Assembly (NCBI GenBank): GCA_021163265.1
Contig: JAGGXC010000015.1
Span: 1-48,212 of the forward strand
Source of the DNA: a bacterium
Lineage (GTDB): Bacteria > Patescibacteriota > Minisyncoccia > Minisyncoccales > JAGGXC01
DNA: 48,212 bases
Reading direction: 5' to 3'
Shown in pieces: positions 1-48,212 of this stretch. The position numbers and the translations under genes were made by a program. The notes under the pieces were generated by a model. The model was not told where the DNA came from. It ran no database searches and was given only the letters and a program-made list of their open reading frames with translations. How positions within the stretch are numbered: the first letter of the stretch is position 1; each line of letters begins with the position of its first letter.

Positions 1-15
1 AATTAAAATTAATCA

Positions 16-1077
16 ATGTTTTTTGATTTCTTTAAAGTAATTAAGAAAAACTTTCTTGGTGTAGATATAGGAATTTCTTCTATTAAAATAATTGAGCTTT
101 CTCGCTGGGGAAAAAAGATAGAAGTTGTAAATTATGGTCATGTTGCTTCCTCTGCTCTTTATCAGAAGCCCTATCAAGGGTTTGAGAGAGAGAGTAGTTT
201 TATGATTTCTTCTCCTGATGTTTCTAAGATAATTAAAGCAATCTTGAAAGAGGCAGGAATTAAGACAAAAGAAGCTGTTTTTTCTATCCCTGATTTTTCT
301 ACCTTTTTTACCAGTTTTACTCTCCCTCCTATGTCTCGCGAAGAGATTCCGGATGCGGTCAAGTTTGAGGCGAGGCGTCATATTCCGGTTCCTATTTCTG
401 AGGTTGTTTTGGATTGGTTTCTTTTGGGAGGAGAAACAGGCAAAAAAGGTACTCCTTTAGAAGTTCTTCTTGTGGCTGTGCCTCAAGATACAATTAAGAG
501 TTATCAAGAAATTGCAAGCAATTCGTCTCTTGAATTAAAATATCTAGAGGCAGAAGGATTCAGTTTAGCTCGTGCTCTGGTAAGGGAAAAAAAGGATACT
601 GTTTGTCTTGTAGATCTTGGAGCACAAAGTACATCAATTACAGTGGTAGAAGAGGGAAAAATTCAGATCAGTTACAGCTCTGATGTTTCAGGTAATGATT
701 TCACTCACGCTATAAGTAGATCTCTCTCTGTTGATTTTAAAAAAGCGGAAGAAATGAAAAAGATTTACGGGATTGTTTCTAGTGATACAAAAACAATATT
801 GCTCCCTCTGGTTAATTTAATTATAATAGAAATAGAAAAAATTTTTAGATCGTTTGAAAAAGCAGACAAAAGAATAGGAAAGATAATCTTAGCAGGTGGT
901 TCAGCGCTTTTACCTGGCCTTCAAGATTATCTTTCCTCATATTTTAAAAGGCCGGTTCAAATAGCTAATCCTTTTTATAAATTTATCTATCCTTCGTTGC
1001 TTGAAAAAAGAATGAGAGAATTAGGTCCTTCTTTTGCGATCGCTGTGGGAGCAGCTATGCGCGGACTTGAAAAATAA
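16..1077 (+). CDS. pilM: Type IV pilus assembly protein PilM (actin-like ATPase)
   Basis: Protein GVDIGISSIKIIELS, FEARRHIPVPISEVVLDW, AGGSALLPGLQDYLSSYF; first gene of a pilMNO-B-T-C order. Confidence 0.93.
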   Translation: MFFDFFKVIKKNFLGVDIGISSIKIIELSRWGKKIEVVNYGHVASSALYQKPYQGFERESSFMISSPDVSKIIKAILKEAGIKTKEAVFSIPDFSTFFTSFTLPPMSREEIPDAVKFEARRHIPVPISEVVLDWFLLGGETGKKGTPLEVLLVAVPQDTIKSYQEIASNSSLELKYLEAEGFSLARALVREKKDTVCLVDLGAQSTSITVVEEGKIQISYSSDVSGNDFTHAISRSLSVDFKKAEEMKKIYGIVSSDTKTILLPLVNLIIIEIEKIFRSFEKADKRIGKIILAGGSALLPGLQDYLSSYFKRPVQIANPFYKFIYPSLLEKRMRELGPSFAIAVGAAMRGLEK

Positions 1078-1082
1078 ATTAT

Positions 1083-1604
1083 ATGGTCGAACTTGCACCA
1101 AAACCTAAGCCAAAAACAAACTTAGCATCTAAAGCCTTATTTTGTATATCGCTTGTTTTGCTAATTGCTACATTAGGACTTCTTGTATTTCTGCATTTTT
1201 ATTTAGTTCCTGTCAAAGAAAAAGAAATGCAGAGCCTTCAAGATAAATTAACTCAGCAGCAAACTCCGTTAAAGAAATTAGAAAAGGAGCTTTCCGAAGA
1301 ACAAGCAAGAATTAATACTCTCTCTTTGTTGATTAATTATCGCAAAAAAGCTACACCATTTTTGGCGGCTGTGGAACAAAGCACTCATAAAAACATTAAG
1401 TGGAATTCGCTTCAGGTAGATACTGAAAAAGGAAGTCTTTCTTTAAGTGGTCAGGCAATAGATCTACCTTCCCTAACCCAGGAGCTTATGTATTTAAATA
1501 GAAGTTCTAATTTTTCGCAGGTTGAGCTGAGCAATATTGCTATAAAAGAAGGATTGGTGAGCTTTAAGCTAAGTCTTCAAGTGGCTCCTAATTTATTTAA
1601 ATAG
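1083..1604 (+). CDS. pilN: PilN-like type IV pilus inner-membrane protein
   Basis: Short cytoplasmic N-terminus, one TM, coiled coil and small C-terminal domain; lies directly between pilM and pilO. Confidence 0.7.
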   Translation: MVELAPKPKPKTNLASKALFCISLVLLIATLGLLVFLHFYLVPVKEKEMQSLQDKLTQQQTPLKKLEKELSEEQARINTLSLLINYRKKATPFLAAVEQSTHKNIKWNSLQVDTEKGSLSLSGQAIDLPSLTQELMYLNRSSNFSQVELSNIAIKEGLVSFKLSLQVAPNLFK

Positions 1605-1614
1605 AATTTACAAT

Positions 1615-2160
1615 ATGCGTGTTTATCTCAGCATAATATTTTTAATCTCCGTTGTTTTTATAGGATATTTTCTTGTGTGGCCTGAGTATCAAAAAATAAC
1701 AGTGATTCAGTCAAATATTGAGGGATTGAATATGAGGATAAGTCAAAATGAAGAGTATTTGGAGAGTTTAAGAAACTTAAAGGACAAATTAGAAAACTAC
1801 AAAGAAGAACTATCAATGTTAGATGTTATCTTGCCTAAAGAGTTTTATCTTCCCCACTTATTTTACGGCATTCAGGAGATGGTACAAGAACACAACTTGA
1901 CTTTGGATAGTATTGGCGGAAATTATGGGACATTTGAGAAATCTCCGGATATTCAGAAAGTAAGACTATCAATTGGAATTAGTGGTAGATACAGAGATTT
2001 TAAAAATTTTCTTGATTCTCTTCAACACTCAAGACGTTTTTTTAGTATAGAGAAAATATCGATCACTCCAACTCAAGAAGGTCCATTTCATTTTTCTCTT
2101 GAAATTAACACTTTCTTTTATCAGAAGGCAAGTCCTAGAAAAAAAGATTTATCAAGATAA
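1615..2160 (+). CDS. pilO: PilO-like type IV pilus protein
   Basis: N-terminal TM, coiled coil, ferredoxin-like C-terminus (LPHLFYGIQEMVQEHNLTLDSI...VRLSIGISGRYRDFKNFLDSLQHSRRFFSIEKISI). Confidence 0.8.
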   Translation: MRVYLSIIFLISVVFIGYFLVWPEYQKITVIQSNIEGLNMRISQNEEYLESLRNLKDKLENYKEELSMLDVILPKEFYLPHLFYGIQEMVQEHNLTLDSIGGNYGTFEKSPDIQKVRLSIGISGRYRDFKNFLDSLQHSRRFFSIEKISITPTQEGPFHFSLEINTFFYQKASPRKKDLSR

Positions 2161-2172
2161 TTACATAATTCT

Positions 2173-2520
2173 ATGGCAATTACAATTGTTGAACAGAGAA
2201 AAACTCAGAAACATTTAGTTATTGTGCTTGGTATTGCACTTGCAGGAATTTTATTTATCCTTCTTGCTAAATTTGTAAAGATTGAAGAAATTCCTGTTCC
2301 TTCTCTTCCTTCTCCCCGTCTTCCCAAGATTGAGATTAATTTCGATGTTTTAGAAAATCCTACATTGAAAGAGTTGACGGAACCATTTCCTGAACTTCCT
2401 TCTTTGTCTTCTGTGGATATAGATCAATGCTTTGGACGAGAAAATCCTTTTCAGGAGATGGGATGGGGAGAATTTAGAGAGATGTATAGTTCTGGTGAAG
2501 AAGGAGAGATTAATGAATAA
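2173..2520 (+). CDS. Small single-TM protein in the pilP position
   Basis: N-terminal TM, Pro-rich linker, FGRENPF motif reminiscent of PilP/GspC; position after pilO. Confidence 0.55.
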   Translation: MAITIVEQRKTQKHLVIVLGIALAGILFILLAKFVKIEEIPVPSLPSPRLPKIEINFDVLENPTLKELTEPFPELPSLSSVDIDQCFGRENPFQEMGWGEFREMYSSGEEGEINE

Positions 2521-2591
2521 TAGGAGTAAGCTAGGATAATTTTGAAAAGAAGAGATTTATATTCTTTGTGTAATAACTAATTTTTTGTGAA

Positions 2592-4319
2592 ATGGCTACG
2601 CTACTTGATCAATTAGTTCAAAAAGGGCTTTTGGATAAAAAGAAGGCAGCTTCTTTGGAATATGAGATTAAAACTTCTGGCCAAAGAGAAGAAGAAGTTA
2701 TATTAAAGCACAAAATTGTTTCGGAAATAGAACTTTTTAACTTAAAAAGTGAAAGTCTAAAGATTCCCTTAAAACAGCCTTCTTTAGATAATATTTCTCC
2801 CGATGTTCTGAAGGCAATTCCTGAAGATTCTGCTACTTTTTATAAAATGATTCCTTTGGCAAAAAAAGGAAAACTTTTAGAAGTAGGAATGGTTTATCCG
2901 GAAGATCTTAAGTCTCAAGAAGCTCTGAAGTTTCTTGCGAGAAGGCAAGGTATAGATTACAAAATTTTTCTTGTGACTCCCACTTTTTATAATCAAGTTC
3001 TTCAGAAATACAGGACTTTAAGAAGAGAAGTAGGGAAGGCTCTTGAAGAATTAGAGACAGAGATTAAACCTGAAGAAACAAAAAAAGCTGTTTCAGAGAC
3101 AGAATTAAAAAGATTAGTGGAGGAGGCTCCTATTGCTAAGATAGTGGCAGTGATATTGAGACATGCTGTAGAAGGAGAGGCATCTGATATTCATATAGAG
3201 CCTACGAGGGAGAAAATAAGAGTAAGGTTTAGGTTAGATGGGGTGCTTCATTCTTCCATCTTTTTGCCTTTAAGAATTCACCCAGCAATCGTGGCGCGGA
3301 TTAAAATTCTTTCTCGTCTCAAGTTAGATGAGAGCCGAGTTCCTCAAGATGGTCGTTTTTCTATTCAAGTAGGAGACAATATCATTGACTTTCGTGTTTC
3401 AACCTTTCCTACCAACGAAGGCGAGAAAGTAGCAATAAGAGTATTAGATCCAAGAAAAGGTATGAAAACTCTTCATGAATTAGGTTTTCGTAAAGAAAGC
3501 CTCGCCATTATAGAAGAAGCGATTAAAAAGCCTTATGGTGCTATTTTAGCAACAGGACCTACTGGTTGTGGTAAGACAACTACTCTTTATGCAATCCTAC
3601 GGAAATTAAATAAGGAAGGAGTAAATATTGTCACTTTAGAAGATCCTATAGAATATTATATAGAAGGAATCAATCAGTCTCAGATAAGGCCGGAGATTGG
3701 CTATACTTTTGCTTCTGGATTGAGGACAGTGGTAAGACAAGACCCTGATATTATTATGGTAGGAGAGATTCGTGATTCAGAAACTGCTTCTCTTGCTACT
3801 CACGCTGCTCTTACAGGACATCTTGTTTTGTCTACTCTGCATACCAACAGTTCAGTAGGGGTTGTGCCACGATTAATAGATTTGGGAGTAGAAAGATATT
3901 TAGTTCCTTCTACTTTAAATATAGCTATAGCTCAAAGGCTGGTGAGGAAACTTTGTCCTTATTGTAAAAAGAAGATAGAAGCAAAAGGAGAGGTGAAAAA
4001 GTTGATAATGAAAGAGATTAACAATCTTCCTGGATATCTCAGAAAAGAATATAAGAAGAAAAATTCGTTCTTTATTTACAAACCGCAAGGATGTCAGAAG
4101 TGTCGTCAAGAAGGATATATTGGTAGAGTAGCAGTAGCTGAAGTCTTAAAAATGACCGAAAGGCTGTCGGAAATTATATTAACAAATCCATCTGAAGGTC
4201 AGATTGCCAAAGAAGCTCAGCGCCAAGGCATGATTACAATGCGTCAAGATGGTATTCTTAAAGTTTTGGAGGGAGTAACTTCAATAGAAGAAGTACTTAG
4301 AGTAACAGCAGAAGTTTAA
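2592..4319 (+). CDS. pilB: Type IV pilus extension ATPase PilB (GspE family)
   Basis: Walker A GPTGCGKTTTLYA, EDPIEYYIEGINQSQ, GEIRDSETASLATHAALTGHLVLSTLHTN, tetra-Cys CPYC...CQKC. Confidence 0.97.
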   Translation: MATLLDQLVQKGLLDKKKAASLEYEIKTSGQREEEVILKHKIVSEIELFNLKSESLKIPLKQPSLDNISPDVLKAIPEDSATFYKMIPLAKKGKLLEVGMVYPEDLKSQEALKFLARRQGIDYKIFLVTPTFYNQVLQKYRTLRREVGKALEELETEIKPEETKKAVSETELKRLVEEAPIAKIVAVILRHAVEGEASDIHIEPTREKIRVRFRLDGVLHSSIFLPLRIHPAIVARIKILSRLKLDESRVPQDGRFSIQVGDNIIDFRVSTFPTNEGEKVAIRVLDPRKGMKTLHELGFRKESLAIIEEAIKKPYGAILATGPTGCGKTTTLYAILRKLNKEGVNIVTLEDPIEYYIEGINQSQIRPEIGYTFASGLRTVVRQDPDIIMVGEIRDSETASLATHAALTGHLVLSTLHTNSSVGVVPRLIDLGVERYLVPSTLNIAIAQRLVRKLCPYCKKKIEAKGEVKKLIMKEINNLPGYLRKEYKKKNSFFIYKPQGCQKCRQEGYIGRVAVAEVLKMTERLSEIILTNPSEGQIAKEAQRQGMITMRQDGILKVLEGVTSIEEVLRVTAEV

Positions 4320-4336
4320 TTATGATGATATAAATT

Positions 4337-4720
4337 ATGAAAAAGATACTCCTTGTTGAAGATGATCCATTTCTTATAGATATATATAAAACAAAATTAA
4401 AACAAGAGGGATTTCAAGTAGAAGTGGCAAAAGATGGAGAGAGCGCTCTTAATTTGTTAGAAGAAAAGTCTCCGGATTTGTTGTTGCTCGATATAGTGAT
4501 ACCTCATGTAGATGGATGGGAAATTTTAAAATGGATAAGATCAAAAGAAAAGTTTAAGAATCTGAAAGTTATTGTTCTCTCTAATTTAGGGCAAAAAGAA
4601 GAAGTCAAAAAAGGGATGGAATTGGGGGCTACTAAATATCTTATTAAGGCTCACTATACGCCGACTGAAATAGTAAAAGAAATAAAAAAGGTATTGAAGG
4701 AAAATAACAATCAGAAATAA
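4337..4720 (+). CDS. CheY-like single-domain response regulator
   Basis: KKILLVEDDPFLIDIYKTKL, LLLLDIVIPHVDGWEIL, VIVLSNLG, TKYLIKAHYTP; no output domain. Confidence 0.93.
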   Translation: MKKILLVEDDPFLIDIYKTKLKQEGFQVEVAKDGESALNLLEEKSPDLLLLDIVIPHVDGWEILKWIRSKEKFKNLKVIVLSNLGQKEEVKKGMELGATKYLIKAHYTPTEIVKEIKKVLKENNNQK

Positions 4721-4732
4721 AATAATAAAAAT

Positions 4733-5818
4733 ATGTCTTCCTCTAAAGAAGAATATTACAAAGATCTCATTGCTGAGCTTTTGTTGCTTACTATTAAAGC
4801 TCAGGCTTCAGATCTTCATCTTTCTCCTACTCATCCACCGATGCTAAGGATAGCAGGTCAGTTATCTCCTTTACTTAAGAAAAGAAAGCTCAAGCCAGAA
4901 GATACTCAAGGTCTTGCTTTTGCTTTGATGACAGAAGGAGAGAAAGAAAGATTTTTGAAGAAAAAAGATATTGATTTTTCTTATGATTTTGAAGGCCAAG
5001 CTCGCTTTAGAGTGAATATATTTCAGCAAGCTAGAGGAATTAGTGTGGCATTACGTCTAATTCCTAACAAAATTAGAACTATAGAGGAGCTTAATTTGCC
5101 TCCTGTTTTACATCAGTTCACAACTCCTACTCAGGGGTTTGTTTTGATTACCGGCCCCAGTAGTCATGGGAAATCTACTACGATGGCAGCTTTGATTGAT
5201 GAGATAAATCATACCCGTACTGATCACATAATTACTATTGAAGATCCTATTGAATATGTTTTTGAAGATGATAAATGTATTATTGATCAAAGAGAGGTTT
5301 ACCAGCATGCTTTAAGTTTTGCGCGTGCTCTTCGTGCTACATTCCGTCAGGATCCCGATGTGATTATGATAGGAGAAATGAGAGATCCTGAGACTATCTC
5401 TACCGCTATTACTGCTGCAGAAACCGGTCATTTGGTGTTTGCTACTCTCCATACTAATTCGGCTGCTCAAACTATTCACCGAATTATAGACAGCTTTCCT
5501 TCAAGTCAGCAGAATCAAGTAAGAAGTCAGCTGTCTGCTTCTTTGCTTGGAGTTATTTCTCAAAGATTGCTTCCTTGTTTGAAAGGAGGATTGATTCCTG
5601 CATGTGAAGTAATGTTTGCAACACCTGCTGTGGCCAGTTTGATTAGAGAAAATAAGATTCATGAATTGCCTTTAGTGATTGAGACATCGGCTGAGCAAGG
5701 AATGATTTCTTTAAATAAATCCCTTGCCGATTTAGTGAGAAGAGGAGAAGTTTCTGTGAAAAATGCTCTTAATTATTCTTTGGCTCCAAAAGAACTCAGA
5801 AGCTTAATTAGAAAATAG
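4733..5818 (+). CDS. pilT: Type IV pilus retraction ATPase PilT
   Basis: ASDLHLSPTHPP, Walker A GPSSHGKSTT, EDPIEYVF, GEMRDPETISTAITAAETGHLVFATLHTNSAAQTI. Confidence 0.95.
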   Translation: MSSSKEEYYKDLIAELLLLTIKAQASDLHLSPTHPPMLRIAGQLSPLLKKRKLKPEDTQGLAFALMTEGEKERFLKKKDIDFSYDFEGQARFRVNIFQQARGISVALRLIPNKIRTIEELNLPPVLHQFTTPTQGFVLITGPSSHGKSTTMAALIDEINHTRTDHIITIEDPIEYVFEDDKCIIDQREVYQHALSFARALRATFRQDPDVIMIGEMRDPETISTAITAAETGHLVFATLHTNSAAQTIHRIIDSFPSSQQNQVRSQLSASLLGVISQRLLPCLKGGLIPACEVMFATPAVASLIRENKIHELPLVIETSAEQGMISLNKSLADLVRRGEVSVKNALNYSLAPKELRSLIRK

Positions 5819-5824
5819 TAGGGT

Positions 5825-7033
5825 ATGAAGTTTAATTATCAAGCAAGAACAAAAACAGGCCAAGTCCAGGTAGGAACGGTAGAAGCTGCTTCCAGGGAAG
5901 GAGCTTTGATGCTTCTTCAAAAACATGATTTGTATGTTACTAAACTAGAATCGGCCGAAGAAGTTCCTTTTTATGCAAGAAAACTGGAACTGAAAAGAAT
6001 TACCAAAAGTGATTTAGTAATGTTTTCGCGTCAGCTTTCTATAATGTTTGAATCAAAAGTTCCGTTGATTGAGTCATTGCGGACTTTGGCTGAACAGCAG
6101 ACTAGTTCTCGGTTCAAAGAAATACTTTTAGATATCTCAGAGAAAGTAGAAGGAGGAATTCCTTTTTCTCAAGCCCTTTCCGCATACCCTAACTTATTTG
6201 ACCCTTTTTTTGTGAATATGGTCAGATCTGGAGAAGCTTCTGGAAAGCTTTCCGAAACGCTGTCTTATCTTGCCGATCATATAGAAAGAGAGTATGAGCT
6301 TACATCAAAGATAAGAGGAGCAATGATTTACCCTATTATAATTATTACAATGATGTTGTTTATCGGAATCTTGATGTCAATATATGCTCTCCCTGGGCTT
6401 CTTGAGCTTCTTCAAGAAACACACCAAGAATTACCCTTTTTTACGCGAATAATTATTGCTGTAATCAATTTTGTTAAAAGCTGGATGGGCGTTGCTACAT
6501 TTATAGGATTTATAGTGGCAGTTGCCCTTTTGTTTAAATATACAAAAACCAGCGAAGGAAAGGATAGACTAGATAGGCTTTTGCTTAAGATTCCAGTGAT
6601 TAATAGTTTTCTTAAGATGGTGTATGTTGCACGTTTTACCGAGAACCTTTCTACTTTAATTGCAGGGGGTTTGCCGATTGCAAAAGCTTTAATAATCACA
6701 GGGAGTGTAGTAGGTAATGTGCGTTATCAAGAGGCTCTTGAAAAGGTCACAGAAGAGGTGAGAAAAGGAGAAAAAATATCTTCCGGACTCAAAAAATTTC
6801 CTGATCTTTTTCCTCCTATCTTAACTACTATGGTTCTAGTAGGGGAAAAAACAGGAAGTTTAGATACAACTCTTTTGAATATAGTTAGATTCTATCGTAT
6901 GGAGATAGATCGGAGATTAAATAATCTTTTGAAAATAATTGAACCAGCGTTAATTTTGATCTTGGGGGTGGGCGTAGGAATATTTATTGCTTCTATTTTG
7001 CTTCCTCTTTATCAAGCAATTACCTCAATTTAG
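5825..7033 (+). CDS. pilC: Type IV pilus inner-membrane platform protein PilC (GspF family)
   Basis: [25 protein letters not shown]...[21 protein letters not shown]...[18 protein letters not shown]2SF architecture. Confidence 0.95.
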
Positions 7034-7044
7034 TTTTCCACAAG

Positions 7045-7073
7045 TTGTCGCAAGGGATAAAAAATGATATTAT
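7045..7073 (+). promoter_or_regulatory. Putative sigma70-type promoter of the major pilin gene
   Basis: TTGTCG (7045-7050) - N17 - TATTAT (7068-7073), with TGA immediately before the -10. Confidence 0.5.
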
Positions 7074-7125
7074 TAAAAACAAGAAAAACAACAATAAAGG
7101 TCGTTTTTTTAAAAAGATAATATCT

Positions 7126-7575
7126 ATGAACAAGAAAAATAAAAAAGGTTTTACATTAATTGAGTTATTGGTAGTAATTGCTATTATTGGGATTCTTGCC
7201 TCAATTGTTTTAGTAGCTTTAGGTTCGGCAAGACAAAAAGCAAGAGATGCTAGAAGGAAATCTGATATTCGTCAGATTTCTTTAGCCCAAGAGATGTATT
7301 ATGATGAACATCAGCACTATGCTACATCTGCGGGTCCTAATGTTCCTGCAAGTATCGGTACTTACTTAGATCCTGTGCCGGATGATCCTCTGGAAACTCA
7401 AGGTATACATTATAGATGGATTAATAATAGTACTGATCCTAGTAGATATTGTGTATGTGCGCACTTAGAAGCAAGTGGTGGTGGTTGTTTCGTGGCATCT
7501 TGGAAAGGAGTAAAAGCAAGTAGTACTTGTTCTAGTTGTTCGGATTTTACATCATTAGACGATTGTGATTTCTGA
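7126..7575 (+). CDS. pilA: Type IV major pilin-like protein (prepilin)
   Basis: Prepilin motif [27 protein letters not shown]; start moved to ATG 7126 because the TTG 7045 start in the ORF track lies in the probable promoter. Confidence 0.9.
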
Positions 7576-7625
7576 TGAATTTTACATTTAATCTGTAGGA
7601 TCTATAAGAAATGATGTAAATGATT

Positions 7626-7661
7626 AACCTCTCCTTCTCAATTCAAAAGGAGAGGTTTTTT
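7626..7661 (+). terminator. Rho-independent terminator after the pilin gene
   Basis: AACCTCTCCTT-N10-AAGGAGAGGTT, perfect 11-bp stem running into a T tract. Confidence 0.9.
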
Positions 7662-7691
7662 GGTACACTAGTTTATTTATCCACGTTCTTT

Positions 7692-7726
7692 TTACTCAAC
7701 TCCGGATGTTGAGTAATTATTGAGTA
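7692..7726. promoter_or_regulatory. Inverted plus direct TTGAGTA repeats upstream of pilD
   Basis: TTACTCAAC-TCCGGAT-GTTGAGTAA, followed by a second TTGAGTA 11 bp after the previous copy. Confidence 0.4.
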
Positions 7727-7732
7727 GTGGAA

Positions 7733-8536
7733 ATGTTAATGTTTTATTTATTTATATTTTTATTGGGGCTTGCTGTCGGATCTTTTTTGAATTGTGTGAT
7801 TTACCGGCTTAACAGAGAAGAAAGTCTTTTAAAAGGACGTTCTTTCTGTCCTTATTGTCGTCATAAACTAGCATGGTTCGATCTAATTCCGGTTCTGAGT
7901 TTTTTGATACTTAGAGGAAAGTGTCGTTATTGTCATAAAAAGATTTCTTTGCAATACCCTCTGGTAGAACTTGCAACTGCCTTTCTGTTTCTTCTTTCCG
8001 TAGCTCATTTTGGATTGTCATTTGATTTGTTTTCTTTATTGAATATTTCTTTTATTTTTCTTTCCCTTTCCTTTTTGGTTATTATTTTCGCCTATGATCT
8101 TAAGCATTTTATTATCCCTGACAAAATAATCTATCCAGCAATTGTTTCTGCTTTCTTGTATCAAGTTTTTCTAGCAACAAGATTGAGCTCTAATATTGAA
8201 AGTGTTGATTCGATTTTAAGGGCAGTCTTTGCTGGTTTTTGTGCTGGAGGATTTTTTTTATTTATCTATCTTCTCTCGCAGGGAAAATGGATGGGTTTTG
8301 GCGATGTTAAATTAGCAGTATTTTTAGGGTTTTTGGTAAGCTGGCCTAACATTTTAGTTGCTCTCTTTTTTGCTTTCTTAATTGGTGCTATAATAGGAAT
8401 AATCCTAATTCTTTTTAGAAAAAGGAGTTTAAAATCCGAAGTTCCTTTTGCTCCTTTTCTGGTAGCGGGCACTCTTATTGCTTTGTTTTTGGGAACGAAA
8501 TTAATAGATATTTATATTTCTTTTTTCGTGTTTTGA
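7733..8536 (+). CDS. pilD: Prepilin peptidase PilD (A24 family)
   Basis: FLNCVIYRL, tetra-Cys CPYC...CRYC, GFGDVKLAVFLGF; multi-TM. GTG 7727 is an alternative in-frame start. Confidence 0.93.
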   Translation: MLMFYLFIFLLGLAVGSFLNCVIYRLNREESLLKGRSFCPYCRHKLAWFDLIPVLSFLILRGKCRYCHKKISLQYPLVELATAFLFLLSVAHFGLSFDLFSLLNISFIFLSLSFLVIIFAYDLKHFIIPDKIIYPAIVSAFLYQVFLATRLSSNIESVDSILRAVFAGFCAGGFFLFIYLLSQGKWMGFGDVKLAVFLGFLVSWPNILVALFFAFLIGAIIGIILILFRKRSLKSEVPFAPFLVAGTLIALFLGTKLIDIYISFFVF

Positions 8537-8554
8537 ACCCTCTTCCTCTATTAT

Positions 8555-9112
8555 ATGGAAAAACAGAAAAAAGACATAGGATTTACTTTGCTTGAGCTGA
8601 TTATAAGCGTGGCTGTGATTTTGCTTTTATCAGTTTTGGTAGTTGCTAGTTATGAAAGACAAGGATACAGGATTGTATTAATGAATGCTTCTCATCAGGT
8701 TGCTCAGGATATTAGGATGATAGAAGAAAAGGCAATGGCGCCTGACAAGGGTGTTTTGATTTACGGTCCTTTGGGAGTTCATATTGAATATGGCACTTCT
8801 GTATATTTTTACTTTTTTGATGAAGATAGAAATAATTTGTATTCTAGTCCCAATGATAGTGTTCTGGAAAAGAAAGCTTTGCCTGGCAATATCTCTTTTC
8901 TGAATCCAGTAGTTAGCACAGGTACAACAGATTTTTCGGTGAATTCGGTGGATATTGTTTTTATCAATCCTGATCCAAAAATAAAGATTACTGGGAATAC
9001 GGGTGTTTCTTTTCCTGAAGGAGATCGTGTAGCTATAAAGTTGTTTAATAGCAATATTTCTGTTACTTCAACAGTAAATGTCTACCAAACAGGTTTAATT
9101 GAGATTAAATAG
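8555..9112 (+). CDS. Pseudopilin (GspH/FimT-like)
   Basis: Prepilin motif IG|FTLLELIISVAVILLLSVLVV. Confidence 0.8.
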   Translation: MEKQKKDIGFTLLELIISVAVILLLSVLVVASYERQGYRIVLMNASHQVAQDIRMIEEKAMAPDKGVLIYGPLGVHIEYGTSVYFYFFDEDRNNLYSSPNDSVLEKKALPGNISFLNPVVSTGTTDFSVNSVDIVFINPDPKIKITGNTGVSFPEGDRVAIKLFNSNISVTSTVNVYQTGLIEIK

Positions 9113-9121
9113 CAAGCTTTT

Positions 9122-9676
9122 ATGAAAAAAAGTCAAGGTTTTACTTTTATAGAGCTACTTCTAAGCGTATTTATAATTTCTATAGGTGTTCTTGTAGGAA
9201 TAGCTGTTATTCAAAAAAGCACATCTTTTACTTCTCTTTCGGTTTCAAGAAGACAGGCATATTTCTTAGCTAAAGAAGGTATAGAAGTTGTAAGGAATAT
9301 AAGGGATACAAGTTGGTTGGATGGAGAAGATCCTTTTACTGTGAGACAAAGCGGCGGAGACATAGTTTGGCCTCCGGATGGAGTGGGGGTGCCAGTTTCA
9401 CCTCCCGGACCGATTTCAGGAACGGTTTATCTCGACTGCTTTAGCGAAGAGTTTCCTGATAGTAATTGCCAAAATAAGCCTTATTTGGCTTTTGATCACG
9501 GTTTTTGGCGATGCTCTCGAGAAGGAAAATTCAAAAGAGAAGTTACACTTACTTTTTCAGGCAGGAAAGGGCTTTCCTCTTTTGCTCAGTTAAGCATTGC
9601 TTCAAAGGTCCAATGGACAGAATCAGGGTCTTCTCATGAAGTTGTGCTTTATCAGACTTTATATAATTGGCGCTAA
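9122..9676 (+). CDS. Pseudopilin (PilV/GspI-like)
   Basis: Prepilin motif QG|FTFIELLLSVFIISIGVLVGIAV. Confidence 0.82.
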   Translation: MKKSQGFTFIELLLSVFIISIGVLVGIAVIQKSTSFTSLSVSRRQAYFLAKEGIEVVRNIRDTSWLDGEDPFTVRQSGGDIVWPPDGVGVPVSPPGPISGTVYLDCFSEEFPDSNCQNKPYLAFDHGFWRCSREGKFKREVTLTFSGRKGLSSFAQLSIASKVQWTESGSSHEVVLYQTLYNWR

Positions 9677-9679
9677 AAT

Positions 9680-10258
9680 ATGATTCTTTTGAAGAAAAAG
9701 AATAATAAAAAAGGTTTTACATTAGTTGAGATAATGGTAACACTGGCTATTTTGGGATTCTTTTTTGGAATAATTACAGGTATTTTTACCATATCACTAA
9801 AATCTCAAAAGAGAGCGCTTATAAAGCAGGAGTTGTTTTTACAGGGAGAATATGTGATGGAATATCTGGCAAAACAATTGGCTTTATCAAGCAACATTTC
9901 ATCTACAACAATGAGTAGCTGCACAGGTAATGTTAATTTTAGTTATGCTACAAGTGTTGGTAGTATAAGGTTTGTTACCTATGATGATAATTGTATTCGT
10001 GTAGGTACGAGCACTGTTAACAATTTGTTTCAAAGAGTTATTTCGGGCGGTTCAGATTGGCCAGATGGCCCTCTTACTTCTGATAAGTTTGAAGTTAAAG
10101 ATTTTAATATTCGTCTTGTTCAAGCTAGCAGTACAACCAATCATCATCAGCCAAGGATAACAATTTACCTTAGAATGAAAGCAAAAAGTACAAAAGAGGA
10201 ATTAGCTCCTGAAGTTGAGTTTCAAACAACGATTTCCCAAAGGAATCTTAATGATTGA
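9680..10258 (+). CDS. Pseudopilin (PilW/GspJ-like)
   Basis: Prepilin motif KKG|FTLVEIMVTLAILGFFFGIITGIF. Confidence 0.82.
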   Translation: MILLKKKNNKKGFTLVEIMVTLAILGFFFGIITGIFTISLKSQKRALIKQELFLQGEYVMEYLAKQLALSSNISSTTMSSCTGNVNFSYATSVGSIRFVTYDDNCIRVGTSTVNNLFQRVISGGSDWPDGPLTSDKFEVKDFNIRLVQASSTTNHHQPRITIYLRMKAKSTKEELAPEVEFQTTISQRNLND

Positions 10259-10267
10259 TCTTATTTT

Positions 10268-11047
10268 ATGAATAAATTAAATAATATCAAAAATATGTTT
10301 TTCAAAAAGAAGACAGGCAAAAAAGGAGTGTCAATATATCTTGCCTTGATTATTTTGGTAATTTTTATGGCAATAAGTTTTGGTTTAGGAACAGTATTGT
10401 TAAGCCAGATAAAAAGAAGTCATCAAGCGGGCTATGCAGATAGAGCCTGGAGCGCTGCAAACACAGGCATTGAAGCCATTCTTTATTTAGAAGATAGATG
10501 TCATGATGGTTCTTTTTGTAGTACTCACGGCACCATTTGTAATCCTTCTTGTACAGGACTTACGAATGGCTATTCAACTTCTAGTTCTTTGACCGATGGA
10601 TCGAGGTATATTGCCGACATTACAAAAAACTGCGGTTATTTTGTTGTGTATTCTACTGGCACTTATCAAGGAAAATATTCTCAGGCTATATATCAAGGAG
10701 GACAGCCAGTAGGTGTTATTTTAAACGAGGCTTCAGGAAAAACTTGTAGTGAAATTTGTCAAGAATACGATTGTGATTGCGAAGGGATTAGTACTTTAGA
10801 GACAACTATTAATTGGCAGTATGCTACTGGAGGAACACCATTTTGTGGTGTTCCTCATTGTTTTCCTGGGGTAGGTTGTCCTCTTTGCCAGTATAATAAT
10901 GGTACCTGCGACACTGTAATGACAGCTCTTATTGGACCTTGCGGGCCTGGTATCTGGCGAGAAAAGCGTTGTTGTAAAATTTGTGATAATAGTGATGGAG
11001 TTGCTACTGCGTGGAGTTATTGTTTCTGTACAAGTTCTTCTCCTTAA
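10268..11047 (+). CDS. PilX-like exported protein, extremely cysteine-rich
   Basis: KKGVSIYLALIILVIFMAISFGLGTVLLSQIKRS N-terminus resembles PilX; about 20 Cys after the TM; last of the pseudopilin run. Confidence 0.65.
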   Translation: MNKLNNIKNMFFKKKTGKKGVSIYLALIILVIFMAISFGLGTVLLSQIKRSHQAGYADRAWSAANTGIEAILYLEDRCHDGSFCSTHGTICNPSCTGLTNGYSTSSSLTDGSRYIADITKNCGYFVVYSTGTYQGKYSQAIYQGGQPVGVILNEASGKTCSEICQEYDCDCEGISTLETTINWQYATGGTPFCGVPHCFPGVGCPLCQYNNGTCDTVMTALIGPCGPGIWREKRCCKICDNSDGVATAWSYCFCTSSSP

Positions 11048-11089
11048 TGAAAAATTTATTTGCCCTTTTTCTAAAAGAGCAAGTTAACT

Positions 11090-13126
11090 ATGACCCGCCA
11101 GGAGGCGAAAAAAAGAATAGAAAAATTAAAAAAGGTGATTAATTATCACCGTTATTTATACCATGTCTTGGATAGAGAAGAGATTTCTCCTGAGGCATTG
11201 GATTCACTGAAGCACGAGCTTTATCTTTTGGAACAGCAATACCCTGATTTAATTACTCCGGATTCTCCAACTCAGCGGATTGGGGGGAAACCTTTAGAGA
11301 AGTTTGAGAAAGTTTATCATTCTGTTCCTATGCTTTCAATCGAGGATGTCTTTTCCGAAGAAGAACTTCGTCACTGGGAAGATTACTTAAAGAAATTGGT
11401 TCCTTCTGAAAAAATTGATTTTTTCTGCGAACTTAAAATTGATGGCTTTGCTATAACATTGATTTATAAAAATGGCATCTTGTTTAAAGGTGCTACTCGA
11501 GGTGATGGAAAAATAGGAGAAGATGTTACCCAAAACTTAAAAACCATTGAAAGTATTCCTCTTTCGCTCTTTTTACACCATCCTTTACCTTCGGATATGA
11601 AGCAAATTGAGGAAAGGTTAAAAAAGCTAATCAAGAAAGGAGAGATTGAAATAAGAGGAGAGGTGTATATGACCAAAAAAGATTTTGAAAACTTTAATAA
11701 AGAAAGAAAGAAAAAAGGAGAGCCTACTTTTTCAAACCCTCGCAATTTAGCAGCAGGTTCTATTAGGCAACTTGATCCGAAACTTGCTGCCTCACGTCCT
11801 CTGAAATTCTTAGCTTATGATTTAGTGACTGATGTTGGCCAAATTACCCATTCTCAAGAGCACAAAATTCTTCCAGCTTTGGGTTTTAGAACTGATCCAG
11901 GAAGAGAATGCAAGAATATAGATGAAATTATCGATTTTTGGAGAGAAATAAGCAAAAAGAGAGATACACTTCCGTTTCAAATAGATGGAATAGTAGTTAA
12001 TGTTAATAATAATGCTCTTTTTAAGAAATTAGGAGTGGCAGGCAAGAGTCCTCGCGGCGTAAGGGCTCTAAAGTTTTCTCCTCAACAAGCAACAACGAGA
12101 ATTTTAGATATTAGAGTGCAGATAGGAAGAACAGGAGCAGTTACTCCTATTGCTTATCTTAAACCAGTAAAAGTGGGTGGAGTAACTATTACGCGTGCTA
12201 CTTTACACAATGAGGATCAAATAAGAAAATTAGGGGTTAAAATTGGAGATACAGTAATTGTGGAGAGAGCAGGAGATGTAATACCAGCTGTAGTGAAAGT
12301 TTTTCCGGAATTAAGAGATGGTACAGAGAGGGAATTTAGAATGCCTCGCGCCTGTCCTGTTTGTGGTGCAAAACTAATAAGACCAAAGGATGAAGCAGTA
12401 TGGCGCTGTCCGAATTATAATTGTCCGGCAAGAAAGAGAAGATTTCTTTATCATTTTGTTTCAAAAAAGGCTTTTGATATAGAAGGTCTTGGTCCAAAAA
12501 TTATTGACCAATTAGTTGAAGAGAATTTGATTTCTCAGCCATCAGACATTTTTACTCTTAAAGAAGGCGATTTAATACCTTTAGAAAGATTTGCTGAGAA
12601 ATCAGCTAAAAACATTGTTGAAGCAATTCAAAGAAGCAAAAAAATTCCGCTGTCTCGGTTTATATATAGTCTGGGTATTCGTCACGTAGGAGAGGAAACG
12701 GCAATTGATTTGGCTCAATATTTTGGCAGCATCGACAACTTGAAAAAAGCTACCAAAGAAGAATTAGAAAAGATACCCGATATTGGTCCTGAGGTTGCTG
12801 AGAGTATTTATAATTTCTTTTCATCAAAAAGAAATCTTAAATTAATTGACAATCTTTTAAAGGCAGGGGTAGAAATTATTCCTCCTCCAAAAATTGGAAA
12901 GAAACTTAAAGGTAAAACTTTTGTGTTAACAGGAACTTTAAGTAGTTTTACAAGAGCAGAAGCAGAGAAAAAGATAAGGTTGTTAGGAGGGCATCCTTCG
13001 AGTTCTGTTTCGAAACAAACTGATTTTTTGGTTGTTGGTAAAAATCCAGGTTCAAAACTCAAAAAAGCTAAAGAATTAGGAGTTAAGATTATAGACGAAA
13101 ACGAATTCCTCAAGTTAATAAAATAA
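11090..13126 (+). CDS. ligA: NAD-dependent DNA ligase LigA
   Basis: ELKIDGFAITLIYKNG, Zn finger CPVC...CPNYNC, HhH repeats, C-terminal BRCT (GKTFVLTGTLSSFTRAEAEKKI). Confidence 0.98.
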   Translation: MTRQEAKKRIEKLKKVINYHRYLYHVLDREEISPEALDSLKHELYLLEQQYPDLITPDSPTQRIGGKPLEKFEKVYHSVPMLSIEDVFSEEELRHWEDYLKKLVPSEKIDFFCELKIDGFAITLIYKNGILFKGATRGDGKIGEDVTQNLKTIESIPLSLFLHHPLPSDMKQIEERLKKLIKKGEIEIRGEVYMTKKDFENFNKERKKKGEPTFSNPRNLAAGSIRQLDPKLAASRPLKFLAYDLVTDVGQITHSQEHKILPALGFRTDPGRECKNIDEIIDFWREISKKRDTLPFQIDGIVVNVNNNALFKKLGVAGKSPRGVRALKFSPQQATTRILDIRVQIGRTGAVTPIAYLKPVKVGGVTITRATLHNEDQIRKLGVKIGDTVIVERAGDVIPAVVKVFPELRDGTEREFRMPRACPVCGAKLIRPKDEAVWRCPNYNCPARKRRFLYHFVSKKAFDIEGLGPKIIDQLVEENLISQPSDIFTLKEGDLIPLERFAEKSAKNIVEAIQRSKKIPLSRFIYSLGIRHVGEETAIDLAQYFGSIDNLKKATKEELEKIPDIGPEVAESIYNFFSSKRNLKLIDNLLKAGVEIIPPPKIGKKLKGKTFVLTGTLSSFTRAEAEKKIRLLGGHPSSSVSKQTDFLVVGKNPGSKLKKAKELGVKIIDENEFLKLIK

Positions 13127-13131
13127 TTTTT

Positions 13132-14229
13132 ATGATTTTCTCCAGAGTTGCAAGCCACTTCAAAAAATTTGATTGGGTTCTTTTAGGAGCTATTTTTTTG
13201 TTAGTGATTTTTGGGCTTATCTCGATTTGGAGCAGTTCCTGTGCTAAGGGAGATTTCTTTAATTTTAAAAAGCAGATATTATTTTTGGCAATCGGGATTC
13301 TTTTGATGATTTTTGTAAGTTTTCTTGATATTCTTTCTTTAAAAAACAATCCATATTTGATTCTGTTTTTGTATTTTATATCCATTTTTTTATTAATCGG
13401 CCTTTTTTTTGTCCCTCAAATTAGAGGAGTAAGAGGTTGGTACAAAGTAGGTGCTTTTTCTTTTGATCCTATTGAGGTAGTAAAAATTATTTTAGTGATT
13501 CTTTTGGCAAAATATTTTTCAATGCGGCATATAGAAATGTATAGATTACAGCATATTGTCCTTTCAGGAATTTACGTATTTATTCCTTCTGTATTAATAT
13601 TTTTTCAACCCGATCTTGGGTCTGTTTTAGTTTTGCTTTTTCTCTGGATCGCGATTCTTGTGATTTCTGGAATTAAACTTCGTCAATTTCTTCTTTTGTG
13701 TTTTGTTTTTATAGTATTAGGAGTAATAGGATGGTTTTTTCTTTTGCAAGATTATCAAAGAGCACGAATTTCTGCTTTTTTAAATCCTCGAATTGAACCT
13801 CTTGGAGCAGGTTGGTCTCAAAGACAATCAAAGATTGCTATAGGCTCAGGGGGTTTTTGGGGAAAAGGTATTACAAAAGGTTCTCAAACTCAATATGGGT
13901 TTTTGCCGGAACCACAGACCGATTTTATTTTTGCAAGCATAGCAGAGGAAACAGGAATTGTAGGTATTGGTATTTTATTAACTCTTTATTTAGTTGTTGT
14001 TTTTAGGATAATAAAGATTGCGTCTCTTGCGAGAAATAATTTTTTTCGGCTTTTTGCCTCTGGTTTTGCTGCTGTATTAGTATCTCAGATATTTATTCAT
14101 ATTGGTATGAACTTAGGGATATTGCCTATTATTGGTATTCCTTTGCCTTTTGTTAGTTATGGAGGCTCAGGATTGATAGCTAATTTTGTCAGTTTGGGAA
14201 TAATTCAAAACATTAAATCTCGAGAATAA
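13132..14229 (+). CDS. rodA: Rod-shape determining protein RodA (SEDS family)
   Basis: GVRGWYKVGAFSFDPIEVVKI, QPDLGS, GFLPEPQTDFIFASIAEETG, PLPFVSYGGSGL. Confidence 0.92.
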   Translation: MIFSRVASHFKKFDWVLLGAIFLLVIFGLISIWSSSCAKGDFFNFKKQILFLAIGILLMIFVSFLDILSLKNNPYLILFLYFISIFLLIGLFFVPQIRGVRGWYKVGAFSFDPIEVVKIILVILLAKYFSMRHIEMYRLQHIVLSGIYVFIPSVLIFFQPDLGSVLVLLFLWIAILVISGIKLRQFLLLCFVFIVLGVIGWFFLLQDYQRARISAFLNPRIEPLGAGWSQRQSKIAIGSGGFWGKGITKGSQTQYGFLPEPQTDFIFASIAEETGIVGIGILLTLYLVVVFRIIKIASLARNNFFRLFASGFAAVLVSQIFIHIGMNLGILPIIGIPLPFVSYGGSGLIANFVSLGIIQNIKSRE

Positions 14230-14256
14230 ATTTTAACCTCGAGAATAAATTTTAAC
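14219..14256. repeat. Perfect 19-bp tandem duplication across the rodA stop codon
   Basis: CTCGAGAATAAATTTTAAC at 14219-14237 and again at 14238-14256. Confidence 0.95.
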
Positions 14257-14276
14257 TGTTGATAACTTTATAGTAT

Positions 14277-14301
14277 ACTCTTTCAATAAAAGAGTTTTTT
14301 T
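14277..14301 (+). terminator. Probable Rho-independent terminator after rodA
   Basis: ACTCTTT-caata-AAAGAGT followed by a T run. Confidence 0.7.
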
Positions 14302-14327
14302 ATTATAATTACTTTAATGAAGCAAAA

Positions 14328-14356
14328 GATATCTTGGATATCCGATATCAGATATG
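14328..14356. repeat. Four consecutive GATAT(C/G) units ending on the start codon of the HTH gene
   Basis: GATATCTTG GATATCC GATATCA GATATG. Confidence 0.9.
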
Positions 14357-15187
14357 ATCAAGAAAAGCAAAAAGTTATATAAAAAAACAGGTTATATCTC
14401 TCTTAGAGAAGCAGCAAAATATTGTCCTTATTCGCAAGAGTACTTATCGCTAAGGGCTCGACAAGGTAAGCTAAAAGCAGTAAAGATTGGAAGAAATTGG
14501 GTGACAACAAAAGAGTGGGTAGAGGATTATCTTCGAAGGTTTAATAATGTTGGAAAAAAAGAAATTGAACCAGAGAAAATATCTTTATATCAGGGATTGC
14601 CTGAATCTTATTCCTTTGAAGAATCTGAAGAGAAAAAGGTCATAAAACATTTGTTATTTCTCGGGATTACTACAGTAATTCTGTCAATAAGTTTAATCTT
14701 TTTGGCTGCCTTTTCTCGGAATACCTACGACGTCAATAGCTATGCTCTAGAAGGAGATATAAATATAATATCAGAAGAAACATTTTCTTCTCTAACTTTT
14801 AGTGATCTTAAATGCTCTTTGATAAAAAACTTCAAAGATTATAAGGATTGGCTAAAAAAGAAGGTTAGCGATGTGTTTGTCGTTTTAAATCATAAATATA
14901 TTGGTTTGAAAGAAAGGTTTTCAAGTCTATCTCTAAGGAGTTTATTTAAAAAGAGGATTCCTTCAGAAACAGTAAAAATATCTGAAACAGCAGTTCAAGA
15001 AGAGATGGGAGTTGTGATATTTCCTCATTCTTTAGAGGCAAAAGCAAAAGAGCAAATAGCAAACGCTTTCTCTGATAAAGTGAAAATAGAACCGCAAGAC
15101 GAAAATTCAGGTATTATTGTTCCTATCTTTAAAAGCAAAGAAGAGCAGAAATATTTTTATATTATGGTACCAGTTAAAGAACAATGA
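14354..15187 (+). CDS. Membrane-anchored helix-turn-helix (excisionase/MerR-like) protein
   Basis: N-terminus YISLREAAKYCPYSQEYLSLRARQGKLKAVKIGRNWVTTKEWVEDYLRRF; single TM HLLFLGITTVILSISLIFLAAFS; extracytoplasmic C-terminal part. Confidence 0.75.
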   Translation: MIKKSKKLYKKTGYISLREAAKYCPYSQEYLSLRARQGKLKAVKIGRNWVTTKEWVEDYLRRFNNVGKKEIEPEKISLYQGLPESYSFEESEEKKVIKHLLFLGITTVILSISLIFLAAFSRNTYDVNSYALEGDINIISEETFSSLTFSDLKCSLIKNFKDYKDWLKKKVSDVFVVLNHKYIGLKERFSSLSLRSLFKKRIPSETVKISETAVQEEMGVVIFPHSLEAKAKEQIANAFSDKVKIEPQDENSGIIVPIFKSKEEQKYFYIMVPVKEQ

Positions 15188-16578
15188 TGTTTATTTTTGA
15201 TAAAAAAAATAATGTTGTTTTTTCTGTAGTTTTTCTTGGGGTGCTTTTTTTGACACTTGGTTTTGGTATTGTGAGAGCCCAGAATTATTCAAATCTAAGA
15301 ATATTTTATCAAGGCACTTTAGCAACTTCTGAAGGAGAGCCGGTAGAAGACGGACGATATAATATGAGATTTTTAATTTACGATGCGCAAGAAGGAGGAA
15401 ATATTATCTGGCAAGAAGAACATTCTTTTTACGATGCTGTATTTGTTAGAGGAGGGAAGTTTCAGGTGATTTTGGGAAGAAAAAATCCAATAAACCTTGA
15501 TTTTGATAAGGGACCTTTTTGGTTAGGCACGATGATAGGAGAAGAAACAGAAACAGGAGATATTGTCTGGAATATAGGAAAAGAACCGCGCAAAGAAATT
15601 GTTTCTCTTTCGCAGGTTCTGGAAGAAGAGTTTTCTTCTCAAAAATTAGAAGATCTTTCTCAGATAATAAAAGATAAAATAGGCAGCCAACCTAATACAG
15701 TAGTGGTGTTTAGTTTAGAGGAGCTTGAAAAAATGAAAGGCAAAAATACTACAACCTCTGGCATTTCTCTGGGAATCTTCCAGAATTTTATAAATTTTAT
15801 AACCGACAAATTATCATTTATTGTTGAAGAACTCTCGAAAATAGGAGAAAAACTCGATGCTATTTTTTCAAAGTTAAGCGAAATTGCCAGTTCAATTGTT
15901 GAGATGGGAAATAAAATAGATATTTTATACAAAGTGCTGATTATAGATAAAGGACTTGTGCCAAAAGAGGAAATTAAACCTTCTTCTCAAGGGTCAGAAA
16001 ATATTATTTATACAAAAAAGAAGGTTGAGAATCTTATCTTGAAAGGAGGAGAAAGATCAGTAAAGATAATCAATAATTCTATTAAATCTGATAGTTTGAT
16101 TTTTGTGAGTTTTCTTGATGATCCTGGCAGTGCTTGGTGGATTTCTGAGAAACAAAACGGGTATTTTATTCTCTCCCTGAAAGATCCTGCGCCTTCAGAT
16201 TTGCAATTCAGTTATTGGATATTAAACAAAAAAGAATCTCAAGAAGAAAAATTGCCAGAGGTCGGAGAAAATAATACTTTAGAAATTCCTGAATTAACTC
16301 CCTCAGAAATTCCAGCCAAAGAAAACACTTCTTCTGCAAGCACTTCTCAAAACGGTACTAGTTCAGAAATTAATACCAATGAGAGAGAGAATATTCAAGA
16401 AAACAATTCGACCTCAGGAGTTAATCAGCAAAACCAACAAGACCAACAAGATCAAGAGAATCAGGAAAATAATTCTTTCCAGTCAGCGACAGAAACTACT
16501 GGTATTCTTGATACCTCTTCTGATACAAGTTCTCAAACTTCTTCTTCTTCTTCTCAAACTTCTTCTTCGCAGAAATGA
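15184..16578 (+). CDS. Exported protein with N-terminal surface/fiber-like domain, coiled coil and Q/N/S/T-rich tail
   Basis: Signal-like N-terminus; FYQGTLATSEGEPVEDGRYNMRFLIYDAQEGGNIIWQEEHSF; low-complexity QQNQQDQQDQENQENN...SSQTSSSSSQTSSSQK; ATGA overlap with the upstream gene. Confidence 0.7.
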   Translation: MMFIFDKKNNVVFSVVFLGVLFLTLGFGIVRAQNYSNLRIFYQGTLATSEGEPVEDGRYNMRFLIYDAQEGGNIIWQEEHSFYDAVFVRGGKFQVILGRKNPINLDFDKGPFWLGTMIGEETETGDIVWNIGKEPRKEIVSLSQVLEEEFSSQKLEDLSQIIKDKIGSQPNTVVVFSLEELEKMKGKNTTTSGISLGIFQNFINFITDKLSFIVEELSKIGEKLDAIFSKLSEIASSIVEMGNKIDILYKVLIIDKGLVPKEEIKPSSQGSENIIYTKKKVENLILKGGERSVKIINNSIKSDSLIFVSFLDDPGSAWWISEKQNGYFILSLKDPAPSDLQFSYWILNKKESQEEKLPEVGENNTLEIPELTPSEIPAKENTSSASTSQNGTSSEINTNERENIQENNSTSGVNQQNQQDQQDQENQENNSFQSATETTGILDTSSDTSSQTSSSSSQTSSSQK

Positions 16579-16588
16579 TTTTAATAAA

Positions 16589-19500
16589 ATGAATCCAAAG
16601 AACTCTTTTTTAACTCTTTCTTTCAAAAAGATTGAGACATTATTACTGCTTGTCGTTGCAGGAATCTTTGTTTTTGCAATACAGGCCAACAGCGAGTATA
16701 GGATGATAAGTCCTGATATAGAACTTCAGACTATTTCTTATCCTCAAAAGATCTCTGTCTCTTTGAAAGAAAACAGCAAGGAGACAATTGAAGGAGAGGC
16801 AGAAATTACAGATCCTTATTTAATTCGTTTTTCTGGCAATGAGTTTTTAGAAAGGAATATATCTTTTCAAACAGGCTTCAATGGTTTGGATATATCAATA
16901 GAAACAGATAAACCGCTATTCAAAAAAGAAAATTTTTATCAGAGACAGTCTTTTTCTGAAAAGTTTAGAAAGTTTGTTGGAGGTAAAACACTTCCTCAAT
17001 TTCGATTAATAAAAAGCATTACTTCAAGAGAAGATGGCTTTGGAGAAATTATTCATTTCGCCGGTCTCGATTTTAATATCTCTTATGTGAGAGAAGAAAA
17101 ATTAAAAGAGAAAGATATAAAACAGATTGTTTCTCTAAAAAACAAAACTTCCGAACCCTTGCTTGTTTCTCTTGTTTTTAAAAACAAGATAAAAGCAGAT
17201 AAAGTATATTGGGGAGGTAGACGTCATTTTTTTTCTCCTCTGCCAGAAAAAGTCTCTCCGTTTTCATTGGTTGAATTTTATGGAGATGACAAAACTCATA
17301 CTATTGGCTATGATATTTCAGATATTTCTTCCAGCAAACATCCTCAAATGTGGATTCAAAGAGAGGGTTCAGATAATCTTTTAATACTTTCGGTCGATAT
17401 TTATCTTCCTCCTCAATCGTCAGATCAATTCTCTGGTGTTTACAAACTTACTGCTCTTCCTTTAGCGGCTGACGAAGATTCAGGATTTGTTGTAGAAAGA
17501 GGTGCTACTTGGAACAGTTATTACAATCCAATGACAAAAAAATTTATATATAAAGTAACCACATCTCCTTTAAATTACAGAGATAAAAAAGGAGAGTGGA
17601 AACCTATTAATCTTTCAATCAAAGAATTGGAATCGCCGTATTGTTTTGGCGTTTCTTGTTATAATTACGGGCTGGAAGAAAATTACTTCAAAACATATTT
17701 CAATGCCAAAGGAGAAGTTCTTTCTTTCAACCCCGACGGTTATTGGATGAAAACAACAATTGTGGATCTGGATATATACGATCCTTTAATAAAAGGATTT
17801 TATTCTATATCGAAAGGCACTTTCAATTTTTCTCCTCGTATTTCAAAATCCCATTTTAGTTATCCTGGCATTTATAAATCTTTGGAAGGCAAAAGTCACC
17901 GTCTGAATTACGACATTAATTCTTCTTCTGTTATTGAGGAATACATTATAGAAACAAGAGATTCTCTTCCTTCTTTTGAAGAATTTTCAGAAGAGCAGAT
18001 TAATAATATGTATCTTGGCGTAGTTTCTGCTTTTGAAATAGATGATAGTCTTCAAATAGAATTAGTTTATAAACATAGAAGCAAAGAAATCTGGAATAGA
18101 AACTTGGGTGAGCGTAGAGATATAGAATCTATTAATTTTTATTCGCAAGATGGCAATCTTCAGTTTAGAATCGAAGAAGCCTTTGCTACTGACGAAAATG
18201 GAGAGCGTATACCTGTTTCTTATATGATTGATTACAATAAAGGAAAATATATTATTCGCAAAATGGTTCCTTTATCCTGGCTTCTTGATTCAAAGAGAGC
18301 TTATCCAATAGTTATTGATCCAACAGCAAGTTATTATGCTGGTTCTGGTGATGGATATGTTGCGCATTCAGCTTCTACTTGGAGTGCTGTTCATGATGCT
18401 GGCACAGGTACTCAAGCAAATTCTACAGCTTCAAGTTATAACGATGGTTTATCAGTGGGGTATAACGGAATCAATCGTACTTATAATATAGCTCGTTCTT
18501 TTTTTCCTTTTGATACTTCTGGTCTTCCTGATGATTCTGTAGTGGTTTCCGCTTCTTTATATGTTTATGGAAGATATAGCGAAATTCCGGTTCCTCCCGG
18601 TTCCGACGTTTCTGCTCAAAAAGGTACACAAGGAACTAGTTTAACTACTGATGACTATGATGCTTTTTCTGGATCAACTTATGGAACAACGAGTTGGAGT
18701 AATGACGGTTACAATACAATTAGCTTTAATTCTACTGGTAGATCCGATATTAATAAAACCGGTACTACTTATATTTGTTGTCGTGAGTACTCACATGATT
18801 ATTTAAATGTATCGCCAGGGTCCCATATTTATCACAATGGCGTTTGTTATTCAGAATACACAGGGACTAGTAATGATCCTTATCTATATATAACCTATGA
18901 CAATCCACCTCAGGTAGGTACAATCACTCTCAATGGAGGCAACCCCATTACTTTAATTGAAAATTCAACTACTTCAGTAGTAGCGACCGCTACTGTGTCA
19001 GACGCTGATGGGTATTCAGATATTGGGAAGTATGGCGGTAAGTTATATCGTTCAGGTGTAGGATCAAGCTGTTCTTGGAATGATAATAATTGTTATAAGG
19101 GTTCTTGTTCTTTAAGTTCTTGTGCAGGAACAAGTTGTATTTTGACTTGCAATTTTAAGCTTTGGTTTCATGCTGATCCTACTGATTCCGGAACCTGGGC
19201 ATCTGAGTGGTGGGAAGTAAAATTAGATGTACTGGATAGTTATAATATTGAAGATTCAGGCACTACCTCCCAGGAACTTAATTCTCTGCAGGCATTAAGC
19301 GTTTCGCCATCGAGCTTCGATTATGGCACTCTTAATCCCGGAGAAAATACAGGTACTTTAAACCAGACTACCACTATTACTAATACAGGCAATATTGCCA
19401 TAGATGCTTATATTTACGGTACAGATTTAACAAGCGGTTCAGATAATATTCCTATAAGCTATCAAGAATATTCCACTTCTTCAGGAGTAAGTTATGGGTC

Positions 19501-19672
19501 TGGTGTTGATGCTACTAGTTCTTCAAGTAACCTGGTTGAACTTGATCTTTCCAAACCCACTTCCCATCCTTCTAATTCAACTGATGATGTTTATTGGGGA
19601 TTAGAGATTCCTATACCTCAGCCCGCAGGAAATTATTCAGGAACTATTACTTTTTCGGCTACAAATGATTGA
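16589..19672 (+). CDS. Large exported surface protein (about 1027 aa) with DNRLRE/CBM-like and C-terminal Cys-containing beta modules
   Basis: Start set to ATG 16589 (MNPKNSFLTLSFKKIETLLLLVVAGIFVFAIQANS), because the ORF-track N-terminus from 16379 is an alternate reading of the upstream gene; SYYAGSGDGYVAHSASTWSAVHDA...ARSFFPFDTSGLPDDSVVVSASLYVYG. Confidence 0.75.
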   Translation: MNPKNSFLTLSFKKIETLLLLVVAGIFVFAIQANSEYRMISPDIELQTISYPQKISVSLKENSKETIEGEAEITDPYLIRFSGNEFLERNISFQTGFNGLDISIETDKPLFKKENFYQRQSFSEKFRKFVGGKTLPQFRLIKSITSREDGFGEIIHFAGLDFNISYVREEKLKEKDIKQIVSLKNKTSEPLLVSLVFKNKIKADKVYWGGRRHFFSPLPEKVSPFSLVEFYGDDKTHTIGYDISDISSSKHPQMWIQREGSDNLLILSVDIYLPPQSSDQFSGVYKLTALPLAADEDSGFVVERGATWNSYYNPMTKKFIYKVTTSPLNYRDKKGEWKPINLSIKELESPYCFGVSCYNYGLEENYFKTYFNAKGEVLSFNPDGYWMKTTIVDLDIYDPLIKGFYSISKGTFNFSPRISKSHFSYPGIYKSLEGKSHRLNYDINSSSVIEEYIIETRDSLPSFEEFSEEQINNMYLGVVSAFEIDDSLQIELVYKHRSKEIWNRNLGERRDIESINFYSQDGNLQFRIEEAFATDENGERIPVSYMIDYNKGKYIIRKMVPLSWLLDSKRAYPIVIDPTASYYAGSGDGYVAHSASTWSAVHDAGTGTQANSTASSYNDGLSVGYNGINRTYNIARSFFPFDTSGLPDDSVVVSASLYVYGRYSEIPVPPGSDVSAQKGTQGTSLTTDDYDAFSGSTYGTTSWSNDGYNTISFNSTGRSDINKTGTTYICCREYSHDYLNVSPGSHIYHNGVCYSEYTGTSNDPYLYITYDNPPQVGTITLNGGNPITLIENSTTSVVATATVSDADGYSDIGKYGGKLYRSGVGSSCSWNDNNCYKGSCSLSSCAGTSCILTCNFKLWFHADPTDSGTWASEWWEVKLDVLDSYNIEDSGTTSQELNSLQALSVSPSSFDYGTLNPGENTGTLNQTTTITNTGNIAIDAYIYGTDLTSGSDNIPISYQEYSTSSGVSYGSGVDATSSSSNLVELDLSKPTSHPSNSTDDVYWGLEIPIPQPAGNYSGTITFSATND
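18901..19669 (+). repeat. Copy A of a duplicated secreted module (protein-level repeat)
   Basis: PPQVGTITLNGGNPITLIENSTTSV...DDVYWGLEIPIPQPAGNYSGTITFSA aligns with copy B in the next ORF. Confidence 0.88.
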
Positions 19673-19718
19673 GGAGTTTTCCACAATATATTATATTCTG
19701 CAGAAATTCAAAAAATAT

Positions 19719-19726
19719 GTTATAAT
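19719..19726 (+). promoter_or_regulatory. Putative extended -10 promoter for the 19786 gene
   Basis: TG-T-TATAAT in a 113-bp intergenic region, about 60 nt upstream of the ATG. Confidence 0.45.
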
Positions 19727-19785
19727 AAATAAAAATATTAATTTAATATAGGAAATAAACTAATAACACAGAAACTGCAGAAATT

Positions 19786-20694
19786 ATGTCTCCTCAAACA
19801 AAAATTTCTCTTTCTTGGTTGGTGGTATTTTTGATGTATGGTGTAATAGCTATAGGGGCTACAATTATTTTGAAAGATGTGTTAGCAGATACAATTCAGT
19901 CATCTGTTACTGTAGGTAATGAACCTCCTACAGTAGGAACAGTAATTCTGAATGGAGGTAATGATATTGTACTTGCAGAAAACACTACTGTTACCGTGAT
20001 AGGCACTACTACCGTAACTGACGGTAATGGTTATAACGATATTACAGCAGTTACTTCTACGCTTTATCTTAACAATACCACCTGTTCTAGCGGTCTGGCT
20101 GATCCCAATTGGTGTTATTATATAAGCAGTTGTGCTACAAGTAACTGTTCAGGAAGCAGTTGTGATGTAACCTGTTCAGCAAATGTATGGTTTATTGCAG
20201 AACCTACATCGCCAACCACTTCTTATCCATCCGCTGATTGGCAGATGGATATTACCGTAGTAGACAGCGGTAACAACACTGATACCGGAACAACAAGTCA
20301 AGAATTATTGACTCTTTATGCTTTGGATGTAGATGGTTCGATTAGTTATGGAACTATTTATCCTGGAGGGACAAGCACAGAGCAGTTAACTCATGCCACT
20401 AATACTGGGAATTATCAAATAGATGTAGCGCTATCAGGTGTAGATATGGATGATGGATCGGGACATACGATTGCCGTGGGTCAGCAGAAATATTCGAGTT
20501 CTTCGAATATGGGAGATTGGGTAGGTACTGCGTTAACTACCACAGCTTCTCCATATAATCTTGATTTACCGAAACCAACTGCTACTACTTCAAACAGCTA
20601 CGATGATCTTTACTGGATGATTAAGATTCCTGATCCCCAATACCCTGGTACTTACACTGGAACTAATACAATAAGCGCTATAGACGCAATATAA
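19786..20694 (+). CDS. Secreted protein consisting mostly of copy B of the duplicated module
   Basis: Signal/TM N-terminus, then PPTVGTVILNGGNDIVLAENTTVTV...DDLYWMIKIPDPQYPGTYTGTNTISA. Confidence 0.8.
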   Translation: MSPQTKISLSWLVVFLMYGVIAIGATIILKDVLADTIQSSVTVGNEPPTVGTVILNGGNDIVLAENTTVTVIGTTTVTDGNGYNDITAVTSTLYLNNTTCSSGLADPNWCYYISSCATSNCSGSSCDVTCSANVWFIAEPTSPTTSYPSADWQMDITVVDSGNNTDTGTTSQELLTLYALDVDGSISYGTIYPGGTSTEQLTHATNTGNYQIDVALSGVDMDDGSGHTIAVGQQKYSSSSNMGDWVGTALTTTASPYNLDLPKPTATTSNSYDDLYWMIKIPDPQYPGTYTGTNTISAIDAI

Positions 20695-20707
20695 ATTGTA
20701 AAGAGAA

Positions 20708-21628
20708 ATGAAGAAAACTCTTCTAATTATTTCGATCTTGCTTTTTTGTCTGTTTGGCTTTGTTAATTGGAGCAATGCGGGATTTGGTATTACTCCTCCT
20801 GATATTATTAATGAACATCTTGTTCCAGGTTCTTCTTTTGAAGAAACTATTTATTTAACAAGAGGAGATCCTGATGAGGAATTGACTGCCCAAGTTATTA
20901 TCAACGATTCTCCGATAAAGGATTGGATAACCATTGAGAAAGGCGAAAGATTTCCTTTGCCTAAAGGTAAGAAAATCGTTCCGATGAAAGTGTTGATTAA
21001 TGTTCCTTCAGGTGCTGAGTACGGTAAATATAAAGGAACAATCACAATAAAAGCTGTTCCCTCAAAAAACAAAGGAGGGCAGGTTTCTACTATTTTAGCA
21101 GGAACGGTAGATATTGAACTTCTAGTTACTCAGGAAACCTTTTCAGATTTTAAAGTTAAAATCATAAGTATTCCTTCGGAAATCGAACAGAACAGTCCAT
21201 TAGTTATTTCGATCAAATTAGAGAATTTAGGTAATCAGAAAACCAGACCTTCAAAAGTCCATTTAGATATATATGATCTTTATCATAAAAAAATCTTAAA
21301 ATCTGAAGATGTCTATCAATTCAAAGGATGGGTTGAACCTTTTCAAACTGGAATTGTTGAAGCTCAATCTTTGCTTGATTTAGATTTAGGAGAGTATTGG
21401 GCAGATATTTCAGTTTATAAGGGAGAAGAAAAAGTAGATTTTGCCAAGGTGTATTTCAAAATAGTTCCTCAAGGATCAAAACCTGTTTCTAAAATGCGGA
21501 GGTCGTTGTTTTCGTATTTCCCTCCTACTTTAGTTGAATTTATTTCTTTATTGATAGTCTTGATCATTGGTATAATAATTGCTTTGCTTCTAAGAAAAAA
21601 GCCAAGAAAAAGGAAAAGAAAGATCTAA
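20708..21628 (+). CDS. Membrane-anchored Ig-like protein, DUF916/WxL-interacting-protein-like
   Basis: Signal peptide, GFGITPPDIINEHLVPGSSFEETIYL...YGKYKGTITIKA, C-terminal TM and basic tail RKKPRKRKRKI. Confidence 0.6.
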   Translation: MKKTLLIISILLFCLFGFVNWSNAGFGITPPDIINEHLVPGSSFEETIYLTRGDPDEELTAQVIINDSPIKDWITIEKGERFPLPKGKKIVPMKVLINVPSGAEYGKYKGTITIKAVPSKNKGGQVSTILAGTVDIELLVTQETFSDFKVKIISIPSEIEQNSPLVISIKLENLGNQKTRPSKVHLDIYDLYHKKILKSEDVYQFKGWVEPFQTGIVEAQSLLDLDLGEYWADISVYKGEEKVDFAKVYFKIVPQGSKPVSKMRRSLFSYFPPTLVEFISLLIVLIIGIIIALLLRKKPRKRKRKI

Positions 21629-21662
21629 AATCGAGGGAAGACCTTTTTAAAAAATATTTTAC

Positions 21663-23276
21663 GTGAATGCAGATATTAAAATTCCTCAGATTGTATTAAA
21701 ATCTGTTTTCTCCTTCCTTTTTTTAGGAGTAACTTTAATATTGCTCTTTTCTTTTTTTTCTGAAACTCTAAGGGTACCCAATTTTTTGAAGCAAGTTTTG
21801 GCTTTAACTATAACTCCCTCTGTTACTACTGTTTCTTTACCTCCTCCTCAAAACCTTTCAGTTACTGCTGTAAGTTCTTCTCAGATTGATTTAACTTGGG
21901 ATTTGGTTGCTGGAGCAAGTTATTATAATATCTACAGAGATAATAATCTTGTCGCATCTTCTACAGTTTCTTCTTATTCTGATACGGGTCTGTCTCCTTC
22001 TACTACTTATACATACAATGTTTCTGCCGTGGATGTTTCAGGTATGGAATCACCCAAAAGTTCTTCTGTTTCAGCCACCACCTTATCAGCTCCTGCACCT
22101 CCTCCTTCAGAAGAAGGAGGAGGTGCTCTTCCACTTATTCCTCCAACCCCTGAGGTTTCTGAAAAGTCTATAGTGATTAATAAAGGAGCAACGTGGACAA
22201 ATTCTCGAGAGGTTTCCTTGACAATTTCGGCTAAACAGGCATATCAAATGGCAATTAGCAATAGTATTGATTTCCCGGGTGGGATTTGGGAGGATTACAC
22301 TACTTCAAAGAAATGGATACTAACTGAAGGTGATGGCAAAAAAACTGTTTATGCTAAATTCAGAAGTTTTTCGGGAGGCGTCTCTGAGATAGTGTCGGAT
22401 TCCATTATTTTAGATACTATGCCTCCCGCTAATATCCTAAATTTAGAAGCAATTCCTGGCAACCAGCAGATTCTTCTTAAATGGGAAGCGCCTCCTGATA
22501 AAGATTTCGCTGGAGTAAGAATAATGGGATCTTTAGAATTCTTTCCTGCTAATCCTTGGGATGGAATTTTAGTATATCAAGGATCAAAAACATCATTTCT
22601 TGCTGTAGGACTTACTAATGGAAAAAGATATTATTATACTGTCTTCTCTTACGATAAAGCAGGAAATTTTTCATCTGGAGCAATAGTTTCAGCAGTTCCT
22701 TTAAAGGAAGAGATTCCTCCAATTACTCCTGTTCCTCCAATTATTCCTTCCACTCCAATTCCTTCCCCTTTTCCTCCTACTTCTGTGGCACCTATACCGT
22801 CCGGGATTGAGGAACTGGAACTCTCTGATTTTGACTTCTGGCAAGAGGGTAAGAAAATTATTCCTCAACACAACAAAGTTGTTATCAGAAACGACCTTTT
22901 ACTAACTATTTCTATTGATTACGAGAAAGTGCCAGAAGTTTTGAAGACTATAATGATTACTTTAAGAAAAGAAGATAAATCTTTCTCTTTTCTCTTGAGA
23001 TTGAATAAACAGTCCACTCGTTATGAGGCGACAATTGTACCTCCAAACAAAACCGGCGAGATGCCATTTATAATTGAAGTTCTTGATTATAGAAATCAGA
23101 GTTTTAAGAAAATTTCTGGTTCTTTTGAATTAATAGCTCCAAAAGAAGAGATCAAAAAATATAAAAAAATAGATCTTTCGTTTTTAGTTTGGTTGGTGGT
23201 TCTTCTAATCATTTTAGTTTTGCTTACATACTATATATGGAAAAAATATATATCTTCAGGAAACTTTACTCTTTAA
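21663..23276 (+). CDS. Fibronectin type III domain surface protein with Pro-rich linkers and C-terminal TM
   Basis: GTG start; Fn3 PPPQNLSVTAVSSSQIDLTWDLVAGASYYNIYRDNNLVASSTVSSYSDTGLSPSTTYTYNVSAVD; INKGATWTNSREVSLTISA module; C-terminal TM. Confidence 0.8.
   Translation: MNADIKIPQIVLKSVFSFLFLGVTLILLFSFFSETLRVPNFLKQVLALTITPSVTTVSLPPPQNLSVTAVSSSQIDLTWDLVAGASYYNIYRDNNLVASSTVSSYSDTGLSPSTTYTYNVSAVDVSGMESPKSSSVSATTLSAPAPPPSEEGGGALPLIPPTPEVSEKSIVINKGATWTNSREVSLTISAKQAYQMAISNSIDFPGGIWEDYTTSKKWILTEGDGKKTVYAKFRSFSGGVSEIVSDSIILDTMPPANILNLEAIPGNQQILLKWEAPPDKDFAGVRIMGSLEFFPANPWDGILVYQGSKTSFLAVGLTNGKRYYYTVFSYDKAGNFSSGAIVSAVPLKEEIPPITPVPPIIPSTPIPSPFPPTSVAPIPSGIEELELSDFDFWQEGKKIIPQHNKVVIRNDLLLTISIDYEKVPEVLKTIMITLRKEDKSFSFLLRLNKQSTRYEATIVPPNKTGEMPFIIEVLDYRNQSFKKISGSFELIAPKEEIKKYKKIDLSFLVWLVVLLIILVLLTYYIWKKYISSGNFTL
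22095..22126. repeat. Perfect 14-bp inverted repeat within a coding linker
   Basis: GCACCTCCTCCTTC-AGAA-GAAGGAGGAGGTGC, encoding APPPSEEGGGA. Confidence 0.95.
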
Positions 23277-23282
23277 TAAAGG

Positions 23283-23311
23283 TTGACAAATTTTTTAAAA
23301 AATAATAATAT
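23283..23311 (+). promoter_or_regulatory. Putative rpoBC promoter
   Basis: TTGACA (23283-23288) - N17 - TAATAT (23306-23311), followed by a leader of about 180 nt. Confidence 0.5.
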
Positions 23312-23429
23312 TTATATTAGTGCAAGAAATTCGAGAAAGGATATTACTTCTAAAACATCCAAAAAGAAAGAATTTTTTGGATGCGTGCTTTTATCTTGAA
23401 TTTTATTTTTTAAAAAATTAAAATATACT

Positions 23430-23470
23430 TACCCTAAATTAATATGCTGAGTTAGGGTATTTTCTCTATT
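23430..23470 (+). promoter_or_regulatory. Terminator/attenuator-like hairpin in the rpoB leader
   Basis: TACCCTAA-N14-TTAGGGTA followed by TTTTCTCTATT, within the 5' leader of rpoB. Confidence 0.5.
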
Positions 23471-23500
23471 GTTTTTGTTTTTTAAATCGTTAAAACTATT

Positions 23501-26500
23501 ATGGAGAAAATAAAATTTAAGAATTTCTCAAAAGCAAAAGTCCGTTTAGATCTCCCGTATTTACTTGCTATACAAAAGGATAGCTGGAAATGGTTTTTAG
23601 AAAAAGGATTAAAAGAGCTTTTTGTTGAAGTATCTCCTATAAGAGATTTTACGGGGAAAGAATTGGAATTGTGGTTTTTAGACTACAAGCTTGGGAAGCC
23701 AAAGTATAAATCAGATATAGAAGCAAAGCTTAATAATGATTCTTATGAGGCTCCCCTGAGAGCAAAGGTAAAGCTTGTAAACTTAAAAACAAAAGAAGAA
23801 AAAACTCAGGAAGTATTTTTGAGCGACTTCCCTCTTTTAACCGAAAGAGGAACTTTTATTGTTAATGGAGTGGAGAGGATAGTTATTTCTCAACTTATTC
23901 GCTCTCCTGGTGCTTTTTTTGTTCTTTCGGGAACAAAAGAGGATAAAAAATTATTTGGTGCCAAGATTATTCCTAATAGAGGGAGTTGGTTAGAATTTGA
24001 TACCGAGCATTCAGGAGTGATTTCAGTAAAAATAGACAGGAAACGAAAAATTCCTGCCACTGCTCTTCTGAGAGCTTTTGGAATAGAAGAGGATAAAAAA
24101 ATCAAAGAGCTATTTGAAGATGTAGATAAAGGAGAGAAAAAGTTTATTGAGGAAACTTTACGTCAAGATTTTACTCATAATAGAGAAGAAGCTTTAGTTG
24201 AAATTTATAAACATCTGCGACCTGGAGATATGGCTATGCCTGATACAGCAAGAGAGTTGCTGGAGAATATGTTTTTTAATTTTGATAGATATGACTTATC
24301 GAAGGTAGGAAGATGGAAGATGAGACAAAGGATTCCTGAGTTGCAAAAAGACAAAGATAAAAGCATTGGTATTAAAGATAGAACTCTTAAAGTGGAAGAT
24401 ATAGTTGCGGTGATGCGAGAGATTATCCGTTTAAATAACGATCCTCAAGCAAAACCTGATCAGATAGATCATTTAGGTAACAGGAGAGTCAGAACATTAG
24501 GTGAATTTTTGCAAAATCGGCTAAGGGTAGGAATAATGAGGATGGAGAGGATTATTCAGAACAAAATGTCTACTTTGGACACTCGCACACTTACTCCTAT
24601 TCAGCTTATAAATCCTCGTCCTTTTATGGCGGTAGTTAAAGAATTTTTTAGTTCCTCTCAGTTTTCTCAATTTATGGATAACGAGAATCCATTGGCTGAG
24701 TTGGAACATAAAAGAAGGTTATCTGCTACAGGTCCCGGAGGCTTGACAAGAGAGAGGGCCGGATTTGAGGTAAGAGATGTTCAGCCTTCTCATTATGGAA
24801 GAATTTGTCCTATTCAAACCCCTGAAGGACCAAATATTGGTTTGGTAAACCATTTGGCTGGTTATGCTCGGATTAATTCTTTTGGATTTATAGAAACACC
24901 ATATTTTAAAGTAAAGGATGGTAAGGTTACTTCTGAAATTCACTATCTTTTAGCTTTTGAAGAAGAAAAATATAATATTGCTCACGGAGGAGTTCCAATT
25001 GATGATAATGGTCGAATTATACCCAAAAAGGTTGAGGCACGTCGGAGAGGAGAACCGGCCGTGGTGGAGAGAGAAAAAATTGATTTCATTGATGTTTCTC
25101 CTGAGCAACCAATTTCTATTGCTACTTCTCTTATTCCTTTTCTCCAAAACGATGATGCAAACCGAGCTTTAATGGGATCAAATATGCAGCGGCAAGCTGT
25201 TCCTTTGATTAATCCTCAAATGCCCTTAGTAATGACTGGAGTTGAGAGAAGAGTAGCTCTGGACTCTGGGCAAGAGCTTATAGCTAGTGAAGATGGTGTA
25301 GTAGAAGAAGTAGATGCTAATCATATTAAGATTAAAACAAAATCAGGCTCCTATAAGAATTATGAATTGAGGGTATTTATGCGAAGCAATCAATATACTT
25401 GTTTTCATCAGCGTCCAGTTGTAAAAAAGGGGCAGAAAGTCAAAAAAGGGGATATTCTAGCAGATGGAGGAGCTATTGATAAAGGACACCTTGCTTTAGG
25501 AAGTAATGTATTAGTTGCTTTCTTGCCTTTCTATGGTGAGAATTTTGAAGATGCTATAGTAATTTCTGACAGGTTAGTCAAAGAAGATGTTTATTCTTCT
25601 ATTCATATAGAGAACTTTAGTTGTGACGTAAGAGAAACAAAACTTGGCCCAGAGATTACTACCTATGATATTCCTAATGTAGGAGAAGAAAAACTAAAGG
25701 ATTTAGACGAAGAAGGTATTGTGAGGGTAGGAGCTGAGGTTGGACCAAATGATATCTTAGTAGGCAAGATTTCTCCAAAAGGAAAAGAAACACTTACAGC
25801 AGAGGAAAGGTTGCTGAGTGCAATCTTTGGTGAAAAAGCAAAAGATGTTAAGGATACCTCGCTTCGGATGGAACACGGAAAAAGAGGAAGAGTAGTAAGA
25901 GTAAAAGTTTTTGAAAGAGGTGAAGCCAATCTTGAACCAGGGGTTATTAAAAGGGTAGAAGTAGAAGTAGCTCAGCTAAGAAAAATTACTTCTGGTGATA
26001 AGCTGGCTGGACGTCATGGAAACAAAGGAGTAGTTTCCAAGGTGCTTCCTCCAGAAGAGATGCCTTTCTTGGAAGATGGTACTCCTGTTGATATCATTTT
26101 GAGTCCTTTGAGTGTTGTGTCAAGAATGAATTTGGGGCAGATTTTGGAAACCCATCTTGGGTGGGCAGCAAAGAAATTAGGATATCATGCTATTACTCCT
26201 GCTCTTACAGGAGCAACTGAAGTAGATATTAAAAAAGAATTAAGAGAGGCAGGTTTAGATGAAGACGGTAAAGTAGTTCTTTATGATGGTCAGACAGGAG
26301 AGCCTTATCCTGAAAAAATAACTGTTGGTTGGATCTATATGATGAAGCTTATTCATATGGTTGAAGACAAAGTTCATATGAGAGCAATTGGTCCTTATTC
26401 TTTAATTACTCAACAACCGTTGGGAGGTAAAGCTCAGTTCGGAGGACAAAGATTCGGAGAGATGGAGGTTTGGGCGCTTGAAGGTTATGGTGCTGCATAT

Positions 26501-26713
26501 TCTTTGCAGGAAATGCTTACTATAAAGTCAGACGATGTAGGAGGAAGAGCGGCAGCTTATGAGGCAATTCTTAAAGGTGAAAAGATATCTACTCCTAATC
26601 TTCCTGCTTCGTTTAATCTGCTAGTAAACGAGCTAAAATCATTAGCTTTAGGGGTAGAGATTAAAACAAAACAAACAAAAGAAATTGCAGAGAACAAAAA
26701 AATTAAAAAATAA
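23501..26713 (+). CDS. rpoB: DNA-directed RNA polymerase subunit beta
   Basis: RPFMAVVKEFFSSSQFSQFMDNENPLAELEHKRRLSATGPGGLTRERAGFEVRDVQPSHYGRICPIQTPEGPNIGL. Confidence 0.99.
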   Translation: MEKIKFKNFSKAKVRLDLPYLLAIQKDSWKWFLEKGLKELFVEVSPIRDFTGKELELWFLDYKLGKPKYKSDIEAKLNNDSYEAPLRAKVKLVNLKTKEEKTQEVFLSDFPLLTERGTFIVNGVERIVISQLIRSPGAFFVLSGTKEDKKLFGAKIIPNRGSWLEFDTEHSGVISVKIDRKRKIPATALLRAFGIEEDKKIKELFEDVDKGEKKFIEETLRQDFTHNREEALVEIYKHLRPGDMAMPDTARELLENMFFNFDRYDLSKVGRWKMRQRIPELQKDKDKSIGIKDRTLKVEDIVAVMREIIRLNNDPQAKPDQIDHLGNRRVRTLGEFLQNRLRVGIMRMERIIQNKMSTLDTRTLTPIQLINPRPFMAVVKEFFSSSQFSQFMDNENPLAELEHKRRLSATGPGGLTRERAGFEVRDVQPSHYGRICPIQTPEGPNIGLVNHLAGYARINSFGFIETPYFKVKDGKVTSEIHYLLAFEEEKYNIAHGGVPIDDNGRIIPKKVEARRRGEPAVVEREKIDFIDVSPEQPISIATSLIPFLQNDDANRALMGSNMQRQAVPLINPQMPLVMTGVERRVALDSGQELIASEDGVVEEVDANHIKIKTKSGSYKNYELRVFMRSNQYTCFHQRPVVKKGQKVKKGDILADGGAIDKGHLALGSNVLVAFLPFYGENFEDAIVISDRLVKEDVYSSIHIENFSCDVRETKLGPEITTYDIPNVGEEKLKDLDEEGIVRVGAEVGPNDILVGKISPKGKETLTAEERLLSAIFGEKAKDVKDTSLRMEHGKRGRVVRVKVFERGEANLEPGVIKRVEVEVAQLRKITSGDKLAGRHGNKGVVSKVLPPEEMPFLEDGTPVDIILSPLSVVSRMNLGQILETHLGWAAKKLGYHAITPALTGATEVDIKKELREAGLDEDGKVVLYDGQTGEPYPEKITVGWIYMMKLIHMVEDKVHMRAIGPYSLITQQPLGGKAQFGGQRFGEMEVWALEGYGAAYSLQEMLTIKSDDVGGRAAAYEAILKGEKISTPNLPASFNLLVNELKSLALGVEIKTKQTKEIAENKKIKK

Positions 26714-26719
26714 ATTTCT

Positions 26720-29700
26720 ATGAAAGTAACCGAACTTGAAGCAATTAGAATAAAATTAGCTTCTCCTCAAGATATATTGAATTGGTCATACGGAGAAGTT
26801 ACAAAACCAGAGACTATTAATTACAGAACTCAGAGACCAGAAAAAGATGGTTTGTTTTGTGAAAGAATATTTGGACCTAGCAGAGACTACCAATGTTACT
26901 GCGGAAAATATAAAGGAGTAAGATTTAAAGGAATAATATGCGATCGTTGCGGAGTGGAAGTTACAAAATCTCAAGTTCGGCGTGAAAGAATGGGGCATAT
27001 TAAATTAGCTGCTCCCTGTTCGCATATCTGGTTTCTGAAAGGTGTTCCTTCAGTGATGGGACAGATTTTAGATATTTCAATGCAAAAGTTAGAGAGAGTT
27101 GTTTATTTTTCTGCTTATATTGTAACAAAAATAGACGAAGAGGCTCGTAAGAGAATTCTTTCCGAGATAGAAAAGGAATATGAATTAAAACTTAAAAGTA
27201 TTAAAAAAGAATCCAAAGGTAACCAGAAACAAACAAAGAAATTAATTCAGGAATTAAAAGAGGCTCGTGAGAAAGCTCGAAAGGAAGTACTTGAGTTAAA
27301 AAGATTAGATGTTCTTTCTGAAATTGATTATCAAAATCTTTCTTTGAAGTATGGAGAGATGTTTGAAGCGGGAACAGGCGCAGAAACTTTAAAAAAGATT
27401 TTCTCCGAGATTAATTTAGAAGAAGAGATTTCAAAATTAAAGGAAAAGCTGAAAAAAACACAGCAGATAGATAGAAAAAAAGTTTTAAGAAGGTTAAAGA
27501 TTTTCAAAAAGATGCATGAGCAAAAAATTAGACCTGAATGGATGTTTCTTACAGTGTTGCCTGTTCTTCCTCCTGATTTGCGACCAATGGTTCAACTTGA
27601 CGGAGGCAGATTTGCTTCCTCTGATCTGAATGACCTCTATAGAAGGGTAATCAATAGAAATAATCGTCTTAAGTATTTGCTAGAGATCTCCGCCCCCGAG
27701 GTAATTATAAGGAATGAAAAAAGAATGCTGCAGGAAGCAGTAGATGCTTTAATTGATAATGGAATGAGAAAAACGCAAACTACAAGAGCTAGTACTGGAG
27801 GTAAAAGAGAACTGAAGTCATTAGCTGATATGCTTAAAGGAAAACAAGGAAGGTTTAGAAGAAATTTATTAGGGAAAAGAGTAGATTATTCTGGACGTTC
27901 TGTTATTGTTGTAGGACCTGAATTAAAACTTTCTGAGGTTGGTATTCCAAAGAAAATGGCTCTCGAGCTTTTCAAACCTTTTGTTATTCATAAAATCCTT
28001 AAACAAGAACTAGCTTATAATGTGAGAGGAGCTACTCGTTTGATCGAGGAAGAAATACCAGAGGTATGGGCAATTCTTGAGGAAGTAGTGAAAGATAAAT
28101 TGGTATTATTGAATAGGGCACCCACACTTCATCGATTGGGAATTCAAGCTTTTAGACCAGTCCTTATAGAAGGCGAAGCAATCAGAATTCATCCAATGGT
28201 ATGCCAGGCTTTTAATGCAGATTTCGACGGAGATCAAATGGCTGTTTTTGTACCTTTACTTTCCGAAGCACAACAGGAAGCTAGAAAAATAATGCTTTCT
28301 TCTCTTAATCTTCTCAAACCAGCTACAGGATTGCCTGTAGTCTCTCTTAGTAAAGATATAATTTTGGGATGTTATTGGCTTACCACGATTAAAGAAGGAC
28401 AAAAAGGAGAAGGAAAAGTTTTTGGATCGCCCGAAGAGGCTATTATGGCGTTTGAGTTAAAGCATATTGATTTGAGAGCAAAAATAAAAGTTCTGATTAA
28501 CGGAGTTCTAAAAGAGACCTCAGTTGGGCGTATTCTTTTTAATCAAGCTCTTCCGGAAGATTTTCCTTTTCAGAACATCAGAGTTAAATTAAAAGATTTG
28601 AAAAATATAGTAAGTGAGATTATTGAAGCTCATAAAACCGAGACAGGCTATTTGCCGATAGTGGAGGAGACTTTAGATAAAATAAAAGAAATAGGTTTTG
28701 AGTATTCTACAAAATCAGGGATTACTTGGGGGATGGATGATTTAGAGGTTCCTCCCAAGAAAGCAGAAATCATTGCTAAAGCAGAGAAAAAAGAAGAGCA
28801 GATTAAGAATAATTTTGAAAAAGGCTTGCTTTCTGCAGAAGAAAGAGACGGCGAAATAATAAAGGTATGGCAAGAAGCAAAAAGTGAGATTATAGAAGAG
28901 CTTTCTAAAACGCTTCCCAAAGATGGGCCGGTGTTTATTATGGTTGATTCAGGAGCGCGAGGTTCTTGGACTCAACCGGTTCAGATGGCAGGGATGAAAG
29001 GATTAGTGATTAATCCTATGGGACGTATCATAAAATTACCAGTAAAAAGCTCTTATACAGAAGGATTTAATGTATTGGAATACTTTATTTCTACTCACGG
29101 AGCTAGAAAAGGAACAGCTGATACTGCTCTTAGGACGGCAAAAGCAGGTTATTTAACAAGGAGATTAATAGATGTTGCACACGAGGTTTTAGTTACAGAA
29201 GAAGATTGCGGAGACAGAAAAGGAATTGTTGTGTTTAGAGAAGATGCAGAGAATTTGGGTCAGAAGTTTTTGTTTAAAATATTAGGCAGGGTTTCGCTCG
29301 AGGAAGTAAAGGTGAAAGGAGAAGTTGTCTTGAAAAAGGGAGAATTAATAGATTTTGAAAAGGCAAAAAAGATTATAGAAGCAGGGGTTCCTCAACTTAG
29401 AGTTCGTTCGCCTTTAAGTTGTAAAACATTGCGAGGTGTGTGCCAGAAATGTTATGGTTGGGATTTGGGAAGAAACAGAATGGTTAAATTAGGAGAAGCG
29501 GTAGGAGTAGTAGCTGCTCAAGCAATAGGAGAACCAGGTACACAGCTTACATTAAGGACTTTCCATACTGGTGGAGTAGCAGAAGGGGGAGATATTACTC
29601 AAGGTTTACCCCGAGTAGAAGAGATTTTTGAGAACAGAGCGCCAGGAGGAGAAGCAGTGATGAGCGAAGTTGATGGTCGAGTATCTTTAGTAGATGAGAA

Positions 29701-30295
29701 AAAGAAAATAGTGAAGATCTTAGTTTCTGATTCTAAAAACAAGAAGAAAGAAATAGAATACAAGATTCCCCAGGATTCTACCATCTGGGTAAGAAAAGGA
29801 CAGGAAGTTAAAAGAGGCACTCAACTTTGTGAGGGAAGTTTAAGTCTTAAAAAACTATATCGTCTTAGAGGTATTGAAGATACCTGGCGTTATATTGTTA
29901 ATCAAGTTCAGAAAATTTATGCTTCTCAAGGAGTAGATATTCATGATAAACATATAGAGATTATTACAAGGCAAATGTTTTCGCGGGTAAGAATTAAAGA
30001 TGAAGGTGATTCAGATTTTATCCCTGGTGAAATTGTAGAAAAATCAGAGGTGGTTGAAGAAAATTTAAAACTAAAACAAGCGGGAAAGAGACCAGCAAAA
30101 GTTACTCAGCTCTTATTAGGGATTTCAAAAGTGGCTCTTACCACGAGAAGTTTTCTCTCAGCTGCTTCTTTCCAAGAAACTTCTCGCGTGCTAATAAAAG
30201 CAGCAATTGAAGGGAAAGAAGATAAACTCTTGGGTCTCAAAGAAAATGTGATTATTGGAAAATTGATCCCTGCAGGTACTGGTTTTAGGAAGTAA
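26720..30295 (+). CDS. rpoC: DNA-directed RNA polymerase subunit beta'
   Basis: NADFDGDQMAVFVPL, Zn motif CYCGKYKGVRFKGIICDRCG, GEPGTQLTLRTFHTGGVA. Confidence 0.99.
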   Translation: MKVTELEAIRIKLASPQDILNWSYGEVTKPETINYRTQRPEKDGLFCERIFGPSRDYQCYCGKYKGVRFKGIICDRCGVEVTKSQVRRERMGHIKLAAPCSHIWFLKGVPSVMGQILDISMQKLERVVYFSAYIVTKIDEEARKRILSEIEKEYELKLKSIKKESKGNQKQTKKLIQELKEAREKARKEVLELKRLDVLSEIDYQNLSLKYGEMFEAGTGAETLKKIFSEINLEEEISKLKEKLKKTQQIDRKKVLRRLKIFKKMHEQKIRPEWMFLTVLPVLPPDLRPMVQLDGGRFASSDLNDLYRRVINRNNRLKYLLEISAPEVIIRNEKRMLQEAVDALIDNGMRKTQTTRASTGGKRELKSLADMLKGKQGRFRRNLLGKRVDYSGRSVIVVGPELKLSEVGIPKKMALELFKPFVIHKILKQELAYNVRGATRLIEEEIPEVWAILEEVVKDKLVLLNRAPTLHRLGIQAFRPVLIEGEAIRIHPMVCQAFNADFDGDQMAVFVPLLSEAQQEARKIMLSSLNLLKPATGLPVVSLSKDIILGCYWLTTIKEGQKGEGKVFGSPEEAIMAFELKHIDLRAKIKVLINGVLKETSVGRILFNQALPEDFPFQNIRVKLKDLKNIVSEIIEAHKTETGYLPIVEETLDKIKEIGFEYSTKSGITWGMDDLEVPPKKAEIIAKAEKKEEQIKNNFEKGLLSAEERDGEIIKVWQEAKSEIIEELSKTLPKDGPVFIMVDSGARGSWTQPVQMAGMKGLVINPMGRIIKLPVKSSYTEGFNVLEYFISTHGARKGTADTALRTAKAGYLTRRLIDVAHEVLVTEEDCGDRKGIVVFREDAENLGQKFLFKILGRVSLEEVKVKGEVVLKKGELIDFEKAKKIIEAGVPQLRVRSPLSCKTLRGVCQKCYGWDLGRNRMVKLGEAVGVVAAQAIGEPGTQLTLRTFHTGGVAEGGDITQGLPRVEEIFENRAPGGEAVMSEVDGRVSLVDEKKKIVKILVSDSKNKKKEIEYKIPQDSTIWVRKGQEVKRGTQLCEGSLSLKKLYRLRGIEDTWRYIVNQVQKIYASQGVDIHDKHIEIITRQMFSRVRIKDEGDSDFIPGEIVEKSEVVEENLKLKQAGKRPAKVTQLLLGISKVALTTRSFLSAASFQETSRVLIKAAIEGKEDKLLGLKENVIIGKLIPAGTGFRK

Positions 30296-30335
30296 TTTAA
30301 TGATATAATAAAAGAATGGATTATCTTTTACAACG

Positions 30336-32528
30336 ATGGTAAAGAAAAGAAAGAGAAATAATAAAACAAGCAAAATTAAGGCTAAATCAAAAAACGATCG
30401 CCATACCAGAACCAGAAAAGAGTTTATCGTCCTTCCAAGACAGATCAAGCAGAAGATTCTGTCGGTGGTGATGATACTGATTGCTGTAATAATTGTTTTG
30501 AGCTTTTTTAATTCAGCAGGGATAGCTGGTAGAGGTTTTATGAAAGCCTCTACATTTTTAATTGGAAAAGTTGTTTTTATATTGCCGATGTTTTTGGTAT
30601 TGGCAGCTTTTATTTTTTGGGAAGAATTAATTATTTTTGGCAAAAGGTGGTGGCTTCCGATATTAGCTATATTGGTTTTTCTTGTAGGGTTGTCAGGGAT
30701 ATTTGGTTCAATAAATCCATCTTCAAGAATGGGAGGATGGTTAGGATATGTGATAAGTTGGCCTTTGCTTTCTTTATTTGATTTTTGGGTTACAGTAATG
30801 ATTTTTGGAGGGATAAGTGTTATTGCAGGCTTAGTGCTTTTCTATCCTCTCTATAAGGAAAGAGAAAAACAAAAGCGAGAAAAAGAAGAAATTTCTTTTG
30901 TGAAAGAAGAAATTTTTCCCAGTTTTCGAGTGAAAGAAATTTCTTCTTATCGAGAGGATAAAAATAAGGAATTGTCAGAAGAAAAAATACAGAAGAAAGA
31001 AAAAGAAGTTTTATCCTCTCCAACAGATCTAAAATTAAAGCATATCCCTCTTACAAAAGAGGAAAAGAAATATCAACGACCTCCCTTTGAACTGTTAGAG
31101 AAAAACAGGAAAGGGCCCAAAACCGGCGATTTGCGAACAAATGCAGCGATTATTAAAAGAACTCTTCAGAATTTTAATATTCCTGTAGAGATGGGACATG
31201 TCAATATTGGACCTACCGTCACTCAATATACACTGAAACCTGCTGAAGGGATTAAGCTTTCTAGAATTACTTCTCTTTCTAATGATTTGGCTTTAGCATT
31301 GGCTTCTCATCCTATTAGAATTGAAGCGCCTATTCCAGGAAAATCACTGGTGGGGATAGAAGTACCGAATCAGACAAGAGGAGAGGTAAGGTTGAGAGAT
31401 CTTATTGAAAATCCAACTTTTTGGAATGCGCCTTCGAGATTGACATTTGTTTTAGGGAAAGATGTTTCAGGTAATCCGGCTTATGCCGATTTAGCCAAGA
31501 TGCCTCATCTTTTGGTAGCAGGAAGTACCGGAAGCGGAAAAACAGTTTTTTTAAACAGTCTTATTTTGAGCTTGATTTATCGTAATTCTCCTCATATTCT
31601 AAAGTTTGTTTTAATTGATCCTAAACGTGTTGAATTTCCAGTGTATAAAGGTATTCCTCATCTGATTAATTCGGTTATTTGCGATAACAATAAATCTGTA
31701 ACTGCCCTGAATTGGTTAATTGAGGAGATGGAACGAAGATTTGATATTTTCTCAAAAGTGAAAGCAAAAGATATAAACTCTTATAACGAGCAGGTAGTTA
31801 ATGGAAATGCAAGTTTAATTCCTTATATTGTTTTGATTATCGATGAGCTGGCGGATCTTATGGTAGCAAAAGGGAGAGAAGTAGAAACAGCAATTGTAAG
31901 ATTGGCTCAGATGGCGCGGGCAGTAGGGATTCATTTAGTCGTAGCTACCCAGAGACCATCGGTTGAAGTAATTACTGGGCTTATAAAAGCGAATATCACC
32001 TCGCGGGTAGCTTTTCAAGTAGCTTCGCAAATAGATTCAAGGACAGTTTTTGATATGGCAGGAGCAGAAAAACTATTAGGAAGAGGAGATATGCTTTTTA
32101 TTTCATCTGAGGTTTCAAAACCAAAAAGAATTCAAGCGCCATTAGTAACAGAAAAAGAAGTAAAAAAAGTAGTTAAGTTCTTAAAAGATCAATTTGAACT
32201 AAAAGAAACAGGACATGAAGAGCTTTCTGAAAATCTTGAACAGAGGCTTGCTGAAAGCTCTGAATCTGCTTTTAGTGCTTTTTCTAGAGGAGAAGATCCC
32301 CTTTACGAGACAGCTAAACAAGTAGTTATTAATGCAGGAAAGGCTTCTGCTTCTTTATTGCAGAGACGCCTTCAGATTGGCTATGCTAGAGCAGCGCGTT
32401 TGATTGATATGCTTGAAGAAAGAGGGATTGTTGGTCCTCCTGAAGGCGCTAAACCAAGAGAGGTATATGGCGATAAAGAAAACAATCTTGAGAATAATGA
32501 TTCTCAAGATGGATTTTTTAAGATATAA
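30336..32528 (+). CDS. ftsK: DNA translocase FtsK/SpoIIIE
   Basis: N-terminal TMs, AGSTGSGKTVFLNSLILSL, DPKRVEFPVYKGIPHL, C-terminal gamma winged helix (ASASLLQRRLQIGYARAARLIDMLEERGIVGP). Confidence 0.96.
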   Translation: MVKKRKRNNKTSKIKAKSKNDRHTRTRKEFIVLPRQIKQKILSVVMILIAVIIVLSFFNSAGIAGRGFMKASTFLIGKVVFILPMFLVLAAFIFWEELIIFGKRWWLPILAILVFLVGLSGIFGSINPSSRMGGWLGYVISWPLLSLFDFWVTVMIFGGISVIAGLVLFYPLYKEREKQKREKEEISFVKEEIFPSFRVKEISSYREDKNKELSEEKIQKKEKEVLSSPTDLKLKHIPLTKEEKKYQRPPFELLEKNRKGPKTGDLRTNAAIIKRTLQNFNIPVEMGHVNIGPTVTQYTLKPAEGIKLSRITSLSNDLALALASHPIRIEAPIPGKSLVGIEVPNQTRGEVRLRDLIENPTFWNAPSRLTFVLGKDVSGNPAYADLAKMPHLLVAGSTGSGKTVFLNSLILSLIYRNSPHILKFVLIDPKRVEFPVYKGIPHLINSVICDNNKSVTALNWLIEEMERRFDIFSKVKAKDINSYNEQVVNGNASLIPYIVLIIDELADLMVAKGREVETAIVRLAQMARAVGIHLVVATQRPSVEVITGLIKANITSRVAFQVASQIDSRTVFDMAGAEKLLGRGDMLFISSEVSKPKRIQAPLVTEKEVKKVVKFLKDQFELKETGHEELSENLEQRLAESSESAFSAFSRGEDPLYETAKQVVINAGKASASLLQRRLQIGYARAARLIDMLEERGIVGPPEGAKPREVYGDKENNLENNDSQDGFFKI
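32485..32520 (+). terminator. Terminator-like hairpin within the 3' end of ftsK
   Basis: ATCTTGAGAAT-aatg-ATTCTCAAGAT, perfect 11-bp stem, followed by GGATTTTTT; lies before the ftsK stop. Confidence 0.6.
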
Positions 32529-32565
32529 TAGAATAAAATATTAATTTATTCTTTTTATTCTTTAT

Positions 32566-33570
32566 ATGCCCAAAAAGAGTGAAAAAAAGAACAAAGAAAA
32601 AGATCTAATGGAAACGGTAGACGAGATTAAACAGAGATTTGGCGAGGGTGCGATTATGAAATTAAAAGATGTAAAGGCAGTGGATGTAGATACAATTTCG
32701 ACAGGTTCTCTTTCTTTAGATCTTGCTTTAGGAGTAGGAGGAATTCCTAAAGGAAGGATAATAGAGATATTTGGTCCTGAAGCAGGAGGAAAAACAACTT
32801 TAGCCTTGCATATACTTGCTGAAGCTCAGAAGAAAGGAGGACAAGTGGCTTTTATTGATGCTGAGCATGCTTTAGATCCTGACTATGCTCGAAGGATCGG
32901 TGTGAATGTTGAAGAACTTTTAATTTCTCAACCCGATTCTGGAGAGCAAGCGCTTCAGATTTTGGAAACGTTGGTAAGATCGGGAGCAATATCAGCCGCT
33001 GTGGTTGATTCCGTTGCTGCTCTTACTCCTCGCTCAGAAATTGCAGGTGAAGTAGGCGATTTTCAAATAGGTTTACAGGCTCGATTAATGAGTCAAGCTC
33101 TACGTAAGTTATCAGGCGTTATAGCTAAAACAAATACTGCTGTTATATTTTTAAATCAGACACGAATGAAAATAGGACAAGCTTTTGGAAATCCTGAAAC
33201 TACACCAGGAGGATTGGCTTTGAAATTTTATGCTTCAGTGAGAATAAATTTGAGACGGATTGCTCAGCTGAAATCCGGAGATGAAATCATTGGAGGACGT
33301 CACAAAGCAAAGATTGTAAAAAACAAGGTAGCCGCTCCATTCAAAACGGCTGAATTTGATATATATTATAATGAAGGGATATCTCGAATTTCTGATATTC
33401 TGAATCTTGCTTTAAAAAAAGGAATTGTAAAAAGAAGCGGAAGTTGGTTCCAATATCAGAATAAAAAACTCGGTCAAGGGACCGAGGGAGCAAGGAGGTT
33501 TTTGAAGGAAAACCCGGAAGTAGCAAAAGAGATTGAGAAGGAGATCCTGGAATCAGAAAAGAAGCAATAG
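32566..33570 (+). CDS. recA: Recombinase RecA
   Basis: [58 protein letters not shown]. Confidence 0.99.
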
Positions 33571-33591
33571 TGATTTAATGAAGCAAGTAGT

Positions 33592-33795
33592 TTATTTAAT
33601 TACGAAAGGCAAGAGCCCTAAAAATCTTGCCCTTTTTATTGCCTTTGAGAGTTGTCTCTGATGTTTCGAACAAAGACCAGTCTTTTTTCTGGGTTTTATT
33701 TTTGCAGAGGCAGAAATAAACCTCTCAAGAGTTTTCTTGTCTTTGAAATCTATTTCTTTTAAATTGCGTTGGCAAAAGTAACAAGCTGTTTCCAT
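33592..33795 (-). CDS. rpsR: 30S ribosomal protein bS18 (zinc-type Cys/His variant)
   Basis: CYFCQRNLKEIDFKDKKTLERFI...GLCSKHQRQLSKAIKRARFLGLLPF. Confidence 0.95.
   Translation of the reverse strand: METACYFCQRNLKEIDFKDKKTLERFISASAKIKPRKKTGLCSKHQRQLSKAIKRARFLGLLPFVIK
33608..33637 (+). terminator. Probable recA terminator lying antisense within the rpsR 3' coding end
   Basis: GGCAAGA-N10-TCTTGCC then CTTTTT on the + strand, 38 nt after the recA stop. Confidence 0.6.
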
Positions 33796-33810
33796 ATTTT
33801 TTTTTAATTC

Positions 33811-34789
<979 letters not shown>

Positions 34790-34793
34790 ATTT

Positions 34794-35822
34794 TTATATT
34801 TTAAATTCTATAACATCTCCGTCTTGGACTTTATAATCTTTACCTACAATTTTGATTTCGCCATTTTCTTTGGCTCGAGCCCACGAGCCTAGTTCAATTA
34901 ATTTATTATGCGGGATCACTTCAGCTTTTATGAATTTTTCTTTGAAGTCCGAGTGTACTTTTTGAGCTGCTTCTGTGATTTCTGAATCTTTCTTGAGCGA
35001 CCATGCCCGAACCTCTTTTCCGCCTGCTATAGTGAAGAAGGTAATTAAGTTACCAGTATTATAGCAGGCTTTTATTAAATAATCAAGGCTTGAGTTTATT
35101 CCGATTTCTTCAGCTTCTTGCTGGGAAAGCTCAGAAATTTCTTCTTCTAATTTTAGATTAATTTTCATCTTTTCCGGACTAACTTTTGTTTCTCCGTCGG
35201 TATTAAAAAGATAAATTATTGGTTTTGCGCTTAGAAACTGAAATTCTTTTATTAATTCTTTTTCTTTGGAAGTAAGATTGAGTTCTAAGATGCTTTTGCC
35301 TTGAGAAAGTCCAGTTTTTATTTTATTTAGAATTTCCTCTTTGACTAAAGCCTCTTTTTCTTGCGCTTTTATTTTCTTTTCTAATTTCTCTAATATCTTT
35401 TCTGTGGTTTCTAGATCTTTTAAAATTAACTCTGTTTTAATAATCTCAATATCCCTCTGGGGATCTACGTTTTTTTCTGTATGTTCTACTTTGTTATTTT
35501 GAAAATCTCTTACTACTTCTAAAATAATCTGACATTCTCTAATTTGAGCAAGAAATTGATTTCCCAAACCTTCTCCCTTATGAGCTCCTTTTACTAGACC
35601 GGCGATGTCAACGAATTCGATGGTAGCAGGAGTAATTTTTGAAGGATTTATTAACTTTGCGATTTTGTAGAGTCTTTGGTCTGGGACAGCGATTTTTCCT
35701 ATATTAGGAGAAATAGTAGTAAAAGGATAAGAAGCAATATCCACACTCTTTTTTGTAAGAGCCTTAAAAAGAGTAGACTTGCCTGCATTTGGTAAACCAA
35801 CAATACCTACTGAAAAAGACAT
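34794..35822 (-). CDS. ychF: Ribosome-binding ATPase YchF
   Basis: MSFSVGIVGLPNAGKSTLFKALTKK, DIAGLVKGAHKGEGLGNQFLAQIRE, C-terminal TGS. Start moved to 35822, since the ORF-track extension overlaps the divergent gene. Confidence 0.97.
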   Translation of the reverse strand: MSFSVGIVGLPNAGKSTLFKALTKKSVDIASYPFTTISPNIGKIAVPDQRLYKIAKLINPSKITPATIEFVDIAGLVKGAHKGEGLGNQFLAQIRECQIILEVVRDFQNNKVEHTEKNVDPQRDIEIIKTELILKDLETTEKILEKLEKKIKAQEKEALVKEEILNKIKTGLSQGKSILELNLTSKEKELIKEFQFLSAKPIIYLFNTDGETKVSPEKMKINLKLEEEISELSQQEAEEIGINSSLDYLIKACYNTGNLITFFTIAGGKEVRAWSLKKDSEITEAAQKVHSDFKEKFIKAEVIPHNKLIELGSWARAKENGEIKIVGKDYKVQDGDVIEFKI

Positions 35823-35823
35823 A

Positions 35824-35838
35824 AGTATATGGTATACT
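35824..35838. promoter_or_regulatory. Symmetric -10-like element in the ychF/manB divergent gap
   Basis: AGTATA-TGG-TATACT gives TATACT on both strands within a 24-bp intergenic region. Confidence 0.45.
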
Positions 35839-35846
35839 AAAAATAT

Positions 35847-37205
35847 ATGAAAATCAACCCTGATATATTTAGAGCCTACGATATTAGAGGAATTTATCCC
35901 AGAGAAATAAACAAAGCTGTTTCTTATCAGATAGCAAGAGCTTTTGTTTATTTTTTGAGTAAGAAATGCAGGCAAAAGCTCACTCTTTGTGTAGGAAGAG
36001 ATAACCGTCTTTCCTCTCCTTTATTGAGCAAAAAAATTATTCAAGGAATAATAGATTCTGGATCTAATGTTGTTAATATCGGCTTAGCTACGACCCCGAT
36101 GCTTTATTTTGCTGTAGCTCATTATAGATTATCGGGAGGGATAGAGGTTTCTGCTTCTCATAATCCGCCTCAGTATAATGGATTCAAGCTTGTAAGAGAA
36201 GACTCAAAACCTATTAGCAAGATCACTGGCATCGAAGAGATAAAAAAAATTGTTCTAAGCCAAAGAACTTTCTCTACCAAGAAACAAGGAAAAGAAACAA
36301 AAAAAAGGATAATAGGGGATTATGTAGATTTTATTTTGGGTGATATTGAGACTAAAAAAATAAAACCTTTAAAGATAGTTATTGATACCGCTAACGGAGT
36401 GGCAGGAATAGTGATAAAGCCAGTTCTTGAAAAATTTCCTTTGAAAGTTTATCATCTATTTTCAAAATTAGATGGTAGATTTCCTAATCATCTGCCTAAT
36501 CCCCTTGTGGAGGATAATCTAAGAGATATAAAAAAAGCAATAAAAAAACACAAAGCTGATCTAGGTGTGGCTTTTGATGGTGATGGAGACAGAATTGTTT
36601 TTTTAGATGAAAAAGCAAGAGTCGTTCCTGCTGACATAATTGGTGTTTTGGTGGCAGAGAGCATTTTAAAAAAACAACCTGGTCAGAAAATTCTTTATGA
36701 TCTTCGTTCAAGCAATATCGTAAGGGAGAAGATAAAAGAAGCAAAAGGTATTCCTTTAATGAGCAGAGTGGGTCATTCCTTTATTAAGGAAAGAATGAGA
36801 AAGGAGAATATTATTTTTGCTCAAGAACTTTCTGGCCATTATTATTATAAAGGAAGATATTTTGCTGAAAGTCCGTTCTTTGTTTTCTTTGAAATTATTC
36901 AAAGAATCTCTGAATCAGGTAGAAAATTTTCTTATTTGGTAGATCAATATAAAAAATATTATCATTCAGGGGAGATCAATTTCAAAGTAGAAAATAAACA
37001 AAATAAAATAAGAGAAATTGAGAAAAGATTTTCTAAAGGAAAGAAATGTTATATCGATGGTCTTCGTATAGATTTTAAAGACTGGTGGTTCAATGTACGT
37101 CCCTCAAATACTGAACCGTTACTTAGATTGGTAATAGAGGCAAAAAACAAGAAGCTTTTGGAGAAGAAGAAAAAAGAACTCTCAAAATTGATTGAGAGAA
37201 GATAA
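35847..37205 (+). CDS. manB: Phosphomannomutase/phosphoglucomutase
   Basis: IFRAYDIRGIYPREI, EVSASHNPPQYNGFKL, FDGDGDRIVFLDE, VRPSNTEPLLRLVIEAK. Confidence 0.95.
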   Translation: MKINPDIFRAYDIRGIYPREINKAVSYQIARAFVYFLSKKCRQKLTLCVGRDNRLSSPLLSKKIIQGIIDSGSNVVNIGLATTPMLYFAVAHYRLSGGIEVSASHNPPQYNGFKLVREDSKPISKITGIEEIKKIVLSQRTFSTKKQGKETKKRIIGDYVDFILGDIETKKIKPLKIVIDTANGVAGIVIKPVLEKFPLKVYHLFSKLDGRFPNHLPNPLVEDNLRDIKKAIKKHKADLGVAFDGDGDRIVFLDEKARVVPADIIGVLVAESILKKQPGQKILYDLRSSNIVREKIKEAKGIPLMSRVGHSFIKERMRKENIIFAQELSGHYYYKGRYFAESPFFVFFEIIQRISESGRKFSYLVDQYKKYYHSGEINFKVENKQNKIREIEKRFSKGKKCYIDGLRIDFKDWWFNVRPSNTEPLLRLVIEAKNKKLLEKKKKELSKLIERR

Positions 37206-37232
37206 TCACTTTTAATCTAGCGGGCAAATTTG

Positions 37233-38210
37233 CTATATTATCCCTATTTTCTTGCGGACTTCTTCTATTGTAGATTGGGCCAATACTTTAGCCTTTTTTG
37301 CTCCCTGTTCTAAAATTTCTTCTATATAAACTTCTCTTGAGAGAAGATCTTTCTTTTTCCGTCTAAAAGGTTCAAATTTTTTTATTAAGAGTTTAGCTAG
37401 GGCTTTCTTGAAATCAGCATAGCCTTTTTTTGTAAACTTTTTCTCTACTTCTTTAATTGGTATGTCTGAAAAAATACTATAGATGTTTAAGAGGTTGGAA
37501 ATTCCAGCCTTTTTCTTTGGATCATATTTTATAGACCTACCTGTGTCTGTTACAGCTGACATTATTTTTTTCTTTATCGCTTCTGGTTCATCAAATATGC
37601 TGATATATGTTTCTGGTGGATCACTTTTTGACATTTTCTTTTTTGGTTCTTTCAGAGACATAATCTTGGCAGAAGATTCTAAAATAAGAGGTTTTGGAAG
37701 TTTAAATGTTTCTCCGAATTGCTTATTGAATTTTCTGGCAATTGTTCTTGTAAGCTCAATGTGCTGTTTTTGATCTTTTCCTACGGGCACCAGATCTGCT
37801 TTGTAAATTAGAATGTCTGCCGCCATTAAAATAGGATAATTTAAGAGGCCTGCGTTTACATTTTTCGGATGTTTCCTTGCTTTTTCTTTGAATTGAGTCA
37901 TTCGGCGCAAATCGCCAGCAGGAGTAACACAAGCAAGAAACCAGGTTAACTCTGTAATTTCTTTTATTTCTGATTGAACATACAAAATGCATTTTTGAGG
38001 GTCTATTCCTGTTGCTAAAACATCTGCCGCTTTTTCTAATATTTCTTTTCTGTAAGTTGTTGCCTGGTAAGGAGTGGTGATTCCATGGAGATCCGCAATG
38101 AAAAAAATACATTCATTATTATTTTGAAGTTCTACATAGTGTTTTACCGTATTTAGATAATTTCCAATATGAAGTGGTCCTGTTGGTCTTATACCTGTGA
38201 CTATTCTCAT
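37233..38210 (-). CDS. trpS: Tryptophanyl-tRNA synthetase
   Basis: GIRPTGPLHIGNYLNTVKHYVELQ, PILMAADILIYKADLVPVGKDQKQHIELTR, KKMSKS. Confidence 0.97.
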   Translation of the reverse strand: MRIVTGIRPTGPLHIGNYLNTVKHYVELQNNNECIFFIADLHGITTPYQATTYRKEILEKAADVLATGIDPQKCILYVQSEIKEITELTWFLACVTPAGDLRRMTQFKEKARKHPKNVNAGLLNYPILMAADILIYKADLVPVGKDQKQHIELTRTIARKFNKQFGETFKLPKPLILESSAKIMSLKEPKKKMSKSDPPETYISIFDEPEAIKKKIMSAVTDTGRSIKYDPKKKAGISNLLNIYSIFSDIPIKEVEKKFTKKGYADFKKALAKLLIKKFEPFRRKKKDLLSREVYIEEILEQGAKKAKVLAQSTIEEVRKKIGII

Positions 38211-38219
38211 TTTTTTTGA

Positions 38220-39917
38220 TTATACTTCTATTACTACAGGTAAAATCATTGGTCTGCGTTTAGTTTTCTTGAACAAAAAGGCTCCAATTTGTTTTTTTAT
38301 CTCATCTTTTATGTAAATCCAGTTGACAGTAGCTCCTGATCCTGTTGCTTTACTTACAATTCTTACTACTTTTTTTCTTGCTTCCTTTAGCAAATCTTTT
38401 GATTCCTTTAGGTAAACAAACCCTCTTGATATTATATCAGGAGAACCTTTAACTTTTCCAGTTTTTCTGTCCACTGCGGCAATAATAACAAACATTCCTC
38501 CGTTAGCAAGAGTTTGTCGGTCGCGCAAGACAATATCTCCAACATCTCCAATACCTAACCCATCTACCATTACATAATTTGCTGGCACTTCCTCTTTTGT
38601 GAGACGGATTCTTTCTGGGGTAAGTTCAATAACTTGTCCATTTTCAGCTACAACAATATTTTTTTCTTTAATTTTTTCTTCTTTTGCAAGCTGTGCGTGA
38701 GCGACAAGCATGGAATATTGACCGTGAATAGGCATAAAGAATTTAGGTTTCATAATTCTTATCATTTTCTTTAATTCTTCTTGTTGAGCATGTCCTCCAG
38801 CATGAATGTCCATCATTTTGTAATGGAAAACTATTGCCCCTTGTCTTAAAATATTATCTTTTAGAAATTGCACTGTTCTTTCATTGCCTGGTATCACAGA
38901 GGAAGAGAAAATTACTGAATCTCCTTTCTTTATTTTAAGAAATGGATATTCTCCGTTAGCTATTCTCATCAAAATTGCAGATTCTTCTCCTTGAGCGCCT
39001 GTACAAAGAAAAGTAATTCTTGAGTCTGGATATTTTTTGATTTCTTTGGGACTAATCAATGTTCCCCTCTGAGTTTTAATGTATCTTAGATTTCTACAGA
39101 TTTCTACATTCATTTTCATTGTATATCCGTCTATAGCTACTTTCCTTCTGTATTTCTCTGAAAGAGTTATAATTTGTTGGATGCGATTTATTAACGAGCT
39201 AAAAGTAGCAGCAATAATTCGTCCTTTTGAATTTTTAAAGATTTCTTCCAAATTTTGAAATATCTGTTTTTCTGAGAGAGAATGTCCTTCCTCTTCGGCT
39301 CCTGTTGAGTCAGACATTAAAAGAAGTACTCCTCTTTTTCCTAATTCTTTCAGTCTGTTAAAGTCGGTAGGAGTATCATTGATAGGATTTTTATCAAATT
39401 TGAAATCAGAAGTGTTTACTATATTTCCTACCGGAGTTTCAATGAATAGTCCGAAGTTGTCAGGGATGTTGTGATTTTGATGGAAGAATTCTATTTTGAA
39501 TGGTCCTAAATTTATCTTTGTTTTGTCTTTGATCTCAGTTATATCAAGGGGAGCAAGATGAGGAAAATCTGCTTGCCTTTTTAAAATAATACCTGTTGTG
39601 AGCTTTGAGGCGTATAGAGGTGGATATCCTAACCTGTCAATCAAGTAAGGAATAGCTCCAATGTGATCATAATGTCCATGAGTGAACACTGCTCCTACTA
39701 TTCTTTCTTGTTTTCCTTCAAGATAAGAAATATTAGGGATGATATAGTCAATTCCTAACATTTCTTCTTCTGGCAATCTGAATCCCATGTCAATGATTAA
39801 AATATCTTTTCTATATTCCAAAAGCATCATATTACGACCAACTTCTCCGAGTCCTCCTAAAGGAATGATTCGTAGCGATTGAGTTTTTCTTACTTTTTTC
39901 TTTCTTGTTTTTTTCAT
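38220..39917 (-). CDS. rnj: Ribonuclease J (metallo-beta-lactamase/beta-CASP)
   Basis: LGGLGEVGRNMMLLEY, FTHGHYDHIGAIPYL, NTSDFKFDKNP, MDIHAGGHAQQEELKKMIR, PIHGQYSMLVAHAQLAKE. Confidence 0.95.
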   Translation of the reverse strand: MKKTRKKKVRKTQSLRIIPLGGLGEVGRNMMLLEYRKDILIIDMGFRLPEEEMLGIDYIIPNISYLEGKQERIVGAVFTHGHYDHIGAIPYLIDRLGYPPLYASKLTTGIILKRQADFPHLAPLDITEIKDKTKINLGPFKIEFFHQNHNIPDNFGLFIETPVGNIVNTSDFKFDKNPINDTPTDFNRLKELGKRGVLLLMSDSTGAEEEGHSLSEKQIFQNLEEIFKNSKGRIIAATFSSLINRIQQIITLSEKYRRKVAIDGYTMKMNVEICRNLRYIKTQRGTLISPKEIKKYPDSRITFLCTGAQGEESAILMRIANGEYPFLKIKKGDSVIFSSSVIPGNERTVQFLKDNILRQGAIVFHYKMMDIHAGGHAQQEELKKMIRIMKPKFFMPIHGQYSMLVAHAQLAKEEKIKEKNIVVAENGQVIELTPERIRLTKEEVPANYVMVDGLGIGDVGDIVLRDRQTLANGGMFVIIAAVDRKTGKVKGSPDIISRGFVYLKESKDLLKEARKKVVRIVSKATGSGATVNWIYIKDEIKKQIGAFLFKKTKRRPMILPVVIEV

Positions 39918-39993
39918 GGTTTTCTTTCTGATTAATTTATTGATTAAAAACGATATCTGTCAGATCAGTTTAGTTTTGGATAGAGAATCAATG

Positions 39994-40077
39994 TGCCGGG
40001 GGTGGGATTCGAACCCACAAGCGACTAATCGCACACGGTCCTGAACCGTGCGTGTCTACCAATTCCACCACCCCGGC
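39994..40077 (-). tRNA. tRNA-Leu (anticodon CAG)
   Basis: Reverse complement GCCGGGG...CACGG-TTCAGGA-CCGTG...GGGTTCGAATCCC...CCCCGGCA with long variable arm; anticodon at 40041-40043. Confidence 0.96.
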
Positions 40078-40099
40078 GAAATTCAAAAAGATAAATAAG

Positions 40100-42121
40100 T
40101 TATTTTTTTAAGAAATTCCAGACTCTTTTTGTGGTTATATACCAGTTATTGATTCCAAGAAATCGTTTTGACAGATCGGTAATAAATTTTATTTTCTGGA
40201 CTCCTTTAATTTTGTTGTTTGTAAAATAAACATAATCTGGACTGTAAAGAAATACTGCAGGGGCGTCTTCTAATAGAATGTCTTGAAGTTTTTCGAGGTT
40301 TTCCTTTTGGATGTTTGAATCAGATGTTTCTCTGATTTTTTCTAATAATATATCTGCTTGTTTATTCTCATATATTGCAAGGTTGAGACCCGGATCTTTT
40401 TTCTGAGAGGAATGCCAGAAAGGAAAAGGGTCTGGAATTGATCTTAAGGCTTCACCAAAAAGAATACTTTGATAATTTCTTGGTTTTATGAAATCTGTCT
40501 CTAGAGTATTAAGGTCAACAGTTTTTATTTCTAGATTAACTCCTATCTTCTGCCATTGTTCTTTGAGCATCTGAGCTACTTTTATGAGCTGATCCTGATT
40601 GACTGTCACAAGAGAAAAAGTCAAAGGAATCGTTTCTTCTGGCGGAGGAAAGCAGATCTCATTAAGTTTTTTTCTAGTAGATTTACCAACTCTTCCGGTG
40701 CCTGAACTAAGACCAAGGGGTTCAAGAATGTCAGATGCGTATTTTTCTTGAAATTTTATTACAGCCTGTTTTGTTTTTTGACCGAAATAACCTGTTACTT
40801 TTCCTTCTGGGTAGACCTCAGGATCCTTTGCTAAGCATTTCTGGAGTTCTTGGACTTCTGTTCCTTCGCTACCCACTTTAAGTGTTGATTTGAACTGAAA
40901 AGCAGGTTCTTTTTTGATGTGTTTTTCTCTGAATCCGTCACCATCATAGTCTTTAAATCCTGTCTCTTCTAAAAGTTCTATAGCTTTCTTAAGATCAAAG
41001 TTGTAAGTAACGGAAGGAGTGGCAAATTCATAAATCTCTGGCATTAACGGAGAATCTATTTTCTTGCCATACCCTGATAATACCTCTTCTATAATAGCTT
41101 CTTTATCTGTTGCTAAGTTTAGAGCTTTTCTTATATTTTGGTCTTCTAAGATTTTTGCTTTCTGAGGGTTGAAAAACACAGCGAAGTAACGCGGTGAAAT
41201 ATAGGAATGTAGAGAAAAAATTCTAGGAACCTCTTTTATGTTTTCGAAATTAGAAAGAGAAAAGCTATCTATTTCTCCTCTTTTTGCTGCTTGTAATAAT
41301 TCTTTTTCTGTCTTGAAAAATTTAAACTGGATTTCTGGAATATAAGAAGGAGTTAAATAATTTTCATCTTTTTTTAACGTTATAGATTCTATAAAACCAG
41401 TTTTTGGATCCTTTTTGATTGATTCTACCTTGTAAGGTCCTGATCCTACCGGTTGTAAATTATGTAAGGTATCAAGAGGAAATTTTTCAGGAGAGATATT
41501 TTGCCAAATATGTTTTGGAAGAATTTTCAATGTTGTAGCTTCAAGAAAGACGGGAGAAGCTTTTTGAAGTTTAAATCTTAGTTTGTATTCAGAGATTTTT
41601 TCGACGTCAATACCTAACCACTCTGCTCTTAATGGACTCCTATAATCAGAATTCTGAACAGTTTTGACAGTAAAGATAATGTCATCGACCGTGACTTTTT
41701 CTCCGTCTGACCAGAAAACATTGTCTTTTATAGAAAATTCATAAATCTTTCCATTTTCTTTAATTTCTAGATCTTTAGCTAAGTCTTTGACAATCTTTCC
41801 TTCTTGGTTGTATTTCATTAAAGATGGAAAAAGAATTTCCACAAGATCTCTATCAACATCATTTAAAGGAGCGTATATAGGATTAATGAGGGCTGGTTGC
41901 CCCACAATTCCTTCTATAAAAAATCCTCCTTCTGTTGGTACTATGCTACTATGGTTAATGTAAAATTTGTGAGCAAGGAACGTGCTTGAGGAGATTGCTA
42001 GTATTGCAAACAAAAAAAGTAGCCGTTTTTCATTTTTGCTAAGAACATTGAAGAGCTTCCCCCATTGTTTTAAAGTAGGGAAGGCGAAAAGAGGTTTACG
42101 ATGTGATTCTCTATGATTCAT
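40100..42121 (-). CDS. TM-anchored family 5 extracellular solute-binding protein with inserted peptidoglycan-binding domain
   Basis: SBP_bac_5 features (YEFSIKDNVFWSDGEKVTVDDIIFTVKTV, RKALNLATDKEAII); internal LKVGSEGTEVQELQKCLAKD...GYFGQKTKQAVIKFQEKY. Start set to 42121 (ATGA overlap with secG). Confidence 0.85.
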   Translation of the reverse strand: MNHRESHRKPLFAFPTLKQWGKLFNVLSKNEKRLLFLFAILAISSSTFLAHKFYINHSSIVPTEGGFFIEGIVGQPALINPIYAPLNDVDRDLVEILFPSLMKYNQEGKIVKDLAKDLEIKENGKIYEFSIKDNVFWSDGEKVTVDDIIFTVKTVQNSDYRSPLRAEWLGIDVEKISEYKLRFKLQKASPVFLEATTLKILPKHIWQNISPEKFPLDTLHNLQPVGSGPYKVESIKKDPKTGFIESITLKKDENYLTPSYIPEIQFKFFKTEKELLQAAKRGEIDSFSLSNFENIKEVPRIFSLHSYISPRYFAVFFNPQKAKILEDQNIRKALNLATDKEAIIEEVLSGYGKKIDSPLMPEIYEFATPSVTYNFDLKKAIELLEETGFKDYDGDGFREKHIKKEPAFQFKSTLKVGSEGTEVQELQKCLAKDPEVYPEGKVTGYFGQKTKQAVIKFQEKYASDILEPLGLSSGTGRVGKSTRKKLNEICFPPPEETIPLTFSLVTVNQDQLIKVAQMLKEQWQKIGVNLEIKTVDLNTLETDFIKPRNYQSILFGEALRSIPDPFPFWHSSQKKDPGLNLAIYENKQADILLEKIRETSDSNIQKENLEKLQDILLEDAPAVFLYSPDYVYFTNNKIKGVQKIKFITDLSKRFLGINNWYITTKRVWNFLKK

Positions 42122-42333
42122 TGAATAGTGAGATTCAGTAAAGCCAGAATAATAAATACTGCTCCCAAGAAAATAGTAGCCCAAAACATTTTTTTCTGTA
42201 TTCCTCTTCTTGTTGAATAAAATTCTCCTCCACCACCGAAGGCAGAACCTAAAGCAGTGCCTCTTTGTTGGAGAAGAATAAGAACAATCAGGATTGTGCA
42301 AACAATTATTTGAATTAAAGGTAAATAAGTCAT
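42118..42333 (-). CDS. secG: Preprotein translocase subunit SecG
   Basis: LILLQQRGTALGSAFGGGGEFYSTRRGIQKKMFWATIFLGAVFIILALL. Confidence 0.92.
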   Translation of the reverse strand: MTYLPLIQIIVCTILIVLILLQQRGTALGSAFGGGGEFYSTRRGIQKKMFWATIFLGAVFIILALLNLTIQ

Positions 42334-42345
42334 ATCAATTAAATA

Positions 42346-42696
42346 TTATAGACGCGAGGCTATTATGCTAATAATCCATACTATTAAAGTAGTCCAGAGA
42401 AGAGGGAAAAGTCCAACAATGTTTAGTTCTTTGAAAAGAATGTCTATTGTCCAAACTATTCCTGTATTAATTAAAAAACCAAATAGTCCCAAAGTTAATA
42501 TTCTTAAAGGTAAAGTAATTAAATCAAGTATTGGCTTAATAAAAAAATTTATCAAACCAAGAGCTACACCTATGATAAGGAGATCTTGTAAAGATCCAGT
42601 AAAAATTACTCCTTCAATAAACTCTTTTGCTAACCATATTCCTACAGTGCCGGCGATAATCTGAAGAATAAGTTTCCTTCCTTTATCAGCTATCAT
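42346..42696 (-). CDS. Small 4-TM membrane protein (phage-holin-family/YvlD-like)
   Basis: GVALGLINFFIKPILDLITLPLRILTLGLFGFLINTGIVWTIDIL. Confidence 0.85.
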   Translation of the reverse strand: MIADKGRKLILQIIAGTVGIWLAKEFIEGVIFTGSLQDLLIIGVALGLINFFIKPILDLITLPLRILTLGLFGFLINTGIVWTIDILFKELNIVGLFPLLWTTLIVWIISIIASRL

Positions 42697-42755
42697 AAGA
42701 TGAAAGTAGGTAATAAATAATCATATCAAAACTTTTATCATTTTGCAATATAGTC

Positions 42756-42804
42756 TGTCAAGTATTCTGGAGGACTTGACAAAAAAAATACGAAAAATTA
42801 AAAT
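42756..42804 (+). promoter_or_regulatory. groESL promoter region with inverted repeat over the -35
   Basis: TTGACA (42776-42781) - N17 - TAAAAT (42799-42804); TGTCAAGT-N10-ACTTGACA at 42756-42781. Confidence 0.7.
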
Positions 42805-42810
42805 ACTTAA

Positions 42811-42837
42811 TTAGCACTCTCGTAATGTGTTTGCTAA
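42811..42837 (+). promoter_or_regulatory. CIRCE element (HrcA operator), right arm degenerate
   Basis: TTAGCACTC-N9-GTTTGCTAA versus consensus TTAGCACTC-N9-GAGTGCTAA, upstream of groES. Confidence 0.88.
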
Positions 42838-42892
42838 AATTAAAAAGGTCGTTTAAAAAAGAAAGAAAAAAGAAAATATAATAATAAATTAT

Positions 42893-44811
<1,919 letters not shown>

Positions 44812-44825
44812 ATGATATAGATTAA

Positions 44826-45380
44826 ATGGAAATTATTCTTCCCAAACAAGTAGGAACAAAAGAAGGAGAATTACTCTTTGAGAAATCAGAAGATGTAGAA
44901 AGTTTTCAGGAGGGACGAGAAATCGTCACTTTGCTTAAGAAGAGTCTTGATTACTACGGAGGGGTAGGATTAGCTGCTCCTCAGATTGGAATTCAGAAAC
45001 GGGTTTTCATTGTAGATATCAAAGAAACAGAGAGATACGGAGAAAAATACCCTCAGTTAAAAGAGATAGGTTTTGTAGCTTATATTAATCCTATTATTTC
45101 AGATTTGTCAGAGGAAAAGAACAAAGGAATGGAGGGATGTTTAAGTGTGATTTATGGTTCTTTGTTTGGAGCAGTAGAGAGATCGGATTCCTTGAAGATA
45201 GAGTATTTTGATGAGCAAGGTAAAAAACATACTGAAGAAATTAGAAATCCTTTTCATGCGCGAGTGATTCAGCATGAGTTTGATCACTTGGAAGGGATAA
45301 TTTTTCTTCAACGCATGAATAGAGAAGATTTTTCTACACTTTTGTGGGAAGAAGAAAGAGATATTAGAAAGCAAAGATAA
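44826..45380 (+). CDS. def: Peptide deformylase
   Basis: Motifs GLAAPQIG, EGCLSV, IQHEFDHLEGIIF. Confidence 0.97.
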   Translation: MEIILPKQVGTKEGELLFEKSEDVESFQEGREIVTLLKKSLDYYGGVGLAAPQIGIQKRVFIVDIKETERYGEKYPQLKEIGFVAYINPIISDLSEEKNKGMEGCLSVIYGSLFGAVERSDSLKIEYFDEQGKKHTEEIRNPFHARVIQHEFDHLEGIIFLQRMNREDFSTLLWEEERDIRKQR

Positions 45381-45402
45381 ATAATTAGTTTCTGGTTTTT
45401 TT

Positions 45403-45445
45403 CAATACCAAAGCCGGCTGTGAGAATCAGCCGGCTTTGGTATTG
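45403..45445. repeat. Perfect 18-bp inverted repeat (7-nt loop) overlapping a -35 box
   Basis: CAATACCAAAGCCGGCTG-tgagaat-CAGCCGGCTTTGGTATTG. Confidence 0.97.
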
Positions 45446-45470
45446 ACAGAAAACAGTTTATTTTTAGAAT
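45443..45470 (+). promoter_or_regulatory. Strong sigma70-like promoter of the DUF336-like gene
   Basis: TTGACA (45443-45448) - N16 - TAGAAT (45465-45470). Confidence 0.7.
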
Positions 45471-45488
45471 AAGCAAGGAGGTGTTTGT

Positions 45489-46268
45489 ATAGAAGAGAAA
45501 TTTGTTCCTGTACATGAGAAAGTGATAGAGATTCTAGAGACTACCGAAGATTACAACGAAGTAGTGATATTGGCTAAATTGTATGCCCAGCAAGTGAAGG
45601 TGCCGCTTTCAGGAATAGTAGAACTATGGAGAGCTTTTGATAAATGGAGAACCCGGATTCCTAAAGAAAAGAAAGAAATTATTGATCAGCTGACTAGTAC
45701 TATAGAAATCCTAAGACAGCAAGGTAAAGAGGAATTGAATAGAATATCTCAGGAAAAGATGGCTCAGAGGATAAGAAGAAAAAAAGGCTTTATCTTGCTC
45801 GAAGATGCTTTAGCTGCTATTGAAAAAGTTGTTCAAGAAGCAAAGAAAGATATAAGTTCCAGATATGGCGGACCTATAGCGGTAGTTGTAATGGGAGTAA
45901 ATTTCAAAGTTATTGCTATGGAAGCTATGGAGGAAGTGATGCCGATTTCTGCCGACCTCTGTGTTAAGAAAGCTTATACTGCTCTTGCAGGAAAGGAAGA
46001 TACTCTTGAGTGGGAGAAAGAAGAGAAAAAAGGATTAGATGGTCGCAATTTTGGAGATCCTAACTGGGTTTGTTTCGGTGGCGGCGTGCCAGTTAAAAAA
46101 ACCAATGGTCAAGTTATTGGTGCTGTAGGAGTAAGCGGACGCTATTCAAGCAAAGCAAGTATTTCCTTACAAGAAGGTGAAGAGATGCAACAATTAAAAA
46201 GCTTTCCTCTTCAAGATCACGAATTAGCGAAAATCGGCGCAGAATACCTTGAAGATCTTTATAAATAA
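45489..46268 (+). CDS. DUF336 (GlcG/HbpS-like) domain protein with about 100-aa N-terminal extension
   Basis: C-terminal LLEDALAAIEKVVQEAKKD...VVVMGVNFKVIAMEAMEEVMPISADLCVKKAYTAL...GGGVPVKKTNGQVIGAVGVSG. Start uncertain: ATA 45489 at SD spacing or GTG 45522. Confidence 0.75.
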   Translation: MEEKFVPVHEKVIEILETTEDYNEVVILAKLYAQQVKVPLSGIVELWRAFDKWRTRIPKEKKEIIDQLTSTIEILRQQGKEELNRISQEKMAQRIRRKKGFILLEDALAAIEKVVQEAKKDISSRYGGPIAVVVMGVNFKVIAMEAMEEVMPISADLCVKKAYTALAGKEDTLEWEKEEKKGLDGRNFGDPNWVCFGGGVPVKKTNGQVIGAVGVSGRYSSKASISLQEGEEMQQLKSFPLQDHELAKIGAEYLEDLYK

Positions 46269-46290
46269 AAATGAATAAAAATTTAAATAT

Positions 46291-46320
46291 GAGGCAATAT
46301 TTTTCTTTGCCTCCTTTTTA
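46291..46320 (+). terminator. Rho-independent terminator after the DUF336-like gene
   Basis: GAGGCAA-N9-TTGCCTC then CTTTTTATT. Confidence 0.8.
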
Positions 46321-46349
46321 TTGAAAGATAAGCTGAATTAGATTAGAAT
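46321..46349 (+). promoter_or_regulatory. Putative promoter of lemA-htpX
   Basis: TTGAAA (46321-46326) - N17 - TAGAAT (46344-46349). Confidence 0.6.
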
Positions 46350-46415
46350 AAAAACAATGAACACAAAAGGTCATTAAATATTTTAGAAAAACAAATAAAA
46401 TTAATAAATAAAAAT

Positions 46416-46976
46416 ATGAAAATTATAGGTATAATTATAGGAGTAATACTTTTAGGAATAGCTGGCTGGATAATTGGGACCTACAATCGTTTAGTTACTT
46501 TACGCAATCGGGCAAAAGAAGCATGGGCAGATATTGAAGTTCAGTTGAAAAGAAGATATAATTTGATACCTAATTTGGTAGAAACAGTGAAAGGATATGC
46601 TACTCACGAAAAGGAGTTATTTGAGAAGGTAACAGAAGCTCGAACTAAAGCAATAACTGCAGGCACAATGAGAGAAAAAGCAGAGGCAGAAAATGCGCTT
46701 ACCTCAACTCTAAAATCTTTGTTTGCTGTAGTAGAGAATTATCCCAATCTTCAAGCTTCTAAAAACTTTTTAGAACTTCAAGAAGAATTGAGAGACACTG
46801 AAGATAAAATTCAAGCAGCGCGCAGATTCTACAATACCAATGTAAGGGATCTAAACATCAAAATAGAAACCTTTCCTTCGAATATTATTGCTCAATGGTT
46901 TGGTTTTAAGAAAATGGAATTTTTTGAAATTGAGGAAGGATCTGTTGCACGCGAGCCTGTAAAAGTAAAATTCTAA
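46416..46976 (+). CDS. lemA: LemA family protein
   Basis: [54 protein letters not shown]. Confidence 0.97.
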
Positions 46977-46986
46977 ATTCCAAAAT

Positions 46987-47886
46987 ATGGCAAACCTCTA
47001 CAATCTTGCAGAATCAAATACTCGCAAGACTTATTTGCTGATGACTTTCTTCTTGATTTTTATTATTTTTCTTGGTTGGCTTATTTCCTATATTTTAGGA
47101 AGCTATCTTATATTGGTAGGAGCAGTTATTCTTAGTCTTCTGATGAATATCGGAAGTTATTGGTATTCTGACAAGATAGTTTTGGCAATGACACATGCTA
47201 GACTTGTAAAGAAGGAAGATAATCCTGAGCTTTATCGAATTGTAGAGAATCTTTGTATTACTGCAGGTTTGCCTATGCCGAAGATTTATATTCTTGAGGA
47301 ATCACAGCCAAACGCTTTTGCTACAGGCCGTGATGCAGAGCATGCAGCAGTGGCAGTAACAAGAGGTCTCTTAGAAAAATTAGATAGAGCAGAATTAGAA
47401 GGAGTAATTTCTCATGAGCTTTCTCATATTAAAAATAGAGATATATTATTACAGACAGTAGTTGTTGTTCTTGCAGGATTGATTGCTTTGCTCTCTCATT
47501 GGTTTCTGCGAATTAGCTTCTGGGGTGGTGGAAGAAGAGAAAGAGGAAAAGGTGGAGCTATTCTTTATCTTATAGGGATTGTAGCTGCTTTGCTTGCTCC
47601 TTTAGCTGCTACTTTGATAAGATTGGCTATTTCAAGAAAGAGAGAATTTCTTGCTGATGCTTCCGGAGCTTTGCTTACTCGATATCCTGAAGGATTAGCT
47701 TCAGCGCTGGAGAAAATTGCTTCTGATCCTGCTCCGATGCAAGTAGCTAATAGTTCAGTGGCTCATCTTTTTATTGCTTCTCCTTTTAGAGGTAAAGAAT
47801 CAAAAAGTTGGTTTGTGAATCTTTTCAGAACCCATCCTCCAGTAGAGGAAAGAATAAAAGCCCTGCGGGGAATGCAGATCGATTAA
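46987..47886 (+). CDS. htpX: M48 family metalloprotease HtpX
   Basis: QPNAFATGRDAEHAAVAVTRGLLEKLDRAELEGVISHELSHIKNRDIL (HExxH), REFLADASGA. Confidence 0.96.
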   Translation: MANLYNLAESNTRKTYLLMTFFLIFIIFLGWLISYILGSYLILVGAVILSLLMNIGSYWYSDKIVLAMTHARLVKKEDNPELYRIVENLCITAGLPMPKIYILEESQPNAFATGRDAEHAAVAVTRGLLEKLDRAELEGVISHELSHIKNRDILLQTVVVVLAGLIALLSHWFLRISFWGGGRRERGKGGAILYLIGIVAALLAPLAATLIRLAISRKREFLADASGALLTRYPEGLASALEKIASDPAPMQVANSSVAHLFIASPFRGKESKSWFVNLFRTHPPVEERIKALRGMQID

Positions 47887-47887
47887 A

Positions 47888-47977
47888 GGAAGGGTGCCGG
47901 AGTGGACTAACGGAACGGCCTGGAGAGCCGTGCCTCCTTTGTGGGGCTCGTGGGTTCGAATCCCACCCCTTCCGCCA
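47888..47977 (+). tRNA. tRNA-Ser (anticodon GGA), CCA encoded
   Basis: GGAAGGG acceptor, ACGGC-CTGGAGA-GCCGT anticodon arm, long variable arm, GGGTTCGAATCCC T arm, CCCTTCC-G-CCA. Confidence 0.97.
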
Positions 47978-48056
47978 TTTTGTTAAGCTAGTAGAATCTG
48001 TCTAAAATTGAAAAACTGAATCAAAATCAGGGCTCTTGATATCAGAATCTTTGTCC

Positions 48057-48084
48057 TTGACAAACATCTTGTTTCGAATATTAT
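48057..48084 (+). promoter_or_regulatory. Putative promoter of the truncated terminal CDS
   Basis: TTGACA (48057-48062) - N16 - TATTAT (48079-48084). Confidence 0.6.
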
Positions 48085-48124
48085 AGAAATAAGCCTACTT
48101 TTTGATTAAGAAAATCGAAACAAT

Positions 48125-48212
48125 ATGACCAAAAAGGAAGTTGTTTGGCGAGAAATCTTATTTCAAGCCACGGAAAATAAAAAATTTGAATTCACTCAAA
48201 AAGAGTTAGCTC
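48125..48212 (+). CDS. Truncated CDS at window edge, possible winged-helix protein
   Basis: Open frame MTKKEVVWREILFQATENKKFEFTQKELA.. to the window end, downstream of a promoter-like sequence. Confidence 0.4.
   Translation, partial: MTKKEVVWREILFQATENKKFEFTQKELA

Follow-up and report, generated by a model that had tools for sequence, protein, structure and literature searches.

P1, a membrane-anchored helix-turn-helix (HTH) protein, is probably a bitopic autoregulator of its own gene and of the surface operon behind it, P2 to P6, whose products would form a surface assembly built on P5. This reading comes from sequence comparison across the order to which the genome belongs, where conserved sites upstream of HTH genes change in step with the HTH. 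The pattern suggests that these surface proteins switch their own genes.

The window, a 48,212-nucleotide stretch of DNA, corresponds to contig C22 in a genome of 674 kb. The features discussed below are as follows.

11090..13126, + strand: ligA (Pfam), conserved in synteny upstream of the HTH-TM gene
13132..14229, + strand: rodA, elongation glycosyltransferase, upstream of P1 (TIGR02210, 343.6 bits versus a cut-off of 336.7)
14339-14347, + strand: candidate operator A, TATCCGATA, the sole intergenic exact match in its own genome
14346-14354, + strand: one-mismatch copy, TATCAGATA, overlapping the TATCCGATA site and reaching into the P1 start codon
14354..15187, + strand: P1, membrane-anchored HTH protein, 277 aa (HTH_17, one TM)
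14387-14542, + strand: P1 HTH, residues 12-63 (HTH_17 match)
14654-14710, + strand: P1 TM, residues about 101-119 (hydropathy)
14993-15181, + strand: P1 conserved C-terminal domain, residues 214-276, seen solely together with the HTH
15184..16578, + strand: P2, secreted, 464 aa, Q/N/S-rich C-terminus (weak MAT-fibre N-terminal domain match)
16589..19672, + strand: P3, exported surface protein, 1027 aa (raw ORF starts at 16379)
19786..20694, + strand: P4, exported two-domain beta protein, 302 aa, paralog of the P3 C-terminal module
20708..21628, + strand: P5, two-Ig-domain protein with a C-terminal TM, 306 aa (WxLIP-like fold)
21663..23276, + strand: P6, fn3 surface protein with a C-terminal TM, 537 aa (fn3, 48.6 bits)
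23501..26713, + strand: rpoB (Pfam), downstream boundary of P1-P6

Gene order around P1

The initial annotation had described six co-oriented genes, and all six ORFs were found on the positive strand between ligA-rodA and rpoB. The intergenic gaps are -4, 10, 113, 13, and 34 bases; a separate promoter could lie in the 113-base gap between P3 and P4. By hydropathy, P1 has a single internal TM near residue 101, P2 to P6 each begin with a signal or anchor helix, and P5 and P6 have C-terminal TMs at residues 275 and 507, respectively. Gene calls here and in the comparisons below were mechanical, and the genomes are metagenome-assembled, a few contigs bearing other-phylum labels and being probably mis-binned. 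At the start of the window, pilM, genes for two T2SSE ATPases, and T2SSF form a type IV pilus operon.

Conserved synteny, expected at annotation, was found. The order ligA-rodA-P1-P2-P3-P4-P5-P6-rpoB is intact in G002, and in G001 the same ligA-to-rpoB order is spread over two contigs. The rpoB gene is also downstream in G002 (L040), G012 (L076), and G064 (L120). A gene for a P4/P3-type module lies directly 5' of a P5 homolog in G054, G021, G058, G039, G071, and G042, with two copies of the pair in G071 and three in G042; altogether, module-P5 adjacency occurs in at least eight genomes. More widely, HTH-TM and P5-like genes occur in common loci across several families.

The HTH-TM family and its candidate operators

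P1 has the layout of a membrane-bound one-component regulator: a DNA-binding domain and a single TM, with the N-terminus inside and positively charged residues flanking the TM on its N-terminal side. Its HTH matches HTH_17 with an E value of 2e-4, under the Pfam cut-off, which a P1 relative passes (31.4 versus 27 bits). A sequence search of solved structures with the HTH returned ankyrin matches alone, which were spurious. P1-type HTHs were found in 43 of the 80 genomes of the order, with a mean identity of 70% in an alignment of 18 loci, and the named contigs that bear its closest HTH relatives come chiefly from Nealsonbacteria, Wildermuthbacteria, Portnoybacteria, and other Parcubacteria. 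The HTH is almost always followed by one TM after 25 to 60 residues, and across the order the membrane-anchored proteins that begin with it are about 110 to 5,400 aa long. Their outside parts range from a few tens to more than 5,000 residues, some carrying fibre or adhesin domains (Peptidase_S74, collagen repeats, phage spike fibre). Proteins sharing the 62-residue C-terminal domain of P1 are encoded at about 12 distinct loci, and the HTH is present in every case.

ToxR and CadC are membrane-bound one-component regulators in which a cytoplasmic DNA-binding domain, one TM, and an extracytoplasmic part form a single chain. P1 has the same three-part layout; however, it carries an excisionase/MerR-like HTH_17 rather than the OmpR-type winged helix of ToxR and CadC. 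Further differences are that the outside part of many P1 relatives is a giant protein, 1000-5400 aa long, of the fibre or surface type, and that each P1-family gene has its own operator.

We searched the 350 bases before the HTH for shared sites. A palindrome, TATCSGATA (operator A), was among the top enriched words, and its 8-base core, ATCCGATA, ranked first. In the discovery set, exact copies were present in 19 of 39 HTH-gene upstream regions versus 3 of 192 other upstream regions, and copies with at most one mismatch in 33 of 39 versus 17 of 192, the background including intra-operon positions. On new contigs, kept apart from the discovery set by their length and in some cases from genomes related to it, the exact motif was found in 31 of 56 regions versus 10 of 236 (p 3.7e-18) and the one-mismatch motif in 47 of 56 versus 22 of 236 (p 3.3e-28); a reversed-motif control gave 0/56 exact matches. 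The HTH-gene upstream regions are otherwise unalignable (0.607 versus 0.600 for shuffled sequences), and the number and position of sites vary between loci.

The rodA gene directly precedes the HTH-TM gene in 46 of the 72 loci with enough upstream sequence, and RodZ, like P1, has an HTH-TM-outside layout. P1 might thus be a RodZ-like scaffold whose HTH binds the elongation machinery (MreB/RodA) and ties surface proteins to wall growth. We consider this very unlikely. P1 carries HTH_17, not the HTH_25 of RodZ, and the single HTH_25 match in its own genome is sub-threshold and lies on C14. Moreover, at 26 of the 72 loci rodA is absent from the 1.5 kb upstream of the HTH gene, and yet operator A precedes 20 of 24 HTH genes without an upstream rodA. 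The presence of the motif depends on the HTH gene rather than on rodA: it was found in 12/12 regions where rodA is followed by an HTH gene, as opposed to 2/18 where rodA stands without one. A scaffold would also leave unexplained both the tie of the P1 family to operators and the variation of those operators with the recognition helix, described next.

The HTHs fall into two subfamilies with different recognition helices, marked by SQEYLSLRARQGKLKA (A) and DYIGYLIRxGKIxGKK (B). The B-type HTH is often doubled and heads proteins of 1,100-5,400 aa. Just past the -10 region of B genes lies a different, 15-bp palindrome, TCTCGRnnnYCGAGA (operator B), which may also function as a small hairpin in RNA; neither the leaders of HTH genes nor the window locus gave an Rfam family above threshold. 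Allowing one mismatch, operator B was found at 11 of 12 discovery loci, at all 6 new B-type genes, and in none of 193 background regions. The two operators separate with the two helices. Operator B occurs at 17/18 B genes, a small sample, versus 0/99 A genes (p 1.5e-19), and operator A at 80/99 A genes versus 4/18 B genes (p 2.5e-6), with 19 of the 99 A genes having no operator A. Three genomes (G012, G018, and G051) hold both HTH types, and in each of them every such gene has its matching operator. That the operators track the recognition helix argues strongly, on computational grounds, for binding of the HTH to its own promoter. This double dissociation, correlative as it is, is the strongest argument for the HTH itself reading the site, and inheritance could account for some of the association, since the HTH lies in cis to its promoter.

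Inherited linkage could even be the whole explanation, with the palindromes bound by other regulators of surface genes and the HTH serving a separate role. A few TATCCGATA sites do occur at genes without an HTH (e.g., L131 and L262), and the same promoters contain another conserved element, the TTATCCACA box described below. Nevertheless, this explanation is unlikely: A and B genes within one genome carry operators matching their own HTH type, rodA regions lacking an HTH gene seldom have the motif, and the variable number and position of sites suggest that they turn over under selection instead of being frozen by ancestry.

The initial annotation had placed a membrane-tethered regulator in the cluster and linked it to surface sensing. 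Covariation of operators with HTH type supports the regulator; sensing of surface load or state, or of host contact, through the TM would, we infer, be its natural function. The reach of P1 may be short. Its genome contains seven exact TATCCGATA matches, of which the one at P1 is intergenic and the remaining six all lie within coding sequence, so that a wide trans regulon in this genome was rejected. Since few trans sites were found, the regulon may be the gene itself alone.

Surface genes and their known relatives

P3 and P4 share a module: the last 255 residues of P3 (18899-19663) are 47% identical to P4, which is modeled as two beta-sandwich domains (pLDDT 77). Residues 611-716 of P3 have a weak DNRLRE-type match. 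The AlphaFold model of P5 comprises two Ig-like domains and a C-terminal helix (pLDDT 83). After P1-type genes in L151, L153, L181, L222, L092, and L100 come genes for an exported protein of ~215 aa, a P5-type protein, and a P6-type protein, sometimes with a MAT-fibre-type gene in addition. P6 homologs adjoin P5 homologs in L092, L153, L181, and L053.

An analogy to the WxL/WxLIP (Csc) complexes of Gram-positive bacteria had been drawn at annotation, and it holds in part. Those clusters encode small and large exported proteins with a common C-terminal domain (PMC10599100), much as P3 and P4 are large and small module proteins adjoining a two-Ig protein with a C-terminal TM. The predicted structural similarity of P5 to WxLIP was found at the level of fold. 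In a Foldseek search of the PDB, crystal structures of Enterococcus faecium WxLIP (9i25_C, 9i1y) ranked 5, 7, and 8, with E values of 4e-9 to 1.2e-8 and 15-16% identity, alongside many other two-Ig proteins; because TM-scores were low (0.30-0.36), the likeness is one of fold. WxLIP_PGBD (PF06030) had no match over cut-off for P5 or elsewhere in its genome, and the P5 homolog in L181 reached 18.9 bits versus a cut-off of 27.3 (E 0.0016). The part of the analogy that failed is P4 as a WxL domain, which is characterized by two W-x-L motifs: neither P3 nor P4 has a WxL match in Pfam or NCBIfam, and Foldseek aligned P4 to generic Ig-like and beta-sandwich folds, RbmA first. In contrast to WxL/WxLIP clusters, P1-P6 also includes fibre-like, fn3, and HTH-TM genes.

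P2 weakly resembles Bdellovibrio mosaic adhesive trimer (MAT) fibres in their N-terminal domain (NF053851, E 3.3e-4, under the cut-off). Homologs of P2 are present in G001 and G002; in L181, L222, L101, and L053 they take the form of genes that carry MATN. The likeness to MAT fibres consists of these MATN genes in related loci and the weak match in P2, which covers the N-terminal domain and falls under the cut-off.

Another known system close to the operon is the Pam pilus of CPR bacteria (NF058579, NF058581), whose pilin genes are flanked by P1-, P5-, and P6-type genes in related genomes. In L092 (G043), a P1-type gene on one side and P5/P6-type genes on the other enclose a gene that passes the NCBIfam Pam_pilin_C cut-off (152 versus 55 bits), and PamT-like and pilin-like genes fill the same slots in L153, L181, and L053. 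In the window's genome, by contrast, the P3/P4 modules occupy the pilin slot. It is therefore possible, though well short of an even chance, that the structural genes are a divergent Patescibacteria Pam-pilus operon in which P3/P4 replaced the pilins and P1 is a dedicated regulator. Against this, the window's genome yielded no over-cut-off match to PamT or Pam_pilin_C, hhalign gave the P4 C-terminal module a probability of 0.3% as a Pam-pilin homolog, and no Pam model matched P5. Such an origin does not contradict the regulatory role proposed for P1.

The system had initially been put forward as a candidate undescribed one, which now applies only in part. Its structural side is not wholly undescribed because Pam-pilus subunits in related operons are known to NCBIfam. 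The open-licence papers searched contained no account of the Pam pilus or of an HTH-headed surface protein family, which is weak evidence of novelty. We consider the initial observation real and read P1 as a variant of the membrane-bound one-component regulator, coupled to a Pam/WxL-like surface operon.

Proposed circuit and a shared promoter element

We propose that the cytoplasmic HTH of P1 recognizes a short palindromic site within the promoter region of its own gene. A single TM helix would anchor P1, leaving its small conserved C-terminal domain outside; in P1 relatives, a giant surface protein or fibre protein would make up the entire outside part. Most likely P1 autoregulates, its targets being the gene headed by the HTH and, in the window, P2-P6 behind it. 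Control by P1 is more likely to be repression, given that the sites cover or adjoin the promoter and, in the window, reach into the start codon. At the surface, the WxLIP-like two-Ig protein P5 would hold the exported beta-module proteins P3 (large) and P4 (small), with the fibre-like P2 and the fn3 protein P6 as presumed partners in the assembly.

For the attachment surface of host-dependent Patescibacteria, a candidate regulator family, two candidate operators, and their putative target surface genes are now defined from uncultured lineages. The candidate operator DNA, GATATCCGATATC, and the 75-residue P1 HTH are small enough for in vitro work, and the pairing of each HTH subfamily with an operator of its own offers a natural specificity swap. 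If the proposal is true, adhesins that double as transcription factors would form a very short sensing circuit. We put forward a broader version tentatively, at somewhat less than an even chance: in one Patescibacteria order, surface fibres may be their own transcription factors, the cytoplasmic HTH of giant adhesins reading its own promoter, fibre amount or contact feeding back, and the promoters sharing a DnaA-box-like element with mraZ.

When promoters were aligned on the TTATCCACA box, TTATCCACA or TTTTCCACA was often found 17-19 bases before TTGACA in both A and B promoters. This element is present at 50/99 A and 15/18 B genes, and TTATCCACA in 3/192 and 2/236 background upstream regions; the P1 promoter of the window has no exact copy. 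The TTATCCACA word is identical to the DnaA-box consensus. Five genomes (L257-L261) also have pairs of TTATCCACA immediately ahead of mraZ.

Operator A at other genes

The sole other exact copy of the operator A sequence (TATCCGATA) in genome G001 was intergenic (L131:3029; G001:C2:4728), flanked by genes for an ECF sigma factor and a DUF5667 membrane protein, the latter followed by a large surface protein. In G007, operator A and the DnaA-box-like promoter element TTATCCACA were found 5' of a gene encoding a 753-aa exported protein that lacks an HTH (L262:2362-2601, contig C4); the gene is a possible trans target. A B-type giant gene of G046 is preceded by three exact operator A copies within 75 bases (L106, 5' of 5347; G046:C7:5622-5693) and also has a perfect operator B, an arrangement that might allow cross-regulation.

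Promoter elements, leaders and gaps

Five genomes (L257-L261; e.g., L257:2278 and 2372) carry pairs of TTATCCACA directly 5' of mraZ, which opens the cell-division cluster. The element is common to mraZ upstream regions and the HTH-TM surface genes, where it lies 5' of the -35 box.

Leaders of HTH-TM genes at five loci (L075, L078, L080, L110 and L119) contain terminator-like inverted repeats, AAGAAGGC...GCCTTCTT, followed by T-rich sequence; these repeats had no match in Rfam. The 113-base gap between surface genes P3 and P4 (window 19673-19785) contains TTTTCCACA and TATAAT-like words, and could be an internal promoter.

Gene neighborhoods and other HTH contexts

Positions 16-7033 of the window, 5' of ligA-rodA, hold an operon for a type IV pilus (pilM, two T2SSE, T2SSF).

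Prepilin-like genes likewise precede ligA in L177, L211 and L212.

The P1-type HTH was also C-terminal in proteins of ~310-330 aa without a TM (L091:3328-4320, L094:10068-11006, L095:5161-6105). It occurred, too, on contigs labelled Woesearchaeota, Omnitrophota, Burkholderiales or Aenigmarchaeota (L184, L186, L197, L210, L217), which are probably mis-binned.
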